From: Deltaproteobacteria bacterium
GTDB taxonomy: Bacteria; Desulfobacterota; Desulfobacteria; Desulfobacterales; Desulfosarcinaceae
Assembly (NCBI GenBank): GCA_020444075.1
Contig: JAHLLR010000001.1
Location: 111,782 to 175,781, forward strand
Reading direction: 5' to 3'
DNA: 64,000 nt
Positions 1-64,000 of the stretch are shown here, piece after piece. How positions within the stretch are numbered: the first letter of the stretch is position 1; the number at the start of each line of letters is the position of its first letter. The notes below the pieces were generated by a model. The model was not told where the DNA came from and searched no databases. It saw only the letters and a list, made by a program, of their open reading frames with translations. The position numbers were made by a program, and so were the translations under genes.

Positions 1-247
1 AAACCACGATGTTGATGGTCAACAGTAAAAGGAGGCCCTGAAACCACCAGGAGTGGTACATATCCAAAATGCCCAGGGTGCTGAGCAGTTGGTATCGAAA
101 GGCCCCGTAAGCATGAAGATAGGCATCCGGACTTTCATTCTGGGGAATGACGGTGCCGATGATGGAGGTGAATGCCAGAGAGAGCAGCAGTACAACGGTC
201 AGCTTGACGGAACAGAAAAATTTCCACAGCGGGTTCGCGTTCTTCAA
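1..247 (-). CDS. ResB-like cytochrome c biogenesis protein (N-terminal part)
   Basis: The gene runs off the left edge; 82 codons are visible. The translation starts KNANPLWKFF, has a hydrophobic helix (SVKLTVVLLLSLAFTSIIGT), the motif IGTVIPQNE, and a second helix beginning at the edge. This is the usual start of ResB/Ccs1 proteins, which with CcsA deliver haem to apocytochromes c outside the membrane (system II). The start is a TTG at 247, chosen because AGGAGG lies at 255-260, seven bases upstream; an ATG just before it is out of frame. ccsA would be expected beyond the edge, which cannot be checked here. Confidence 0.75.
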   Translation of the reverse strand, partial: MKNANPLWKFFCSVKLTVVLLLSLAFTSIIGTVIPQNESPDAYLHAYGAFRYQLLSTLGILDMYHSWWFQGLLLLLTINIVV

Positions 248-670
248 AAAAACTCCTCCTGATGGGCATCAATGAATCGGGCCATGAGCAGCCCGTATCC
301 GGTCTTTCGGGTGCACCGAAAATAGTTCGCTCGGGTCGCCCGGGTAAGGGCTTTTCAAACGCTCAGCGCAAGCGTGTTCAGCAAAATAATTCCCGTAAGC
401 GGAAATGTAAAGCGACCCACTTGAACCGGAATGCTATTCTGACAGAAATTGTCCGGTTAAAAAAGCGCAAATTTTAATATCGGGCATATGTTCCAACACG
501 CTAAAGATGGACCACGGCAGCAAAGGGCAACCGAAGTCGAGGCTATTGCTTCCGGGTCGCCCGGTCATTGACCTGGATCAACTTTCAAAATCGGGTCCAC
601 GGATACTAAAAAGGTTTTTTTTATCTTCCGGTTATGTTAAGGCAGACATAATTAAAAGGTGGAGGTAAAT
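248..670. other. Intergenic region between divergent ResB-like and FmdE genes
   Basis: No convincing gene. Short open frames at 53-477 on the plus strand lack family signal and partly overlap the ResB gene. The stretch contains an FNR-like site (568-581), two copies of the short element CGGGTCGCCCGG at about 333 and 553, and an AT-rich run before the FmdE ribosome site. It presumably holds both divergent promoters. Confidence 0.5.
568..581 (+). promoter_or_regulatory. FNR/CRP-like site upstream of the FmdE operon
   Basis: The sequence TTGACCTGGATCAA is TTGAC-N4-ATCAA, one base away from the FNR consensus TTGAT-N4-ATCAA. It lies 90 bases before the FmdE start, in the divergent intergenic region. 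A redox or Crp/Fnr-family regulator would fit an operon of molybdenum and siroheme proteins. A single 14-base match may occur by chance. Confidence 0.4.
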
Positions 671-1282
671 ATGGACGATTTAAACACGCTGCTGGAAGGC
701 TCGGCCCGGGCTCACGGCCACCTGTGTCCAGGCCAGGTGGTGGGGGTGCGCATGGCCATGCTGGGGTGCCGCCTCATCGGGTTGGACAACCCCAGCCAAC
801 TGCCCCAGATCAAAAAACTCATCGTTTACGTGGAGATCGATCGTTGCGCCACGGATGCCATCGCCCATGTCACCGGCGCCAGGCTGGGTCGCCGCTCACT
901 GAAATATGTAGACAACGGCATCATGGCCGCCACCTTCATCAACCTGGAGAGCGGAAAGGCATTTCGCATCGTCTCCACCGAGTCCTCGCGGGACCTGGCC
1001 CATGTGTACGCCCCGAATGTCGATGATATCCGGCAGCGGCAGATCGATGCCTACCGGAACATGCCCGATGACACCCTGTTCACCATCGAGCCGGTGTGGG
1101 TGGATGTACCCGTTCACGATATGCCGGGTCCCTCCCGGTTCAAGGTCCGCTGTGAGTCTTGCGGAGCCATGATCCGGGACAAAAAAGAGGTGCTGATCGA
1201 CCATCGGACGCTTTGCCGCCCCTGTGCTTACGGGACCTACTACCGACCGCTGGAAACACGCACACGTCTTAAAATCGCCTGA
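671..1282 (+). CDS. FmdE family protein
   Basis: 203 residues. The N-terminal domain has the FmdE signature with HGHLCPGQ around residues 14-22 (Cys19), followed by an alpha/beta core with EIDRCATDAI; the C-terminus is a small zinc-ribbon-like segment with two CxxC pairs (CESC and CRPC). FmdE was named from the molybdenum formylmethanofuran dehydrogenase operon; bacterial homologues usually sit with molybdopterin enzymes or cofactor genes and their exact activity is not settled. The ATG at 671 is chosen over an in-frame GTG at 659 because GGAGG at 661-665 lies five bases before it. It is first in a run with a molybdopterin-binding protein, which supports a molybdenum/tungsten cofactor role. 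Confidence 0.85.
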   Translation: MDDLNTLLEGSARAHGHLCPGQVVGVRMAMLGCRLIGLDNPSQLPQIKKLIVYVEIDRCATDAIAHVTGARLGRRSLKYVDNGIMAATFINLESGKAFRIVSTESSRDLAHVYAPNVDDIRQRQIDAYRNMPDDTLFTIEPVWVDVPVHDMPGPSRFKVRCESCGAMIRDKKEVLIDHRTLCRPCAYGTYYRPLETRTRLKIA

Positions 1283-1312
1283 CGCTTACCGAATTCTTAA
1301 AGGATATCCATC

Positions 1313-2380
1313 ATGTGCCAGTCCCACCACTCCCGTCCATACAAGGGCGGCATGACCAAGATCAAAGTTGAAGAAGCCATCGGCACCCGCCTGGCCCACG
1401 ACATCACCGAGATCCGCCCCGGCGAATTCAAGGGCCCGTCCTTTCGGCGCGGCCACAAGGTTCAGGAGCAGGATGTTTGCCGGCTTATGCGGTTGGGCAA
1501 GCGTCACCTGTACATTCTCGACCTGAAGTCAGACCAGGTCCACGAAGACGACGCGGTAGTGGAGCTGGCCACCGCCCTTTCCGGTCCGGGGATCACCTTC
1601 GGCCGGGAACCCAGGGAGGGCAAGCTGCAGCTTTCGGCCGCTTATACCGGTCTGCTGAAGATCAACACCCAGGCACTAGTGGAGTTCAATCTCATCCCGG
1701 ACGTCATGTGCGCGGCCATGCATAACAACATTCCCGTATCCCGAGGCCAGGTCGTGGCCGGCACCCGGGCCATTCCCCTGGTGATCGAACGGTCGGTGTT
1801 GGACCAGGCAGTAGCGCTGGCCACCGAGCAGGCACCGATCTTCAGCGTCAAGGCCTATCACCGCCAAAACGTACGGCTGATCATCACCGGCAGCGAAGTC
1901 TACGAAGGTCTGATCGACGACCGGTTCGAAGCCATCGTCCGGGACAAGCTGTCGGCCTTCGGAGCAACCCTGCATGAAACGATGATCCTCCCCGACGATC
2001 CGGAACGGATCGCCGACAGCATCCGCCGGTTTGCTTCAGCCGACACGGACATGATCATCACCACCGGCGGCATGTCGGTAGACCCGGACGACGTCACCCG
2101 GCACGGCATCCGGCTGGCCGGAGTGGACACACTTTATTATGGCGCAGCCGTGCTGCCCGGTGCCATGTTCCAACTGGCCTACAGGGGGAATCTGCCCATC
2201 GTGGGCATCCCGGCCTGCGGACTCTACCATAAAATAACGATTTTCGACCTGGTACTGCCCCGGCTGCTGGCCGGCGAGGCCCTCGATGACCGGGACCTGG
2301 CCGGCTTTGCCGTGGGCGGGATGTGCCTGGACTGCCCGGAATGCCGTTATCCGGCATGCCCGATGGGAAAAACCGGCTGA
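1313..2380 (+). CDS. MoeA/MoaB-like molybdopterin-binding protein
   Basis: 355 residues, 30 bases after the FmdE gene. The first half (IKVEEAIGTRLAHDITEI, then GPSFRRGH) resembles the N-terminal region of MoeA-like proteins; the second half carries the MoCF-biosynthesis fold with ITGSEVYEG, ITTGGMSVDPDD and a PIVGIPACG loop that binds molybdopterin in the family. It ends in a cysteine-rich tail (CLDCPECRYPACP) that could bind metal. Shorter than canonical MoeA (about 400), so it is a MoeA-like relative rather than a proven molybdate insertase. ATG 1313 has AAGGA about eight bases upstream; an in-frame ATG at 1352 is the alternative and would remove a non-conserved 13-residue leader. Confidence 0.85.
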   Translation: MCQSHHSRPYKGGMTKIKVEEAIGTRLAHDITEIRPGEFKGPSFRRGHKVQEQDVCRLMRLGKRHLYILDLKSDQVHEDDAVVELATALSGPGITFGREPREGKLQLSAAYTGLLKINTQALVEFNLIPDVMCAAMHNNIPVSRGQVVAGTRAIPLVIERSVLDQAVALATEQAPIFSVKAYHRQNVRLIITGSEVYEGLIDDRFEAIVRDKLSAFGATLHETMILPDDPERIADSIRRFASADTDMIITTGGMSVDPDDVTRHGIRLAGVDTLYYGAAVLPGAMFQLAYRGNLPIVGIPACGLYHKITIFDLVLPRLLAGEALDDRDLAGFAVGGMCLDCPECRYPACPMGKTG

Positions 2381-2499
2381 TCCCATTTTCCCAAAAAATT
2401 TCATCTGGCGGCCAGGGAAGGTAGTCTTGCATAGCTGCATTCCCTGGGTGTCGCGCCGCTATGCCTGCGGTTCAGGATAAGGACAGGAGAATCATCGAT

Positions 2500-3300
2500 A
2501 TGAAATGGACTGACGAAGCCGAAGCCGCCGTAAAAAAGATCCCCTTTTTCGTTCGGAAGAAGGTTCGCACGCGGGTGGAGAAGGAAGCCGCTGAAATCGG
2601 CAAAACCGGCGTAACCCTGTCCGATGTCAAAGCCACCCAGGCCCGCTACCTCAAGAAAATGAGCAGCGAGGTCAAAGGTTACCAGGTGGATGCCTGCTTC
2701 GGCGGCAGCGGATGCCCCCATCGGGCAATAGCCAGCGAGGTGCTGGTGGAAAAGATCGAACGGATCATGGCCGATGCCGATCTGCTGGGATTTTTAAAGT
2801 TGCGGGTACAGGGCGATCTGAAGTTTCACCATGAATTTCGCATCAGCATTGCCGACTGCCCCAATGCCTGCTCCCAGCCGCAGATCAAAGATGTGGGCAT
2901 TCTCGGCGCGGCAACGCCTGCGTTCACAAAGATTCCCTGCAGCAGCTGCGGTGCCTGCACCAATGCCTGCAAGGAAGATGCGGTAGTGCTGTCTGAATCC
3001 GGCGAAGCCACCGCTATCGACTATAAGCACTGCGTCCATTGCGGCAGCTGCGTAGCCGCCTGTCCCACCGGCACACTGGAAACGGGTAAAAAAGGCTACC
3101 GGGTGCTGATCGGTGGAAAACTGGGCCGGCATCCTCGTCTGGCCAGGGAACTGCCGGGCATTCACGATGCGGAGACAGTGGTACGCATGATCGGCGAATT
3201 TCTGGCATTCTACAAAACGCACAGCACCCATGGTCAGCGCTTTGCTCAGCTGCTTACCGATGCGGATATCGACGAATTCTCCAAAAAATGGGCGATTTGA
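2500..3300 (+). CDS. Small siroheme/4Fe-4S sulfite-reductase-like protein
   Basis: 266 residues. Residues 1-30 (WTDEAEAAVKKIPFFVRKKV) match the small helical PCP-reductase domain. The middle is a single nitrite/sulfite reductase half-repeat with C66-x5-C72 and C120-x3-C124, the pattern that holds the siroheme-bridged [4Fe-4S] cluster. A ferredoxin domain follows with C147/150/153/157 and C178/181/184/188. It is therefore close in plan to the small assimilatory-type sulfite reductases (about 220 residues) of sulfate reducers and methanogens, plus two ferredoxin clusters. Substrate is unknown (sulfite, nitrite or an electron-transfer role). The start at 2500 has AGGAGA nine bases upstream; an earlier in-frame ATG at 2461 has none. 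Confidence 0.8.
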   Translation: MKWTDEAEAAVKKIPFFVRKKVRTRVEKEAAEIGKTGVTLSDVKATQARYLKKMSSEVKGYQVDACFGGSGCPHRAIASEVLVEKIERIMADADLLGFLKLRVQGDLKFHHEFRISIADCPNACSQPQIKDVGILGAATPAFTKIPCSSCGACTNACKEDAVVLSESGEATAIDYKHCVHCGSCVAACPTGTLETGKKGYRVLIGGKLGRHPRLARELPGIHDAETVVRMIGEFLAFYKTHSTHGQRFAQLLTDADIDEFSKKWAI

Positions 3301-3529
3301 CAACCGCCATGAATCAACAGGCCTTGGCGGGTATGCGGGAACGACAGATCGTCTCCTCCCTCTTTGAAAGGCTTTACCTCCGACTATCGCTTGCCGTCCC
3401 ATCCCATTTTGGTTGAACATTTCAACCATTGGTGCTATCTTACGCTGGCTTATCACAGGCAGCCCGGTCGTGGGCGGGCGCCACTTCGATTTCCCGTTTT
3501 CCTGTTCTCAGACTGAATTTAGAGCGAAA

Positions 3530-4879
3530 ATGAGCGCGCTGACCATCGACGACATATTGTCCAACCGGAAAAACCTGGAACGGATTCTGGATAATATGAA
3601 AGATGGCATCATCGCCCATGACCTGAACCGGCGCATTTTTTACTTCAACAAGCGGGCCGAAGAGATTACCGGATATCGGCGGGAAGATGTCGTCGGCAAA
3701 GATTGCCATGAAGCCCTGGGCGGACCCTTTTGCGGCAGCCGATGTTCCTTTTGCGGCAACCAGCCCATCTTTCTCGATACCGCCGAGTATCCGATCAACA
3801 TCATCACCCGTGGGGGGGATCCGCGCCGGCTGGAAATGACGGCCACCATGATGCGCGATGAAAACGACAGGGAAGTCGGCGTGCTGGCAACCTTCCGGGA
3901 TGTCACCGACCTTTTCGAACTGAGAGTCAAAGCCAAAGCAATGACAGGATTTTCCAACATTATCGGCTGCGACAGCAAGATGATCGAGGTGTTCCGGCAG
4001 ATCAAGGACGTTTCCGGCTACGACTACCCGGTCCACATCTTCGGCGAAACCGGCACCGGCAAGGAACTGGTGGCCAATGCCATTCATAACGAAAGCCTGC
4101 GTGCCGGCAACCCGTTCGTCCCCATCAACTGCGGGGCACTGCCCGAGGGCCTGATTGAAAGCGAACTGTTCGGCCATGTGAAAGGGGCCTTTTCCGGGGC
4201 CATCCGTGACAAGAAGGGCCGATTCGAACTGGCCAACAAGGGCACCATCCTTCTGGATGAAATTGCCGAACTGCCCAAGCTGCTTCAAGTCAAATTGCTG
4301 CGGTTTCTCCAGGAAGGCACGTTCGAGAAGGTCGGTGGTGAAAAAACCGTGTCCGTAGATGTGCGCGTGGTCAGCGCCACCAACAAGGATCTCAAGAAAG
4401 AGGTCAAAAAGGGAAGCTTTCGGGAAGACCTGTTCTACCGTCTCAACGTCATCCCCATCCACATCCCGCCCATCCGCGAACGCAAATCCGACATCCCTCT
4501 GCTGGTGGACCATTTCCTGTCCAAGGCGCCGGTGTTCCACGAACAGCGGCCGGCCCGCATCTCCCAGGAAGCCCTGAACATGCTTATGGACTATGCCTGG
4601 CCGGGAAACGTGAGGGAGCTGCAAAACGCCGTTCAGTTCGCCATCGTTCGCTGCAAGGGAAAGGTGATCCGGCCCGAAGACCTGCCCCTGGAGCTGAAGG
4701 ATATCATATTCGAGAAGCCCAAACGGGGTCCGCAGCGAAAACTGGACACGGAGGCGGTCAAGGCGGCGCTGACGAAGACGGGCGGCAACAAGGCCCGGGC
4801 AGCTAAAGTCCTGGGCGTCGGTCGTGCCACCTTGTACCGGTTTTTGGGGGATCATCCCCAGGGACTGACTGGCGATTAA
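3530..4879 (+). CDS. PAS-sensing sigma54-dependent activator
   Basis: 449 residues. An N-terminal PAS domain (residues about 15-125) contains four cysteines at 59, 68, 72 and 75, a possible metal or Fe-S site. The AAA+ domain follows, with Walker A GETGTGKE, Walker [12 protein letters not shown] and the sigma54-contact loop GAFSGA at residues 219-224 (Ser for the usual Thr). A Fis-type helix-turn-helix ends the protein ([19 protein letters not shown]). There is no receiver domain, so sensing is probably direct through PAS. The start is taken at MSALTIDD; earlier in-frame codons back to 3413 do not look like protein. It probably controls the FmdE group or a distant sigma54 operon. Confidence 0.9.
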
Positions 4880-4915
4880 TTCCGCCGCGACCCTGAAAAC
4901 CTATCTGCTGCCATG

Positions 4916-4950
4916 AAAAAGGGGCTCGATATCGAGCCCCTTTTTTGGGT
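4916..4950. terminator. Bidirectional rho-independent terminator
   Basis: A perfect 10-bp palindrome (GGGGCTCGAT / ATCGAGCCCC) is flanked by A5 on the left and T6 on the right, so it reads as an intrinsic terminator on both strands. It lies between the convergent sigma54 activator and cooS genes and should end both transcripts. Confidence 0.92.
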
Positions 4951-4968
4951 TTCAAGTGGGATTGATTG

Positions 4969-6942
4969 TTAAGCGGCCTCGATGCTCCGCCGGTCGGACA
5001 TATCCATGAGCACGCGATCCCTGGCTTTGTCGATACCCAGGGCTTTGCGCTTCTTGTCGATGTGGGCGATCATCATCCTGGCCATCTCGTGGGGATCGGG
5101 GGTGAAGCCCCATTTGCCCATGCCCATCTCCTCCAGTCCCTCGAAGAGCAGTTTTTCGAACTCGGTGCCCTTGGTGACCGGGAAAGTGACGCCGAACACG
5201 GTGAAAACGCCGGAGGCCACAAAGTACTGGCCGATGGCAATGGCTTTTTCGCTCATGTATTCAGGCGCGGCACCCGCTACCGGCAGATCGGCGATGCTGT
5301 CGCCTAGGCCGCCGGTGCGCACCATTTCAGAACAGGCGATGAGGATGCGGGTGTTGTCCACGCAGGACCCCAGACCCAGTACGGGCGGCATACCCACGGT
5401 TTCGCATACCTCGCGCAAACCATCACCGGCGAGAACCGCGGCTTCGGGCGAGGTTAAACCGGCTTTGGCCAGCGCGATCTGTGAGCAACCCGTCTGAACC
5501 ACCAGCACGTCGTTCTTGATCAGTTCCTTGACCAGTTCCACATGCACATAATCCTGCTTAACACGGGGATTGGTGCAGCCCACCACACCGGCGACGCCAC
5601 GGATGCGTCCGTTGATGATGTTCTCGTTGAGCGGTGTGTAGGATGCACGGAAAGAACCGCCCAGCATGTAGTTGATGTACTCGTGGGAAAACCCATGGAC
5701 ACCGACTCCAACTTTCTTGGGGATCTCGATGGGAAACTTGCGGTTTTTGAACCGGCTGATGGCCTTGATCACGATTTCATCGGTACAGAGCTGAGGATTA
5801 TGCTCATCTAGCTCGATGTGTTTGGCGCCCTGCAGGTGACAACGCGGGTTGGTGGTGAACAACTCGGTTCCGTAGCACTCGGCCACCTTGACCAGGCCCT
5901 GCTGAATGCACTGGACGTCCACGGCCATGGCATCCACGGCACCGGTCACGATAATCGGCTCGGTGGATGAAAAGTTGCCCGCATGGGGAATGCCGTGACG
6001 CGACATCACCTCCGCACCGGAGCAGCACATGCCCACCAGGTTGATCCCCTTGGCACCGGCGGCTTTGGCAGAATCGATCAGAGAGGGGGCGTTGACCGAG
6101 GCCAGCATGGATTCAAACAGGTTGGGTTCATGGCCATGCACAATGATGTTGACCTGGTCCTCTTTGAGCACGCCCATGTTGACTTCAACACTGACCGGCG
6201 ACGGGGTGCCGAAGAGAATGTCGCTGATCTCGGTGGCGACCATGGATCCTCCCCAACCGTCAGCCAGGGCGGTGCGGCTGATCTGCTTGATAAGGTTGTT
6301 GGGATCCTGATCCATGCCGATGTGGGTTCGGCTCATCATTTCCATGATCTCACGCATGGCCCCACGGGGAACGATGCCGTGCTTGCGCCACATTTCCAGT
6401 GTCTTCGGCGGTACGCGCTTGGCAAAGGGGATTTCACCCTCCACCTGGGTGTAGGTCTTTTCCAACTCATGGTAAAGATCCATGGCAATGTCCTGAACAC
6501 TGCGGCCTTCAGTCTCGATCCCGATCTCCTTGGAGATCGATTCCAGTTTGTTGACATCCTTGATCCGGTAATCTTTGATCTTGCCCTGGACCACGTCCCG
6601 GAAGATGTCCAGCATGGCCATGCCGTGATCATTGTGGCACGCGGTACCGGTGGCCACCATGCGTCCGAAGTTACGGGCCTGGATGGTATCAATGGTAGCG
6701 CCGCAAACGCCGACCTTGCTATAGGGATCCTTGGGATTCATCCGGCAGGGCCCCATGAAGCAGTGTTTGCAACAGGCTGAGTCGGCGCCGATGGGGCAGG
6801 CCTTCATGCTGACCGCACGGTCAAAATGGGTCTCGACACCATCGCGCCGGGCCTTCTCCAGCATCTGCTGGGTGGCCTCACAGGTGGTAAGGTCCTTGAT
6901 TTCGAATTCTTTTTCCGTTTTAACGGTTTTCTTCTCGACCAT
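4969..6942 (-). CDS. cooS: Ni-dependent carbon monoxide dehydrogenase catalytic subunit
   Basis: 657 residues, the usual CooS length. The N-terminus has the cysteine-rich B/D-cluster region (CPIGADSACCKHCFMGPC, then VGVCGAT). The rest holds the Ni-Fe-S C-cluster segments GHEPNLFE, VGMCCSGAE, VVGCTNPRVKQDY, QTGCSQIALAKAGL and GLGSCVDNTR. It oxidises CO to CO2 (or the reverse) in the cytoplasm with ferredoxin-type partners. ATG 6942 has GGAGG eight bases upstream; the longer frame to 7050 lacks support. No acetyl-CoA synthase, cooF or cooC lies beside it, so it stands alone here, and electron acceptor and nickel-insertion partners must be elsewhere. Confidence 0.95.
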   Translation of the reverse strand: MVEKKTVKTEKEFEIKDLTTCEATQQMLEKARRDGVETHFDRAVSMKACPIGADSACCKHCFMGPCRMNPKDPYSKVGVCGATIDTIQARNFGRMVATGTACHNDHGMAMLDIFRDVVQGKIKDYRIKDVNKLESISKEIGIETEGRSVQDIAMDLYHELEKTYTQVEGEIPFAKRVPPKTLEMWRKHGIVPRGAMREIMEMMSRTHIGMDQDPNNLIKQISRTALADGWGGSMVATEISDILFGTPSPVSVEVNMGVLKEDQVNIIVHGHEPNLFESMLASVNAPSLIDSAKAAGAKGINLVGMCCSGAEVMSRHGIPHAGNFSSTEPIIVTGAVDAMAVDVQCIQQGLVKVAECYGTELFTTNPRCHLQGAKHIELDEHNPQLCTDEIVIKAISRFKNRKFPIEIPKKVGVGVHGFSHEYINYMLGGSFRASYTPLNENIINGRIRGVAGVVGCTNPRVKQDYVHVELVKELIKNDVLVVQTGCSQIALAKAGLTSPEAAVLAGDGLREVCETVGMPPVLGLGSCVDNTRILIACSEMVRTGGLGDSIADLPVAGAAPEYMSEKAIAIGQYFVASGVFTVFGVTFPVTKGTEFEKLLFEGLEEMGMGKWGFTPDPHEMARMMIAHIDKKRKALGIDKARDRVLMDMSDRRSIEAA

Positions 6943-7599
6943 GTTCCCTCCTTCGTGGAAAGATTTCGTGTGGGTTATGACATTACGGTTATGTTGAACG
7001 GCTCCAATAAATTGTATATTCCGCAAAACGCAGGTGCGATGTGAAATCAAGTTGTCGCAAACATCATTTGAAGTGCAGACTACATTTTTCTTCCTTATCA
7101 GGAATGATTACTAATTCAAATAGAAAATTTTTAGGGTCCTGTCAAGAACTGTTTCGTCATTTAATGGTTAATGCCGCTGAACTGCCCCATTGTCCCGGAA
7201 AATGGCTTAACCGTGCAGGAAAGCTCCAGATGATGGGTGGCTATATTCGAACACGGCTTAAAAACCGGTAAGTGCTCTTGACGGTCTTTTTCCACGACGA
7301 TCAATGCCTCACAACCTGAATTTATAAGGCAAAAGAAATGGCTCGTTCGCTGGATTAAAGTCGGAGAGAATCAACGGTGCCGTTTAATGGGTATCGGTTT
7401 GGGAAGAAAATTTTCACTGTTTTTCCTTGACCGGCTTACGGTGGACATTTAATGTATGTTTTCTCACCCATTCTTTTAGGGATCGTCCGAAACTGAATTA
7501 TTCAAGAATCTGACAGTTGTTTTCGGACAGGCCTCAAATGAGTATGACCGGGGACGATAAGCGCACTCACGCCCCTTATTCTATGGAAAGGATACGATC
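6943..7599. other. 657-base intergenic region with divergent promoters
   Basis: No gene is supported; the small plus-strand frame at 7041-7271 shows no family signal or ribosome site. The region is AT-richer than its flanks. It contains TTCCT-TATC-AGGAA near 7094 and a longer inverted repeat at 7485-7528. No convincing sigma54 or FNR element was found upstream of cooS. Confidence 0.5.
7485..7528 (+). repeat. Inverted repeat upstream of the glutaredoxin gene
   Basis: GTCCGAAACTG (7485-7495) pairs with CAGTTGTTTTCGGAC (7514-7528) with a two-base bulge, separated by 18 bases. It is 72 bases before the glutaredoxin start and could be an RNA hairpin in the leader or a regulator site. No T-run follows, so it is not a simple terminator. 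Confidence 0.45.
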
Positions 7600-7854
7600 A
7601 TGTCTGACAAACCGGTGAAGGTCTATTCGCTGAGCACATGCAGCCATTGCAAATCCACCAAGCGTCTATTGGACGAATGCACCATTAAATACGAATTCGT
7701 GGATGTCGATCTGTTGGATGGGGATGAACGCAAGGCTATTCTGGCCGATGTGAAAAAATTCAACCCCAGATGCTCATTTCCCACCGTTATCATCGGTGAC
7801 AATGTCATCGTCGGCTACAAGGAAGACAAAATCAGGGAGGCGCTGGGACTGTGA
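7600..7854 (+). CDS. Glutaredoxin family protein
   Basis: 84 residues with a thioredoxin fold. The active site is STCSHC (Cys14, Cys17) at the end of the first strand; the cis-proline motif FPTVIIGDN and the following GYKED match NrdH/glutaredoxin-like proteins. It overlaps the next gene by one base (TGATG), so the two are co-translated. The neighbour is a ferredoxin:thioredoxin reductase-like catalytic protein, which suggests this protein is its disulfide substrate. Confidence 0.88.
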   Translation: MSDKPVKVYSLSTCSHCKSTKRLLDECTIKYEFVDVDLLDGDERKAILADVKKFNPRCSFPTVIIGDNVIVGYKEDKIREALGL

Positions 7855-8186
7855 TGGATGCCGGTGAACTTTACCAAAAACTGAAAAAGGTCCAGGAGCC
7901 CAAAGGGTATTATTTCAGCAACAACCATGAACGGGTGATGGAACTGATCGAAGCGCTGCTCGTAAACAAGGACCGCTACGGCTACATGGTCTGCCCCTGC
8001 AGACTGGCCTCCGGCGACCGGGACAACGACCGGGACATCATCTGCCCCTGCGACTACCGGCAGCCCGATGTGGCCGAATTTGGGTCATGCTACTGCAACC
8101 TCTATGTTTCCAAAGAATGGAACGAAGGAAAAATTGAGCAGGAATATGTGCCTGAACGACGGCCGCCCGAAAAGATGTTTTTTTAA
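7854..8186 (+). CDS. Ferredoxin:thioredoxin reductase catalytic-chain-like protein
   Basis: 110 residues. Six cysteines sit as C47-P-C49, C64-P-C66 and C79-Y-C81, the three CxC motifs that hold the [4Fe-4S] cluster and redox disulfide of the FTR beta chain. Spacing here is CPC-x14-CPC-x12-CYC, different from the plant pattern x16/x8. FTR reduces thioredoxin-type disulfides with electrons from ferredoxin. No variable (alpha) chain is adjacent, as usual outside oxygenic phototrophs. ATG 7854 overlaps the stop of the glutaredoxin gene; a GTG at 7851 is a less likely start. Confidence 0.88.
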   Translation: MDAGELYQKLKKVQEPKGYYFSNNHERVMELIEALLVNKDRYGYMVCPCRLASGDRDNDRDIICPCDYRQPDVAEFGSCYCNLYVSKEWNEGKIEQEYVPERRPPEKMFF

Positions 8187-8228
8187 GAAATTTCTGACCG
8201 GCTGAGGCCTATTCGTTTGCCGACAACA

Positions 8229-8891
8229 TCAACCCGGCTGTTTTTGAGTCAACAGCGCGCCTTTGATGAAGCCCATCATTCCACGAACGATTTTCTCGTC
8301 ATCCAAAAGCGCGTCGGGGCCAATGAATATTTTCATCCTCTCCCTGAAGTAATCGGAGGTGTATGAATACTGGAGCATGAGGATCAGGTTGTCGATGCAC
8401 AGCGCCGTGACGCGTGGGTCCAGCCGGGGGTCAATACGCCCCTGCGCCATTGCGCTGTCGATCAGTTTTTCATAGAACCGGGCCGTAATGGTTTCCATCT
8501 TCCCGGACAGTTTTCTGGACATGTGCGAGAGCCCCTCGGAGGTCAGATCCAGATAGATCTGGTGAAGTTCCGGAAACGCTCTGGCGTATCGCTGGGCCGC
8601 CCGCACCATCATCTCGATTCTCTGGAAAATATCTCCCGGCGAATGGTCGATGTCATCCAGCGCCTCTTCCAGAAGGCCGTGAGCCCGTTCGATGATCGTC
8701 AGGAAGAGGTCCTCCTTGGAACCAAAATACTTATACATGGCCCCGATGCTGATACCGGCCTTTTTGGCAATAACGTTGATATTGGCTCCGGGAAAGCCAT
8801 TGGCGGCAAATTCGGCCACCGCCGTATCCAGAATTCGCTGTTGTTTTTCCGCGGGAATCCGCGAAAACGTCTCTTTATGGTATTTTTCCAT
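8229..8891 (-). CDS. TetR family transcriptional regulator
   Basis: About 220 residues. The N-terminal helix-turn-helix reads RILDTAVAEFAANGFPGANINVIAKKAGISIGAMYKYFGSKE across residues 18-60 (typical TetR); the C-terminal part is a helical ligand domain with no recognisable ligand. The start is uncertain: ATG 8891 fits the family best, with in-frame ATG 8918 and GTG 8957 as alternatives, none with a clear ribosome site. It is divergent from the PLP/GMC/aldehyde dehydrogenase operon, and duplicated palindromic sites lie between them, so it probably represses that operon and itself. Confidence 0.85.
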   Translation of the reverse strand: MEKYHKETFSRIPAEKQQRILDTAVAEFAANGFPGANINVIAKKAGISIGAMYKYFGSKEDLFLTIIERAHGLLEEALDDIDHSPGDIFQRIEMMVRAAQRYARAFPELHQIYLDLTSEGLSHMSRKLSGKMETITARFYEKLIDSAMAQGRIDPRLDPRVTALCIDNLILMLQYSYTSDYFRERMKIFIGPDALLDDEKIVRGMMGFIKGALLTQKQPG

Positions 8892-9056
8892 GAATGGCAG
8901 ACAGTCCTGTTTACCCATTGGCAGCGCAACCGGAAACCCGGTTAAATAAATATCCACCCGATTGAAGATTCCCCTCGGCCATCCGATAGGAATCTTTACC
9001 CTAAAAATGAAAATCGATTTCCAGATCGCTCGCTATCGCGGATCAACGGTCTATTG

Positions 9057-9076
9057 GTGAATGATTACTCACTCAC
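9057..9076 (+). promoter_or_regulatory. TetR operator-like site 1
   Basis: GTGAATG-ATTA-CTCACTCAC. The same two blocks occur in reverse orientation at 9170-9185 without the ATTA spacer. The TGAATGA/TCACTCA half-sites are typical of TetR-family palindromes. Confidence 0.5.
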
Positions 9077-9133
9077 CTTCATGAAGTCAAGCGATTGAAT
9101 AGCGCCCTTCTAAATTCGGGGTGGAATTTTCTC

Positions 9134-9139
9134 TTGACA
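9134..9139 (+). promoter_or_regulatory. Candidate -35 element of the PLP/GMC/ALDH operon
   Basis: A perfect TTGACA. Only weak hexamers lie 16-18 bases downstream, near 9157-9162, so activity may be low. The operator-like site 2 would cover the start point and could block initiation. Confidence 0.35.
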
Positions 9140-9169
9140 ACCCGTTGGAAACACTCCAGAGTGGCTTAA

Positions 9170-9185
9170 GTGAGTGAGCATTCAC
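9170..9185 (-). promoter_or_regulatory. TetR operator-like site 2
   Basis: GTGAGTGAGCATTCAC, a near-palindrome with TGAGTGA and GCATTCA half-sites. Its reverse complement matches site 1 in both blocks but lacks the four-base spacer. It sits just downstream of a TTGACA -35 box, where a repressor would act. Confidence 0.5.
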
Positions 9186-9350
9186 TTTCTATTTCGATTC
9201 ATATAACGGTTAAAGCGTTCGACTGCGGTCATGCCGGACCGGATCCGGTATCCGGAAATCGCCTGAATTCGGTTTCCGCCGGATAAACCACCGCTGCGGT
9301 TATGTAAGCACCCATGCCATAGAAAATCGATCCTTCTATCAGGAGAGTGA

Positions 9351-10574
9351 ATGATGACCGGGAATCCCACCCGTGACTATCTTTTCTATCGCAACCTCAT
9401 CAAAGGCCAGCGCCTGCCTCTCGCATTGATCGACCTGGACTGCTTCGACGCCAACGTGGCCTATGTGGCCGGCACCCAGAAACGCAGCGGCAAAACCATC
9501 CGGGTGGCCTCGAAATCGATCCGCTGCCTGGATCTGATTCGACGGGTATTTGAAAAAGGCGGTAGTGCCTTCAAGGGAATTCTGGCCTTCACCGTCGAAG
9601 AAGGCGCATTCCTGGCCGACCACGGTTTCGATGACATTATCGTGGCCTACCCCACCGTCCAACCGTCTGACATGGATCTGATGGCGGAAGTCGCCCGCAA
9701 AGGAATCCGGATATCTCTGGTGGTCGACTCCCTGGAACACCTGCGCCGCCTCGCGGAGGCCGGTCAGCGATCGGGAGTGGTTCTGCAGGCCTGCCTGGAG
9801 ATCGACATGTCCTTCCGCCCTGTCGGCCGGGCCATCCATCTCGGGGTTCGACGAAGCCCGCTGCGCCAGGCCGACCAGGCCGTCCAACTGGCCCGCCGGG
9901 CAGCCGACCTTGAAGGCGTTAAGATCACGGCCGTCATGGGGTACGAGGCGCAGATTGCCTCGGTAAACGACAGTGTTCCCGGCCAGCGGCTGAAAAACGC
10001 CCTTTTGCGAAAGATGAAGCAGCGCTCCATGACGGAATTGATGGCGCGGCGGAAAGGCATCATTCATGCCCTCAAGTCATCGGGTTGCGCCATTGACATT
10101 GTCAACGGCGGCGGCAGTGGCAGCCTGAAGGCCACGGCCATGGACCGTTCCGTGACGGAAGTCACCGCCGGCTCGGCATTTTTTGCGCCCGGCCTGTTCC
10201 GGCATTTCCACGAAGTTACCTTTCAGCCGGCGGCCTTTTTCGCCCTTCAGGTAGTCCGTACGCCGGCGCCGGGAATGGTCACTTGCCTGGGCGGGGGCTA
10301 TGTGGCCTCCGGAGAGATCGGCCGGAATAAACTGCCTTGGCCGGTGATGCCTCCAGGACTGAGATATATCGGCATCGAAGGCGCCGGCGAGGTGCAGACG
10401 CCCTTGAAACTGCCCACCGGCACCCCGCCGCTCGACATCGGCGACCCTGTCTTCTTTCAGCACGCCAAAGCCGGCGAGCTGTGCGAGCGGTTCAATCATC
10501 TGCTCCTGATCAAAGGCAACAGGATTGCAGACAGGGTGAAGACCTATCGGGGACAGGGCGATGCCTTTCTTTGA
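9351..10574 (+). CDS. Alanine racemase/D-threonine aldolase-like PLP enzyme
   Basis: 407 residues. The fold-III PLP barrel begins with LALIDLDCFDANV; the Schiff-base lysine is expected in RVASKSIRC. The phosphate-binding and C-terminal parts (NGGGSGSLKAT, and a beta domain with EGAGEVQTPL) match the amino acid deaminase/aldolase branch rather than biosynthetic Alr. Likely acts on a D- or beta-hydroxy amino acid, perhaps by aldol cleavage or deamination; substrate unknown. AGGAGAG at 9341-9347 serves ATG 9351 or the next ATG at 9354. It is first in an operon with a GMC oxidoreductase and an aldehyde dehydrogenase, so an aldehyde product passed to the dehydrogenase is plausible. Confidence 0.82.
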   Translation: MMTGNPTRDYLFYRNLIKGQRLPLALIDLDCFDANVAYVAGTQKRSGKTIRVASKSIRCLDLIRRVFEKGGSAFKGILAFTVEEGAFLADHGFDDIIVAYPTVQPSDMDLMAEVARKGIRISLVVDSLEHLRRLAEAGQRSGVVLQACLEIDMSFRPVGRAIHLGVRRSPLRQADQAVQLARRAADLEGVKITAVMGYEAQIASVNDSVPGQRLKNALLRKMKQRSMTELMARRKGIIHALKSSGCAIDIVNGGGSGSLKATAMDRSVTEVTAGSAFFAPGLFRHFHEVTFQPAAFFALQVVRTPAPGMVTCLGGGYVASGEIGRNKLPWPVMPPGLRYIGIEGAGEVQTPLKLPTGTPPLDIGDPVFFQHAKAGELCERFNHLLLIKGNRIADRVKTYRGQGDAFL

Positions 10575-10613
10575 ATCCTTGAACCCTTTTTTTAATTCCA
10601 GGAGGACCCCATC

Positions 10614-12026
10614 GTGACCCCCACTCACTCCCCTTTCTATGACTACATCCTTGTCGGCGCCGGGATCTCGGGCCCTTTTATCGCCCACGAACTGTGCCGG
10701 GCCGGCGCCAGATGCCTGATGGTCGAGGCGGGCAAACAATACACCCGCAGAACCTATCCCCGCAATGACCTGGACGGCACTGCCCAGCTCTACTGGTCAG
10801 GAGGACTGGAGCTGGGTACGGATGCCAGGCTGGTATTTTTGCGCCCCAAGGTGGTCGGCGGCGGATCCATAGTCAATCAGGCCCTGGTGGACCGGTTTGA
10901 CGAGGATGCCTTTGACAGCTGGCGCAGGGACTCGGGGGTCGACGACTTCAATGAGAAAGCCATGGCGCCCTGGTACGAAAAAGCCGAAGCGGAAATTGCC
11001 ATCCAGACCATCCCCAGCGAGTACCGCAACCGCAACGCAGATGTTTTCGAACAGGGCTTCCAGCGCCTGGGATACCAGCTGGCCCCTCTGCGGCGGGCCC
11101 AAAAGGATTGCAATTACGAGGCGGGCAATTGCTGCATCGAATGTCTCAACGGCTGCCGCATCGGCAGTAAACAGAGCACTCCGGAAACCGTTCTGAAAAA
11201 AGCGTTGGAACTGGGACTCGAGCTGCGGGCGGAAACCGAAGCCCTGAAAATCGATTCGTCAGCCAACGCGATCGGCGTCGCCTGCCAGACATCCGACGGC
11301 GGCGTCACCACCTACCGGGCCCGCAACCTGGTTCTGGCCTCCGGGGCCATCGGCAACAGCCGTTTACTGTTGAACTCCGGTTTGGGCAGACGACTGCCCG
11401 CCCTGGGCCATAATTTTTTCTGTCACCCTCAGTACATGAATTTCGGCGTCTACGACCAGCCGGTCATGTCTCACCTGGGCGCATTTCAGGCCTTCAAATC
11501 AGATGATGCGGGCTTCAGAAAAAACGGCTTCAAACTGGAGAACGTCTACGCCGGCCCGGCGGCCATCGCATTGCTCCTCAGCGGGTTCGGCCGGCAGCAT
11601 CACCGGACCATGGAGCGGCTGTCCCATTTTGCCTGCATCGAGGTGTGCACCCGGGATACCCAGCCCGGCCGCATCCGGGTCAACCGCAAGGGCAAGACAA
11701 TCATCGTCAAAGGCCAAAACAAGGAAGATCTGAGACGCTATCACAAAGGACTGGCCGTCATCGATGAAATCTTCAATGCCACCGGGGCTAAGGAGGTGAT
11801 CCACGGCACCATGGGCATCGGCCTGCACCTGATGGGCGGGTGCGGCATGGGAACCGACCCGAACCGCTCGGTCGTGGATCCCGATTTTCGCCTCCACGGG
11901 TTTAAAAACATCTTTTGTGCAGACTCCAGCATCTTCCCCAACGCTCCGGGCATCAACCCATCACTGACCATCATGGCCCTTTCCAAGAAGGCGGCCGCAC
12001 AATTGTTAAAGGATGCCAACCGATGA
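10614..12026 (+). CDS. GMC-type FAD-dependent oxidoreductase
   Basis: 470 residues. The FAD-binding Rossmann motif is DYILVGAGISGPFIAHELC (residues about 9-28), the GMC signature-like GGGSIVNQALVDRF follows, and the C-terminus has the conserved HLMGGCGMG and NAPGINPSLTIMALS segments. A cysteine cluster (CCIECLNGC) lies mid-protein. Family members oxidise alcohols with quinone, cytochrome or other acceptors. The start is GTG at 10614 with AGGAGG eight bases upstream. It overlaps the aldehyde dehydrogenase gene by ATGA, so an alcohol to aldehyde to acid sequence is likely for the operon. Confidence 0.88.
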   Translation: MTPTHSPFYDYILVGAGISGPFIAHELCRAGARCLMVEAGKQYTRRTYPRNDLDGTAQLYWSGGLELGTDARLVFLRPKVVGGGSIVNQALVDRFDEDAFDSWRRDSGVDDFNEKAMAPWYEKAEAEIAIQTIPSEYRNRNADVFEQGFQRLGYQLAPLRRAQKDCNYEAGNCCIECLNGCRIGSKQSTPETVLKKALELGLELRAETEALKIDSSANAIGVACQTSDGGVTTYRARNLVLASGAIGNSRLLLNSGLGRRLPALGHNFFCHPQYMNFGVYDQPVMSHLGAFQAFKSDDAGFRKNGFKLENVYAGPAAIALLLSGFGRQHHRTMERLSHFACIEVCTRDTQPGRIRVNRKGKTIIVKGQNKEDLRRYHKGLAVIDEIFNATGAKEVIHGTMGIGLHLMGGCGMGTDPNRSVVDPDFRLHGFKNIFCADSSIFPNAPGINPSLTIMALSKKAAAQLLKDANR

Positions 12027-13969
12027 AAATATCCAAATACTTCAACCCGCAGCAGCTTCGTGGACTGATCAGGGCGGGGGATGTGATCCTGCCCGGCACG
12101 GATGTCTCCCCGTCCTTTTCCCGCACCGGATGCATCGACCATGTGGACCGCATGGCGTCCACCCTGACCAGCGATGATTTAGGCGGATTGCGGCTGCTCC
12201 TGGGACTCTTCCGATTTTCCCCCAAATGGGTGATCCGGCTCCTGATGACCGCCTGCACGAAGAACTCACTGGCTCCCGGCTTTCTGGGCAGCGCCTTGAG
12301 AACCATCGACCTCGGCATCAGGGGCATGGTCATGAGCCTTTATTACTCCAACCTGACCGGCAGGGAATACCAGGGCAAAAAGGTATTCGACATCATCGGA
12401 TGGAACACACGGCTGGTCATGCCCCATGATGATTCACCGTCGGAAATCCCACAACCGGATATCGCTTACGAGAATCCCGAGGAATCGGATGTCGCAAGAA
12501 TATTTTCCCGCGCCCGGCAGGCCCAGCCTGAGATTCTGTCCTGGGGCGTGAAGAAGCGGCTGGAATTCATCAGCCGGCTGAAGGCGATCATCATCGCCCG
12601 TCAGGCCGACATTCTGGATCGCATCCAGGCGGATACCGGCAAATCCCGCACCGACGCCCTGACCGCCGAAATTTTCGGCACGCTGGACCATCTGGATTAT
12701 CTGGAGAAAAATGCCGTCAAGGTGCTCAAGGACCGGAAGGTGCCCACCCCCTTCGCCCTGATGGGCAAGCAGTCGAAAATCTACTTCGAGCCGATGGGCA
12801 CTACGCTGATCATCTCCCCCTGGAACTATCCCTTCTATCAGGCCATCGTTCCCATCACCCTTGCCTTCGCAGTGGGCAACGCGATCATTTACAAACCCTC
12901 CAGCGCCACCCCGCTGAAAGGGCTGGTGGAAGAACTGCTCGCGGAAACCGGTTTCGATCCCGCCTGGGTCCAGGTGGTATATGGTCCCGGGAAAGAACTG
13001 GGCCGGATGCTCATCGACCAGCGCCCGGACAAGATCTTCTTCATCGGCAGCCAGCGTGCCGGCCGCCAAATCATTACGCAGGCCGCGGAGCAGCTGATTC
13101 CGGTGGAACTGGAAATGGGGGGCAAAGATCCCATGATCGTCTTCGAGGACGCCAATCTGGAGCGGGCGGCAGCCGGGGCCATCTGGGGCGCCTTCACCAA
13201 TACCGGCCAGTCCTGCACCTCCGTGGAGAAGCTCTATGTCCAGGACAGCATCTACGATGCGTTCAAGGCCATCCTGGTGCGCGAAACACTGAAAATGACT
13301 CGGGGAACCGACAGCGACGGGGAGTCGGACATCGGCCCCATGACCACGAGCGCCCAGGTCAAAGTGATTGCCAGGCAGATCGAAGATGCCCGGAAAAAAG
13401 GGGCGACCCTGCTGACCGGCGGGGAGTGGGACGGCGCTTCGGCCGCCATCCCGCCGATCGTGGTGGAAGACAGCAGCGACGATATGCTGCTCAACCGGGA
13501 GGAAACCTTCGGCCCGGTCCTGCCCATCTTCGCTTTTCACGATGAAGCCGAAGCCGTCCGCCGGGCCAACAGCGATGACTTCGGCCTGTCCGCCAGCGTC
13601 TGGTCGGCGGATCGGCAGCGGGCGGACCGGGTGGCCCGGGCCATCGTGACGGGCAACGTCTCGATCAACAACGTCATGCTCACCGAAGGCAACCACGCCC
13701 TGCCTTTCGGCGGGTCCAAGAAAAGCGGCATCGGACGGTACAAAGGAGAATTCGGATTCTACTGTTTTTCCAACATCAAATCGATCCTCGTGGACAAAAA
13801 CAGCGGCAAGATGGAGGCAAACTGGTTCCCCTACAGCCGACGCAAATTTCAGCTGTTCACCGAGCTGACCACCAATATCTACTCACCGGGGATCTGGTCA
13901 TTCTTCAAGGCCGCCGTCAGCGGTCTCAAACTGGAGGGATACGTCAAGAAGCGGGGGAAGACGGATTAG
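12023..13969 (+). CDS. Aldehyde dehydrogenase with N-terminal small-subunit-like domain
   Basis: 648 residues. Residues about 150-630 are an NAD(P)-dependent aldehyde dehydrogenase: the SPWNYPFY motif, a Rossmann FIGSQRAGRQI region, ELEMGGKDP with the general-base Glu, and catalytic Cys398 in TGQSCTS. The first ~140 residues (GDVILPGTDVSPSF, then helices with LLLGLFRFSP) are extra; their plan resembles the gluconate 2-dehydrogenase subunit-3 type small subunit that partners GMC flavoproteins. That assignment is inference. A fused partner domain would tie the dehydrogenase physically to the overlapping GMC gene (ATGA overlap at 12023-12026). Confidence 0.85.
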   Translation: MKISKYFNPQQLRGLIRAGDVILPGTDVSPSFSRTGCIDHVDRMASTLTSDDLGGLRLLLGLFRFSPKWVIRLLMTACTKNSLAPGFLGSALRTIDLGIRGMVMSLYYSNLTGREYQGKKVFDIIGWNTRLVMPHDDSPSEIPQPDIAYENPEESDVARIFSRARQAQPEILSWGVKKRLEFISRLKAIIIARQADILDRIQADTGKSRTDALTAEIFGTLDHLDYLEKNAVKVLKDRKVPTPFALMGKQSKIYFEPMGTTLIISPWNYPFYQAIVPITLAFAVGNAIIYKPSSATPLKGLVEELLAETGFDPAWVQVVYGPGKELGRMLIDQRPDKIFFIGSQRAGRQIITQAAEQLIPVELEMGGKDPMIVFEDANLERAAAGAIWGAFTNTGQSCTSVEKLYVQDSIYDAFKAILVRETLKMTRGTDSDGESDIGPMTTSAQVKVIARQIEDARKKGATLLTGGEWDGASAAIPPIVVEDSSDDMLLNREETFGPVLPIFAFHDEAEAVRRANSDDFGLSASVWSADRQRADRVARAIVTGNVSINNVMLTEGNHALPFGGSKKSGIGRYKGEFGFYCFSNIKSILVDKNSGKMEANWFPYSRRKFQLFTELTTNIYSPGIWSFFKAAVSGLKLEGYVKKRGKTD

Positions 13970-14063
13970 TCCTCCGCCGCCTATGACATCTCAATCTGGA
14001 ATCAAAATGATACCGGGCGATGCGATCAACACCGATGGGAATTGAATCCAAAATGGAACCCAA

Positions 14064-15290
14064 TCAGGAAAATTTATCGTAGGCGATCATTTCCGGCTCA
14101 ACCCCCAGGCTGTCGAGCATGTCCTCCACGGCCTGGACCATCATGGGCGGCCCGCACAGGTAGTACTCGATTTCCGTGGGGTCCTTGTGTTTGGCAAGAT
14201 AGGTGTCGTGCAGGCGCTGATGGATATAGCCGGTCATCCCCTCCCAATGGTCCTCGGGCATGGGGTTGGACAGGGCCACATGGTAAGAGAAATTCGGGTA
14301 TCGTTCCGCCAGTCCCTTGAATTCGTCATCGAAGAACAGCTCCAGCTTGGAGCGGGCACCGTACCAGAATGACAGCCTGCGCTCGGCCTTCACCCGTTCC
14401 AGCTGGTCCAGGATCTGGCTGCGCAGAGGCGCCATGCCGGCGCCGCCACCCACGAAGCACATCTCTCTGTCGGTATCCTTGACGGCAAACTCGCCGAACG
14501 GCCCGCTCAGGGTCACCTTGTCCCCGGGTTCGAGGTCGAAGATATAGGTGGAACCGGTCCCCGGAGGCAGGTTTTTCGCTCCCGGCGGCGGTGTGGCGAT
14601 ACGGATGGTGAAACGCAGGCGGGTATCTTCCAACGGCGGATTGGCCAGCGAATAGGCCCGGAACACCGGCTCCAGATTCTTGCCCCGCAGCCCCCACAAA
14701 TTGAATCGATCCCAGTCGGGCCGGTAACGCTCAGCCACCCGAATCCGGAAATGCTCGAACGGAATTTCATATTCCGGGATATCGATCTGAATGTAGGCGC
14801 CGGCCGTGAAATTCAGATGTTCATCATCATCCAGTTCCAATATCAGGTCCTTGATGAAGGTGGCCACGTTCTCGTTGGACACCACCGTGGCCACATATTT
14901 TTTTACAGACAAGATCTCCTCGGGGATGCGGATCTTCAGGTCCTCCTTGACCTTCATCTGACAGGCCAGGCGGATGTTCCCTTTTCTCTCCTTGCGGGAC
15001 AGGTGGGCCAGTTCGGTGGGCAGCACCCCCCTTGATCCCTCCTCCACCTTGCACTTGCACATGCCGCACGCGCCGCCGCCGCCGCAGCCGGAGGGGATAA
15101 AGATGCCGTTGGCCGACAGGGCGGACAGGAGCGTCCTGCCCGACGGCGCATCGATGCTCTTTTCCTCGTCGTCGTTGATGATGATCCGGTTGCTCCCCTT
15201 CTGGACCACCTTGCCCTCGACAAAGAGCAGAAGCCCCACAAGGATGAGAATCACTGCAACAAAGACAGTGGTTGCGGTAAGATATATCAA
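14064..15290 (-). CDS. nqrF: Na+-translocating NADH:quinone oxidoreductase subunit F
   Basis: 408 residues. One N-terminal membrane helix (residues 2-25), a [2Fe-2S] ferredoxin domain with SGCGGGGACGMCKC and the fourth ligand in RLACQM, then the FAD/NADH reductase with RAYSLAN, GGGAGMAPLRS and CGPPMM. It takes electrons from NADH into the pump. The start is TTG at 15290 with AAGGAGAG just upstream. Last gene of the nqrABCDEF operon, which is transcribed leftward. Confidence 0.96.
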   Translation of the reverse strand: MIYLTATTVFVAVILILVGLLLFVEGKVVQKGSNRIIINDDEEKSIDAPSGRTLLSALSANGIFIPSGCGGGGACGMCKCKVEEGSRGVLPTELAHLSRKERKGNIRLACQMKVKEDLKIRIPEEILSVKKYVATVVSNENVATFIKDLILELDDDEHLNFTAGAYIQIDIPEYEIPFEHFRIRVAERYRPDWDRFNLWGLRGKNLEPVFRAYSLANPPLEDTRLRFTIRIATPPPGAKNLPPGTGSTYIFDLEPGDKVTLSGPFGEFAVKDTDREMCFVGGGAGMAPLRSQILDQLERVKAERRLSFWYGARSKLELFFDDEFKGLAERYPNFSYHVALSNPMPEDHWEGMTGYIHQRLHDTYLAKHKDPTEIEYYLCGPPMMVQAVEDMLDSLGVEPEMIAYDKFS

Positions 15291-15317
15291 CGGTCTCTCC
15301 TTCTTACAAACTGGCTC

Positions 15318-15935
15318 TCACAGGGTGATGCCCGAGAACAGCATGAATCCCATGGCCATCAGTCCGGTCATGATCATGGTGATGCCGAACCCTTCCAGCC
15401 CTTCAGGGACATTGGCGTAGCGCATCTTGATGCGGATGGCGGCCATGGAAACAATGGCCATGAGCCAGCCCACACCGGAGCCGAAACCAAAGACCACCGT
15501 TTCGATAAAGGTGTAATCGCGCTCCACCATAAAGAGCGACGCGCCTAAAATGGCACAGTTGACCGCAATCAGAGGCAGGAACACGCCCAATGCCATGTAA
15601 AGCGCCGGTGAATAGCGATCGATCACCATCTCGACCATCTGCACGATGGCGGCAATCACGGCGATGAAGGTGATAAATTTTAAAAAGCTCAAGTCGACGG
15701 CTTCCAGTCCGGCCCAGCGCAGTGCCCCGGGCGAAAGCAGGAAATGGAAGACCAGCCAGTTCACCGGGGCGGTGATGGAGAGCACAAACACCACGGCAAA
15801 CCCTAGCCCGATGGCCGTGTCCATGTTCTTGGATACCGCCACAAAGGAGCACATCCCCAGAAAATAGGAAAGCAGGATGTTGCCCACGAATACCGAATTG
15901 AGAAACAGGCCAAGCAGATTTTCCATGTCCGTCAT
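15318..15935 (-). CDS. nqrE: Na+-NQR subunit E
   Basis: 205 residues with six membrane helices, including the conserved FLGMCSF and [11 protein letters not shown] segments that carry the cysteines binding the intramembrane Fe site between NqrD and NqrE. Full length. Lies 26 bases after nqrD. Start at ATG 15935; an ATG three codons later is possible. Confidence 0.96.
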
Positions 15936-15961
15936 TCCCCGGCCGATATCGGCCGTTCAAA

Positions 15962-16579
15962 TTATCTTCTCATCAGACTTTTCTGCAGCCACACCAGCAA
16001 ACCGATAATGATGAATGCCGCCGGCGCCAGCTGCATGAAGCCCATGTTCATGTATCCATGGTCGTAAAAAACCTGCGGAACCACGGAAAATCCGAAGAGT
16101 TTGCCGGCACCGAAAAGCTCGCGGATAAAGGCTACGGTCACCAGCACCGATCCGTAGCCGGCGCCGTTTCCAAGGCCATCCATGAAGGATTTTACCGGGG
16201 GGTTGCCCAGCGCGTAGGTTTCCGCTCGCCCCATGACGATGCAGTTGGTAATGATCAGTCCCACAAACACGGAGAGCTGTTTGCTGATATCGTAAAAAAA
16301 CGCCCGCAGCACCTCGTCGGCGAGAATCACCAGCGAGGCAATCACTGAAAGTTCCACGATCATGCGCACGTTCCTGGGAATCACGTTGCGCATGGCGGAA
16401 ATGGTCAGGCTGGAAAAGGCCGTCACGAAGGTCATGGCCAGGCCCATGACGATAGCGGTATTCAGCTGCACCGTGACAGCCAGGGCCGAACAGATGCCCA
16501 GACTCTGAATGAACACGGGGTTGTTCTTGACCACCGGTTCGGAAAAGGCCTTGAATGTCGGCGATTGGGTCAATTTCAT
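15962..16579 (-). CDS. nqrD: Na+-NQR subunit D
   Basis: 205 residues, six membrane helices. Contains [10 protein letters not shown] and [12 protein letters not shown], the cysteine-bearing half-helices that face those of NqrE. Full length and canonical position in the operon. Confidence 0.96.
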
Positions 16580-16618
16580 GGCAATGGATCCATTTGTTTG
16601 TATAATCTCATGGGCTTA

Positions 16619-17329
16619 TCAGCTACCCGCCGGCAGGGCCACCCGGCCGGTGCGGAACCGTTGGGACAGTGGCTCGTATTCGGACAGGACGTCCTTCAAA
16701 CCGCCGGTTAAATATTTGCCGGTGAGCGTGGCGCCGGAGATGCCGTCCACATAGTTGGCCTGGCGGTCCTCAGGGATGGCGTCGGCCACCTTCCCTTTGG
16801 CGATACCCACAGCGGCAAATCTTCCAGTTCCATCCACGATCTGTTTGCCCACGAAGTTCTTTTGAAACCAGGGCTTTTCGATCTCGCCTCCTAGTCCGGG
16901 TGTCTCATTGTGGCTGTATACGGAAAATCCCGCCACGGTCTTGCCGTCGCTTTCGATGGCCATGTAGCCGTGGATCTTGCCCCACAGACCGCGGGAGTCC
17001 ACCGGCAGGATGTAGGCGGCCGGCTGGTTGTCCTTGACGTAGAAGCAGACCGGCAAGCCGTCGGGTCCCGAATCGTCCGCCACGATCCGGCCGGCGCCAT
17101 CCATGGCATAGCAGCGGATATTGTCCTTATAAAGCTGCTCGATGCGGGCAAGGGTCGGCGGCTTATCGGAATTAAGGAGTCCCACGGCCTTCAATATGTT
17201 TTTCTGCCGATCCACGGCCACATTACGCAATTTCCGATCCTTGAGGCCGGTGGCGGCACCGGTGAGCAGCAGGCTGCACCCCAGGGCAATCGCGACGGTA
17301 AAGGCGACGGATTTCAATTGGTCAGACAT
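16619..17329 (-). CDS. nqrC: Na+-NQR subunit C
   Basis: 236 residues with one N-terminal membrane helix. The covalent FMN attachment motif is DGISGATLT, with Thr201 as the expected phosphoester-linked residue. The FMN domain is outside the cytoplasmic membrane. It overlaps the nqrB stop by eight bases. The flavin transferase ApbE needed for attachment is not in the window. Confidence 0.95.
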   Translation of the reverse strand: MSDQLKSVAFTVAIALGCSLLLTGAATGLKDRKLRNVAVDRQKNILKAVGLLNSDKPPTLARIEQLYKDNIRCYAMDGAGRIVADDSGPDGLPVCFYVKDNQPAAYILPVDSRGLWGKIHGYMAIESDGKTVAGFSVYSHNETPGLGGEIEKPWFQKNFVGKQIVDGTGRFAAVGIAKGKVADAIPEDRQANYVDGISGATLTGKYLTGGLKDVLSEYEPLSQRFRTGRVALPAGS

Positions 17330-18518
17330 TGGGCACCCTTTTTCTCAACCGCGCCTTGATGACGAAATGGTCGATCAGCGGGGCAAAGAGGTTCATGAAC
17401 AAGATGGCCAGCATCACCCCTTCCGGATAAGCCGGGTTGAACACCCGGATCATCACGGTCAGCGCCCCGATGGCAAATCCGTAGATCCACCGGGAGAGGT
17501 TCATACCCGGCGCCGATACCGGATCGGTTGCCATGTAAACCATGCCGAAGGCAAAGCCGCCCATGACCAGGTGCCAGGCCGGATGCACGGAGAACATGCG
17601 GGCCGCCTCTCCGCCCGAGGAAAGATTGATCAGATACCCCGGATACGCCACGGCCAGCACCCCAAGGACGCCACCCACCATGATCCGGTAGTTGCCCACG
17701 CCGGTCAGCACCAGAAAAATGGCTCCCAGCAGGATCATCAGGGCCGATGTTTCACCCACGCTGCCCGGGAGGTTGCCCACGAACAGCCGCTGGAATGAAT
17801 AGCCGGCATCGGTGAGAATGCGGGCCACCGACCCTCCGGAGGCCGCCAGGGGCGCCAGGGCCAGGGGGGTGGCCGCCGTCAGCGCATCCACGGCCTGCTG
17901 ACCGCTCTGCTGAACCACGGTCCAGACCCGGTCACCGGACATATTGGCCGGGTAGGCGAAAAAAAGGAAAGCCCGGCCGGTCAGCGCCGGGTTGAGGATA
18001 TTCCTTCCTGTGCCGCCGAAGATCTCCTTACCGATCACCACGCCGAAAGAGATCCCCGCAGCCACTTGCCACAAGGGGGTGGTGGGCGGCAGGGTCATGG
18101 GAAAAAGCAGGCCGGTCACCAAAAAGCCCTCACTGATATGGTGCCCCCGCACCGAGGCGAAGAGAAGTTCCCAGAATAGTCCGACGGCATAAGAAACCAT
18201 GAGCATGGGCAGCACCACCCCCGCCCCCCGCATCATCACCGGGACCATCCCCAGATCCAGCCCCGATGCCAGTCCGGACTGGTAACCGGTATTGTAAATG
18301 CCATAAAAAAAGGGCGGCATCAGGGAAATGATCACGAAAGTCATGAACCGCTTGAGGTCCAGGCTGTCCCGCACGTGGGCGTCGGCCGTGGTGGTCAGCG
18401 CCGGGGCAAAGGCGACCGTTTCGATGGCATCGAAAAGGGGGTGCAGTCTTTCCAGCCGTCCACCGGATTCAAAGTACGGCCGGGTGGTGTTAAATAGACG
18501 TTTGAGGGCTTTCATCAT
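17322..18518 (-). CDS. nqrB: Na+-NQR subunit B
   Basis: 398 residues with about ten membrane helices. The FMN attachment site reads DALTAATPLA with Thr217; the usual SGAT is here TAAT, a mild variant. The family subunit forms the sodium channel and binds riboflavin and quinone. Slightly shorter at the N-terminus than the Vibrio protein (about 412). Confidence 0.95.
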   Translation of the reverse strand: MMKALKRLFNTTRPYFESGGRLERLHPLFDAIETVAFAPALTTTADAHVRDSLDLKRFMTFVIISLMPPFFYGIYNTGYQSGLASGLDLGMVPVMMRGAGVVLPMLMVSYAVGLFWELLFASVRGHHISEGFLVTGLLFPMTLPPTTPLWQVAAGISFGVVIGKEIFGGTGRNILNPALTGRAFLFFAYPANMSGDRVWTVVQQSGQQAVDALTAATPLALAPLAASGGSVARILTDAGYSFQRLFVGNLPGSVGETSALMILLGAIFLVLTGVGNYRIMVGGVLGVLAVAYPGYLINLSSGGEAARMFSVHPAWHLVMGGFAFGMVYMATDPVSAPGMNLSRWIYGFAIGALTVMIRVFNPAYPEGVMLAILFMNLFAPLIDHFVIKARLRKRVPNV

Positions 18519-18569
18519 TTTCCATTCTCTGGCAGCAGGTCGTCATCGCCCGTATCAGGGTGGCGGGGA

Positions 18570-19913
18570 TCAGGCGATCTCCTTGTAATATCGGGCTTTG
18601 GCCGATCGAAACACTTCCCGCAGCTGGATCTTCGACGGACAGGCATAGGTGCACAGCCCGCATTCGGCGCAGTCGAGCAGGCCATGGGCCAGCGCTTCTT
18701 CCACCTCGTCGGCCACCAGGCATTTCATGGTGAACTGGGGCAGGATGTCCACCGGGCAGATCGTGGCGCAGGTGCCGCAGTTGACACAGGCCCGGACCTC
18801 CCCGTGCTGCCCGCAATCCATGGGAAAGGGCTTGCGATGAAAGGCGGACAGAAATGCCGTGGAATAGCTGGGTTTGCGGGAGCCCGGCCGGATGAAGCCG
18901 AAGGGTTCTTCCCGGTCACCGTCGTCGATCAGATTCAGGGCGTTTTGGTAAAACCCCATGAAGCTGTCGGGATTGCCGGCAAACCCGGTGAACACGCCCC
19001 CCACGATATATCGGGCGGCCGGTTTGCCGGCAGGACCATTGCCGCATAGGTGCCGCAAAGGCACACCCGTCCGGGTGGATACATGCCTGGCGGCGGGTGC
19101 GAGACTCCCGCCCACCGTCATGATGCGTTGCACGGGATAGTGGCCGGTCCGAAAAAAGTCACCCAGTAGAATCACATCCTGGCCGTCAATGAACCAGGTC
19201 CGGTTCTGCTCCGGTCCGGTCCGGGTCCGGTACAGCTGCACACTGGGGTTGCCCGACGGATAACAGCCCGTAAAACGATAAATGACGGACGGGTCGGGCA
19301 AAGATGAGACGGCCGCTTCGTCACCGGTCAGGTTGATCACCACCCGGTCGCAGAGTTTGTTGAGCAAATCAATGCCGAGGCTGAACCGGTCTTCCCTGTC
19401 TTTAAGGTATACCACCGGGTCCGGCCCGAAGGGCTCGTCGTCCCCCAGGCGCACGATGATGGCCGGTGGGACCGTGTCGGGGTCGGCCAGGTCCATGAAG
19501 GGAAGTGCTTTGAAAAACGGCCACATGCCGCCGGCAAGCAGGGTTTCCACCAGTGCCTGCCGCGGCATTTCATCCAGCTGCTCGACTGGCGGCACATCAA
19601 AGGTTTCACACGGTTCATGCTTGTCCAACGTGATCATGATGTGCCGGATAATCCGCCGCGGACCGAAATCGATGCGCGTCACCTGCCCCCCGCCGGGAGA
19701 CAGGAAACGGATGCGGGTATTGCGTTTATCTTCGAAAAGGGGGGTGCCGACGGCCACCGGATCGCCTTCTTCAACCAGCAGCCGGGGTTTGACATAAGGG
19801 ATGTGTTCGGGAACCATGCCCACATGGCGGGGCGTATCCAGCAGGTGCAGTTGGCGTTCGGGGGCTCCGGCAATTCGCAGCGAAAACCCCTTTTTCAGAT
19901 GTAAGGCATTCAT
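18570..19913 (-). CDS. nqrA: Na+-NQR subunit A with two 4Fe-4S motifs
   Basis: 447 residues. The N-terminal and barrel-like regions follow NqrA (GFSLRIAGAP, VGMVPEHIPYVKP, VGGSLAPAARHVSTRTG). The C-terminus carries two complete CxxCxxCxxxCP motifs, Cys376/379/382/386 and Cys415/418/421/425, as in RnfC. From family knowledge the Vibrio NqrA lacks these ligands, so this form may hold two extra clusters and accept electrons on the cytoplasmic side. First gene of the operon; downstream order B-C-D-E-F is canonical. Confidence 0.93.
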   Translation of the reverse strand: MNALHLKKGFSLRIAGAPERQLHLLDTPRHVGMVPEHIPYVKPRLLVEEGDPVAVGTPLFEDKRNTRIRFLSPGGGQVTRIDFGPRRIIRHIMITLDKHEPCETFDVPPVEQLDEMPRQALVETLLAGGMWPFFKALPFMDLADPDTVPPAIIVRLGDDEPFGPDPVVYLKDREDRFSLGIDLLNKLCDRVVINLTGDEAAVSSLPDPSVIYRFTGCYPSGNPSVQLYRTRTGPEQNRTWFIDGQDVILLGDFFRTGHYPVQRIMTVGGSLAPAARHVSTRTGVPLRHLCGNGPAGKPAARYIVGGVFTGFAGNPDSFMGFYQNALNLIDDGDREEPFGFIRPGSRKPSYSTAFLSAFHRKPFPMDCGQHGEVRACVNCGTCATICPVDILPQFTMKCLVADEVEEALAHGLLDCAECGLCTYACPSKIQLREVFRSAKARYYKEIA

Positions 19914-19931
19914 CGGCTAACCTTGGTTTGG

Positions 19932-19944
19932 GCACCCAGGGTGC
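19932..19944. repeat. Perfect short palindrome before nqrA
   Basis: GCACCCAGGGTGC, six-base arms around one base, 19 bases from the nqrA ATG. It would lie in the nqr leader RNA and could hinder ribosome access or bind a regulator. Confidence 0.4.
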
Positions 19945-20048
19945 AAATTTGAAAATTGGTCCGGTAAAACCGGTAGTCGGAGTAAAGATGCGGTGCAGAT
20001 TCAGGATCCGAACCACGGGTTCATCCCCCCGGGTCCGATGACAGCACG

Positions 20049-20076
20049 CATATAGTCCACTCATAGCCGATAGCAA
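20049..20076 (-). promoter_or_regulatory. Candidate sigma70 promoter of the nqr operon
   Basis: On the minus strand TTGCTA and TATATG are separated by 16 bases. The predicted start point is near 20042, giving a leader of about 130 bases. It is the best promoter-like pair in this gap, but not a strong one. Confidence 0.4.
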
Positions 20077-20277
20077 CATTCATACCGAAGAGGCGTGATG
20101 CCTCATGGGGATGACGCCTTTCCGCGTTCGGCATTGTCCTGAACGATCCTGAGAGTTTATTCTGGCATGATTTACGCGGATCTGCAAGCTGTGAATCCCT
20201 CCGTGAATCCCTCCCGGGTCTGAATCGAAAAGTGGAAAAGTTGCCCGCGAGCACGCGGCTCAGGGGGATGGCTCCCC

Positions 20278-20306
20278 TTGACATATGCTCGAATTCATCT
20301 TAGGAA
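20278..20306 (+). promoter_or_regulatory. Candidate promoter of the Fur-family gene
   Basis: A perfect TTGACA at 20278-20283 is followed after 17 bases by TAGGAA, a weak -10. Its position 26 bases before the chosen start makes the in-frame codon at 20278 an unlikely translation start. Confidence 0.4.
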
Positions 20307-20331
20307 AAGATCAGACCTAATTTTGGAGATC

Positions 20332-20757
20332 ATGGGCGTGGAATTAGATAGAAAGACGAGAATGACCCGACAGCGGCGGGTCATTCTGGAAGAGATCCGC
20401 CGAACCAACGACCATCCGGCCGCCGATGAAATTTACGAACGGGTGCGAAAACGGCTGCCTCGAATCAGCCTGGGCACCATCTATCGAAACCTCGATGTGC
20501 TTTGCGAATTGGGTGAAATTCAGCGGTTGGAGCTCTCCGGTGCCATGAAACGCTTCGACGGCATTCCTAAAAAGCATTACCATATCCGATGCGTCGGCTG
20601 TGGCCGCGTTGATGATGCCCCCATCGCACCGCTCAACGCACTGGAGGATGATCTCTACGGCACCACGGTCTATGAAATCATCGGCCACAATCTGGAATTC
20701 ACCGGACTGTGTCCCCAGTGCTCCCGGCAACAGAACCTGCGACAAGCGGCCAGTTAG
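20332..20757 (+). CDS. Fur family transcriptional regulator
   Basis: 141 residues. Winged helix with RMTRQRRVILEEI and SLGTIYRNLDVL, then the metal region KHYHIRCVGCGRV and CPQCSRQ. The two CxxC pairs form the structural zinc site, typical of PerR/Fur/Zur; the regulatory metal cannot be assigned from sequence. ATG 20332 with TGGAG just upstream is preferred to the longer frame from 20278. It is divergent from nqr and upstream of citrate synthase and a peroxide/thiol redox operon, which hints at a PerR-like role. Confidence 0.9.
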   Translation: MGVELDRKTRMTRQRRVILEEIRRTNDHPAADEIYERVRKRLPRISLGTIYRNLDVLCELGEIQRLELSGAMKRFDGIPKKHYHIRCVGCGRVDDAPIAPLNALEDDLYGTTVYEIIGHNLEFTGLCPQCSRQQNLRQAAS

Positions 20758-21049
20758 TTCGGTTCCACGGCTCAAATTATCTTCTTTATTCCAGATAGTT
20801 GTACTAAGATACAGTCCTGTATCACACGAAACATGAGACATTTTTGACATCGGATACCGGCGTGGAGGACAAAAATAACGCACGCACCCCCCCGCCGATC
20901 CCGCCGAAAAGGGATCCTGCAAGGGAAGAAGCCGCCGGGCAGCCACCGACATTGTCCCTGGCATGTAATTTGAATCTCCCCTCTGAGAATATCCGGCCCG
21001 ACACTCCGTAACCATTACGCTTTTACCCCAGGCTTAAAAGAGGTGACCC
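20758..21049. other. Intergenic region upstream of citrate synthase
   Basis: No gene; minus-strand frames here have no family signal. It carries the palindrome at 20808-20823 and a TTGACA near 20849 without a good -10 at normal spacing. Confidence 0.45.
20808..20823. promoter_or_regulatory. Perfect palindrome upstream of citrate synthase
   Basis: GATACAG-TC-CTGTATC, seven-base perfect arms around two bases. It has the size of a dimeric repressor or activator site. It could serve citrate synthase or autoregulation of the preceding Fur-family gene. Confidence 0.4.
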
Positions 21050-22228
21050 ATGGAAGCATGCAAACCAGTTCTCAACACAGGATTAAGGGGCGTAGCCATC
21101 GCCAGTACGAAGATCAGCGATGTCAAAGGCGCCGAAGGCAAGCTGGTCTACCGGGGATACCGGGTCAAGGAACTGGCCGGTAAAATTTCATTCGAGGAGG
21201 TGGTCTACCTGCTGCTGTTCGAACGGCTTCCCAACCAGGAGGAACTGGCGGGCTTCAAAAAACAGATCGCCGACCAGCGGGCTGTTCCCGATGAAATTCT
21301 TACCGCCATGAAAGCCATGCCCAAAGATGCGCTGCCCATGGACGTGCTCCAGGCCGCCGTCCCCATGATGGCGAACTATGACCCCGACCTCCGCCGGACA
21401 GACATCGACAGCGCGACCCGCATGGCCGTGCGCCTGATTGCCAGGTTCGCCACCATCGTGGCGGCCTGGGACCGGATTCGCAACGGCAAGGATCCCATCG
21501 CCCCGGACCCCGGCCTGAGCCAGGCAGCCAATTTTCTGTTCATGCTCAACGGCGAGGTGCCCGATGACGAGTTGGCCGGCTTTATGGACACCGGCCTGGT
21601 GCTCCACGCCGAGCACTCCTTAAATGCATCCACCTTTGCCGCGCGGGAAGTGGCCTCAACCAAGGCCCACCTCTACGCGGCGGTGGCCGCCGCCGTCGGC
21701 TCCCTCTCCGGCCCCCTTCACGGCGGCGCCAATACGCGGGTGATGCAGATGCTGCTGGAGATCGGCGAGGTAGACAAGGTCGACGCCTATGTCGCCAACA
21801 TCCTCGACACCGGCGGTGTGATCATGGGACTGGGCCACGCCGTCTACCAGGTGGACGACCCGCGGGCACGCATCCTCGAACCCATGTCCCTGGCCCTTGG
21901 TAAACGGTCCGGAGACACCCGCTGGTACGATCTGTCCAAGGCGCTGGAGGTTAAGGGCAAGGCTGCCTTTAAAAAGAAAAAAGGCAGGGACATTTTCGTC
22001 AACGTCGATTTTTACAGCGCCTCCCTGTACTACTATATGGGTATCGCCGTGGATCTGTTTTCTCCCATCTTCGCCATCTCCCGCATCGCCGGATGGTCGG
22101 CCCATGTGATCGAGGAGCAGTTCGGCGGGGCCGCGGCCAAACCGACCTTGTACCGGCCGGAATCCGACTATGTCGGCGACTACTGCGGACCCGACGAATG
22201 CGCGTTCGTTCCCATGGATCAGCGATAA
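21050..22228 (+). CDS. Citrate synthase (Si type, citrate/2-methylcitrate synthase family)
   Basis: 392 residues. Active-site segments are present: LHAEHSLNAST and GPLHGGAN (first His), MGLGHAVYQVDDPRA (second His) and VNVDFYSASLYY with the catalytic Asp. Condenses acetyl-CoA with oxaloacetate. It belongs to the short bacterial class without the allosteric N-terminal domain. It is followed by redox genes at 22274-24584 on the same strand, perhaps co-transcribed. Discrimination from methylcitrate synthase needs alignment. Confidence 0.93.
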   Translation: MEACKPVLNTGLRGVAIASTKISDVKGAEGKLVYRGYRVKELAGKISFEEVVYLLLFERLPNQEELAGFKKQIADQRAVPDEILTAMKAMPKDALPMDVLQAAVPMMANYDPDLRRTDIDSATRMAVRLIARFATIVAAWDRIRNGKDPIAPDPGLSQAANFLFMLNGEVPDDELAGFMDTGLVLHAEHSLNASTFAAREVASTKAHLYAAVAAAVGSLSGPLHGGANTRVMQMLLEIGEVDKVDAYVANILDTGGVIMGLGHAVYQVDDPRARILEPMSLALGKRSGDTRWYDLSKALEVKGKAAFKKKKGRDIFVNVDFYSASLYYYMGIAVDLFSPIFAISRIAGWSAHVIEEQFGGAAAKPTLYRPESDYVGDYCGPDECAFVPMDQR

Positions 22229-22273
22229 CACCCCCACATTCACCCAAGGCTAAAGAGAGGCTTGACACTCAAG

Positions 22274-22960
22274 ATGAAAAAATGGAAATGCACGGTCTGC
22301 GGCTACATTCACACCGGCGATGAACCCCCTGAAAAATGTCCGGTATGCGGGGCCCCCAAAAGTAAATTCATCGACGTCACCGAACCAGAGGCCCCGGCGC
22401 CGAAGCCGGCTCCACCCGCAACGCCCGAAATCCGATCGGCGGCGGATTTCCCGGAAATATCCGAACCGGCGGCAGCGGCTGCACCTGCCGAACCCGAACC
22501 GCTTTCCCCATTCAAGGATTCGCGCTACCGCGGGCTGTTCGACATGATGACCAAGTTCCACGGGCATCCCATAACCGTCCATATCCCCAACGGCCTGCTG
22601 CCCGTATCCATCCTGTTCATTTTCCTGTCGGCCCTGTTCAGCATCAACGGCATGGCCAGCGCGGCCACGTACAACCTGGGTGTAGTGGCCCTGTCCATGC
22701 CGCTGGTGCTGTTTTCCGGCTGGGTGGACTGGCAAAACCGCTTCAACGGCGCCATAACCGATGTCTTTATCGTAAAGATCGCCTGCGGCATCGTCGTCAC
22801 GGTCACCGCCTGGTTTCTGTTCATCTGGTTGCTGGTCAACCCGGCGGTGATCACCACCCCCCAGCCGTCCCGGGTTGCCTTTTTCATGATCAACCTTATT
22901 ATGCTGGGAGCGGCAAGTACCGCCGGCTGGTACGGCGGCAAGCTGGTTTTCAGAGACTGA
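22274..22960 (+). CDS. Membrane-anchored rubredoxin-like protein
   Basis: 228 residues. Residues 1-33 are a rubredoxin-type domain with CTVCGYIH and CPVCGAPKS, the four Cys that hold one iron. A proline/alanine-rich linker (residues about 38-80) follows, and then a four-helix membrane region starting [13 protein letters not shown], which resembles DUF2231. A rubredoxin fused to a membrane domain could pass electrons between the quinone pool and soluble partners. ATG 22274 gives [11 protein letters not shown], the usual start of the domain; a TTG at 22262 is less likely. Confidence 0.85.
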
Positions 22961-22976
22961 TAAGGAGATTTACACC

Positions 22977-24584
22977 ATGAGTCAGGCACATGATATCGAC
23001 GAATCACAGATGCAGCAGGTCCAGATGGAGCTGACCCGTATTCTCAGCGGCCTTAAGCATGAAATTCCCATTTTTCTGTTCACCCAGGTAGGAAAAAACG
23101 ACGTCTTCAACGATGCCGCCCGCCAGGCACTGCGTTTTTTCCGACAATTGACCGATAAGATCGTTCTGCGGGAATTCGACCTGAACCATAAGAAGGCGCA
23201 GGAGATGGGCATCGATCACTCGCCCACCCTGGTCTTCGACCCGGAACGCTACCATGTCCGCTGGCTGGGCGCACCATTAGGCGAAGAAGGCCGCATCTTC
23301 CTGGAAGTCCTGCTGCGCATCGGCACCGGCAAGAGCGACCTGAACGAGGCCGCCCGAGGTGTGCTGAAAAAAATAGATCAGCCCCGCCATCTAAAAGTCT
23401 TCGTCAGCGCATCCTGCCCCTACTGCCCCCAGCAGGCATTGAATGCCCTCAAGGCCGCCGTGGCCAGACCGGAGATGATTTCCCTGGAGATCATCGATAT
23501 TCAGGCCAACGCCGAACTGGCCGACCAGTACGGGGCCCACTCGGTACCCCAGACCTTTGCCAACGATGTGCTCACCGCCCTGGGCGCCCAGACCGAAGAG
23601 CTGTTCATGGCCTCCCTGGATAAGATGGAGCAGCAGACCATCTTCATCCCCGAGAGTGACGCAGAGGAGGTGGAGTGCCAGTTGGTGATCATCGGCGGCG
23701 GCCCTGCCGGCCTTACCGCCGGTATCTATGCGGCCCGCAGCGGCCTGAAATCCGTGGTCGTGGAAAAGGGTGTGCTGGGCGGACAGGTCGCCCTGACCCC
23801 CGTGGTGGAAAACTACCCCGGCATGAAGGAGGTGGGCGGCAAAACCCTGGTAGACATCATGGTTACGCACGCCCTGGAATATGTGCAGATCTTCCCCGGC
23901 GAAGAGGTGGTGGACATCACCCCCGGCCAACCGCACATTGTCCAGACCTCGCGCAGAAAATTCAAGACCCAGGCCGTGCTCCTCGCTACCGGCGCCTCCC
24001 ACCGGCATCTGGGAGTGCCGGGAGAAGAGCGCTTCTCCGGCCGTGGGGTCAGCTACTGCGCCACCTGCGACGGGCCGCTGTTCAAAGGCAAACGGGTCTT
24101 CATGGTGGGCGGCGGCAACAGCGCCGCCACCGAGGCCCTGCACCTGAACAACATGGGCGTGGCCGTTACCCTGGTCCACCGGCAGGACCGCCTCAAGGCC
24201 CAGGAAGTGCTGGTTCAAAAACTGATCGACAGCAACATCCCCATCCTATTCAACACTGAGGTCAAGGAAATCCGGGGCGAAAACCGGGTTACGGAGGTGG
24301 TGCTGCTGAACAACACCACCGGTGAGACGGCCACCAAACCGGCCGACGGCGTCTTTTTGGCCATCGGTTACGATCCGGCCGTGGAACTGGCCAAAAAAGT
24401 GGGGCTGGAACTCTCCAAGGAAGGCTACATCAAACACAAGGAGTTTAGAACCAATATCCCGGGCATCTACGTGGCAGGAGATGTGGCCGGCGGCTTCAAA
24501 CAGATCGTCACCGCCGCGGGCTATGGTTCCGAAGCGGCTCTGGCCATTTTCGAAGACATCATCAATCCATACTGGAAAAAATAA
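22977..24584 (+). CDS. AhpF-like thioredoxin reductase with N-terminal disulfide-oxidoreductase domain
   Basis: 535 residues. The first ~225 residues form two thioredoxin folds as in AhpF or archaeal PDO; only the second has a redox site (CPYC, Cys147/150). The rest is a thioredoxin reductase with VIIGGGPAGLTAGIYAA (FAD), CATC (Cys361/364), VGGGNSAATEAL (NAD(P)H) and the C-terminal FAD motif GIYVAGDVAGG. In AhpF the N-terminal domain passes electrons to the peroxiredoxin AhpC; no ahpC is next to it. Starts 16 bases after the membrane rubredoxin gene, overlaps the next gene by one base (TAATG). Confidence 0.92.
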   Translation: MSQAHDIDESQMQQVQMELTRILSGLKHEIPIFLFTQVGKNDVFNDAARQALRFFRQLTDKIVLREFDLNHKKAQEMGIDHSPTLVFDPERYHVRWLGAPLGEEGRIFLEVLLRIGTGKSDLNEAARGVLKKIDQPRHLKVFVSASCPYCPQQALNALKAAVARPEMISLEIIDIQANAELADQYGAHSVPQTFANDVLTALGAQTEELFMASLDKMEQQTIFIPESDAEEVECQLVIIGGGPAGLTAGIYAARSGLKSVVVEKGVLGGQVALTPVVENYPGMKEVGGKTLVDIMVTHALEYVQIFPGEEVVDITPGQPHIVQTSRRKFKTQAVLLATGASHRHLGVPGEERFSGRGVSYCATCDGPLFKGKRVFMVGGGNSAATEALHLNNMGVAVTLVHRQDRLKAQEVLVQKLIDSNIPILFNTEVKEIRGENRVTEVVLLNNTTGETATKPADGVFLAIGYDPAVELAKKVGLELSKEGYIKHKEFRTNIPGIYVAGDVAGGFKQIVTAAGYGSEAALAIFEDIINPYWKK

Positions 24585-25129
24585 TGACCGGGTGTTCGGA
24601 AGCCGGGGTCCCGTACCCGCCCAAAACCGCAGGAGAAAGCCGGGTGACCATGTCACACATGATGCAGCCCCAGGATGCCAACCCGGCAGGCATCGTCCAC
24701 GGCGGCGTGGTCATGAAGCACATCGATGACGCCGCCGGGGTGGTGGCCCTGCGGCATACCCGCTGCAATGTGGTCACCGCCTCCATCGACCGCCTGGACT
24801 TTCACAACCCGGCCTTTATCGGCAATCTGCTCAGCCTCAAGGCCAGCCTGAACCTGGTGGGCAGCACATCGATGGAAGTAGGGGTGAGAGTGGAAACCGA
24901 AGACCTGAAAACCGGCGAAGTCCGGCACACGGCGTCCGCCTACCTGACCTTCGTGGCCCTGGACGACACGTTCCGCCCCCGCCCCGTGCCCCCACTACTG
25001 CTGGAAACCGATGAAGAGCGGCGGCGCAACCGCCAGGCTCAGGCCCGGCGTCGGGTCCGCCTGGCTGAAAAAACACGCGAAACCTCCTGCCGGACTGACC
25101 CGGAAGCCTGCCATGCGCCTCAGGAATAA
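24584..25129 (+). CDS. Acyl-CoA thioesterase, hotdog fold
   Basis: 181 residues. The YciA/BACH-type hotdog core has SRVTMSHMMQPQDANPAGIV, then HGGVVMKHIDDAAGVVA, with the catalytic Asp in the DANPAG segment and the long helix after it. It hydrolyses acyl-CoAs; chain preference unknown. The C-terminal 35 residues are Arg/Glu-rich and not conserved. Its ATG overlaps the reductase stop codon (TAATG), so it is translationally coupled, although no functional link to the reductase is obvious. Confidence 0.88.
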   Translation: MTGCSEAGVPYPPKTAGESRVTMSHMMQPQDANPAGIVHGGVVMKHIDDAAGVVALRHTRCNVVTASIDRLDFHNPAFIGNLLSLKASLNLVGSTSMEVGVRVETEDLKTGEVRHTASAYLTFVALDDTFRPRPVPPLLLETDEERRRNRQAQARRRVRLAEKTRETSCRTDPEACHAPQE

Positions 25130-25208
25130 TCGATCGGGAAAACACCATGCCACTGATAGATCGGTGGTTGATCCCTAAAAAACAACCAAACGAGCTCGAT
25201 CAACCCCT

Positions 25209-26180
25209 TTGCAACCGCACCTGAATGAAACTGACCTGCTGGCGGCAGTCTCCCGGCAATGGAAAATGAGCGTCGACAGGTTGCGGCCCGATCTTCCGCT
25301 TGCCGGCAGTCCGGAACGCACCGTCTGGCGAAGCGTCGTGGAAACCTCCGGCAAGCGACAGTTGGTACTGGAAAAAATCCCGTCGAACATTTACGGCCGC
25401 AAGCGTCGGATCGCCGGCGTCCTCCAGGAACTGTCAGACCGCGGGTTGAGTCAGACTGCCCCCTATCTGCCGGATGCCGGCGGAGAGTTCATCCCCCTGG
25501 TCGACCATGGTCTGTGGCAGTTGTGCCCGTATGTGGGAGGCGTGGTTCTGGATCGGCCCGCCTACGTCATGGACGGCTGGCGGGGTGACGCGGTCGCGGA
25601 TTTTCTCATTGGTCTCCACGCCATCTGCCATCGAGACCCTGCGGTTTTTGATACGCCGCCCTTTTCTGTTTCCGCCTATATCCGCGACCTGTTTGCTGCG
25701 CTTTCTCAACGCGATCAAAAAGTCGCCGAACGCTATCGCCCCTTCATGGATCATCTGGGGAAACGTTTTTTTTCCGTGCATGACCGTCTCCCCACCCGCT
25801 TCTGTCATGGAGACCTTCACCCCATCAACATCATCTGGGGCGAACGGTCCATCCGTGCAGTCATCGACTGGGAATTCTGCGGCATCAAACCGGAAGCCTA
25901 TGATCTGGCCAACCTGCTGGGATGCTTAGGGATGGAAGATCCGAAGAGCCTGGCCGGTCCCTTCGTATCCCGGCTGATCAGCCGGCTGAGAAGCTCGGGC
26001 CCCTTTTCCGACGAGAGCTGGGACACCCTTCCGGACCTGATGCTGGCCCTCCGCTTTGCCTGGCTCAGCGAATGGATGCGCAAAAAGGACCAGCCGATGA
26101 TCCGATTGGAGGCCGACTATATGTCGCTTCTACTGGATCACCGGCAGGATCTGAAATCTATCCTTTTTCGGGCAGTCTGA
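25209..26180 (+). CDS. Aminoglycoside phosphotransferase/choline kinase-like protein
   Basis: About 323 residues. The kinase core has FCHGDLHPINIIW (catalytic Asp and Asn) and AVIDWEFCGIKPEAYDLAN (the metal-binding Asp of the APH fold). Members phosphorylate small alcohols or amines; resistance is not implied. The start is doubtful: the frame opens with TTG at 25209 and no ribosome site, and ATG at 25266 is the alternative. An in-frame stop at 25176 prevents extension. The 3' end overlaps the convergent stress-protein gene by 23 bases. Confidence 0.75.
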   Translation: MQPHLNETDLLAAVSRQWKMSVDRLRPDLPLAGSPERTVWRSVVETSGKRQLVLEKIPSNIYGRKRRIAGVLQELSDRGLSQTAPYLPDAGGEFIPLVDHGLWQLCPYVGGVVLDRPAYVMDGWRGDAVADFLIGLHAICHRDPAVFDTPPFSVSAYIRDLFAALSQRDQKVAERYRPFMDHLGKRFFSVHDRLPTRFCHGDLHPINIIWGERSIRAVIDWEFCGIKPEAYDLANLLGCLGMEDPKSLAGPFVSRLISRLRSSGPFSDESWDTLPDLMLALRFAWLSEWMRKKDQPMIRLEADYMSLLLDHRQDLKSILFRAV

Positions 26181-26652
26181 TCACCATCACCGGGATTTTG
26201 CTTCTTCTCACCACCCGACGTGCCGTGCCGCCCATGAGGGCTTCCTTGAACATGCCGAAACCCCGCGTGCCCATAACGATGAGATCGGCATCGTTAAGTT
26301 CGGCCTGGTGAAGAATTTCGTCGGCGGCGATGCCCTCCTTCACGATGATCTTGTCCACTTGGAAGGTGCAGGCATCCACCTCCCTGCTGATTTCATCACA
26401 GAAGTTGTCCAGCCGGCCCTTGATGGTGGAGATGAAGTCGGCCTGCTTTTCCTCCTGAAGCTTTTTCCATTTCTCTTCGCCCACGTATCCCTGAATCTGG
26501 AGGAAGGTTTCTGCAGACAGCTTCTCGATGACATGCAGAATGGTAATGCGCGCACCGTATTGCTGCCCCAGGCTGGCGGCGTAATTATATGCGTAGCGTG
26601 CATTTTCAGACAGGTCGGTGGCATAGAGAATATTTTTTATTTGAGGTAGCAT
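26158..26652 (-). CDS. Universal stress protein (UspA family)
   Basis: 164 residues. The alpha/beta fold begins IKNILYATDLSENARYAYNYA and ends with the ATP-binding motif GTRGFGMFKEALMGGTARRV (G-x2-G-x9-G-T). Soluble, usually induced by stress or energy limitation. AGGAG lies nine bases before ATG 26652. It is third in a leftward group after a ferritin-like protein and a ZIP transporter. Confidence 0.93.
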   Translation of the reverse strand: MLPQIKNILYATDLSENARYAYNYAASLGQQYGARITILHVIEKLSAETFLQIQGYVGEEKWKKLQEEKQADFISTIKGRLDNFCDEISREVDACTFQVDKIIVKEGIAADEILHQAELNDADLIVMGTRGFGMFKEALMGGTARRVVRRSKIPVMVIRLPEKG

Positions 26653-26725
26653 AGTAGTTACTCCTATTCAGGTGTCATCGCCGATCCACCGGCGGGTGTC
26701 AAATTATACGGAGTTGAAGCTTGAT

Positions 26726-27538
26726 TCACCCCAGGGCCACATCCAGAACCATCATGGTGGTAAAACCCAGTACGGTACCAATGCTGGCGATGTCCCCGTT
26801 ATTGCCCCGCTGGGATTCGGGAATCACCTCTTCAATCACCACGAAAATCATGGCACCGGCGGCGAAAGCCAGGGCATAGGGAAGCATCGGGTAGAAGAAC
26901 ATGACCGCCGCCGCCCCCAATACACCGGCCACCGGTTCCACCATGCCGGACAACTGGCCATACCAAAGGGCTTTGCTCCTGGACATGCCTTCTCGTCTCA
27001 AGGGAAGGGACACCGCCATGCCTTCGGGAAAATTCTGCAGACCGATGCCGATGGCCAGGGCGACGGCGGCTCCCACAGTCGCCGAGCCCACACCTGATGC
27101 CACGGCGCCAAACGCAACGCCGACCGCCAACCCCTCCGGGATGTTGTGCAGGGTGATGGCCAGCACCAGCAGGGTCGACCGCTGCCAGGAGGTTTGGGGA
27201 CCTTCGGCTTCGCTGGTGGGAAGACCCAGATGCAGGTGGGGCAGCACCATATCCACCAGACGCATAAACAGAGCGCCGCCTAAAAAGCCGACGGCCGCCG
27301 GTAGCCACGGGATCATGCCGGCCTCCTCGGCCATCGCGATAGCCGGGGCCAGCAGGGACCAGTAGCTGGCGGCAATCATTACACCGCCGGCAAACCCTAA
27401 AGCGGTGTCCATCAGCAGGGGGCTGACCCGCTTGGTAAAAACGACGATGCCGGCGCCTAAAGAGGTCACCCCCCAGGTGAACAGGGTAGCCAGCAGGGCC
27501 TGGGCAATTGGATTGAACTGGGAAATATAGTCGATCAT
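26726..27538 (-). CDS. ZIP family metal transporter
   Basis: 270 residues, about eight membrane helices. The metal-site motifs are [10 protein letters not shown] in helix IV and [11 protein letters not shown] in helix V, with IEEVIPES near the C-terminus. A histidine-containing loop (LPHLHLG) lies between helices III and IV. ZIP proteins import zinc or ferrous iron; the ferritin-like gene 97 bases upstream favours iron but does not prove it. Confidence 0.92.
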
Positions 27539-27635
27539 GATGACTCTCGGAATCGCGGGAAAATCGTCCGGCGGGTACGCCTCGAAGCAGGGCCGCAGTC
27601 ATAGACCGGCCGTCCACGGCAAGGCGGCGCTGACA

Positions 27636-28097
27636 TCAATCCCCCAAGGCGGCCATGTGGTCGTCGTATAACGTTTCGAACGTCTGTTTATGCCTGGCCT
27701 CTTCCTGGGCCAGCATTTTGAACAGTTTGATGCAATCCGCATCGTCGGTCTTGGTGGCCAGGGTGTTGTAAAGGCGCAGGGCCTTTTCCTCGCGCTTCAT
27801 GGCCAGCCGGAGAATTTCGGCAAAATCCATCCCCGGTTCGTACTGCATGTCGACGATGTAGTCGCTGCGCTTGATATCCGGAATCCATACGTATTTGTAC
27901 TCCACCACGGTCCGGTTGCCTTTTTTGAACTCCTCCAGGAGGGCCTGGTGTTTCCTCTCCTCTTCAGCAAACTCGGCAAGGGTTTGTTTGGATGCCGGAA
28001 AGGTTTCCTTATCCACCAGTTTCTGGTAGAAACTGACCGCCCGTTTTTCATTTTCGATGGCAAAATCGAGGATCTCTTCGAAGGAATTAAAATTCAT
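27636..28097 (-). CDS. Ferritin-like/rubrerythrin-type diiron protein
   Basis: 153 residues, a four-helix bundle. Carboxylate ligands are visible in FAIENEKRAVSFY, EFAEEERKHQALL, AMKREEKALRLY and LAQEEARHKQTF, the paired E and ExxH pattern of the rubrerythrin domain. There is no rubredoxin tail. Likely handles iron or peroxide. A GGGGG run lies just before ATG 28097. Confidence 0.9.
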   Translation of the reverse strand: MNFNSFEEILDFAIENEKRAVSFYQKLVDKETFPASKQTLAEFAEEERKHQALLEEFKKGNRTVVEYKYVWIPDIKRSDYIVDMQYEPGMDFAEILRLAMKREEKALRLYNTLATKTDDADCIKLFKMLAQEEARHKQTFETLYDDHMAALGD

Positions 28098-28361
28098 GTT
28101 ACCCCCTTGATACGGAAAATGGTAATCGATGGAATGAGAACAAATACCCGGGTGTCATTTTTCATGTGCGGAAAACCGACTCAACCCAATCGGCAATTAA
28201 GGATGAACATACTAAAAAAGCAACTAACATGCCATTGTTTTTTATCCTAGGTTGAGCGACTATGGCGGCCGCGGCGGGCAACAAAAAAATTGTAACAGTT
28301 CGATGCGTCCGGATCTCTTTATCCGACAGACGACCACTCGTAAACCAATTGGAGGGTAATC

Positions 28362-28565
28362 ATGACCATTGACCGCGTTGTATTGGCTTTTGCAGGGGCG
28401 ATGATTTTACTATCATTATTGTTGGCTCAGATTCATAGCGCCTACTGGCTGTGGTTCACCGCTTTTGTGGGGGCCAATCTCCTGCAGTCCAGTTTCACCG
28501 GCTTCTGTCCGCTGGTGAAGATCCTTAAACCCTTGGGAGTAAAACCGGGCAAAGCCTTCGATTAG
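28362..28565 (+). CDS. Small DUF2892-type inner membrane protein
   Basis: 67 residues with two hydrophobic helices (residues about 5-22 and 28-42) and the conserved [15 protein letters not shown] segment of DUF2892, the membrane part found in YgaP-like rhodanese proteins. GGAGG lies just before the ATG. Function unknown; often next to thiol or sulfur genes. Confidence 0.85.
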
Positions 28566-28850
28566 GATCAACGGCAGTTCACGATATTTCGATTCATTGT
28601 TGATGGAATTCAGGACGGCGGCGGTTTCCGGTGCCGCCATAAAAAAGGCCGGCGTTCTTCGAAAAAAAACGCCGGCCTCAGCAAAAGAAAACCGGTCACC
28701 AATGGCCTGTGAAGCTGTTGCAAAAGCGTTCGCCAGGATACAACGCGTCGCCATGCAGCCCAAAAGGTTAGGGTGCAACCTTAAACCGGGATTGTTCGAC
28801 GGATTCGGTAAGGGCCTGCCTGCACGCAAACCATTTTTCGACGCCTGTTG
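28566..28850. other. Intergenic region with terminator
   Basis: No gene supported; it contains the hairpin at 28641-28678 and otherwise nothing recognisable. Confidence 0.5.
28641..28678 (-). terminator. Rho-independent terminator, leftward
   Basis: AGGCCGGCGTT and its exact complement form an 11-bp stem around a 12-base loop; read on the minus strand it is followed by TTTTTT. It would end the transcript of the DVU0772-like gene about 175 bases after its stop. Confidence 0.85.
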
Positions 28851-29210
28851 CTAATGGACATCGAGCTTTTTTTTGAGCCAGGATTTGACCTCACCTTCCA
28901 GGGCCCACACGCCTTTATGCCTGCCTTGGGAATGCAGGTAGCGTTTTTTTAGGTCTCCGGGCATCTTGATCTTCGCCAGTTCCACCGCTTCGTCACTGTT
29001 CCGGCGGATAAAATAGATCACCGGCTCATCTTTCCAGGTGTTGACCACAAAATAGTGGGACACATCGTCTTTGGATCGGATCACGTAGTTACCCCGAGCC
29101 CAGTTGTTGCCCCACTCCAGGTATAGCCGAACCGCCTCTTCCGGGGTCATCTCCCAGTCGATCGAATTGACCAGATCCGGGTTGCGTTTGATTTCCTCAA
29201 GATTCATCAT
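28851..29210 (-). CDS. DVU0772 family protein
   Basis: 119 residues. The sequence DWEMTPEEAVRLYLEWGNNW followed by YVIRSKDDVSHYFVVNTW and IYFIRRNS matches a small soluble family described from Desulfovibrio vulgaris (DVU0772), restricted largely to sulfate reducers and relatives; function unknown. AGGAG lies eight bases before the first of two tandem ATGs. A sigma54-like promoter is seen upstream. Confidence 0.85.
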   Translation of the reverse strand: MMNLEEIKRNPDLVNSIDWEMTPEEAVRLYLEWGNNWARGNYVIRSKDDVSHYFVVNTWKDEPVIYFIRRNSDEAVELAKIKMPGDLKKRYLHSQGRHKGVWALEGEVKSWLKKKLDVH

Positions 29211-29293
29211 GTCAGTACTCCTGGTGGTTTTATCCCGGCATCCGGCCGGTGGGATTGACGATTGTTAGTACTGTTCCATTCGGCTATTATAAC

Positions 29294-29309
29294 AGCCAGA
29301 AACATGCCA
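29294..29309 (-). promoter_or_regulatory. Sigma54-like -24/-12 promoter of the DVU0772-like gene
   Basis: Minus strand TGGCATGTTTCTGGCT fits TGGCA-N8-GGC with the invariant GG and GC spaced by ten bases as in sigma54 promoters. The expected start point is near 29283, about 70 bases before the gene. A sigma70 hexamer TATAAT also lies just downstream but lacks a well-placed -35. Confidence 0.45.
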
Positions 29310-29533
29310 ATCCCGCCCGCACGTTGAAATGATTGCCAAAAACCAAAAATACATTAGTTTTAAGCGATAGTTACGACTCATCCAGCACAGTGTCGAACAC
29401 GGTTATCGGCAGAAAGCCCCCGGCAAAGCCGACCATCTCACTGTCCACATACCATATAGCGATACATTAGTGTACCAGCTAAAAATAATACATGAAACAT
29501 ATTCTTCAAGATGCCGGCCGATGTTACTTTTTT

Positions 29534-29625
29534 TGGCATTTAATCAAAACTCGTCACTCACCGAAACTTGCATTTTTTGAAAAATGGCGCATGTTAAGTG
29601 GCAACTTAACCAAAACTCGCTCACC
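29534..29625 (+). repeat. Imperfect direct repeat before the amino-acid transporter operon
   Basis: Copy 1 (29534-29562) and copy 2 (29599-29625) share TGGCA, TTAA and CAAAACTCG followed by CTCACC, 65 bases apart. They lie about 100-190 bases before the permease gene and could be tandem regulator sites. Confidence 0.4.
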
Positions 29626-29727
29626 CCGCTGGGTATCCCATGGCGAGAAGAGACAAAAGCCGGTTGGTGTGGGTTGGCCGCCTCAAAAACCATCATCCGC
29701 TCAACGCATTGAGTTTTCAATTTTTCC

Positions 29728-30549
29728 ATGAATGCTTGTGATTTGCCCATTCCGGACGACAGTTCCCGGCCCAGTTGGAAGAGGCTCGCCTTCGACTGGT
29801 CTCGGGTGATGGCCACCGCCGGCCTGCTCGTCTGGCTCGTCTATGCGAGCGGTGCGGGATTGGGTTATAATTGGCAGTGGTACCGGGTACCTCGTTATCT
29901 GTACACCTTTTCGGAAGGCCATTTTCTGGCGGGCCCCCTGCTCAAGGGGTTGATGGTGACGCTGAAGGTTTCCGCCGTTTCGCTGGTGCTCTCCAGTCTG
30001 CTCGGCCTGGTCACGGCGGTCTGCCGATTATCCGGGTCCTTTGCAGCCCGGGCCGTTTCCCGGGGCTACCTGGAGCTGATCCGCAACACCCCCCTGCTCG
30101 TGCAGCTGTTTTTTATCTACTTCGTATTTTCGCCCATGGTGGATCTCAGCCGCTTTGCATCGGCGGTTTTGGCGTTGAGCCTGTTCGAAGGGGCGTATGC
30201 CTCGGAAATCATCCGCGCCGGCATCCTGGCCGTTCCGCAGGGCCAGTGGGAAGCGGCTGAAAGCATCGGCCTGGGCCGGTTGCCCACCTACCGGCATGTG
30301 GTGCTGCCCCAGGCCCTTCGGCACATGACCCCGCCGCTGGTCAGCCAGGCCGTCTCCCTGATCAAAGATTCCGCGCTGGTGAGCACCATCGCTATCTACG
30401 ATCTGACGATGAAAGGCCAGGAGATCATCGCAGAAACCTATCTGGTATTCGAACTCTGGTTCACCATCGCGGCCATCTACCTGATATTGACCCTGTCTCT
30501 GTCACTGGCCGCCCAGGCCATGGAAAAGCGGCTGGCACTGACAGGTTGA
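29728..30549 (+). CDS. Polar amino-acid ABC transporter permease
   Basis: 273 residues. Membrane protein of the HisM/GlnP class: GLMVTLKVSAVSLVLSSLLG, then ELIRNTPLLVQLFFIYF, and the EAA loop EAAESIGLGRLPTYRHVVLP that docks the ATPase. It is the first gene of a permease / binding protein / permease set. Start at ATG 29728 has no clear ribosome site. No ATP-binding protein of this class is nearby. Confidence 0.92.
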   Translation: MNACDLPIPDDSSRPSWKRLAFDWSRVMATAGLLVWLVYASGAGLGYNWQWYRVPRYLYTFSEGHFLAGPLLKGLMVTLKVSAVSLVLSSLLGLVTAVCRLSGSFAARAVSRGYLELIRNTPLLVQLFFIYFVFSPMVDLSRFASAVLALSLFEGAYASEIIRAGILAVPQGQWEAAESIGLGRLPTYRHVVLPQALRHMTPPLVSQAVSLIKDSALVSTIAIYDLTMKGQEIIAETYLVFELWFTIAAIYLILTLSLSLAAQAMEKRLALTG

Positions 30550-30603
30550 AATGGTTGGGTGTGACACTGGAAATCATTTTTTATCAAGGAAAGGAGTGTA
30601 GGT

Positions 30604-31428
30604 ATGAAAATCGTGACACGTATGACCCGAATGATTTTCCTGACCGTTCTGGTATTCACCCTGGCCGGCGTCCCCGGCGCAATGGCCGCAGACAGCCAGG
30701 ACAGTGTTGTGGAGCAGGTGATCCAGCGCGGGGTGCTGCGGGTGGGCATGTCCACCTTCGTGCCCTGGGCGATGAAGGACAAAACCGGAAAACTGATCGG
30801 TTTTGAAATCGATGTGGCCACACGCCTGGCCGAAGACATGGGCGTCAAAATCGAATTCGTTCCCACCAAGTGGTCCGGCATCATCCCGGCGCTGCTCACC
30901 GGCAAGTTCGACGTCATCATCGGCGGCATGGGCATCCTGCCCAGCCGCAACCTGAAGGTCAACTTCACCAATCCTTATGATTTTACGGGAATGTCCATGG
31001 TGGCCAGCAAAAAAATGGCGGCCGGCATGACGGGAATCGAGGCATTCAACAAACCCGGCGTCATCATTGCGGCCCGCCTGGGGTCCACCGCAGTCACGGC
31101 CACCAAGAAATATCTGCCCAACGCGGAAATCCGCATGTTCGACGACGAGGCCCAGGCCTACCAGGAGGTGATCAACGGACGCGTGCATGCCGTGGTCGGC
31201 TCGGCCCCCACACCGGCCTTCCAGGCCATCAAATATCCGGACAGGCTCTTTCTGCCGATCCAGGGTACATTTACGCGGGAACCCATCGGATTTGCCGTGA
31301 AAAAAGGTGATGTGGACACCTTGAATTATTTTAACAACTGGATCGGCTACGTGGATGCCGAAGGCTGGCTGAAAGAACGCAAGACCTACTGGTTTGAAAC
31401 CAAAGACTGGGAATCTCAACTCCAGTGA
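30604..31428 (+). CDS. Periplasmic amino-acid-binding protein (family 3)
   Basis: 274 residues. A Sec signal peptide (residues 1-28, cleavage near AMAAD) precedes the SBP_bac_3 domain: RGVLRVGMSTFVPWAMKD, GFEIDVATRLAEDMG, KFDVIIGGMGILPSR, and REPIGFAVKKGD. The Arg in PSRNLKV is the usual ligand for the amino acid carboxylate. AGGAG lies eight bases before ATG. Substrate is a polar or aromatic amino acid; not determinable. Confidence 0.93.
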   Translation: MKIVTRMTRMIFLTVLVFTLAGVPGAMAADSQDSVVEQVIQRGVLRVGMSTFVPWAMKDKTGKLIGFEIDVATRLAEDMGVKIEFVPTKWSGIIPALLTGKFDVIIGGMGILPSRNLKVNFTNPYDFTGMSMVASKKMAAGMTGIEAFNKPGVIIAARLGSTAVTATKKYLPNAEIRMFDDEAQAYQEVINGRVHAVVGSAPTPAFQAIKYPDRLFLPIQGTFTREPIGFAVKKGDVDTLNYFNNWIGYVDAEGWLKERKTYWFETKDWESQLQ

Positions 31429-32315
31429 CCGGAAAAAAGATCAGAATCACCACCACGGACCTGATCCTGTTGACCGGGATCGGGGCCGCCGTGGTGTGGC
31501 TGCTCTACCACGCCACTGCGCAGGCCCATTACCGGTGGAACTGGCCGGCTATACCCCAATACCTGCTGCGCCTGGACACCGAGAGCGGCAGATGGGTGCC
31601 CGGTCTGATTCTCCAGGGGGTGATGGTCACCCTGCGCTTGAGCATCTGGGCGACCCTGCTGGCCATGATCATCGGCACGGTCATGGGGCTGTTCAGGACC
31701 AGTTGCAGCCGCTACCGCCGAATGATCGGAAGCGGTTACGTGGAGTTGATCCGCAACATTCCGGTATTGGTGTGGATCTTCATTTTCTACTATTTTATCG
31801 GGGACCGTCTCCTGCCGGCCATCGGCATCAGCCGGGCGACCCTCATGGACGGCGGTCCCCTGTCCGGAATCCTGCGCCTGCTCATGGCCGAGCCCTCCCG
31901 CGTGCCGATGTTCATCTCCGGCACCGTGGCTCTGGCGGTATACGAAGGCGCCTACATCACCGAAATCATCCGCGCGGGCATCCAGTCCATCGACAAGGGC
32001 CAGTGGGAAGCCTCGTCGGGCCTGGGGTTCAGCCGGGCCCAGCAGCTGCGCCACATCATCTTTCCCCAGGCCCTGCGGCGGATCATGCCGCCCCTGGCCG
32101 GCCAGTTCATCTCCACCATCAAGGATTCGGCCATCGTCTCGGTGATCTCCATCCAGGAACTGACCTTCCAGGGAATGGAGCTGATGGCCGCCACCTTTCT
32201 CACCTTCGAGGTATGGATCACCATTCTGGCCATCTACTTCGTGCTTTGCCTGATCTGCTCTTTGCTGGTGGAGCGGTTCGAGCTGCACCTGAAAAAAGAG
32301 GCCCGGCCGGCCTGA
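31425..32315 (+). CDS. Polar amino-acid ABC transporter permease
   Basis: 296 residues, second permease of the set, with GVMVTLRLSIWATLLAMIIG, ELIRNIPVLVWIFIFYYF and the EAA loop EASSGLGFSRAQQLRHIIFP. Starts with GTG overlapping the TGA of the binding-protein gene (GTGA), so it is translationally coupled. Its central loop between helices 3 and 4 is longer than in the first permease. Confidence 0.92.
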   Translation: MTGKKIRITTTDLILLTGIGAAVVWLLYHATAQAHYRWNWPAIPQYLLRLDTESGRWVPGLILQGVMVTLRLSIWATLLAMIIGTVMGLFRTSCSRYRRMIGSGYVELIRNIPVLVWIFIFYYFIGDRLLPAIGISRATLMDGGPLSGILRLLMAEPSRVPMFISGTVALAVYEGAYITEIIRAGIQSIDKGQWEASSGLGFSRAQQLRHIIFPQALRRIMPPLAGQFISTIKDSAIVSVISIQELTFQGMELMAATFLTFEVWITILAIYFVLCLICSLLVERFELHLKKEARPA

Positions 32316-32362
32316 ATCAAATATTTTTTCTTCGGGTCGATGCCTGCATTTATTTTCGGATT

Positions 32363-33535
32363 CTAATCGGCCATCACGAATTTGCCGTCCCGGACCTGAA
32401 CGATCACCATGGAATCCACATCCAGGCCATTGTGGTCTTCCGGGGTGAGGTTGTATACGCCGGAGACGCCGACATAGCCTTTGGTCTGCTCGATGGCCGA
32501 CCGGAGATCGTCAGCCTTGACACCGGCCTTTTTCATGGCGTCGGCCACGATCATGATGGCATCCCAGGCATATCCGGAGTGCGTGTTGATGGGAAACTGC
32601 TTGTCGTAGCCGTAGACATCCGTGTAGAGCCGGATGAACTCCTTGATGACCGGCTTCTGGGGATCGCTGTCGGGCAGCGCATCCGCAACCATCAATTTGG
32701 TGGCCGGCATGCGGTCGCCTTCGGAGGCCTTGCCGGCCAGTTCGATGTATTTGGGATCCGGCAGGCCGTGGCATTGGAACAGGGGCAGGTCGATGCCCAG
32801 CTGGGCTTTGTTTTTGGAGACGATGGATCCGGCCGGACCGATCGTCCAGACCACCAGAGCCTGGGGCCCGGCGTTTTTGGCATTGGTCAGCTGAGCGGTC
32901 ATGTCGGTGTCTGTGGGGCCGAAAGCTTCCTGGGCGATCACTTCGATGCCGAATTCGGGAGCCAGTGTGGTCAGCCAGCGCACACCGTCCTTGCCGAAAC
33001 CGTCGGATGCGGTGAGCAGGGCGATTTTGGTGAGCCCCTTGTCTTTGAGGTACATATAGAGCCGTTTGACGGCCACCGACGACCGCTGGGGCGATTTGAA
33101 CACCCAGTCGAAGGGACCCAGTTTCTCTCCTCCCATGATCACCGGGTCGCCGCCCACCGTCATGAACGCCGGCACCCGGCCGCCGTGAATGATTTTTTTG
33201 ACCGCCATGCCGGTACCGGTGCGTGTGGGACCAATGATGGCGGCCACCTTGTCCTTGTAGATGAACTTTTTGGCGATGTTGACGGCCTTGGCCGGATCGC
33301 CCTCGGTGTCGCCGACGATCAGCTCGATGGGCGTGCCGTTGACACCGCCCTCCTTGTTGATCTTATCCACCACCATATCGGCGACCAGCTTGGTGGGTGT
33401 GCCGATGAAGGCCGCCGGACCGGACAGGTCGAAAAAGGCACCGATCTTGATCGTATCCTTGGCCGCGGCGCTGCCCCCGGAAAAACCCATCATCAAAACA
33501 ACGGCCATAACCGCCAATCCATTCATCCGTCTCAT
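32363..33535 (-). CDS. livK: Branched-chain-type ABC substrate-binding protein
   Basis: 390 residues. Signal peptide (residues 1-25), then a type-I periplasmic fold with TIKIGAFFDLSGPAAFIGTP, IIGPTRTGTGMAVKK, VWTIGPAGSIVSK and GYAWDAIMIVADAM, characteristic of Leu/Ile/Val and aromatic-acid binding proteins. A GA-rich ribosome site precedes ATG. It is separated from the ATPase/ligase gene by 253 bases with a large hairpin, but belongs with livF-G-M-H. Confidence 0.92.
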   Translation of the reverse strand: MRRMNGLAVMAVVLMMGFSGGSAAAKDTIKIGAFFDLSGPAAFIGTPTKLVADMVVDKINKEGGVNGTPIELIVGDTEGDPAKAVNIAKKFIYKDKVAAIIGPTRTGTGMAVKKIIHGGRVPAFMTVGGDPVIMGGEKLGPFDWVFKSPQRSSVAVKRLYMYLKDKGLTKIALLTASDGFGKDGVRWLTTLAPEFGIEVIAQEAFGPTDTDMTAQLTNAKNAGPQALVVWTIGPAGSIVSKNKAQLGIDLPLFQCHGLPDPKYIELAGKASEGDRMPATKLMVADALPDSDPQKPVIKEFIRLYTDVYGYDKQFPINTHSGYAWDAIMIVADAMKKAGVKADDLRSAIEQTKGYVGVSGVYNLTPEDHNGLDVDSMVIVQVRDGKFVMAD

Positions 33536-33692
33536 CTTCTCCTCCTCCTCTGTGATTCAGTTTTTGTGGCGTTGCTTGCCGACAATCATCTTCCTTGAAA
33601 TAGGTCCGTTTTTCTATATCTGATAGTTTCGATTCAAACTGAACCGATGTGTGTTCATAAATGGTAGGTTGCGGTTCAGATCAAGGTCGCAG

Positions 33693-33743
33693 CATGTTTC
33701 AGACCGGAGGCGTAGCAGCGCTGCGTCGAGGATCTGAAACATG
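33693..33743. repeat. 51-base hairpin between livK and the livF-ligase gene
   Basis: CATGTTTCAGA (33693-33703) pairs perfectly with TCTGAAACATG (33733-33743), and the loop contains a further palindrome GCAGCGCTGC. No T-run follows, so it is not a standard terminator. In a leftward transcript it lies between the ligase stop and the livK start and could lower or stabilise the downstream message. Confidence 0.6.
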
Positions 33744-33788
33744 GGAGAACGCCGATCTGGACCACAAGATGCCATTTAGGAACATACA

Positions 33789-35894
33789 TCAGACGATTTC
33801 GTCCGTGATTCGGCTGTCAAACACCCGCTGGCTCTTGCGCTCGGTGCGGGGGAGCCGGCCGTAGTCCACCAGTTCGACATCGATGGAAACCAACAGCTGC
33901 CTTTTTACCTGATAGATGGTTTCATGCACCAGCTCCGCCGTCCGGTCGGCATCAACGGCCTGCCCCCTTTCGATGACCAGTTTCATGGAATCCTTCCCGG
34001 ATGAACCATCGCGGGTCAGGACGATCTGGTATTCGGAGCCCAGCCCCGGAATCGCCGAGAGAATGGTATCGATGGTGGAGGGGTAGATGTTGACGCCCCG
34101 GAATTTGATGGTGTCGTCGCTGCGGCCCTTGATGCGGGAGTGGCGGGGCATGACCGAGCCGCAGGTGCATTTGCCGGGAATGATGCGGGTGATGTCCCGG
34201 GTCCGGTAGCGGATCAACGGCGCCGCTTCCTTGCACAAGGTGGTGACCACCATCTCCCCCCACTCGCCGTCCGGCAGGGGCTGCAGCGTTTCCGGATCGA
34301 TGATTTCCATAATGTAGTAATCGCCCCAGTAATGGATGCAGTCATGATCGGCGCACTCGATGCCGGTGCCGGGACCGTATAGTTCGGTGAGGCCGGTGAT
34401 GTCGAAGAGCTCGGCGCCGCCGAAGAGTTCGGATATTTTCCGGCGCATGGATCGTGAGCTGCGCTCGGAACCGTAAATAATTTTGCGGATGTTGATTTTA
34501 TCGGCGATGCCGCGGCGATGGATCTCCTCGGCCATGAGCAGGGCCATGGAGGCCGTACTGCAAAAGACCGTCGAGCGGACATCCTGCATGAACTGGAGGT
34601 GCATGTCGATATTGCCCGGCCCTACCGGGACAGCCATGGCGCCGACCTTCTCGCATCCCAGCTGAAAGCCCATGCCGGCCGTCCAGATCCCGTAGCCCAC
34701 GGCAATCTGTACCCGGTCCAGGGGGGTGACGCCGGCCATTTCATAGCAGCGCGCAAAAAAGTGAATCCAGTCGTCCAAGTCTTTCTGGGTGTAGCCGATG
34801 ATCTTGCGCTTGCCGGTGGTGCCCGAACTGGCGTGGATGCGCACGATCTGTTCAAAGGGAACCGCGCGCAGGGGAAACGGATAGAACTCGCGCAGATCGT
34901 CGGCGGTGGTAAACGGCATCCGCCTGAGATCTTCCATGCTCCGGATGGACGCGGGGGTGACTCCGGCCGCTTCCAGACGCTGGCGGTAAAAGCTGGAGCC
35001 TTCAAAGGCATGGCGGACGGTCCACTGCAGTCCGGTGAGCTGGTGGGCGGCCAATGCCTGGTCATCGGGGAAATCGGGCATAAACGTGTGTCGATGCATG
35101 TCGGGTTTCTCCAAACGGATGTTGGTCAGTCCGGCTGCCCCCAGCCGGCTGGCCGCTGGTTTCTCTTTGCTGGCGGCGCCCAGAAAGGCAGCGCGCAGCT
35201 TGGGGTCGACGAGCAGGTCCTGACTGCTTCCCTGTTGGACAATGCGTCCGCCGGCCATCAGAAAAGCTTTATGGGAGGCCGACAGCGCTCGGGCGGCATT
35301 CTGCTCCACCAGCAGGATGGTCACGCCGGAACGCGCCAGCTGGTGGATAATTGCAAAGATCTCATCGGTGATCAAAGGGGCCAGGCCCAGGCTGGGTTCA
35401 TCCAGCAGCAGCAATCGCGGCCGGGCCATCAAGGCGCGCCCCATGGCCAGCATCTGCTGCTCGCCGCCGGACAGGGTCCCTGCCGCCTGGTCCCGGCGCT
35501 CGGCCAGACGACCGAAACGGTCGTACACGGCCTGCATGCGGCGGGCGACTTCCTTTCGTCCCGTTTTCAATGCAGCCGTGCCCATCTGCAAATTTTCCGC
35601 TACGGTCAGGTGCGGAAAGACCTCTCTTCCTTCCGGAGTCAGGGCCAGGCCCTGGCGAACCATCTGCACCGGTGAGTTGCCGGTGACGTCATGACCCTCC
35701 AGGAAGACTTCTCCTGCCGAGGGTTTCATGAGACCCATGATGCATTTCAACAGGGTGGTTTTACCGGCGCCGTTGGCGCCCACCAGGGCGACCGTCTCCC
35801 CCGGATCGATGGTCAGGTCCACCCCGAACAGAGCCTGTGCAGCCCCGTAATGGGCAGTCAGGTGGTCGATGGAGAGCAAATGGGGTTGGGTCAT
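33789..35894 (-). CDS. LivF ABC ATPase fused to phenylacetate-CoA ligase
   Basis: One open frame of 701 residues. Residues 1-238 are a LivF-type ATPase: GANGAGKTT (Walker A), LSGGEQQMLAMGRAL (signature), LLLLDEPSLGLAP (Walker B), LLVEQNA. A ~27-residue linker follows, and from about 266 (MHRHTFMPDF) to the end a full-length phenylacetate-CoA ligase of the PaaK type: HASSGTTGKRKI (AMP-binding), TGLTELYGPG, YRTRDITRI. The ATG is one base after the livG stop. ATG 35099, at the PaaK junction, is in frame and has GGAG nine bases upstream, so a separate ligase might also be made. Activates aryl acetates to CoA esters; LivF powers uptake. Confidence 0.88.
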   Translation of the reverse strand: MTQPHLLSIDHLTAHYGAAQALFGVDLTIDPGETVALVGANGAGKTTLLKCIMGLMKPSAGEVFLEGHDVTGNSPVQMVRQGLALTPEGREVFPHLTVAENLQMGTAALKTGRKEVARRMQAVYDRFGRLAERRDQAAGTLSGGEQQMLAMGRALMARPRLLLLDEPSLGLAPLITDEIFAIIHQLARSGVTILLVEQNAARALSASHKAFLMAGGRIVQQGSSQDLLVDPKLRAAFLGAASKEKPAASRLGAAGLTNIRLEKPDMHRHTFMPDFPDDQALAAHQLTGLQWTVRHAFEGSSFYRQRLEAAGVTPASIRSMEDLRRMPFTTADDLREFYPFPLRAVPFEQIVRIHASSGTTGKRKIIGYTQKDLDDWIHFFARCYEMAGVTPLDRVQIAVGYGIWTAGMGFQLGCEKVGAMAVPVGPGNIDMHLQFMQDVRSTVFCSTASMALLMAEEIHRRGIADKINIRKIIYGSERSSRSMRRKISELFGGAELFDITGLTELYGPGTGIECADHDCIHYWGDYYIMEIIDPETLQPLPDGEWGEMVVTTLCKEAAPLIRYRTRDITRIIPGKCTCGSVMPRHSRIKGRSDDTIKFRGVNIYPSTIDTILSAIPGLGSEYQIVLTRDGSSGKDSMKLVIERGQAVDADRTAELVHETIYQVKRQLLVSIDVELVDYGRLPRTERKSQRVFDSRITDEIV

Positions 35895-35895
35895 G

Positions 35896-36660
35896 TCAGG
35901 CAGTCGCCTCCATGCGGCCCAGGTAGGCCTCCAGAACCAGGGGGTTGCTGCGGACCGCCTCCGGCTTTCCAGAGGCAATGCAGCGACCGCTGTCCAGGAC
36001 CACCACCTGGTCCGCCACCTCCATCACCAGTTCCATGTCGTGCTCCACCAGCAGCATGGTGTGGCCGGCGCTGCGCTGTCGGCGGATGTGGCGCGCAATC
36101 TGCGCCGTTTCTTCGGTGTTCAACCCGGCCACCGGCTCGTCCAGCAGCACCAGCCGGGGATCGCTCACGAAGGCGCGCGCCATCTCCACCCGTTTTTTTT
36201 CGCCGTAGGAGAGCGACGATGCCGGCCAGTGCGCTTTTTTTGCCAGGCCGAAGTCATCCAGTGCCTTCAGGGCGCGCAGGCGAAGCTGCCGCTCCTGGTG
36301 GCGCAGGGCCGGCAGACGCATCATGGAAACGGCAAAAGAGCGCTCGGCCGCCACCGTCAGGCCGGTCAATACGTTGTCCAGCACCGTCAGCCGGGAAAAC
36401 AGCTTCAGATTCTGAAAGGTGCGGGCAACGCCCAGGGCGGCAATTTTGAACGCCGGCAGGGCTTCTACCGGGCGTCGCGCCAAAAGAACGCTGCCGGCCT
36501 GAACCCGGTCCACGCCGCTGATGCAATTGATCAGGGTGGATTTGCCGGCGCCATTGGGTCCGATGAGCGCCGTCACCTGCCCCGGGGCAATGCGAAACGA
36601 GACATCCTGCAAGGCCGGCAGGCCGCCGAACCATTTGCTGACATTTCTCAATTCAAGCAT
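35896..36660 (-). CDS. livG: Branched-chain-type ABC transporter ATPase LivG
   Basis: 254 residues. GPNGAGKSTLINCISG (Walker A), ARTFQNLKLF (Q-loop, the LivG pattern), LSYGEKKRVEMARAF (signature) and LVLLDEPVAGLN (Walker B). Pairs with LivF under the LivH/LivM membrane subunits. Overlaps livM by eight bases and is followed after one base by the livF-ligase start. Confidence 0.94.
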   Translation of the reverse strand: MLELRNVSKWFGGLPALQDVSFRIAPGQVTALIGPNGAGKSTLINCISGVDRVQAGSVLLARRPVEALPAFKIAALGVARTFQNLKLFSRLTVLDNVLTGLTVAAERSFAVSMMRLPALRHQERQLRLRALKALDDFGLAKKAHWPASSLSYGEKKRVEMARAFVSDPRLVLLDEPVAGLNTEETAQIARHIRRQRSAGHTMLLVEHDMELVMEVADQVVVLDSGRCIASGKPEAVRSNPLVLEAYLGRMEATA

Positions 36661-37642
36661 GACGATTCAAGGCGATGCGCGTCCGCACCGCGTCGACAAT
36701 GCCCGTCACCAGTCCCTGGGGCAGAAAGAGCAGAATCATGACCAGGATCAGGCCATGGATGATGTCTTTGAACGATTCCAGGGCCTCGATCCATTCGGGC
36801 AGCAAGGTGATCAGGGCCGTACCGAACAGGGTTCCCCAGATAGAGCCCATGCCGCCCACCACCACCATGATCACAAAATCCACGGAAACGAAAATATTGA
36901 ACGAATCCGGGCTCACAAAGGCATAACAGTGGGCGAACAGGCTGCCGGCCACCGAGGCCAGCACCGCCGACAGGATAAACACTTTCACCTTGGCGCGGCG
37001 GGTGTCCACCCCCAGTGCGGCCGCCGCGGTTTCATCTTCCGCCAGGGCCGCCAGTCCCCGTCCCACACCGCTGCGCACCAGGTTGAGGCACAGCAGAAGC
37101 GCGACCATGGCAAAGGTCCACACCAGGTAGTGAAAATGGATTTCGTTGTCGAACACCACGGAACCGATGGTAAGATAGGGGATGCCGGCGAAACCGCTGG
37201 GCCCGCCGGTTACCGCATCCCATTGCACCAGGATGGTATACACGACGATGTTGAACCCTAAAGTCGCCATGGCCAGGTAGTGTCCGCTCAGCTTGAGTGC
37301 GGGGAGCCCCACCGCCAGGGCGATCAGGGCGGCAACCAGGGCGACCGCCATCATGACAGGCCAGGCCGGTCCGCCCAGTGTGACGGTGCCGATGGCCGAT
37401 CCGTAGGCGCCGATGGCGAAAAAAGCGGCGTGTCCCAGACTGATCTGGCCGGCATAGCCGATGAACAGGTTCAGCCCCAGTACCACGATCGCATAGATGG
37501 CGATCAGGTTGGACAGGCCCAGGTTGTAAGGGTTGCTCTCCATCACCGGCCAGGCCACCAGCACCACGCCCAGGGCCAGCACGGTCAGGCCGGTGCGGTG
37601 CAGGTATATAAAATAGAAGAGGTTGTCTCTGGTCGTTAGCAT
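36653..37642 (-). CDS. livM: Branched-chain-type ABC transporter permease LivM
   Basis: 329 residues, about nine to ten membrane helices. Conserved segments include LNLFIGYAGQISLGHAAFFAIGAY, LSGHYLAMATLGFN, AALGVDTRRAKV (EAA-like loop) and VVVGGMGSIWGTLFG. The ATG at 37642 has a weak ribosome site. Separated from livH by 143 bases containing a 16-bp inverted repeat. Confidence 0.93.
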   Translation of the reverse strand: MLTTRDNLFYFIYLHRTGLTVLALGVVLVAWPVMESNPYNLGLSNLIAIYAIVVLGLNLFIGYAGQISLGHAAFFAIGAYGSAIGTVTLGGPAWPVMMAVALVAALIALAVGLPALKLSGHYLAMATLGFNIVVYTILVQWDAVTGGPSGFAGIPYLTIGSVVFDNEIHFHYLVWTFAMVALLLCLNLVRSGVGRGLAALAEDETAAAALGVDTRRAKVKVFILSAVLASVAGSLFAHCYAFVSPDSFNIFVSVDFVIMVVVGGMGSIWGTLFGTALITLLPEWIEALESFKDIIHGLILVMILLFLPQGLVTGIVDAVRTRIALNRHA

Positions 37643-37688
37643 GGTGGTTCAACTGAGCGCCGATCAATATCAGCATATCATCAATTAG

Positions 37689-37765
37689 AGAATACAGAAG
37701 CCAGGAGTCAGAATCCAGACGGGCGAAGCGCAGCGACATCCTCTTCCTTCTGGCTTCTGTATTCT
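37689..37765. repeat. 16-bp inverted repeat between livH and livM
   Basis: AGAATACAGAAGCCAG (37689-37704) and CTGGCTTCTGTATTCT (37750-37765) are perfect complements with a 45-base loop. Similar CTTCTG-rich sequence occurs near 43826-43854. It looks like an interspersed intergenic element placed inside the liv operon; no T-run follows. Confidence 0.6.
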
Positions 37766-37785
37766 GAATTCCGACTTCTTTCTTT

Positions 37786-38652
37786 TCACTTTCCCAGCAA
37801 CCCTTTCGGCCGGACAAAAAGCACCAGCAGCAACACCACGAATGCCGATACATCCTTGTATGCACTGCTCCAGTATCCGGCGGACAGGGATTCCAGCAAC
37901 CCCAGCAGCAACCCTCCCAGCACGGCGCCGGGGAAAGAGCCGAACCCGCCCAGGATGGCGGCGGCGAAGCCCTTGAGTCCCAGCAGCACTCCCACGTCAT
38001 AGCTCAATGTGGTGATGGGGGTCACCAGCACACCGGCCAGGCCGCCCAATCCGCCGGCCAGGGCAAAGCTGGCCGCCTTGACGCGCCCCACGGGAATACC
38101 CACCACCGCGGCTGCCGTCTGATTGGAAGCCACGGCACGCATGCACAGGCCCAGCCGGGTACCGCGGAAAAAAAAGACCAGCAGCCCGATGGCCAGGGTG
38201 GTGATGACCAGGATGGCCACGGCCTGCGGCAAAATGGCGGCACCGGCGATGCGCAGAGGTTCCTCGCCCGCCAGCGGTGGAACGGCCATGCGGTTTTTTC
38301 CCCAGATCAGCTTCATGCCGCCGCGCAGGATAATGGAAATGCCGATAGTCAGAAAGATCAGCACCAGGTGGTTCTGGGACCGGGACGGCCGGACCCCCAG
38401 ACGCTCCACGACGATTCCCACCAGGGTAACGGCCGCCACGGCGCAGGGCAGAGCCACCACCATGGGCAGGCCGCTCCAGAACAGTCCGCTGAACAGGAAC
38501 ATGCCCCCCAGGGAGACAAAATCCACCTGGGCAAAATTGACGATGCCGATGGTGTTGTGCACCACGCAGAACCCCAAGGCGATCAGGGCATAAATGGCAC
38601 CGCTGGTGATCCCTGCAAACACGAACTGCAGCAGGTCCTGGAAACCGGACAA
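37786..38652 (-). CDS. livH: Branched-chain-type ABC transporter permease LivH
   Basis: 288 residues, about eight membrane helices; FAGITSGAIYALIALGFCVV, GIVNFAQVDFVSLGG, LGLCMRAVASNQTAAAVVGI (EAA-like) and GFAAAILGGFGSFPGAVLGG are typical. The start is read as TTG at 38652 because GGAGG lies four bases before it; the frame can be extended to another TTG at 38673. First gene of the leftward liv-ligase transcription unit. Confidence 0.92.
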   Translation of the reverse strand: MSGFQDLLQFVFAGITSGAIYALIALGFCVVHNTIGIVNFAQVDFVSLGGMFLFSGLFWSGLPMVVALPCAVAAVTLVGIVVERLGVRPSRSQNHLVLIFLTIGISIILRGGMKLIWGKNRMAVPPLAGEEPLRIAGAAILPQAVAILVITTLAIGLLVFFFRGTRLGLCMRAVASNQTAAAVVGIPVGRVKAASFALAGGLGGLAGVLVTPITTLSYDVGVLLGLKGFAAAILGGFGSFPGAVLGGLLLGLLESLSAGYWSSAYKDVSAFVVLLLVLFVRPKGLLGK

Positions 38653-38688
38653 TGTTCCTCCGCATAGAAACAATTTTGATTTTAAAGA

Positions 38689-38704
38689 GGCCCAGACTAT
38701 GCCA
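38689..38704 (-). promoter_or_regulatory. Candidate promoter of the liv-ligase operon (sigma54-like)
   Basis: Minus strand TGGCATAGTCTGGGCC has TGGCA and GC at sigma54 spacing; expected start point near 38677, 25 bases before the livH TTG. An overlapping sigma70 reading (TTGACC, 17 bases, TAGTCT) is also possible. The divergent hybrid kinase begins 240 bases away. Confidence 0.38.
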
Positions 38705-38891
38705 GGCTATGACTCAGGTCAAGTCCATAAATGTGAAGTTGCTTTTCTTGAACCCTTTACGTGCAACCCGGTCTGCAAGAACAGCAAATGTTTCGCATGG
38801 TACCTATGGTCGAAACAAAACCGCTGTGATATAAAATCGAAATTGGATAGATCGATTTAATCGGCAGCCACGATAAAGGAATCCTGCCCAT

Positions 38892-41800
38892 ATGACTGGA
38901 TCGAAGCCGACCGTCAGGAATTCATGGATGAGCCGGACCCTGATCATCCTCCTTGGCGGCATTCTTTTGGCAGGCGCCTTTACCACCTGGTGGACGGTCA
39001 GGCAAGCGAACCGCTATATGCGCGAGGACCTGCTTTACCAGGCCCGTCTCGTGGCTCAGACAGTGGATATCAAACGGATCCTGTCGCTTTCGGGTTCCGA
39101 TGCCGACCTGATTGCAGCTGACTATCTCCGACTCAAGGAGCAGTTGGCCTGTATCAGAAAAGCCAGCGCAGGATGTAAATTCATTTACCTCCTCGGCCGC
39201 CGGGAAAATGGCCCTGTTTTCTTCTTTGTGGACAGCGAACCGCCTGGCTCAGAAGACGAATCCCCGGCCGGCCAGATCTACGAAGAGGTATCCAGCGAGG
39301 ACCTGAGGGCTTTTGAAGAGAAGAGGGCCCTGACCTCGGGACCGGCCAGCGACCGCTGGGGGACATGGATCAGCGCCCTGGTGCCCCTGACCGACCCTGA
39401 TTCCGATGCCCTGGTCGCGGTCCTGGGAATAGATTTTGATGCCCGCGACTGGCAACGGAAACTGAAGCAAACTGCATTACCGTCGATCCTGTTTACCCTG
39501 GCCACGATGGCACTGTTGACTGTCGGGGCATACCTTCTCAACCGGCGCACCAATGGTGACGATCAGCCACCCCATCACTACCGATACCGGCCGATAATTC
39601 TTGTAATCGTCATCACTGGATCGTTCCTGAGCTTGTCGACGGCCTGGATAACCAATGGACAGACCATCCATTCGCGCCGCCAGGCCTTCCGGCAACTGGC
39701 ACAGGACAAGGCCAGCGCCATCGCCAAGGCCCTCCATACCTTGCGTCATACCGAACTGGAGGCCCTGGCGCGTCTTTTTGAAGCCAGCGAGTACGTAAGC
39801 CCGAAAGAGTTCAACGATTACACCGATTATCTGCTAAAGAATCCTGTGATCCGGACCTGGGCCTGGGCCCAGTGGATGCCGGCTTCGGACCGGGAGCGCA
39901 TGGAGGAGCAGATCCGTGCCGAGGGTCTCTCTGAATTTTCGATTTGGCAACGGGATGTGAACGGCAACCGCCTTCCCGTCGCAAAGCGCGACGACGGCTA
40001 CTGCCCAATCATCCGTGCAGCGCCTGCAGAAAGAAAGCGGGAGGCGCTGGGGTTCGATCTCGGTTCCGATCCGTTGCGGCAAAGGGCGCTGGAAGCGGCC
40101 GCACACAGCGGTCTGACCACCTGCAGCGCCCCCATCGGTAATCCGGGAGAGCCGAACACGCCGGCAATCATTCACGTTTTCCGACCCATCTTTGCGCAGG
40201 ACAACGCTTCCCGCCTGCGCGGATTTGCATTGGCCGATCTTCAACCTGCCGCGCTTCTGAAAAGCGCACGCCCAACCGATGCGGTTCTCCTGGAGCTGGC
40301 GATTGGTATTTCCGGAACGGCCATCGAAACCCTCGCCGCGTCCTGGGAACGCGGCAGCTTTCCAGATACCCGGTTATCCGTGACATACCCAATCTTCGAA
40401 TTCGGCCAGGTATTTCTGGTAACTGCTTATGCAGGATCGGCATTCATGAAGCTCTACGCCTTCCGGGTGGCGTGGCTGGTCCTGATCGCCGGTTTGATGC
40501 TAACGATACTGCTGGCCGGATGGTTCGGATCCGTCCATCGCAAACGGGAGCAACTGGAAAGGCTGGTCGAGGAGCGTACCCGCAGTCTTGTCGAAACCCG
40601 GAATCAGATGGAACTGGTACTGCACGGCGCCGATCTGGGCGCCTGGGAATGGTGCGTGCCCTCCGACGCAATGATCGTCAATGAAAACTGGGCGAAGCTA
40701 ATCGGGTACCGGTTCGACGAAATCGGGCCGCTTCTCGAAAACTGGAGAGGGTTGATCGCGCCTGAAGACATAACTGCCGCGAACGAGGCCATGCAGTTGC
40801 ACCTGGAAGGTCAATCGGATTTTTACGAGATCGAACATCGCCTGCTGCACAAGGCGGGGCATTATATCTGGGTGCTGGCCAAAGGCCGCGTGATCGAAAG
40901 GGATGCGGAGGGCTGCCCGCTAAGGGTCTGCGGAACATGCCTCGACACCACCAAACACAGACAGGTCGAGGCGGCATTGAAAACCAGTGAAACACTCCTG
41001 CGAACACTGATTGACACGCTGCCTGATCTGGTCTGGCTCAAGGATCCGCAGGGGGTTTACCTGGCCTGCAACAAACGTTTTGAACGTTTGTATGGGGCGA
41101 AAGAAGCCGACATCATTGGTAAAACCGATTATGATTTTGTAGACCCGGAGTTGGCCGATTTCTTCCGGAAAAAAGATGAGGCCGCCATGGTGGCGGGCAG
41201 CGCCTGCCTGAATGAGGAAGAGCTTACCTTTGCCGACGATGGCCATCGCGAACTCGTGGAAACCATTAAGACACCGATGGTGGACGCGCGAGGCAGGCAG
41301 ATTGGCGTGCTGGGCATTGCCCGGAACATCACCGACCGCAAACGCACCATGGAGATGCTTCGCCTGTCCGAGGAGAAATTTTCCAAAATTTTTGCCATGT
41401 CGCCGGATATCATCGCCATCACCCGCTTGCAGGACGGAAAGATCATGGATGTCAATATCGGCTTCGAGGAGACCACCGGCTGGAAAAGAAGCGAGGTCGT
41501 GGGGCGAACATCGGCCGACATTCAATTCTGGGCCGATCCGTCGGCTCGAGAGGATATGGTAACCGAATTGATGGCCGGCCGTGATGTCCTGCATCGCGAA
41601 ATAGAATTCCGGCGCAAAGACGGTAACAGGAGGATCGGTGTTTATTCAGCCCGAATGATCCGTATTTCGGACGAAGTGACGTTGATTTTCATCCTGCAGG
41701 ATATCACCAAAAGCAGAAGTCTGGAAGCTCAGCTGCAACAATCCCAGAAGCTGGAAGCCGTGGGCGTCCTGGCCGGAGGAGTGGCCCACGACTTCAATAA

Positions 41801-42866
41801 CATGCTGGGAGCCATCATAGGGTATGCCGAACTGTCCATGAGCACACTGGATTCGTCCGATCCCATGCGCAGAAATTTCAACAAGATCCTCGACGCCGCC
41901 CAGCGTTCGGCCAACCTTACCCGGCAGCTCCTGGCCTTCGCCCGTAAACAGACAATCGAACCGGTGGTGTTCGACCTCAATGCCTCGATCGAAGGCACCC
42001 TGAAAATGCTGCGCCGGCTCATCGGTGAAAACATCGAATTGGCCTGGCAGCCAACGACCGTAAAATGCTCCGTTTGCATGGACCCCGGCCAGCTGGACCA
42101 GATCCTGGCCAACCTGTGCGTCAACGCCCGGGATGCCATCGCGGAGGTCGGCAAAATAACCATAAAAACCAGCACTATATTGTTCGACGAGATCTCTTGC
42201 AGCGCCTATGCCGACTGTGTCCCCGGGGAGTACGTACGGCTCACCATCGGCGACGACGGTTGTGGCATGGACCGGGAGACCCAGGACCACATCTTTGAAC
42301 CCTTTTTTACCACCAAGGGAATCGGCCAGGGCACGGGATTGGGGCTGGCCACCGTATACGGTATTGTCAAGCAGAACCAGGGATTTATCCAACTTTACAG
42401 TGAGTCCGGCATCGGCACGACCTTCGATATTTACCTGCCCCGGCATGCCGGTGGCGCCGAGACCGCGATCAAAGACAGCGACGATGCGATCCCGTACAGC
42501 CAGGGCGAGACCATCCTGATGGTGGAAGACGATCCCACCATGCGGGAAATGGGTCTGCTGATGCTGCAGCGTCTGGGGTACACCGTTCTCCCGGCGGCAA
42601 CGCCCGGCGAGGCCATCCGAATGGCCGAGGACGAGCACACGGACATCCAGCTGTTCATCACCGACGTGGTCATGCCCGAAATGAACGGCCGTGAACTGGC
42701 CGACCGGCTGCTGGCGATTCGGCCGGGGATGAAGCACCTGTTCATGTCCGGCTACACCGCCGATGTCATCGCCCACCAGGGCGTGCTGGAGGAAGGGGTC
42801 AACTTCATCCATAAGCCGTTTACGGTGAAGGATTTGGCTGTCAAGATCCGGGCGGTGCTGGCATGA
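38892..42866 (+). CDS. Hybrid histidine kinase with CHASE, three PAS and receiver domains
   Basis: 1324 residues. A membrane helix (about 16-36) precedes a first periplasmic sensor region; helices near 195-215 and 233-253 lead to a CHASE domain (RRQAFRQLAQDKASAI, NPVIRTWAWAQWMPA); another helix lies near 520-540. Three PAS domains follow, then HisKA with GGVAHDFNN (His966), a HATPase with CVNARDAI and GQGTGLGLATVYG, and a C-terminal receiver with Asp1258 in FITDVVMPEM. Two external sensor regions in one kinase are unusual. No output regulator is beside it. It is divergent from the liv-ligase operon, so it may sense a transported amino or aryl acid; this is inference. Confidence 0.92.
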   Translation: MTGSKPTVRNSWMSRTLIILLGGILLAGAFTTWWTVRQANRYMREDLLYQARLVAQTVDIKRILSLSGSDADLIAADYLRLKEQLACIRKASAGCKFIYLLGRRENGPVFFFVDSEPPGSEDESPAGQIYEEVSSEDLRAFEEKRALTSGPASDRWGTWISALVPLTDPDSDALVAVLGIDFDARDWQRKLKQTALPSILFTLATMALLTVGAYLLNRRTNGDDQPPHHYRYRPIILVIVITGSFLSLSTAWITNGQTIHSRRQAFRQLAQDKASAIAKALHTLRHTELEALARLFEASEYVSPKEFNDYTDYLLKNPVIRTWAWAQWMPASDRERMEEQIRAEGLSEFSIWQRDVNGNRLPVAKRDDGYCPIIRAAPAERKREALGFDLGSDPLRQRALEAAAHSGLTTCSAPIGNPGEPNTPAIIHVFRPIFAQDNASRLRGFALADLQPAALLKSARPTDAVLLELAIGISGTAIETLAASWERGSFPDTRLSVTYPIFEFGQVFLVTAYAGSAFMKLYAFRVAWLVLIAGLMLTILLAGWFGSVHRKREQLERLVEERTRSLVETRNQMELVLHGADLGAWEWCVPSDAMIVNENWAKLIGYRFDEIGPLLENWRGLIAPEDITAANEAMQLHLEGQSDFYEIEHRLLHKAGHYIWVLAKGRVIERDAEGCPLRVCGTCLDTTKHRQVEAALKTSETLLRTLIDTLPDLVWLKDPQGVYLACNKRFERLYGAKEADIIGKTDYDFVDPELADFFRKKDEAAMVAGSACLNEEELTFADDGHRELVETIKTPMVDARGRQIGVLGIARNITDRKRTMEMLRLSEEKFSKIFAMSPDIIAITRLQDGKIMDVNIGFEETTGWKRSEVVGRTSADIQFWADPSAREDMVTELMAGRDVLHREIEFRRKDGNRRIGVYSARMIRISDEVTLIFILQDITKSRSLEAQLQQSQKLEAVGVLAGGVAHDFNNMLGAIIGYAELSMSTLDSSDPMRRNFNKILDAAQRSANLTRQLLAFARKQTIEPVVFDLNASIEGTLKMLRRLIGENIELAWQPTTVKCSVCMDPGQLDQILANLCVNARDAIAEVGKITIKTSTILFDEISCSAYADCVPGEYVRLTIGDDGCGMDRETQDHIFEPFFTTKGIGQGTGLGLATVYGIVKQNQGFIQLYSESGIGTTFDIYLPRHAGGAETAIKDSDDAIPYSQGETILMVEDDPTMREMGLLMLQRLGYTVLPAATPGEAIRMAEDEHTDIQLFITDVVMPEMNGRELADRLLAIRPGMKHLFMSGYTADVIAHQGVLEEGVNFIHKPFTVKDLAVKIRAVLA

Positions 42867-42908
42867 GCGCGATGGCTGTACGTGAACTGCCAGCGCGCTC
42901 ATGCCAGC
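42857..42908. repeat. 15-bp inverted repeat across the hybrid kinase stop codon
   Basis: GCTGGCATGAGCGCG (42857-42871) and CGCGCTCATGCCAGC (42894-42908) are perfect complements around a 22-base loop. The left arm contains the kinase TGA stop. No T-run follows. It should form a strong RNA hairpin; possible roles are transcript end protection or factor-dependent termination. Confidence 0.65.
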
Positions 42909-42982
42909 GGCATTGAACGTCGTGTGGCAATGAAGCAGCGTCATGTCAGGTCGGATAACATTGAGAAAAAAGGATTTGCACG

Positions 42983-43636
42983 ATGCCCCCATCAATCAAG
43001 GACAAAGTCAAGGCATTGGAAAAAACGAATCGCCTGATCACCGACAACCTGGTCGATGCCGTCTGGGTGATCGATGCCGAAACACTGAAATACGAATATA
43101 TCACCCCCTCCATTCAAAAAATAAGCGGATATTCCTCTGAAGCACTCATCGATACGGTCGTTTTTGACCGTCTGACCCCGGAATCCTCGGAATACATGAA
43201 AGCGGTGTTATTCGAAGGATTGAAAGAGCATGAAACAGGCCAACAGGATTCACGGTCGATAGAACTGGAACTCGTGCGTAAAAGCGGCGACACCTATTGG
43301 GTCGAGGTCAGGGCAAAGCTGGCTAAAGAATATGGTGGCCGGCCTAAAATCATCGGTATTACACGGGATATCACGACCCGTAAGCGAGCCGAAGTGCAAT
43401 TGGAAAGGCTGAATCAGGAACTGCTCGCGGCCTTGGCGGACAAGGACCAGTTATTGAAGGAGATAAAGGTTCTGCACAAATTGCTGCCGATCTGCAGCGG
43501 CTGCAGAAGAATCCGGGATGACGAAGGGAAATGGTGGCCCCTGGAAGAATATGTCAGGGTCCATACGGATTCCGATTTCACCCATACCATATGCCCGGAT
43601 TGTAAAGACATCTACTATCCTGACATCAAAAAATAA
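42983..43636 (+). CDS. PAS-domain protein with C-terminal CxxC/CxxC module
   Basis: 217 residues. Residues about 10-130 are a PAS domain with PAC end (IIGITRDITTRKRAE), then a coiled-coil-like helix and a C-terminal module LLPICSGCRRIRDDEG..., LEEYV, HTDSDFTHTICPDC, whose two CxxC pairs could hold zinc. The same PAS plus module pattern is frequent in Desulfobacterota signal proteins. There is no kinase, cyclase or DNA-binding domain, so it may be an accessory sensor of the hybrid kinase 116 bases upstream. Confidence 0.8.
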   Translation: MPPSIKDKVKALEKTNRLITDNLVDAVWVIDAETLKYEYITPSIQKISGYSSEALIDTVVFDRLTPESSEYMKAVLFEGLKEHETGQQDSRSIELELVRKSGDTYWVEVRAKLAKEYGGRPKIIGITRDITTRKRAEVQLERLNQELLAALADKDQLLKEIKVLHKLLPICSGCRRIRDDEGKWWPLEEYVRVHTDSDFTHTICPDCKDIYYPDIKK

Positions 43637-43870
43637 TCCCGACCTGCCGCGCCGCCGTTGCCAGCCGCGGTAACCGCATGCGTACGCGTCCGGGTTGCCC
43701 CGTATTGTCACCCACCTGTTCATTTCACGTGCGCTCATCTTCGCATACCCACTCTCGACATTTCATCCATTACCGTGTATTAGCAACCGGAAGTTTGGCG
43801 GCAAGGTGCGGTCTCCAGCCCCTGCCTGACCGGCTTCTGACTTCTGACTTCTTGTACCGATGAGGCGCAC

Positions 43871-45691
43871 ATGAACCAGGCCGTAAAAAAAGAACTCATG
43901 ATGGGCAACGAAGCCATTGCCCGTGGATTGATTGAAAACGGCTGCCGCATCGCGACGGCCTATCCGGGAACGCCGGCTTCGGAGATTCTCTCCTCGATCG
44001 CCGCTTATCAAAAGCGGTTTGACATCGATATGCACACCCAGTGGGCGGTAAATGAAAAAGTGGCCCTGGAGATCGCCTACGCCGGCTGCCAGACCGGTTT
44101 GCGAACGGCCGTCGCTATGAAACAGGTGGGGCTCAACGTGGCCTCGGACCCCCTGATGAGTGCGGCGTATATGGGCACGGCCGGCGGATTCGTGGTCATC
44201 AGCGCCGACGACCCCGGCCCGCACTCCTCCCAGACCGAGCAGGACAGCCGCATGATGGCCATGATGGCCAAGATCCCCGTATTGGATCCAGACTCGCCGC
44301 ATCAGGCCAGGGAGATGGTCGGTATGGCCTACACCCTTTCCGAAGCCTTCAAGACGCCGGTGATGCTGCGTCCCACCACCCGGGTGTGCCACTCCCGCCA
44401 GGACGTACGGCCCGGTGAAATCTCCCCGCTGACCGGAAAACCGGACTTTAAGAAAGATCCCTCCCGTTGGGCGGCAACACCCAAATTCCGCTACCAGCTG
44501 CATCTCGAACTGGAGGAAAAACTCTCCCGCATGGCGGAATATCCGGCCACCGCACCGGTGTTGCACAACCCGCAGGCGAAAGGCCGGAGGGCCGTGGTCG
44601 CCAGCGGTGTGGCTGCCGCCTACACGGCCGAAGCGCTGAACGACCTTGGCTTGGGGGACCGCCTGCCGTTTTATCAGGTGCTGCAGCCTTTCCCCCTGCA
44701 CACCGCTTTCATACGCCGGCTGCTGACGGACTATGACGATGTGCTGATCGTGGAAGAGACCACCGGTGTCATCGAAATGCAATTGGCCGACCGCTCCCGC
44801 ATCCAAGGCAAGCTGAGCGGTGTGGTCCCGCGGGTGGGCGAGCTGCTGCCCGAGAAAATCATGTCCCTGCTGGCCGATTTTACCGGCCTTGAGATCGACC
44901 TGCCGGCGCTGACCCAGGCCCCGGGACGCCGGCCGACCCTGTGCGCGGGCTGTCCGCACCGGGCCAGCTTTTTTGCCATCAAGAAGGCGGCGCCGCGGGG
45001 TATTTATACCAGCGACATTGGCTGCTACACCCTGGGGCTCAATCTCAAGGCGGTCGACACCGTCCTGTGCATGGGCGCGGCCATCAGCCAGGCCGCCGGA
45101 TTTTACCATGCTTACCGATACGAGGAAAAAAGGCCCGATATCGTGGCCACCATCGGCGATTCCACCTTCTTTCATGCCGGCGTGCCGGCCCTCGTCGACG
45201 CGGTGAACCAGAACGTGCGGTTCGTCCTGGTGATCCTGGACAACCGCACCACGGCCATGACCGGCAGCCAACCCACGCCGGCCACAGGCAAAAGCGCTAC
45301 CGGGCAAACCCTGGTCAAAGTGGATATGGAAACCCTGGTCAAGGGCTGCGGCGTGAAATTTTTAGAGGTCGGCGATCCCTATGATACCAACGGGTTCATT
45401 GCAACGGTCAAGGCCGCGGTGGCCTTCAGCCGCAGCGAGGGACCCGCAGTGGTCATCGCCCGGCACCCCTGCATCATCGACCTGGCCCGCCAGGGAAAGG
45501 CCACCGACCCGATCGAGGTCATGGTAACCGGGGACTGCGACGGATGCGGGTTCTGCCTTCAACACTTCGAGTGCCCCGCACTGATTGCCGTGGACGACGG
45601 CCAGCGAACGGCCGTTGATCCCCTCGCCTGCAACGGATGCGGTGTGTGTCTGGACATCTGTCCCAAGGGGGCGATCATTAAAAAAGCATAG
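43871..45691 (+). CDS. iorA: Indolepyruvate ferredoxin oxidoreductase alpha subunit
   Basis: 606 residues. The N-terminal transketolase-like domain (MMGNEAIARGLIENGCRIATAYPGTPASEI), the TPP-binding domain (CAGCPHRASFF, DIGCYTLG, GDSTFFHAG) and a C-terminal ferredoxin domain with CDGCGFCLQHFECP and CNGCGVCLDICPKG. Oxidises aryl pyruvates (from Trp, Phe, Tyr) to aryl-acetyl-CoA, giving CO2 and reduced ferredoxin. GAGG precedes ATG. It forms the complex with iorB downstream. Confidence 0.96.
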   Translation: MNQAVKKELMMGNEAIARGLIENGCRIATAYPGTPASEILSSIAAYQKRFDIDMHTQWAVNEKVALEIAYAGCQTGLRTAVAMKQVGLNVASDPLMSAAYMGTAGGFVVISADDPGPHSSQTEQDSRMMAMMAKIPVLDPDSPHQAREMVGMAYTLSEAFKTPVMLRPTTRVCHSRQDVRPGEISPLTGKPDFKKDPSRWAATPKFRYQLHLELEEKLSRMAEYPATAPVLHNPQAKGRRAVVASGVAAAYTAEALNDLGLGDRLPFYQVLQPFPLHTAFIRRLLTDYDDVLIVEETTGVIEMQLADRSRIQGKLSGVVPRVGELLPEKIMSLLADFTGLEIDLPALTQAPGRRPTLCAGCPHRASFFAIKKAAPRGIYTSDIGCYTLGLNLKAVDTVLCMGAAISQAAGFYHAYRYEEKRPDIVATIGDSTFFHAGVPALVDAVNQNVRFVLVILDNRTTAMTGSQPTPATGKSATGQTLVKVDMETLVKGCGVKFLEVGDPYDTNGFIATVKAAVAFSRSEGPAVVIARHPCIIDLARQGKATDPIEVMVTGDCDGCGFCLQHFECPALIAVDDGQRTAVDPLACNGCGVCLDICPKGAIIKKA

Positions 45692-45795
45692 CTCTATGGT
45701 TTTCGTTCACTGCTCACCGTTCACGGATCACGGTTTCCCCTTCACGGCCCCTAAGCAGCCGAACCAACAATTGAAACTGCAGGTTGAGAAAGTCA

Positions 45796-46368
45796 ATGCA
45801 AAGCAAATCCCATTATCAGATTGTAATCAGTGGCGTGGGCGGACAGGGGGTATTGTTTATTACCCGGCTGCTGGCCGAAGCGGCTATCGAAAAAGGCTTG
45901 CCCGTTTTTACGTCGGAAACCCACGGCATGGCCCAGCGGGGCGGCACGGTGATCTCGCATCTCAAGGTCGGTGAATTTGCCAGCCCGCTGATCAGCCCGG
46001 GCCAAGCCGACGGCCTGATAGCCCTCAAGGCCGAAAGCCTGGACCAGCACGGCGGCTATCTCAAGCCGGGGGGGTGGGCCGCGGTTAACGTCCCTGCGCC
46101 ATTGACGATGCCGGCAGCGGCAACACCGTTCTATCTCGATGCAGACCGGCTGGCCCGGGAAATGGACAACCCCCGATCCGTGAATCTCATCATGCTGGGA
46201 TTTACCCTTTCCAGCGCCCAACGGGGAGGCTTCGGCCACGGATCGCTCCATTGTTCCCTCAATGATATCGAAGCCGTTCTGGAAAACCGCCTGAAGGGCA
46301 AAACGAACCGGCTGCAGTCGTCCCTCCGGGCGCTCAAGGCCGGGGCCGACAGCACCACAGCGACCTGA
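45796..46368 (+). CDS. iorB: Indolepyruvate ferredoxin oxidoreductase beta subunit
   Basis: 190 residues. POR-gamma-type domain: IVISGVGGQGVLFITRLLAEAA, SETHGMAQRGGTVISHLK and LMLGFTLS-like region. Pairs with IorA. The ATG 45796 is preferred to an in-frame TTG at 45784. The 104-base gap after iorA contains a simple repeated sequence (TTCACGGATCACGG-like) rather than a gene. Confidence 0.95.
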   Translation: MQSKSHYQIVISGVGGQGVLFITRLLAEAAIEKGLPVFTSETHGMAQRGGTVISHLKVGEFASPLISPGQADGLIALKAESLDQHGGYLKPGGWAAVNVPAPLTMPAAATPFYLDADRLAREMDNPRSVNLIMLGFTLSSAQRGGFGHGSLHCSLNDIEAVLENRLKGKTNRLQSSLRALKAGADSTTAT

Positions 46369-46636
46369 ACATCCGCTTCGGCAAACCGGTGCGAACCGAG
46401 GCGGGTGGTCATCCTTCACCCCGGAGATGCGGCCCGATTGTTCCTGCGTCCCAGGGTATTGCCGCCTTTACACCGGGCCGGATTTAATCTAATCTGAGAT
46501 ACGTCACCCCGGGCCGGGGCATCCATTCCACGTTCACACCTCAGTGTTTCCAGGAGAATGCGCCCGTGGAGAATAAAATAGAGAAGGAAATGGGCCCGAC
46601 CGAACCGGCCGACCTTTAAACAGAAGGACCGACGAC

Positions 46637-47806
46637 ATGGCAGATCAATCCGAAACCGAGGCTGCATCACTTCATGCCATCATTGCCGACAATGAAGCCT
46701 GGCTGATTGACCGGATCATTCTTTACGCCAAACGCCAAGGATACACCCGATATACATCCACCCTGCGGGAAGCATGGCGGCAATCCATCGCCGGGCTCTC
46801 GGCTCCCATCCTTACCGTCCTGGAAAAGGGCATGCCCGATGTGGAACTGGGACCCGATGAAAACTTCACCGCCGACCCGTTAGCCGGCTTCGGCATCACC
46901 GAGGCCAATCGCCATTTTGAACGGGGGGTCAATCCGGGCATGTTTCTGGGGCTGATGAAATACTACCGCCAGAGCTACCTGGACCTGATCGATGAACATT
47001 CGCCGGACCCGGCAAGCAGGCGCCGCTTTGCCCTCACCCTGAATCGTTTTTTTGACCGCATCGAAATCGGCTTGATGACCGCTTGGATTGCACCGGATAA
47101 AAATGATTCAATAGCCGATCTCCAGCGTGCTAACCGAAGGATCACCAACGAAAAAAACAAGTATCTGACCATCTTCGAAAGCTTTCAATCACCGGTGGCG
47201 GTGTTTGATCGAAACCGGCGCATCGACACCATGAACCACGCCTGGTCAACCCTTTTCGGTGGTGCTGCGGTGCCGGGCGCCGATTATTACGATGACACAC
47301 GAATCAATGCGCCGGTGGAATGGCTCTCCACAGAAATAGACCGGTTCGTCGCCAGTGGAAAGGCCGAAGAAACGATTGAAAAATTGGTGCAGACGGCTCT
47401 GGGCAGTCGACACCTGTCCATCAAGATTAAACGAAAGCTCGATGTCAGTGAAGAGTTCAGCGGTTGTGTGGTCATTCTCGACGATGTGACCGAACAGAGG
47501 CAGGCCGAATCGGCCCTTCAGGAAACCACCCGGAACAGCGAACGCCTCCAGGGGGCGCTGGAACTGGCCGGTGCCGTCTGCCATGATTTGAATCAGCCGC
47601 TCATGGCCATCACCGGTTATGCGGAGCTGGTCCTGATGGACTGCCCCGAGGATGCCCCCTATCGCGACAAACTCAAAAAAATTGTAGAGCACGTCGCCAA
47701 GGTGGGAGCCATCACGAAAAAACTGATGCATGTCACCCGCTATGAGACTAAACCCTATCTGGACCAGCAGATCATCGACATCGAAAAAGCCTCCGGTGTT
47801 TCATGA
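46637..47806 (+). CDS. Sensor protein with PAS and HisKA domains but no ATPase domain
   Basis: 389 residues. Residues 1-160 are a helical domain (LHAIIADNEAWLIDRIILYAK, ERGVNPGMFLGLMKYYRQ) that I do not recognise by name. A PAS domain covers about 175-290, and the HisKA helix has LAGAVCHDLNQPLMAITGYAEL (phospho-acceptor His in CHDLNQP). The protein stops about 60 residues later, so no HATPase domain exists. The following 150 bases do not continue the kinase in another frame that I can see. It may be a phosphotransfer partner of a separate kinase or a sensor working with one. Confidence 0.8.
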   Translation: MADQSETEAASLHAIIADNEAWLIDRIILYAKRQGYTRYTSTLREAWRQSIAGLSAPILTVLEKGMPDVELGPDENFTADPLAGFGITEANRHFERGVNPGMFLGLMKYYRQSYLDLIDEHSPDPASRRRFALTLNRFFDRIEIGLMTAWIAPDKNDSIADLQRANRRITNEKNKYLTIFESFQSPVAVFDRNRRIDTMNHAWSTLFGGAAVPGADYYDDTRINAPVEWLSTEIDRFVASGKAEETIEKLVQTALGSRHLSIKIKRKLDVSEEFSGCVVILDDVTEQRQAESALQETTRNSERLQGALELAGAVCHDLNQPLMAITGYAELVLMDCPEDAPYRDKLKKIVEHVAKVGAITKKLMHVTRYETKPYLDQQIIDIEKASGVS

Positions 47807-47956
47807 GGGTTCAACCCGGACGCCCGCTACGCGGCGATGAAGCCCCCGGTTGCCGCTGCTTTTCCGGGACGCCTGCCGACGGACCATCTTGATACTTTCC
47901 GGAAAATCCATTACATCTGCTTTGATGAGAACCTTTGTGAAGGATGAGGAATTACC

Positions 47957-48433
47957 ATGTTCACCGCCCATGATATTCTCGACATTGCCATCCGGCTGGA
48001 AAACAATGGTGAGAAAACCTACCGGGATGCCCGGCAGCATACGCCGGATGAAGAATTAAAAACTCTCCTGACCTGGATCGCCCGGGAAGAGCACGATCAC
48101 GCCCGCTGGTTTACCGAATTAAAAAACCGATTGACGCAGGGCGAGGATCATCACCTGATGGCGGATCTGAGCCGGGCGTTGGTTGAGGATGTGATCCAGG
48201 GCCAGGCATTTTCCCTGCAGGAGGTGGATTTTGAAACCATCGACACCCCCGACAAGATGATCCGCACCTTTATCGGCTTCGAAGACGACACCATCGCGTT
48301 TTATGAGGTCCTGAAGACCTTCATCGACGATCCGGAGGCGGTGAGCCAGCTGGAGCAGATCATACTGGAGGAAAAAAAACATATCTCTTCTTTCAGGAAA
48401 ATGTTGTCTGTAAACCATGGGGCCACAACGTAA
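47957..48433 (+). CDS. Ferritin-like/rubrerythrin-type protein
   Basis: 158 residues. Helical bundle with AIRLENNGEKTYRDA, IAREEHDHARWFTEL, FIGFEDDTIAFYEVL and ILEEKKHISSFRKML, giving the E / ExxH diiron pattern. AGGA and GAGGA precede the ATG. No rubredoxin domain. Second ferritin-like protein of the window; it is not close in sequence to the one at 27636-28097. Confidence 0.87.
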   Translation: MFTAHDILDIAIRLENNGEKTYRDARQHTPDEELKTLLTWIAREEHDHARWFTELKNRLTQGEDHHLMADLSRALVEDVIQGQAFSLQEVDFETIDTPDKMIRTFIGFEDDTIAFYEVLKTFIDDPEAVSQLEQIILEEKKHISSFRKMLSVNHGATT

Positions 48434-48864
48434 AAACCGTATGGAACTTCCGATGCAGGATCAATTGGTTGTTTTTTTCAAAACCCTTTTGCTCCCCACG
48501 GCCTCCTGCATGGCTTTTACTGCCGGACGGAATTCCCTGGAATTGAAAAACCGCTCGAATCTTCTCCCAATATTCCCACCATTGTATCCCTCAAAGGTTT
48601 CGAGAAAATCAGCATCGTCATTGACACCAACCTGATCATTTCATGTGGGCCGGCTTGTCAAAACAGGCATGTTGGTATAAAGAAGTTCTCTGTTTACAAT
48701 GAGGCGGACTCATCCTCCTGGCTTTGAAAAACGGCAAGGAACTTCCTCTTTTGAAAAGGGTATGGAAACTCCTCGCTGCAAAACATGAGCTTGGAAAAAC
48801 GGTTTTTGTAACGCACCCTGGTATATGCTGATCCGAAAAGTTGACCTGAACGCTGGGAGGAGAA
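48434..48864. other. Intergenic region with a possible gene remnant
   Basis: No intact gene. On the plus strand, 48602-48650 reads GFEKISIVIDTNLIIS, like the first strand of PIN-domain toxins, then becomes unrelated and stops at about 48725. The minus-strand frames show no family signal. The ribosome site of the secreted repeat protein is at 48855-48862. Confidence 0.45.
48602..48650 (+). pseudogene. Possible remnant of a PIN-domain toxin
   Basis: The frame reads KISIVIDTNLIIS, which carries the first acidic residue of the PIN nuclease site in its usual context. There is no start codon, and nothing PIN-like follows. Only 16 residues match, so this could be chance. Confidence 0.3.
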
Positions 48865-51800
48865 ATGCAACAGCAAACCGTCCGGAAAACCATGAAATAC
48901 GTAATTGCTCTTTGCTGGCTGTCACTTTCTGTCGCCGGAAACCTTTTTGCAGAGACACCGCAATCTGTCCAGGTCACGGGAAACAACCTTGTTCCCGATG
49001 TCACTGGCACCTATGAAAAACACGGAACGCACGGATCTTTCGGGCATGATTACTGGGTCCGTGACGACGGAGCCTATTTTATCTATTCCGATGAATACGG
49101 TGGTGAAGGATACTGGAATATCGATGTCGATCTGAACGATGATGACGAAGTTTATTTCTACAGCGATCAGGATTTGTCCGACCCGATTCCATTCGCCGAT
49201 CTGGTTTCCCCCGACATGGTGGGTTCCGACTGGACGCCTTTGGATGGGACCGGGTCTCCGACCGTGTCGATTGGCGGAGTTGATTTCCCTGAAATTAATG
49301 TGACCGGCAACGCTACCAATATCGATAGCGGAGATGACACACCGACATTTGCCGACCATACCCAGTTCGGTTCCGCCAATATTTCATCAGGAACGACAGC
49401 GCGAACATTTACCATACAAAACAACGGATCTTCGGCTCTAACCGTCAGCGGTGTATCCATCATCGGAGAAAACAGCTCCGATTTCTCAATAACCGCATCA
49501 CCGGCGGCGTCGGTTGCGTCTTCCAGTTCCACGTCTTTTGCCGTCACCTTCAATCCGTCCGCTGTCGGCAACCGGAATGCAACCATTACCATTGCCAATA
49601 ACGATGCCGATGAAGGCAGTTATTCCTTCGATATCCGGGGGTACGGATTCACGCCCGGGGACGTCACGGTGTCAAACATCGACAATCCGGCGGCCGCCAA
49701 CGGAACCTATCTCCATCAGGGCGTCATCTATGAATGCCAGTATTGGAAACACGCAACTGAGAACTATTGGATATTCAACGACGACTTCAGCGGGACACGC
49801 TATTGGAATTTGGATGCGGATACCGACGATACGGATGAAGACTGGTTTTTTTATATCGCTTCCGAAGGCGGGACACCCACCGGGCTCACCGGATGGACGG
49901 CCAATGCAACTACGAGTGCCGATGGTGATCCGTTTATCTCCGTGGGGGCACCGATCCCCGAAATCAATGTTCAGGGCAACAGTGCAGATATTGCCGACGA
50001 CGATACCACGCCTTCCTTTAGCGATCACACCCATTTCGGTTCGGTGGATATCGCGTCCGGTTCGCGTGAAAGGACATATATCGTTCACAACCAGGGAAAC
50101 GCGACACTGAATTTATCAGGCGTGACCATCGGCGGGGCAGACGCTTCCGATTTCAGTTTGACCACGACACCGGCCGCAGCTGTTGCCGCTGCGGAATCCA
50201 CGACCTTCGTCATTGCCTTCGCGCCGGCCGCAACCGGCACAAAATCGGCAACGGTTTCCATCGACAGCGACGACAGCGACGAAGGCACATACACGTTCTC
50301 CATTCAAGGCGACGGCTTCACCCCCCGGGATCTGGTCGTTTCAACCATCACCGAGCCGGTGGCGGCAAACGGCACCTATGTTCATCAGGGAATCGTTAAT
50401 GAGTTCCAGTATTGGAAACATGAATCGCTATCCTTCTATCTGTTCAATGATGACTTCAGCGGTACACGCTACTGGAATATAGATGTGGATACCGACGATA
50501 CGGATGAGGACTACCTGTATTACAAAGAATCCGTTGCCGCGACGCCGGCAGGCCTGACCGGCTGGACGGCGCATGCCGATGTATCGGGTTCGCCGACGAT
50601 AGCCGGTGCCGGTCCGGAGATGAGCGTCGAGGGCAACGGCAGCACCATTGCGGATGGCGATACGGCACCATCCATCACGGACCATACGGATTTCGGAACG
50701 GTGGATGTTGCCTCAGCAACGTTATCACGCACCTTCACCATCCTGAATACCGGTACTGACCCACTGACTCTCAGCGGCACCCCCGTTGTGGCCATATCGG
50801 GAAGCAACGCCGCGGATTTCACGATAAGCCTGCCACCGGCAGGCACCGTGGCGGCGGCTGGGACAACGACGTTTACCGTTCGGTTCGATCCATCGGCAAT
50901 CGGGACCCGCATGGCTCAGGTCAGCATCGAGAATGACGATACTGACGAGAATCCCTATAATTTCAGCATTCAGGGAACCGGCGCCGCCGCCCCCGTGATC
51001 GACAACCTCTCCGGCGATACCCTGGCCTATGAGGAAGGCGACGGCGCCGTGGTGATTGACCAGGGAACGGCTGCGGGTGTAAGCGACGCGGACAGCGTCG
51101 ACTTCGACGGCGGAACACTGACCGTGGCCATCGGCGCAGGGAAGGATAACGCCGAAGACACCCTGTCCCTGTATACCGGTGGGACAGTGTCCATGGCCGG
51201 CACCGCCATGGGATCGAACCTGTCGGTGGACGGGACATTGATCGGTACTCTGGGGAGCACCATTGCCGCCGGAGAGGATCTGGTAGTGAATTTGAACAGC
51301 AGCGCCACTGCCGCCAATACGGCGACCTTGATTGCGGCCGTGACCTATGAGAACACGGATACGGCCACCCCTACCACCGGTGGGCGAACCATCGATTTCA
51401 TCTTGAGCGACGGAGACGGTACGACGTCGGCCACGTTCAGCGCCACGGTGACGGTAAGCGCCGTTAACGATGCGCCGCTAATCGTCAACCAGGTCGCCCG
51501 CGGTCCCATTGAAACCTTTCCCCTGACCATCACCTTGAACGATCTGGTCGTCACCGACGTCGACAACACCTACCCTGACGATTTCACCCTCACGGTCCAG
51601 GACGGTCCCGACTACGATCGTTCCGGCCCGACAATCACGGTTGCCGAAGATTATACCGGCTTTCTCACAGTCCCCGTCATTGTCAATGACGGTACGGATA
51701 ACAGCGCCGTTTTCAATCTATCCATCTATGCCGCGGAGGATCATGATAATGACGGCATGCCAACGGTCTGGGAGCAACAGAACGGCCTCGATCCCCTGGC

Positions 51801-52866
51801 GGACGATGCGGCCCTCAACCCCGACAACGATGGATTGACCAACCTGCAGGAGTATCGGACCGGGACCGACCCCCAGGCGGAAACGCCAGGTCCCGGCGTG
51901 GCGGTGCTCGTTTTACCGGATCACCTGGCGACCGGGCAAGCTCTCTCCCTGCCGCTGGAAACAGGCTACTCAGCCACGGGACTTGAATCGCTTCATGCCC
52001 AAACCCGTTGGCAGATCTCCCTAAACCCGGATTTTTCAGGAGCGGCCGCCATACTCGATAGTACCTCCGAAAACCACAAAACCGGGATAACGGTTCCACT
52101 CAGCGTTCTTGAACCCGGAACCCCTTACTACTGGCGGGTTGGCTATATCGATAGCGATGGGCTACTGTGGCCCTGGTCAGATTCGAGAATGTTTACGACC
52201 ACACCAGACAGTGGCGACGGGAACAGCAACGGGCTTCCCGACGACCAGGAGGTCGCCGCGGGAACGACATCGGATCTGGACGCCGATGGAAACGACGATC
52301 TCTCCCAGGCAGACATGCACTGTGTGGCGCTGGCCGACGGCTCCGGCTGGACCTGTCTCAAAGACACGGCAGCCAGTGCCGTCGAAGAATTTTACAGCAT
52401 CGACAGCGATGTAATCACGGACACGGACGGCAGGCCGGACAACCTCCCCTTCGGCATGTTCGGATTCAGGCTGGCGGTGGCCCCCGGAGATTCGGTGACG
52501 GTGAGCAAATACTATTCAACCGCCCTGCCCGAGAATGTCTCCTGGTACAAGCATGACAGCATCAGCGGCTGGTTCGATTATTCGGGCTATGTGACCATTA
52601 GTGTCGACCGCCGGTCGGTGGCAATCGAACTTACCGACGGCGGGTATGGAGACGCGGACAGCGTTGCCAACGGGGTGATCGTCGATCCGTCCGGACCGGC
52701 GGGTGGTGATAATTCGGGTGTAAACGGACCACAGATCGGAAGTGGTGGGGGTGGCGGCGGCTGTTTTATCACCACAGTTTCGGGTGATCACCTTGGTATG
52801 GGCGGGAGGGCATGCCGTTGGCTCATCAGTGTTGCCGGTCTATCAGCGGGGTGTGGATGTCAATGA
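48865..52866 (+). CDS. Large secreted repeat protein with Hydin-like domains and CFI-type C-terminus
   Basis: 1333 residues, signal peptide within residues 10-30. Three tandem units of about 225 residues (near 40-265, 270-490, 495-715) each combine a YWxxDxDxDDxDE module, strongest at residues 293 and 516, with a choice-of-anchor-D (ASPM/SPD-2/Hydin) beta domain ([24 protein letters not shown]). Then come cadherin-like segments ([13 protein letters not shown]), calcium-binding thrombospondin-3-type repeats near 959-1005 ([16 protein letters not shown]), a fibronectin-like part and [11 protein letters not shown], resembling the CFI-box C-terminal motif. The tail after CFITT is short and unlike that family, so the C-terminus may be altered. 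Likely exported and surface-associated. Confidence 0.85.
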
Positions 52867-52938
52867 AAAGTGTCTAACCGCTGATGCCTTAACAATTACG
52901 GTGTCGAATCCGTGGACACCGGTAATCGTCACATCCGC

Positions 52939-53913
52939 TCAAACGGGGAGGACGATGTTGGCCTTATCAAGACATCGGTCCAGCGCAATTTTGGTTTTCT
53001 CTATGGCATCTGGAGGACTCATTTTACGAAGCGGTTCATTCCATGGTTCGACGACAACCGGACCATCGAATCCCAACGCATCGAGTGTTTTGAGCATGCC
53101 GGTTAAATCGATCGTTCCGGTTGCCCCGGGCAGTTCCCTTTGAAATTCAGGCAGGGTGAACCGGTCGTAATCCCCATCCAGGCCGTCATTGACCTCCACA
53201 TAAACGACCTCTTCGGGAGACAGCCGTTCTATATCCAGCAGGCCGGCGCCGCTCGTATACCAATGCAAGGCGTCCAGCTTGATGCCCACGCAGTGTTGGG
53301 AATGGGCTGCCGCAATCAGCGCCCGGATGCCGTCGATGGTGTGGATGAAGTCGAATCGTCGTTCCCGTCGCATGGTCGTCGGGCCGATGAATTCCAGCCC
53401 GAGGCGCACCGCATAGGCTTCCAATAGCGGTTTGATCCGTTTCAACCGCCTGCGCAGAAGGGCGAAGTGCTCGTAATAGTCCAACGTGTTGGAAGATGGC
53501 TGCACATACCCGACGCAGCATTTGAAACCCGCATCCCGGCATAAAGACAAGTCCTGCTCGAATGGGGCAAGGCTTTGCTCGAAATCGGAGTCGGAATAAC
53601 ACGCATTGAAAGCGGCCGAAAATGCGAATGCTCCCGGCTTCAAGTGGTGCTGCTTCATCAGGTCGATGGCTTGGTCGGGACCATGTTCTCTCAGGAAGTG
53701 ACGATCCGCATTGACGGCGTCGAATCCGTATTTCCGGGCCAACCGGCAGCTCTCCTGAAATGGCAGTACATGACCGATGGATCCGCAGTGGGGCCTGTCG
53801 GTGTGCGCGGGTGCATCGGTCACATTCAGCGTCCGGAGCCATCTGCTCCGGACATTCACGGGTGACGGTTTCAATGCCCCTTCAGGCACGGTTCCCGGAT
53901 CAGGGTTTTTCAT
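52939..53913 (-). CDS. Sugar phosphate isomerase/epimerase-type TIM-barrel protein
   Basis: 324 residues of the xylose-isomerase-like (AP endonuclease 2) TIM-barrel superfamily. Metal-ligand segments fit the family: GLEFIGP, KLDALHWYTSG, YVEVNDGLDG and VVVEPWNEP. Homologues include inosose isomerase and inosose dehydratase, hydroxypyruvate isomerase and sugar epimerases. It lies 46 bases after a sugar-phosphate cyclase gene on the same strand, so both probably act on the same cyclitol. The first ~25 residues are not typical and the true start may be internal. Confidence 0.85.
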   Translation of the reverse strand: MKNPDPGTVPEGALKPSPVNVRSRWLRTLNVTDAPAHTDRPHCGSIGHVLPFQESCRLARKYGFDAVNADRHFLREHGPDQAIDLMKQHHLKPGAFAFSAAFNACYSDSDFEQSLAPFEQDLSLCRDAGFKCCVGYVQPSSNTLDYYEHFALLRRRLKRIKPLLEAYAVRLGLEFIGPTTMRRERRFDFIHTIDGIRALIAAAHSQHCVGIKLDALHWYTSGAGLLDIERLSPEEVVYVEVNDGLDGDYDRFTLPEFQRELPGATGTIDLTGMLKTLDALGFDGPVVVEPWNEPLRKMSPPDAIEKTKIALDRCLDKANIVLPV

Positions 53914-53959
53914 TCCAGGTGCCTATCTGTACGAAATCGAATCGGATTCAGTTGCAATT

Positions 53960-55111
53960 TTAATTGAAGAAATCCTCAATCACCCCTTTAACGATTTTTT
54001 TATCCACGTGAACGAGAAAGTCTCCATGTTCTTTCCTGCACTGTCCGATGCCTTGCAGAAGAACATAGCGAACATCTGTGCCGATTTTTTTATTGTCGAC
54101 ATACATGGTTTTGAAGATACTGGCCGGGTCAAGATGTTCGGGGAGCGCTGGCCTCAGCGCCAGTACATCATCGATCAGCCGGTAGTGCAGTCCAACCGCT
54201 TCACCATCAATATAGCCCAGTTTAAAAGAAAGTTCCGCGGCGATCTTCATGCCGATGGAAACGGCTTCTCCGTGTGTCAGGGCACCCATTGAAAGCCATT
54301 CGATCGCATGGGCAAAGGTGTGTCCGTATTCAAGAATGATCCCGTACTGTCTTTCGGTCGGATCCTTTTTGAGAATTTCAAGCTTTGAACGGATCAATTT
54401 AAAGCAGAGGTCAGTGAGCTGCTGTGAAGAATAATCTCCCTTCCTCCTGATGGCACCCTCCAGGAAAGGGAGAAATGCGTTCTGGTCGATCAGCCCGTTT
54501 TTGATCCCCTCGATGATGCCGGATCGCTTGAACCGCAATGGTTCTGTCTCGGCATATCGCGTGTCCGCCCACGCAAAAACCGGCGCATGGAAAAGCCCGA
54601 AATTATTTTTGCCGTATTTCCCGTTCACGGCCTGCTTGTTGCTCAGCATGCCATCGGTCTGGTGGGTAATCGTGGTAGGGACTTCGATGAAACGAATGCC
54701 CCGGAATATCAATCCGGCGGCCAGGCCGGTGATGTTCCCGACCGAACCGCCTCCGAAAGCGATCAGAAGCGATCGTTTACTAACCCCTTTTCCAACAAGT
54801 TCGTCACACAATTGCTGGAGGACGTCGAAGGTCTTGCACGTTTCCCCACGGGGAAGCAGGTAGATATCCGTAACAGGAAAGGTTTGTTTGAGCTTGTTTA
54901 AAAAGGGATCACCAAAAAGATCGAAAATAAACGCATCGGTCAACAAAAAAACTCGGTCTACAGGATGGCGGCGTGTTTCACGGTCGAGGATTTCGATGAA
55001 ATGTTCTTCGATATCGTAACCGAAGAATAGGGGAAATGTCGGTTCCAGCCCAACGTCTATCCGGATGAATTTTCCACGATCGAAATCGATTATCTGGTTG
55101 TAGTCAAACAT
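53960..55111 (-). CDS. Sugar-phosphate cyclase, 2-deoxy-scyllo-inosose synthase-like
   Basis: 383 residues, dehydroquinate-synthase fold. NAD-binding loop GGGSVGNITG at 120-129, then VPTTITHQTDGMLSNKQAVN, GKNNFG, metal Glu in EGIKNGLI (about 201-208), and the His ligands in EYGHTFAHAIE and THGEAVSIGM. Dehydroquinate synthase normally has GGVxGDxxG and EVIKYG; the Asn in SVGN, KQAVN and the KN pair are the pattern of 2-deoxy-scyllo-inosose synthases that make the aminocyclitol ring. Function is therefore probably cyclisation of glucose-6-phosphate or a related sugar phosphate, but this is inference from motifs. The region is visibly AT-richer than its flanks. Confidence 0.82.
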   Translation of the reverse strand: MFDYNQIIDFDRGKFIRIDVGLEPTFPLFFGYDIEEHFIEILDRETRRHPVDRVFLLTDAFIFDLFGDPFLNKLKQTFPVTDIYLLPRGETCKTFDVLQQLCDELVGKGVSKRSLLIAFGGGSVGNITGLAAGLIFRGIRFIEVPTTITHQTDGMLSNKQAVNGKYGKNNFGLFHAPVFAWADTRYAETEPLRFKRSGIIEGIKNGLIDQNAFLPFLEGAIRRKGDYSSQQLTDLCFKLIRSKLEILKKDPTERQYGIILEYGHTFAHAIEWLSMGALTHGEAVSIGMKIAAELSFKLGYIDGEAVGLHYRLIDDVLALRPALPEHLDPASIFKTMYVDNKKIGTDVRYVLLQGIGQCRKEHGDFLVHVDKKIVKGVIEDFFN

Positions 55112-55396
55112 TCACGGTTACTATAACGTTTCGATCGCCTGGCCAGGTAGCAGCCGGACCGTTGAGTTGTCACTTTTCAGGTGTAATCTGATTGTCTTGA
55201 AAATGCGCGTGTCCAGCACACGGATAAAGCACTCCCGCATGCAATCTATCTCGCGGGGGTCAGACAACCAACGCCTTCCGAACCGCAGTATGCAGCTGTG
55301 GGCATCATTCACAATTTTCAGGAATAGGAATAATAGCCTAAATTCGCTTTATGTCAAGACCGACCCGAATTATAAGCCGCCGATTCTGCTGGTGGC
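55112..55396. other. AT-richer intergenic region
   Basis: A 63-codon minus-strand frame (55121-55312, GTG start) ends 10 bases before the cyclase gene. It has no recognised family and no ribosome site, so it is not called. Otherwise nothing is seen; the cyclase promoter is expected here. Confidence 0.4.
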
Positions 55397-56089
55397 CTAC
55401 CCGATGGTTTCCAGGGCTTTTACGATCAGGATAGCCGCCATGCCGATCATGATCAGCCCGGCCAGGATGTCCGCCTGCTTCCTGAATCGATTCAAAAAAA
55501 GGGCCGCCCCGGCTCCCACGGCCAGCATTCCCGGCAGGGTGCCCAGGCCGAAGATCAGAGCCGTCACGGCGCCGGACAGCATCTCTGCCCCGGACAGCGC
55601 CTTGGCAAAGGCGGCGTAGGAGAGGCCGCAGGGCAGGCCGCCCAATATCAGGCCCATGAGGAAAAGATCCAGATTGCTTCGCTGGGTGGCAGCCCGGGAC
55701 ATGAGACGCCGCCAGCCGGGCATCCGGTCGGGCATGGCGATAGCCATCCATCCGGGCTCGGCAAAAAAGCCCAGGCGGGACAGACCGAAAAACAGCAGAA
55801 ACACTCCTGCCATCAGGCTGATGCCCACCTGTACCTGGCTGATCCACACCGTGGGATGCCCCCCGACGGCCGAGGCCAGCCCCATCAAGCCGCTGCCGGC
55901 AGCCCCCATCACCGCGCCGATGAGACCGTAAGTGATCAACCGGCCGGCATGGTAGGCCAGGTGAGCGGAAAACCGCCCGGTCTGTCCGGGCAAAGCCACC
56001 ACCAGGGGACCGCACATGCCGATGCAATGGCCGGTGCCCAACAGGCCCAACATGAAAAGGGCAATCGTATCGATTGGTGTCGTCATCAT
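55397..56089 (-). CDS. SafE/UreH-like membrane protein (sulfite exporter TauE/SafE family)
   Basis: 230 residues, about six membrane helices. The N-terminal signature GTGHCIGMCGPLVVALPGQ with paired cysteines and GGLPCGLSYAAFAKAL in the second half are typical of the DsbD-like UreH_2 group. These proteins are often beside cytochrome oxidase or copper assembly genes. It is divergent from the NosL-like operon, consistent with a metal or thiol delivery role, but substrate is unknown. Confidence 0.85.
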   Translation of the reverse strand: MMTTPIDTIALFMLGLLGTGHCIGMCGPLVVALPGQTGRFSAHLAYHAGRLITYGLIGAVMGAAGSGLMGLASAVGGHPTVWISQVQVGISLMAGVFLLFFGLSRLGFFAEPGWMAIAMPDRMPGWRRLMSRAATQRSNLDLFLMGLILGGLPCGLSYAAFAKALSGAEMLSGAVTALIFGLGTLPGMLAVGAGAALFLNRFRKQADILAGLIMIGMAAILIVKALETIG

Positions 56090-56310
56090 CTGGCCAATAA
56101 GATTTATCCTTTTTTCATACTGATCAATTGCGGCTGAAAACCAATCCCGCGATCCCCGAATTCATCAATCCATCAATCCCTCAACCTCTTGCAGTTTCGC
56201 ATAAAAGCAGTTACATTGACATTCTCTTTTTTGTTTCCTGGCAGTTTCCAACAGCGGTTTCGTTTATTTCAAGGATCCTTTCACAATCTTTAAAAAAAGG
56301 AGGCCTCGGT

Positions 56311-56874
56311 TTGAAATGCTTATCCCGTTCCCGGCAATGGATGGTGGCAATCCTCGTAACCGTCGCGCTGATTCCGCTCCACGGCGCGGCTCTGGCCGCC
56401 GAGGGCGGTCCGGTACCGGCACTGAAACCCCTTTCGGCTGACGGGCAGATGGTCCTGAGCGAATCCGACCGCTGTCCGGTATGCGCCATGTTTCCCGCCA
56501 AGCGCCCCCAGACGGCGGCCGCCATGACCCTGAAAAACGGCGAGACCTTTTATTTTTGCGGAAACGGCTGCCTGCTCAGGAGCTGGCTGCGACCGACGGT
56601 CTACCTGGGAAAACCGCAGACGGAGATTGATCGGTTGGTGGTTCGGGACTACTTTTCCGGCCGGCCCGTTGACGGGCGCACCGCCACCTGGGTGGCCGGA
56701 TCCGATGTCGTGGGCCCCATGGGGCCGGCCATCATCGCCCTGGGCGACGCGTCGCAACTGGACACTTTCAAGAGCCGCCATGGCGGTAAAACCGTGTTCA
56801 CCCTGGATCAGGTCGACGACGCACTGTGGAAAAAGATCAGCCGCCGGGAGCTGCCGGCGTCAAAAACGGAATAA
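56311..56874 (+). CDS. NosL-like lipoprotein-less metallochaperone-type protein
   Basis: 187 residues. A signal-like helix (residues about 8-28) precedes the NosL-type domain with RCPVCAMFPAKRPQTAA, and FYFCGNGCLLR, a set of cysteines suited to copper(I). NosL binds copper for nitrous oxide reductase; related proteins serve other copper or thiol systems, and no nosZ is present here. The start is TTG at 56311 with AGGAGG seven bases upstream; earlier in-frame ATGs lack support. First gene of an overlapping five-gene set. Confidence 0.83.
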   Translation: MKCLSRSRQWMVAILVTVALIPLHGAALAAEGGPVPALKPLSADGQMVLSESDRCPVCAMFPAKRPQTAAAMTLKNGETFYFCGNGCLLRSWLRPTVYLGKPQTEIDRLVVRDYFSGRPVDGRTATWVAGSDVVGPMGPAIIALGDASQLDTFKSRHGGKTVFTLDQVDDALWKKISRRELPASKTE

Positions 56875-56891
56875 ACCGGTAAACCCGCATC

Positions 56892-57179
56892 ATGTACCGT
56901 CCCTTTGCCGAGAAAAATTATCGGTATCCGGCGCCGTGCCGGGGCGCCCGACGCCTGCTGATCATCGCCATCACCGCCAGCATGCTGCTTGGGATCGCCA
57001 CCGCCGCCGACCTGTTGCGGCGGATTGCCCATCAGGATGATGGCGCAAGCGCATGGATGAGGACAATGAACTTCTCCGCACCGGCACTGTGGACCGCCGG
57101 CAGCCCGATGCGCCACCCGGAAACGGTGCACCCGGGGGTTGATTTGAGGTTTTCCGCCGGCCTGGTGACCGCCCCATGA
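56892..57179 (+). CDS. Small single-span membrane protein of the NosL-like/ABC operon
   Basis: 95 residues. One membrane helix (RLLIIAITASMLLGIATAA, residues 21-39) with a short outside tail containing GSPMRHPETVHPGVDLRF. No named family recognised. Its stop overlaps the permease ATG by four bases (ATGA), which supports it as real and co-translated. Confidence 0.65.
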   Translation: MYRPFAEKNYRYPAPCRGARRLLIIAITASMLLGIATAADLLRRIAHQDDGASAWMRTMNFSAPALWTAGSPMRHPETVHPGVDLRFSAGLVTAP

Positions 57180-58333
57180 TGCCGGGGACCCGATATCCGC
57201 CCATGGTCATCTGGGCCGCACGGGATATCCAGCGTCATTGCGGTCGATCCATGCTCCTGTTTGCCTGCCTGGCCAGTCTGGTTTTCCTGACCGCCATGGC
57301 CCTGCTGTTCAGCCAGGCTCTGGACGCAACCTGGGAGCGCCTCATGGATCAGGCCCCGGACCTGGTGGTCCGGCGCATCGACGGGGGCGGGTGGGCGCCC
57401 CTTCCAGTCGACGTTGCGATGGCCTGTGCAAAAAAAATTCCCGGTGTTATCGATCCGACTCCCCGTCTGTGGGGGGTGGTACCGGGTCCCGAGGGCCCCG
57501 TTACGGTGGTGGCCTCAATCGCAGTGGTCCCCGAAAGCATGCTCAAGGGAATACCTCCCCCCTCGGCCGGTCAGGCCGTGGTGGGTCAGGGGGTGGCCCG
57601 CGCCTTATCGGGCGGCCGTTTGAGCCTGGGCAGCAACCATTCCGTAACCGTAAGCGTCATCCATACCTTTCCGGCGGATACCGGTCTGGCCACCCATGAC
57701 CTGGTCTGGATGACCCCGGACGATGCTCGCCCATTGCTGGGACTGGTGCCGGGCCAGGCCAGCGACCTGGCGGTCCATCTGTTCCGGCGCGAAGAGGAGC
57801 GGGCCATCCAGGCCGACCTCGCCGCCGCCTTTCCCTGGCCCGTGCGCATCACCGACCGCAGTACCAGTGCCCTGAACCATCACACCCGGGCCGTTCGATC
57901 GGGTGGAATCGCGGTGGTAGCCGGCATCCCGGCCCTGCTGGCCCTGCTGCTGATCATCACGGGAACGGTCGTGGACAACACCGCCCGGCAGGCCTATTGG
58001 GGCCTGCTCAAATCCATGGGATGGACCACCGCAGACATGGTAAGACTTCAAGTCAGCCGGGCGATGATCGTGGGAATTCCGGCGGTGGTGCTGGGTCTGG
58101 CCTCGGCTTACGCGGCAGTCTTCTACCCGCCCGCTGCCGGCATTACCGCTTTTTGGGTCACGGGAGGCCAGCACCTGCCGGCATTGACCCTGGTCAGCAG
58201 CGGAGCCGCAATGGTCATGATAGAGATTGCTGCGATGGTGGGCTTGCCCTTCCTGGCTGCGGTTTTTCTCACCACGCTTCGGGCGGCCGACGGGTCCCCC
58301 TGGACCCTGCTGCAGGCGGATCCATGGAACTGA
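57176..58333 (+). CDS. MacB/FtsX-type ABC transporter permease
   Basis: 385 residues. An N-terminal helix (LLFACLASLVFLTAMALLFS), a large extracytoplasmic domain (about 50-235), then three helices with the FtsX fold: VVAGIPALLALLLIITGTVV, GIPAVVLGLASAYAAVF and the C-terminal VGLPFLAAVFLTTL. The segment QAYWGLLKSMGWTTADMVRLQ is the cytoplasmic loop contacting the ATPase. Works with the ATPase encoded next (10-base overlap). Substrate unknown; MacB-type systems move substrates already outside the inner membrane. Confidence 0.88.
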   Translation: MMPGTRYPPMVIWAARDIQRHCGRSMLLFACLASLVFLTAMALLFSQALDATWERLMDQAPDLVVRRIDGGGWAPLPVDVAMACAKKIPGVIDPTPRLWGVVPGPEGPVTVVASIAVVPESMLKGIPPPSAGQAVVGQGVARALSGGRLSLGSNHSVTVSVIHTFPADTGLATHDLVWMTPDDARPLLGLVPGQASDLAVHLFRREEERAIQADLAAAFPWPVRITDRSTSALNHHTRAVRSGGIAVVAGIPALLALLLIITGTVVDNTARQAYWGLLKSMGWTTADMVRLQVSRAMIVGIPAVVLGLASAYAAVFYPPAAGITAFWVTGGQHLPALTLVSSGAAMVMIEIAAMVGLPFLAAVFLTTLRAADGSPWTLLQADPWN

Positions 58334-59031
58334 ATGCGGGCCTGGTCTGCCGCGGACTGAATTTCCGGTGGCCCGGAAAAAACGCCGACGAGCCACCCGT
58401 ACTGGAAGCGGTGGAAGCGGTTTTTGCTCAGGGTACGGTCAGCCTGGTGACCGGAAATACCGGCAGCGGCAAAAGCACCCTGATGCATCTGCTGGCCGGC
58501 CTGCTGCACCCCACAGCCGGGGAAGTGTGGGCCGACGGCCAACCGGTCTCCCGCTGGCCGTCCCGTCACCGCGATCCCTGGCGGCGGCAGGTGGGCATCG
58601 TGTTTCAGCATCTCGCACTGATACCGGACCTCACCGTAGGGGAAAACCTCCTTTTACCCATGATCCCGAGGCCGATCACCTGGTCCCGCATGCAGGAGGA
58701 GATTCGCCGGCAGCTGGAAGACGCCGGCCTGTCGGCTCTGGCCGATGCTCCGACTAACACCCTGTCCGGCGGGCAGCGCCAGCGCCTGGCCATCGCCCGG
58801 GCGCTGGTGGCCCGCCCCCGGTTCGTCCTGGCCGATGAACCCACCGCCTTCCAGGATGACCACCATGCAGCCCGGATATGCGCGCAATTGTGCGACATTG
58901 CCCGTGAAGGAGCGGTGGTCGTCATCGGCTCCCACGACCCGCGGCTGCGCTCATTCGATGGAATTGACCGACGGTTTCATCTGGCATCCGCCACATTGAC
59001 CGGAGCCGCGGTAAATCAGGGTGCACCGTGA
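58324..59031 (+). CDS. ABC transporter ATP-binding protein (MacB/LolD type)
   Basis: 235 residues. GNTGSGKSTLMHLLAG (Walker A), VFQHLALIPDLTVGENLLLP (Q-loop), NTLSGGQRQRLAIARALV (signature), FVLADEPTAF (Walker B) and the switch His in GSHD. The Asp after Walker B Glu is Phe-spaced (EPTAFQDD), a minor variant. Overlaps the permease gene and, by GTGA, the next gene. Confidence 0.92.
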   Translation: MELNAGLVCRGLNFRWPGKNADEPPVLEAVEAVFAQGTVSLVTGNTGSGKSTLMHLLAGLLHPTAGEVWADGQPVSRWPSRHRDPWRRQVGIVFQHLALIPDLTVGENLLLPMIPRPITWSRMQEEIRRQLEDAGLSALADAPTNTLSGGQRQRLAIARALVARPRFVLADEPTAFQDDHHAARICAQLCDIAREGAVVVIGSHDPRLRSFDGIDRRFHLASATLTGAAVNQGAP

Positions 59032-60062
59032 TCTGGCATCCCCTTACCTGGGCATTTTGGGTGGCGGCGGCAACCGGCGGATTGCTCTACGCAACAGGCG
59101 CCGTTCAGGCCGTGGACGTGATGCTGAACTGGACCCCGGCGCATGCGGATATCGATCAGCTGCGGCGGGAACGCCATGCGGAATCGGCTGCGCTGCTGGG
59201 TCACTGGGCCCTGGGCTTTCTGACAGCGGCTGCCCTGCTGGGACTGGTGGGCGTTGCCTTAGTCTGGCATCGGATGGTCCCCGGAGCCATGTGCGGAACC
59301 GGTGTGCTGCAGGCCATGGGAACCGACGGCAGCCGGGCCATGATTTTCTGGGGTGTCAGCCTGCTCATCCTGCATGGCTGGCGAGTGCTGGATGGCTTGG
59401 ACGTTCAGCGTCCCCAGGGGGTATTGACCCGAACCGGGGCAAGGCTGATGATCAGCGCCGCCCCCTTTTTCCTGCTTGCCGTGTTCTACTCCTGGCAGGC
59501 CCTGATGCGGGTTGAAACCGTGCCCACGGTCAGTTGCTGCGCTGCGGTCTATGACCGCGTGCTAAGCGGCGCATCCGAATCCGCTGCCTTAAAATCCCTC
59601 GCGGCCATCTGCCTCTGGTTCAGCCTGGCGGGCGGAGCGGCATTGCTGGCCCTGATGGTGTTGAAAATTCGATTCCCCGATCGCGGATCAGGCGCCATGC
59701 CGGCCATTATCGCGGTCCTCTGGAGTTTCGCGGCGACCGTTGCCCTAAAGCAGGTGGGGTCGGCCTATTATTATCAGGTCCTCTCCCACCCCTGCCCCTG
59801 GTGCCTGTTCCTGCCGGATTACTACGGTGCAGGGTTCTTTATTTTCGGGGGGGTGGCCGTAGTCGTCATGGAGAGCATCGCCATCTGGCTGGCCGACCGC
59901 ACCCGCCGTCGATACCCGGTCCTGGCCGGTCCGGCCGGCAAACGCATCCAACGGTCCGCCTGGGGCATCGTGACAGCCATGATTGGGTTCACGATGCTTG
60001 CTCTGGGACCGGCCATCGCCTGGCGCCTGCGCACCGGCGTCTGGCTCAATGGTTCGCCCTGA
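59028..60062 (+). CDS. Polytopic membrane protein with CPWC motif
   Basis: 344 residues with about eight hydrophobic helices. No named family recognised with certainty. A paired-cysteine motif HPCPWCLFLPDYYGAGF sits just outside a helix and resembles the redox or metal cysteines of DsbB/VKOR-like membrane proteins; a second Cys pair (VSCCAAVYD) lies before it. GTG start overlapping the ATPase stop (GTGA). Its place at the end of the NosL-like/ABC set and before actBC suggests a role in assembling or serving that respiratory complex. Confidence 0.75.
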   Translation: MIWHPLTWAFWVAAATGGLLYATGAVQAVDVMLNWTPAHADIDQLRRERHAESAALLGHWALGFLTAAALLGLVGVALVWHRMVPGAMCGTGVLQAMGTDGSRAMIFWGVSLLILHGWRVLDGLDVQRPQGVLTRTGARLMISAAPFFLLAVFYSWQALMRVETVPTVSCCAAVYDRVLSGASESAALKSLAAICLWFSLAGGAALLALMVLKIRFPDRGSGAMPAIIAVLWSFAATVALKQVGSAYYYQVLSHPCPWCLFLPDYYGAGFFIFGGVAVVVMESIAIWLADRTRRRYPVLAGPAGKRIQRSAWGIVTAMIGFTMLALGPAIAWRLRTGVWLNGSP

Positions 60063-60441
60063 GATGCACCGGTCGGAATCGAGCAACGACCATGCGGAAA
60101 CGTCATGCTCGCCGATGATAATCCTTCTTTATTCCAATAATCGCCGGTTTCTTGATCCCTCGATCCATCCCAGGTATCTTTTCCCCTTCAGATCGAACGC
60201 ATGCCGATAGCCCCTGCCTCTCACTTTAGGCAATTGACAACCCCGGCAGCCTTTTGCTATCGTGCCGGCAGTACTGTTTCAAACCATTTTAACCCCGACC
60301 GTCACCAGCAGCAAGACCGCAGCACTTGCGGCGAGTGGTAAATTCACTGACAACGAACCATCCATCGGCAACAGGATGGGTACCGGACCCGATCAACCTA
60401 TGTCATCGGCATGGGAAACCTGGCACGAACGGGCATCACGT
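60063..60441. other. Leader region of the act operon
   Basis: 379 bases without a separate gene. It holds a simple repeated stretch (TTGATCCCTCGATCCATCCC-like, near 60151), and a strong promoter-like pair at 60234-60263. The actB frame is open through the second half, so the exact start of actB is uncertain. Confidence 0.5.
60234..60263 (+). promoter_or_regulatory. Candidate sigma70 promoter of the act operon
   Basis: TTGACA (60234-60239), 18 bases, TATCGT (60258-60263) with an extended TG just before the -10. The start point would be near 60270. It makes translation starts before that point, including the in-frame codon at 60262, unlikely. Confidence 0.5.
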
Positions 60442-63387
60442 ATGAATCGCAGAACTTTTCTCAAGATTGCATCCATGGGCAGCGTCGCCGTGGCCGCCGG
60501 CTGCTCAGCCAAATCCGAAGACAACCTGTTCACCATGGTCCAGGCGACCGAAGATATGGTCGTCGGTCAGGAATCTTGGTATGCGTCCACCTGCCGCGAA
60601 TGTCCTGCCGGCTGCGGGGTGCTGGCCAAAAACCGTGAGGGACGCATCATCAAACTGGAAGGAAATGGCCTGCACCCGGTCAACCGGGGCTCGCTTTGCA
60701 TCCGGGGCCAGGCGGCCCTCCAGGGGCTCTACAATCCCGACCGGCTGTGGATGCCGCAACTCAAAACGGAGAAGGGGTGGCAGGAAATCCCTTTCGATAA
60801 AGCCGAGGCGTTAATCCGGCAAAAGGCCGGGGCGGCAGTCAATCGCGGGTCCGGCCGCATATCCATGGTCACCGAAACCGTGGGCCGGACCCAACTGGAC
60901 CTGTTTGCCACGGTACTGCAAACCTTCAAAAGCCCGCCGCCCGTCGTCTTCGAACCCCTGGCCTATGAATCCCTGAAGTTTGCCCACCAGCAGCTCTTCG
61001 GCGACCCCGTCCTGCCGGTTCTGCACATGGACCGGGCCGATGTGCTGCTCGGATTCGGCGCCGATTTTCTGGAGACCTGGCTCTCACCGGTGGAATACGC
61101 ACGCAAATTCAAGTCCATGCATCAGCTGAACGATGGCCGCAAGGGGGTGTTTATCCAGGTGAGCCCCTTCCAATCTCTCACCGGTGCCAATGCCGACCGC
61201 TGGATTGGCTGCCGGCCCGGCACCGAAGCCGCAGTGATCATGGGGTTGGTCCGCCTGGTGATCGATGACGCCAACGGCCGCCAAGTGAACCGGAGTCTGC
61301 GGGATGCGCTGGCAGGCGTGACCGAGGCGTACACCCCCGAAGCGGTGGCCCGGTTGTCGGGCGTCAGCGTTGAAGACCAGGCCGTCGTCGGCCGGCAGTT
61401 GCTGGCGGCAAAACGGCCCCTGGTTCTGGGCACGGGCGCCGGCAGCGACGGAGGGCATGCAGTGGCCGCGGAAGTGGCTGCCCTTTTTCTCAACCTGGCC
61501 CTGGACCCTGAATTGTCCCTGTTCGACTTCAACAATCGCCACCGGGTCGAGATTGCCGACCGGCGGTCCACGGTACTGGACGCATTCGATGCCATGGATG
61601 AAAAATCCGTGGAGCTGGTCTTGATCAACAATGTCAACCCGGTCTTCTCCATTCCCGGCGGCAACCGCATCGCCAAAATCCTGAGCGACAAAAAGCGCTT
61701 TGTGGTGGCCTTTTCCAATTTCATGGATGAGACAGCAGCCCTCGCCGATCTTATCGTTCCGGTGCAGCTGGCCCTGGAAACCTGGGATGCTTATGAAAGC
61801 AACAGCACCACGATGGCCACCCTGCAGCCCACCATGGGAAAGATCACCCAGGCGCCCGCGTTGGGAGACCTGCTGCTCAATCTGCTTCCCCCCGAGAAGC
61901 GGCCGGCGGCAGACTACCAAGCCCTGGTGACCCGGTCCGTTCTGGCCGGCCAGGGCAGTCAGACCGCCGCGGCCTGGCTGAAAACGATTCAGAAAGGCGG
62001 ACGATTCAGTGACGACAGCACTACGGGAGGCAGCCCCAAGGCTAACCTGAGAGCGGCGGCAACCCTGAAAACCTGCCTGACGGCCCTGCCGGAGCCTGAA
62101 GTGGGTGATGTGCTCATGGCCCCGCCCTCCATCCGTTTTTTCGACGGCCGGGGCGCCAACCGGCCCTGGCTGGCCGAGATCCCGGATACCCTCACCCAGA
62201 TCGCCTGGCAGACCCCGGCTCTGGTCCATCCGGACCGCATGGCCGCCGGCGGCATCAAGGATGGCGACAGGGTCGTCCTGGAGACCCACGCGGGAGAAAT
62301 CGAGGTGCCGGTTTATGCCTACGCGGGGGTTTTCCCGGGAACCGTCGTGGTGCCTGCCGGACTAGGCCACACCACGTTCGGCCGCTGGGCACGCGGCCAG
62401 GGTGTCAACCCGCTGTCGGTTCTGGATCCATCGGTGAATGCCGACGCAGGGGCGCCGTCGTTCGCGACGCCACTGATAAGCATGGCAATCACCGGCACGC
62501 GCATGTCGCTGGCCACCACCTCGGGCAGCCGCGTCTCCCTGGGCCGCAAGATCGCCCTCAGCATGGCCATCGAACGGATCGGCCACAAGGACGGACACAA
62601 AGAGCCGGGACTGACCATGGACACCTTTCCCCTGACACCGCCGACCCCCGAAGGCTACGATCCCGAACGGGATCTCTACCCGCCCCACGACCATGACGGC
62701 TACCGCTGGGCCATGATCGTGGACATGGACCGCTGCATTGGCTGCACCGCCTGCGTGGCGGCCTGCTATGCGGAGAACAACCTCGGCATCGTCGGCGAGG
62801 AGCGCATCATTGAAGGCCGGGAGATGGCCTGGCTGCAGATCCAGCGATATCAAGACCCGGCAGACATGGCCCGGGTCACCTTCCTGCCCATGATGTGCCA
62901 GCACTGCGACAACGCCCCCTGCGAGGCGGTCTGCCCGGTCTATGCGCCCCACCACTCCAAAGAGGGGCTCAACAACCAGATTTACAACCGCTGCATCGGC
63001 ACGCGCTTCTGCGCCCAGAACTGCCCCTACAAAGTGCGGCGTTTCAACTGGTTCGACTGGCAGTGGCCCAAGCCGCTGCAGATGCAGCTCAATCCCAACG
63101 TCACCGTGCGCAGCAAGGGCGTGATGGAGAAATGCTCCTTCTGCATCCAGCGCATCAAGGCCGCCCATAACACGGCCAAAAACGAGAAGCGGGCCATCCG
63201 CGACGGCGAAGTAGTGCCGGCCTGCGCCCAGACCTGCCCCACCGGGGCGCTGACCTTCGGCAGCCTCATGGATCCGGCCAGCCGGGTGAGCCAACTGATC
63301 AAGGATCCGCGGGCCTATCAGGTGATGGGATACCTGAACACCAAACCGGCGGTGATTTACCTTAAAAAAGTGACTCAAATCGTTTAA
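60442..63387 (+). CDS. actB: ActB-like fused molybdopterin-type/iron-sulfur respiratory subunit
   Basis: 981 residues from the chosen ATG. N-terminal Tat signal (NRRTFLK) with a lipobox-like VAAGC at 17-21. Residues about 45-720 follow the molybdopterin oxidoreductase fold and keep an N-terminal [4Fe-4S] pattern C51/C54/C58/C86. The C-terminal ~250 residues are a four-cluster ferredoxin domain (CIGCTACVAACY, CQHCDNAPCEAVCP, CIGTRFCAQNCPYK, CSFCIQ with CAQTCPTG). This fusion is the plan of ActB of alternative complex III; the separated form is QrcB/QrcC of sulfate reducers. With ActC it should link periplasmic electron carriers and the menaquinone pool. In-frame ATGs at 60376 and 60400 are alternative starts; none has a clear ribosome site. 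Confidence 0.9.
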   Translation: MNRRTFLKIASMGSVAVAAGCSAKSEDNLFTMVQATEDMVVGQESWYASTCRECPAGCGVLAKNREGRIIKLEGNGLHPVNRGSLCIRGQAALQGLYNPDRLWMPQLKTEKGWQEIPFDKAEALIRQKAGAAVNRGSGRISMVTETVGRTQLDLFATVLQTFKSPPPVVFEPLAYESLKFAHQQLFGDPVLPVLHMDRADVLLGFGADFLETWLSPVEYARKFKSMHQLNDGRKGVFIQVSPFQSLTGANADRWIGCRPGTEAAVIMGLVRLVIDDANGRQVNRSLRDALAGVTEAYTPEAVARLSGVSVEDQAVVGRQLLAAKRPLVLGTGAGSDGGHAVAAEVAALFLNLALDPELSLFDFNNRHRVEIADRRSTVLDAFDAMDEKSVELVLINNVNPVFSIPGGNRIAKILSDKKRFVVAFSNFMDETAALADLIVPVQLALETWDAYESNSTTMATLQPTMGKITQAPALGDLLLNLLPPEKRPAADYQALVTRSVLAGQGSQTAAAWLKTIQKGGRFSDDSTTGGSPKANLRAAATLKTCLTALPEPEVGDVLMAPPSIRFFDGRGANRPWLAEIPDTLTQIAWQTPALVHPDRMAAGGIKDGDRVVLETHAGEIEVPVYAYAGVFPGTVVVPAGLGHTTFGRWARGQGVNPLSVLDPSVNADAGAPSFATPLISMAITGTRMSLATTSGSRVSLGRKIALSMAIERIGHKDGHKEPGLTMDTFPLTPPTPEGYDPERDLYPPHDHDGYRWAMIVDMDRCIGCTACVAACYAENNLGIVGEERIIEGREMAWLQIQRYQDPADMARVTFLPMMCQHCDNAPCEAVCPVYAPHHSKEGLNNQIYNRCIGTRFCAQNCPYKVRRFNWFDWQWPKPLQMQLNPNVTVRSKGVMEKCSFCIQRIKAAHNTAKNEKRAIRDGEVVPACAQTCPTGALTFGSLMDPASRVSQLIKDPRAYQVMGYLNTKPAVIYLKKVTQIV

Positions 63388-63496
63388 TTGGATTGTGTTT
63401 TGTTTGAGATTTGAAGATTCGAATTTGGAACTTATTTGAGATTTGGTGCTTGTTTTTTGCTGATTCCAAATCATCCGGGACAGAATAAAGGTAGCA
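63388..63496. repeat. Low-complexity spacer between actB and actC
   Basis: The stretch carries repeated TTTGAGATTTG / GAATTTGGAA blocks (for example near 63399 and 63437), the kind of degenerate AT-rich spacer also seen between other co-directional genes in this window. No terminator. Confidence 0.45.
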
Positions 63497-64000
63497 ATGG
63501 AACAGACACTCACCTACCGCAAAATTGACGATACGGTTCTGGACACCCTGACACCGCCCCAGCGCAGCTACTGGGCACTCGTGGCCCTGCTTTTTGCCGG
63601 CGTGCTCATGGGCGCGGGGTGCTGGATCTACCAGATCCTGGTGGGCATCGGCGTCGGTGGCCAGAACAACCCGGTGCACTGGGGCACCTATCTGATCAAT
63701 TTCGTCTTCTGGGTGGGGATCGCCCATTCGGGAACGCTGATTTCCGCCATCCTGCACCTGTTCCGGGCCGGATGGCGCAACCCCATCGCCCGGGCGGCCG
63801 AGACCATGACCGTCTTTGCCGTATGCACGGCCGGACTCTTCCCTTTCATCCACCTGGGACGGGTCTGGCTGGTCTTCTACATGCTGCCGATTCCCAACCA
63901 GCGAACCTTGTGGCCCAACTTCCAGTCGCCGCTGATGTTCGACGTGGTGGCCATTTCCACCTACCTGACGGTCAGCAGCCTGTTCTGGTACACGGGCATG
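63497..64000 (+). CDS. actC: ActC/NrfD-like membrane subunit (N-terminal part)
   Basis: 168 codons visible; the gene runs off the right edge. It begins MEQTLTYRKIDDTVLD and shows helices LVALLFAGVLMGAGCWIYQI, YLINFVFWVGIAHSGTLISA and MTVFAVCTAGLFPFIHLGRV, then the family segment TLWPNFQSPLMFDVVAI. NrfD-type proteins bind quinone in the membrane. AAGG precedes ATG 63497. Partner of ActB. Confidence 0.93.
   Translation, partial: MEQTLTYRKIDDTVLDTLTPPQRSYWALVALLFAGVLMGAGCWIYQILVGIGVGGQNNPVHWGTYLINFVFWVGIAHSGTLISAILHLFRAGWRNPIARAAETMTVFAVCTAGLFPFIHLGRVWLVFYMLPIPNQRTLWPNFQSPLMFDVVAISTYLTVSSLFWYTGM

Follow-up and report, generated by a model that had tools for sequence, protein, structure and literature searches.

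In the window, the whole stretch of 64,000 nucleotides analysed here, an aldehyde dehydrogenase (ALDH) is encoded with an additional domain at its N-terminus, in a frame that begins within the end of a GMC oxidoreductase gene. The question raised by this locus is what the additional domain is, and what the GMC protein, the ALDH and the genes around them might accomplish together. The features on which the argument draws are the following.

8229..8957, minus strand: TetR-family regulator, divergent (PF00440, E 3e-14; same place in L003 and L004)
9351..10574, plus strand: PLP enzyme of the D-threonine-aldolase / 3-hydroxy-D-aspartate aldolase superfamily (PF01168)
10614..12026, plus strand: GMC oxidoreductase, proposed Fe-S flavoprotein partner (PF00732/PF05199)
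11109..11156, plus strand: proposed Fe-S site of the GMC protein, C166-x7-C174-x2-C177-x3-C181 (invariant cysteines)
12023-13969, plus strand: fusion ORF, one uninterrupted frame (648 aa and a stop codon)
12023..12412, plus strand: all-helical N-terminal domain, residues 1-130 (profile match, model, structure match, gene context)
12413..12478, plus strand: linker of low order, residues 131-152 (pLDDT <50 at residues 130-144)
12479..13786, plus strand: ALDH domain, residues 153-588 (Aldedh PF00171, E 7.8e-120)
13787..13966, plus strand: C-terminal extension, residues 589-648 (predicted helices 606-619 and 625-647)

An aldehyde dehydrogenase with an additional helical domain

A sequence-only reading of this DNA had described some 140 extra residues ahead of a normal ALDH and a four-base overlap with the GMC gene. 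Both descriptions are borne out, as PF00171 matches only from residue 153 and the ATGA that closes the GMC frame (10614-12026) also opens the fusion. The ALDH part scores 401 bits against a Pfam cut-off of 23, and Cys398, Glu364 and Asn268, which we take to be its catalytic residues, are identical in all 36 fusion proteins. The C-terminal tail is also present in relatives, and its role is possibly one of lipid or membrane contact. With the whole fusion model as query, Foldseek returned nothing but aldehyde dehydrogenases among the matches listed.

The N-terminal domain, which starts in the window with MKISKYFNPQQL, is modelled with a pLDDT of 89.9. Apart from the window, 44 related loci conserve it, either fused or stand-alone, and four of its residues (P24, P67, G101 and Y107) are invariant across the 54 aligned copies; this conservation argues against a chance addition. 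By eye, it shows nothing like the N-terminal twin-arginine export signal that known hitchhiker subunits carry, and it contains no strongly hydrophobic 19-residue segment.

The suggested likeness of this domain to the subunit 3 family (PF13618) stands at the level of profiles, but not as formal membership of that family. The Pfam search that had been proposed as a check gave no match to the window domain at E <= 1, PF13618 included, and over the 54 copies PF13618 produced five weak matches (best E 0.016), all of them below its gathering cut-off of 23.4 bits. On the other hand, hhalign comparison of the domain profile with 21 PF13618 proteins yielded a score of 37.4 (E 8.8e-6), whereas 120 shuffles reached no more than 17.6 and unrelated windows no more than 23.8. 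The best row obtained with VIA-align was the fructose dehydrogenase chain 8jej_B (Z 5.3 over 84 residues, rmsd 3.1), followed by a row at 2.5; a Z of 5.3 is weak when taken alone and could reflect a common helical arrangement. Foldseek found no significant match to the domain alone, and the PDB gave no credible match to residues 1-147 and none to the domain profile. Judged from its sequence profile, the identification of the domain as a distant relative of PF13618 and of the small subunits of Fe-S GMC dehydrogenases is well supported.

Association of the domain with GMC oxidoreductases of the Fe-S type

The upstream gene encodes a protein with clear matches to GMC_oxred_N (E 1e-37) and GMC_oxred_C (E 4e-20), and its nearest solved relatives in the PDB are fructose dehydrogenase and FAD glucose dehydrogenase. 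All four cysteines of the proposed Fe-S motif are invariant (42 of 42), and C174, C177 and C181 align with Cys212, Cys218 and Cys222, the 3Fe-4S ligands of glucose dehydrogenase. By these sequence criteria, the protein belongs to the Fe-S branch formed by the fructose and glucose dehydrogenases, a branch that, according to the excerpts of PMC6719666, requires a small subunit.

The distribution of the domain agrees with its earlier designation as a GMC partner, since it behaves as a GMC small subunit would and always adjoins a GMC gene. It does so in the 43 loci with a BLAST-detected domain (43/43) and in each of the 27 Bdellovibrionota genomes found by the domain profile alone. Stand-alone homologues, which the sequence-only reading had proposed to look for, exist: in nine related loci and in 12 of the 27 Bdellovibrionota genomes, a gene of its own encodes the domain immediately 3' of the GMC gene. 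Eight wider Bdellovibrionota loci carrying the domain, a count that leaves out L174, have no ALDH nearby, and hence the ALDH step is not universal. The constant neighbour of the domain is GMC, and ALDH is optional. PF13618 itself shows a similar association, with a GMC neighbour in 20 of 21 loci, and the two PF13618 proteins nearest to the window-type domain adjoin the two GMCs nearest to the window-type GMC.

These observations bear directly on the possibility that the domain is an unrelated helical module of the ALDH, serving oligomerisation or membrane contact, and that its proximity to GMC is mere operon linkage. The missing Pfam match of the window domain and the lack of a significant Foldseek match would agree with such an origin, which nevertheless appears very improbable given that the domain occurs without ALDH and yet adjoins GMC in 27 of 27 genomes, that its profile match to PF13618 lies above every control, and that the GMC protein is of a class having small subunits.

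Among the loci read there is no single-chain fusion of GMC and domain. A 1141-codon frame (G950) had the appearance of a GMC-domain-ALDH triple fusion and was discarded, since GMC has an ORF of its own there, which overlaps, and the 1141-codon frame looks like a high-G+C artefact. Searches with the domain recovered 2 of 297 genomes in the phylum of the window and 2 of 30 in its family; among 296 genomes of the phylum that includes the L055 genome, they recovered 1, namely the seed. The gene lists leave out L001 and L002, which are short copies of the window and of a near relative, and neighbours were clustered for 49 of the 80 related loci, L051-L054 and L056-L082 being left out.

A PLP enzyme and ceramidases in the gene neighbourhood

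Two further components, a PLP enzyme as third gene of the cluster and a link to ceramidases, are new observations that were absent from the earlier reading. The best solved relatives of the PLP enzyme are 7yqa, 4v15 and 6qkb, and the PLP-binding lysine (K55, equivalent to Lys59 in AxDTA) is present in 30 of 30 PLP enzymes. Residue 204, which aligns to His193 of D-threonine aldolase, the catalytic base according to the excerpts of PMC4401734, is Ser in 13 of the 30 and Gly in the other 17. The place of the metal ligands His347 and Asp349, aligned by eye as HMMER alignments end before it, reads H371-A-K373, with His in 19/30 and Lys373 in 30/30; from this alignment, the metal site of D-threonine aldolase has apparently been replaced in the PLP enzyme. 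The PLP gene accompanies GMC in 30 of 45 loci and is found with the domain and GMC in five of the eight loci lacking a nearby ALDH. Within the class to which the L032 genome belongs (274 genomes), a search for it at E <= 1e-30 returned the seed genome only.

The genes tested on either side of the window cluster comprise the PLP enzyme, the TetR-family gene, which is the probable local regulator of the cluster, and Nqr subunits; none of these flanking genes was identified as encoding a cytochrome or another acceptor. The remaining neighbours of the related loci are mostly unremarkable.

Neutral ceramidase (PF04734) is encoded in 9 of 49 loci, belonging to two lineages, and is absent from the other 40. 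At the level of genomes, ceramidases co-occur with the domain in 13 of 27 domain genomes, as compared with 36 of 263 genomes (p 7e-5, ancestry ignored). Restricting the count to strong ceramidases gives 10/27 versus 19/263 (p 6e-5), but the 115-bit line that defines them was set after the scores had been seen, and we prefer the figure for all matches. At L014, a sphingomyelinase-like gene precedes GMC. Both the PLP gene and the link to ceramidases point to a sphingoid base as the likely substrate, and by analogy with these relatives the role of the window cluster may be sphingoid-base catabolism.

A candidate route and its alternatives

We are evenly balanced on the proposal that the domain is a diverged small subunit that binds GMC and tethers the ALDH to it, the substrate most likely being a sphingoid base. 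The domain would bind the product of the GMC gene immediately ahead of it, and the domain-ALDH fusion would in this manner hold GMC and ALDH together. GMC would oxidise a primary alcohol to the aldehyde, passing electrons through FAD and the Fe-S cluster to an acceptor, and the tethered ALDH would convert the aldehyde into the acid; channelling of the aldehyde from one enzyme to the other is plausible. If the substrate is a sphingoid base (a 2-amino-1,3-diol), oxidation at C1 of natural (2S,3R) sphinganine would generate a (2R,3R), D-configured 2-amino-3-hydroxy fatty acid. Such a product fits the PLP enzyme, because the D-threonine-aldolase superfamily uses this class of substrate, and the enzyme would presumably split it into glycine and a fatty aldehyde. 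In its complete form, this amounts to a second bacterial sphingoid-base route, in which an Fe-S GMC would be held to the ALDH by its own small subunit, the amino-aldehyde would be kept within the complex and a rebuilt D-threonine-aldolase relative would release glycine and fatty aldehyde. We put it forward tentatively, at clearly less than an even chance.

The same complex might instead act on another substrate, oxidising long-chain alcohols in general (or another amino-alcohol) to fatty acids, with an accessory or unrelated PLP gene and with ceramidases that only mark lipid-degradation islands. No ceramidase was found in the window's own genome or beside the Desulfobacterales loci, the nearest named genome is that of Desulfosarcina alkanivorans, from a genus known for hydrocarbon degradation, and in L046 the gene after the domain is an acyl-activating (AMP-binding) one, all of which speak for this broader use. 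Nonetheless, a fatty-alcohol route needs no PLP gene, and the recurrence of this gene with GMC, even where ALDH is missing, makes the broader use rather unlikely. A variant of the sphingoid route would have the PLP enzyme take the amino-aldehyde produced by GMC as its direct substrate, with the ALDH oxidising the released long-chain aldehyde; this seems less probable still. The substrates of known superfamily members are amino acids, and the fusion of a putative GMC-partner domain to the ALDH favours a hand-over of the GMC product. In favour of the variant are the five loci that combine domain, GMC and PLP gene with no nearby ALDH, and a proposal, in the excerpts of PMC3900636, of oxidation to the aldol followed by aldolase cleavage.

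Relation to known systems

The proposed GMC complex resembles the Burkholderia cepacia FAD glucose dehydrogenase (gamma-alpha) and the Gluconobacter fructose dehydrogenase in combining a GMC protein bearing three Fe-S cysteines with a helical small partner of roughly 120-130 residues. Unlike these enzymes, the window partner is fused to an ALDH and has no export signal that we could see, no cytochrome c gene was identified alongside the cluster, the GMC protein has a fourth invariant cysteine, and the sequence similarity is only remote. With the PF13618 family, the domain shares profile-level similarity and a GMC neighbour, but it falls below the Pfam cut-off. The PLP enzyme has the superfamily assignment and the PLP lysine in common with D-threonine aldolase and BhcC, from which it differs by the replacement of His193 and, apparently, of the metal site.

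When gene roles only are compared, the clusters parallel sphBCD/cerN of P. aeruginosa, where the excerpts of PMC3900636 and PMC11893366 describe an oxidoreductase and a PLP aldolase-like enzyme together with a neutral ceramidase. SphC, however, is an FMN-linked enzyme that is exported by Tat and paired with a cytochrome c, whereas the window encodes a GMC protein on which no signal was detected, along with a small-subunit domain and an ALDH. According to the excerpts of PMC11893366, the immediate oxidation product of sphingosine in P. aeruginosa has yet to be identified. Searches of open-licence PubMed Central articles showed, among the matches listed, no description of a domain-ALDH fusion and none of a sphingosine pathway built on a GMC enzyme.

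In the excerpts of PMC6719666, the small subunits that accompany Fe-S GMC dehydrogenases are viewed as export escorts, and one that has no detected signal and is joined to the enzyme acting next in the pathway would reveal a further use for them, the tethering of successive oxidations. Should the substrate be a sphingoid base, one branch of the D-threonine-aldolase superfamily, the function of which is called largely unknown in the excerpts of PMC4401734, would also gain a physiological role, and a testable sphingolipid-degrading pathway would be outlined in Bdellovibrionota, relatives of Chitinimonas and sulfate reducers.

Organization of the cluster

The open reading frame (ORF) under study encodes an aldehyde dehydrogenase (ALDH) with an extra N-terminal domain, and the overlap with the upstream GMC oxidoreductase gene noticed in the sequence-only reading was confirmed, the two ORFs sharing the bases ATGA. 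The genes concerned are laid out as follows.

8229-8957, divergent: TetR gene, upstream of the GMC gene and beside the PLP gene
9351-10574 (+): PLP gene, with an alanine-racemase-type domain, upstream of the GMC gene
10614-12026: GMC gene, upstream of the fusion ORF
12023-13969: fusion ORF, 648 aa

Aldedh (residues 153-588) is the sole Pfam match in the fusion protein, and its nearest NCBIfam families are succinic-semialdehyde and betaine-aldehyde dehydrogenases, all the matches listed being below cut-off. Convergent to the cluster lies a complete Na+-translocating NADH:quinone reductase set in nqrA-F order (14064-19913, minus strand), with all six genes recognised by NCBIfam, subunit A under its cut-off. 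On the other side, 7851-8186 (+) encodes a short ferredoxin:thioredoxin-reductase-like protein that draws the name of an NCBIfam double-selenoprotein family (58.9 bits versus a cut-off of 160); the frame encodes cysteines.

Nature of the extra domain

The extra domain had been likened to gluconate 2-dehydrogenase subunit 3 (PF13618), a small-subunit partner of GMC flavoproteins. Neither PF13618 nor any other Pfam family matches it at E <= 1, and PF13618 is detected in only 5 of 54 homologous copies (best E 0.016), where an unrelated family scores as well. Since Pfam alone gives no PF13618 membership, the domain profile was compared with that of accepted members, 21 proteins above the PF13618 cut-off. 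This yielded a score of 37.4 (probability 83, E 8.8e-6, 106 columns), against maxima of 17.6 and 16.3 for column shuffles of either alignment (60 each), 14.6 for reversed alignments and 23.8 for 18 windows from the PLP, ALDH and GMC alignments. A GMC-like frame adjoins 20 of the 21 PF13618 loci, and the two PF13618 proteins nearest our domain (L114 and L112) are accompanied by the two GMCs nearest ours. The small-subunit reading is thus right in kind, as judged from profile comparison and GMC pairing, but not as PF13618 membership.

The AlphaFold2 model of the domain is all-helical (mean pLDDT 89.9). Foldseek returned no significant match to it, and a second look with VIA-align over 107 chains placed fructose dehydrogenase chain B on top (Z 5.3; runner-up 2.5). 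From its size (136 residues) we read this chain as the small subunit; the score would not convince alone, yet the top match belongs to the class predicted beforehand.

The GMC protein points the same way. Its best solved relatives are the fructose dehydrogenase large subunit (1.4e-23) and, at 1.5e-22, FAD glucose dehydrogenase. The Burkholderia form of the latter has a 3Fe-4S cluster bound by Cys212, Cys218 and Cys222, next to which the small gamma subunit is packed (PMC6719666). These cysteines are matched here by C174, C177 and C181, invariant in 42 of 42 GMCs, C166 being an additional invariant cysteine. Architecturally, the system is a new variation on Fe-S GMC dehydrogenases.

Distribution of the domain

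A scan with the fusion protein, using one genome per species, yielded 167 relatives; the analysis went on with the 80 best. Among these, domain and ALDH form a single ORF in 35 loci, and homologues with the domain as its own gene, which the sequence-only reading had proposed seeking, occur in nine (L033, L042, L043, L044, L046, L047, L049, L050 and L055); wherever BLAST detected the domain, in 43 loci, GMC is present too. To avoid the bias of an ALDH-containing query, the domain profile was also run by itself against 290 Bdellovibrionota genomes. The domain was found in 27, adjoining GMC in every one; it is fused to ALDH in 15, separate with ALDH adjacent in three, and without ALDH within the short locus in nine; wider flanks, covered for eight of these nine, show no ALDH either, contig ends limiting some. 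In these loci the domain is always beside GMC and ALDH is sometimes absent; the domain is therefore tied to GMC, and ALDH looks like a partner recruited to it. The domain is patchily distributed: in the window's phylum 2 of 297 genomes have it, in its family 2 of 30, and in the phylum of the L055 genome 1 of 296, the seed itself. In metagenome assemblies, the ceramidase gene of L050 (5233-6971), the PLP gene of L020 (8953-10147) and the GMC gene of L009 (5363-6865) are each split across two frames by frameshift or sequencing error.

A candidate role in sphingoid-base catabolism

The PLP gene is near GMC in 30 of 45 loci. The solved relatives of its product (3-hydroxy-D-aspartate aldolase, D-threonine aldolases and D-threo-3-hydroxyaspartate dehydratase) act on D-configured 3-hydroxy-2-amino acids. 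His193 of D-threonine aldolase and, apparently, its metal site have been lost, which leaves room for dehydration or a different D-amino-acid reaction at this step. Near the metal-ligand position, Lys373 and Glu376 are invariant in the window protein and 29 relatives, and His371 is found in only 19 of the 30; the family is possibly a metal-independent branch.

Neighbour clustering of 49 loci revealed a neutral ceramidase (PF04734) in nine (L013, L017, L032, L034, L037, L040, L042, L043 and L050), from Chitinimonas-type betaproteobacteria and Bdellovibrionota, in three arrangements; in L042 it overlaps the ALDH gene. Of the 27 Bdellovibrionota genomes that have the domain, 13 contain PF04734, versus 36 of the 263 that lack it (Fisher p 7e-5, ignoring ancestry). 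Ceramidase was not found in the genome of the window by a search positive in 49 Bdellovibrionota genomes, nor beside the loci of Desulfobacterales relatives in the neighbour clustering; the ceramidase link is one seen in relatives.

Sphingoid bases are the products of ceramidase. On stereochemical reasoning, if C1 of (2S,3R) sphinganine is oxidised to a carboxylic acid, the priorities at C2 would swap, giving a (2R,3R) D-type 2-amino-3-hydroxy acid, the kind of compound on which members of the PLP superfamily act. Sphingoid-base catabolism is the leading, testable candidate role of the cluster. The same scheme, in which an oxidoreductase and a PLP aldolase-like enzyme are co-regulated with ceramidase, has been put forward for sphBCD and cerN of P. 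aeruginosa (PMC3900636), and cells without sphBC accumulate sphingosine, the oxidation product being unidentified there (PMC11893366). The P. aeruginosa oxidoreductase is Tat-exported and FMN-linked, with cytochrome c, whereas here the oxidoreductase is a GMC protein in which no signal was detected, with ALDH as an addition.

The Exo_endo_phos gene before GMC in L014 (4335-5387) resembles a sphingomyelinase, its best PDB match being sphingomyelin phosphodiesterase 2 (1.7e-7), with TIGR03395 at 37 bits, far under its cut-off of 248. In L168, an amidase-signature gene (9839-11305, minus strand) directly before GMC takes the position held elsewhere by ceramidase, and might remove the N-acyl chain in its stead. 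Exo_endo_phos genes also adjoin the cluster in L013 (4925-5839) and L017 (8909-9826). The remaining neighbours are mostly unremarkable; in L046 an AMP-binding gene follows the domain.

Follow-up and report, generated by a model that had tools for sequence, protein, structure and literature searches.

The window (the whole 64,000-nt stretch of DNA analysed here) carries on its minus strand an operon for a LIV-type ABC importer with the gene order livH-livM-livG-[livF~paaK]-livK, in which a single gene lying between livG and livK encodes both a LivF-type ATPase and a PaaK-type acyl-CoA ligase. The following features were located in the operon and its surroundings:

32363..33535, minus strand: livK, periplasmic binding protein (Pfam Peripla_BP_6), related to aromatic-acid binding proteins of Rhodopseudomonas palustris
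33789..35894, minus strand: livF~paaK fusion gene, 701 aa, start ATG at 35894 and stop at 33791-33789
35175..35894, minus strand: LivF-type ABC ATPase domain, residues 1-240 (Pfam, NCBIfam, motifs and fold match to 1ji0)
35079..35174, minus strand: linker, residues 241-272, consensus NPAASRLGAAGLTNIRLEKP (identity, pN/pS, synonymous constraint and pLDDT)
33792..35078, minus strand: PaaK-type AMP-forming acyl-CoA ligase domain, residues 273-701 (Pfam, NCBIfam, motifs and fold match)
35109..35112, minus strand: GGAG, a linker stretch resembling a Shine-Dalgarno (SD) site, 9 bases ahead of the internal ATG
35097..35099, minus strand: in-frame ATG within the gene (residue 266), at the aligned start position of stand-alone ligases
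35896..36660, minus strand: livG, partner ABC ATPase (Pfam ABC_tran, BCA_ABC_TP_C)
36653..37642, minus strand: livM, permease (Pfam BPD_transp_2)
37786..38673, minus strand: livH, permease (Pfam BPD_transp_2)
38892..42866, plus strand: divergent CHASE/PAS hybrid histidine kinase, kept beside livH in the related loci L165 and L167
43871..45691, plus strand: iorA, indolepyruvate ferredoxin oxidoreductase alpha subunit (TIGR03336 equivalog, 655.9 bits, above its cut-off of 650.9)
45784..46368, plus strand: iorB, beta subunit (POR domain; best NCBIfam match under its cut-off)

The hybrid histidine kinase is a possible regulator of the liv cluster. A polar-amino-acid-type ABC importer, comprising two permeases and a family 3 binding protein (29728-32315, plus strand), directly adjoins livK. 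Further along the window, a 1333-residue protein (48865-52866, plus strand) contains repeated HYDIN/ASH-like Ig domains, which are known best from cilia proteins of eukaryotes, and a xylose-isomerase-like TIM barrel gene adjoins a 3-dehydroquinate-synthase-like gene (52939-55111, minus strand).

The first-pass annotation had read a LivF ATPase and a PaaK-type ligase in one frame inside a liv operon, and both points stand. Translation of the minus strand gave 701 residues with no internal stop, and the livH, livM, livG and livK partners were all recognized by Pfam. Several relatives do not have all of these genes adjacent; for example, livHMG did not adjoin the fusion in L123-L126 within the stretch read. 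In the 701-aa protein, Pfam matched ABC_tran (PF00005) at residues 24-168, AMP-binding at 346-551 and AMP-binding_C_2 at 600-695. The ATPase half has the Walker A, LSGGEQQ signature and Walker B motifs, and the ligase half has the A3, A5, A7, A8 and A10 motifs; the A10 lysine is replaced by threonine in one fused member. The curated families were not reached on either side: the fusion scored 249.3 bits against the cut-off of 441 for the LivF equivalog NF008626, and the ligase scored 392 bits against the cut-off of 646.3 for TIGR02155 (PaaK proper). The ATPase half is LivF-like and lies outside the curated E. coli-type equivalog.

The ligase domain has a PaaK fold, with 4r1m and 2y4n as top structure matches, and among the structures listed none spans both the LivF and the ligase domains. 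An AlphaFold model built on a 17-row alignment was poor, and a 108-row alignment was used for the statements on domains. With 108 rows, both domains were predicted well (pLDDT >80 in most blocks; pTM 0.60) and residues 240-262, the linker stretch, had pLDDT <50. Given this low linker confidence and the pTM of 0.60, the predicted model is not reliable on the mutual arrangement of the two domains.

At 65-91% identity, the single-frame architecture recurs far beyond chance: no fewer than 24 further genomes of the phylum carry it, and the refuting case named in the first-pass annotation, two separate genes in all relatives, does not hold. Specifically, when 395 genomes were sampled evenly across the phylum, 15 besides this one had a stop-free fusion (one ended by a contig edge). 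Among 389 genomes of the order, the whole fusion was present in six same-genus genomes and one genome of another family (85-91% identity), with one additional copy cut at a contig end. Same-genus carriers include one assembly of two contigs (G646) and three of one contig each (G652, G700 and G703). A contig search added two further named loci, in Desulforhopalus sp. IMCC35007 (L001) and a Syntrophobacterales MAG (L003). Rows of tblastn that spanned both domains with internal stops (L104, L106, L006, L011 and L136) were not counted as fused; the junctions of two of them were read in detail (L104/L134 and L106/L135). Additionally, L127 has a neighbouring pair of further stand-alone genes for PaaK-type ligases (56% and 60% identity), some 8 kb ahead of its fusion (L127:1670-4426).

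Mean identity among the fused relatives was 75% in the linker (residues 241-272), 72% in the ATPase and 78% in the ligase. The corresponding pN/pS values were 0.31, 0.35 and 0.26, and the linker value indicates that this segment evolves as translated sequence under purifying selection. These patterns indicate that the fusion is old and maintained by selection.

The LivF halves of the fused genes formed one clade (support 100/98) that was recovered in 200 of 200 bootstrap trees, which makes a single origin the simplest reading. The ligase trees require three changes instead of one for the fused members, because two stand-alone groups fall among the fused ligases; the nodes nesting the larger of these groups have moderate support only (88/83 and 81/29). 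Taking the ligase trees, the LivF tree and the shared linker together, one fusion event followed by two ligase releases would be the simplest reading. One apparent release is a stand-alone ligase of a same-genus genome (L164:7368-8654, the same gene as in L154), which groups among the fused ligases; no liv genes were found within the 16 kb read around it.

Two loci appear to show this neighbourhood in an unfused state. L134 has the same gene order, and there a TAA closes livF and a separate ligase start follows within a few bases. In L135 the ligase gene sits after livG, and the search for LivF-like genes gave none above 40% identity; livM and livG appear to be joined in one ORF at this locus (L135:9006-12137). 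The unfused locus lacks the conserved linker of the fused genes, and we infer that two adjacent genes became fused and gained a new linker, which was conserved thereafter. The suggestion in the first-pass annotation that the fusion arose by loss of one stop codon is at odds with this linker, a conserved sequence of its own, and with the single clade of fused LivF halves.

The first-pass annotation had also pointed to an in-frame ATG at 35099 preceded by GGAG, and this proved to be a credible internal start. A start-capable codon (ATG or TTG) lies at or next to the residue-266 point in 25 of 26 fused genes, most of which have an SD-like TGGAG ahead of it. Six of the fused genes have a weak SD-like site, and in L127 the internal start is missing. 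Pairing with the anti-SD sequence at or below -4.5 kcal/mol was obtained for 77% of the scored internal-start sites against 29% of 434 other internal ATGs, counts to be read with the relatedness (hence non-independence) of the sequences and the commonness of GGAG in mind. Moreover, no other window of the five-gene operon showed stronger synonymous constraint than codons 249-263 (permutation P=0.002 over all windows) in a genus set plus one close relative; the constraint belongs to this genus set, and synonymous divergence of the linker was not reduced across the whole family. The same Met is the start of the stand-alone ligases that fall among the fused ones, with TTGGAGA at nearly the same spacing in L157, L005/L162 and L004/L160 and CGGAGA in L154, and the outgroup ligases shown have different SD sequences. 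The leucine, glutamate and lysine encoded at the SD-like stretch are also conserved as residues, a further caveat on the SD reading. The conserved start, the SD-like site and the synonymous constraint together suggest that a free ligase is probably made from the start at 35099 as well.

The iorAB genes of the window are on the strand opposite to the liv operon, 5 kb off and past the divergent hybrid histidine kinase. In four relatives iorA and iorB sit between livH and livM (L001:2680-4997, L118:12042-14299, L119:8379-10582 and L122:2138-4445), so that a 2-oxoacid oxidoreductase is interleaved with the importer genes, and in four others (L168, L169, L170 and L171) iorA is directly divergent from livH. 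PaaK-type ligases convert a free acid to an acyl-CoA. IorAB converts arylpyruvates to arylacetyl-CoA, a reaction for which PMC5109826 cites Pyrococcus furiosus and which it proposes for Desulfococcus multivorans. The R. palustris relatives of the livK product include CouP, which binds phenylpropenoids and 4-hydroxyphenylpyruvate (PMC3610893); in a hand-read alignment with an assumed numbering offset, CouP Arg197 and Ser222 were apparently not conserved here, and we therefore name no ligand for the binding protein. The best reading of the operon is a putative uptake and CoA-activation module for aryl or related 2-oxo acids. As for the aryl acid named as substrate in the first-pass annotation, the ligase family and the iorAB association make it likely, whereas the assignment to PaaK proper falls short of the PaaK-specific NCBIfam cut-off.

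The explanation we favour starts from what is observed, namely the fusion, its conservation, the coding linker, the intact motifs and the shared start position. A livF gene would have been joined in frame, most likely once, to the paaK-type gene downstream of it. The full-length fusion would act as the LivF subunit of a LIV-type importer and hold the ligase at the inner (cytoplasmic) face, where an imported carboxylic acid, for which an arylacetate or a related aryl acid is the likeliest candidate, would be converted to a CoA thioester and so be kept inside the cell. With the ligase start and ribosome-binding site persisting in the linker, a free ligase would probably be made too. We give roughly even odds (about 0.5) to this explanation, in which a conserved fusion tethers a CoA ligase to a LIV importer and traps the imported acid, with free ligase as a probable additional product. 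It suggests that in some sulfate-reducer-like bacteria import and chemical trapping of a nutrient may be physically linked. The ligase has its own ATP-binding P-loop, and each domain its own nucleotide site, which argues for tethering and proximity rather than shared energy; the direct coupling of uptake energy to CoA trapping put forward in the first-pass annotation is unsupported. The stand-alone descendants of fused ligases count against the favoured explanation, since they show that the ligase can work without LivF.

A LIV importer is expected to contain one LivF. PaaK ligases are described as dimers (PMC8388817; PMC4498308), with some family members listed as monomers in the same review, and with a single LivF per importer the free ligase could supply the second protomer beside the importer-anchored one. 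On this reading one gene would yield two products, an anchored LivF-ligase and a free ligase that dimerises with it, and import and CoA trapping would form one membrane-bound assembly, with the ribosome-binding site itself translated as part of the linker. We propose this two-product reading tentatively and regard it as somewhat doubtful.

Three other explanations were considered. The full-length protein might tether the ligase with the internal start unused, the linker being kept as protein, for example for docking on LivG or the ligase. The family-wide conservation of the linker amino acids while codons change fits such a role, as do the fused genes without a good internal SD or start; against it, synonymous sites are constrained within the genus, the start-capable codon persists in an otherwise variable stretch, and stand-alone relatives use the same start with a similar SD, so that we consider it unlikely. 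The fusion might instead serve co-expression, with both activities used at separate pathway steps and the tether having no role in uptake; the importer may then bring in amino acids or arylpyruvates to feed iorAB, leaving the ligase to salvage free acids. The iorAB link would allow acyl-CoA to be made from 2-oxo acids without the ligase (PMC5109826), and released ligases do occur with no liv genes found nearby. This explanation seems improbable to us, however, as several families have retained the architecture and its specific linker despite large divergence.

An assembly error or the recent loss of a single stop codon between two genes would agree with the unfused neighbours and intervening stop of L134. 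The probability of either is negligible: assembly error was ruled out by the recurrence of the fusion across genomes, some of them on one or two contigs, and the linker is conserved and absent from the unfused locus. The livF~paaK fusion is real, neither an artefact nor a recent stop loss.

Joining an ABC importer ATPase covalently to an acyl-CoA ligase would amount to genetically hard-wired metabolic trapping, and splitting this one protein would make it possible to test a long-standing question, whether uptake is driven by activation at the membrane. In addition, the embedded start would show how a fused gene can still make its unfused partner. The literature searched, which was restricted to open-licence papers, yielded no account of a LivF-PaaK fusion with an embedded ligase start.

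Compared with the LivF of LIV-type (branched-chain amino acid family) ABC importers (1ji0), the ATPase half has the same Walker A, LSGGEQQ and Walker B motifs and the same livG, livH, livM and livK partners, whereas the fusion adds a linker and a complete acyl-CoA ligase at the C-terminus. The ligase half shares its fold, the A3/A5/A7/A8/A10 motifs and 39-40% identity over the whole domain with PaaK-type phenylacetate-CoA ligases (2y4n and 2y4o; BT_0428, 4r1l), and differs from them in being joined to LivF and in scoring under the PaaK equivalog cut-off. In vectorial acylation, an acyl-CoA synthetase drives acid uptake, as in FadL/FadD. The shared idea is that CoA activation at the membrane draws acid uptake, and the difference is that the ligase here is a covalent part of an ABC importer subunit, with a putative role in uptake. 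For CouPSTU of R. palustris we know of no ligase fusion. Both CouPSTU, which imports aromatic acids, and the present system are LIV-type ABC importers with related binding proteins (PMC3610893), whereas two of the ligand residues of CouP are apparently not conserved here. The IorAB arylpyruvate modules of sulfate reducers likewise have iorAB beside genes for aryl-acid use; for the module of Desulfococcus multivorans, a TRAP importer and an unfused ligase were reported, in contrast to the LIV importer and fused ligase found here (PMC5109826). Both halves of the protein, and trapping by CoA activation as an idea, are already known; what appears to be new, on limited evidence, is the covalent LivF-ligase architecture with its embedded ligase start.
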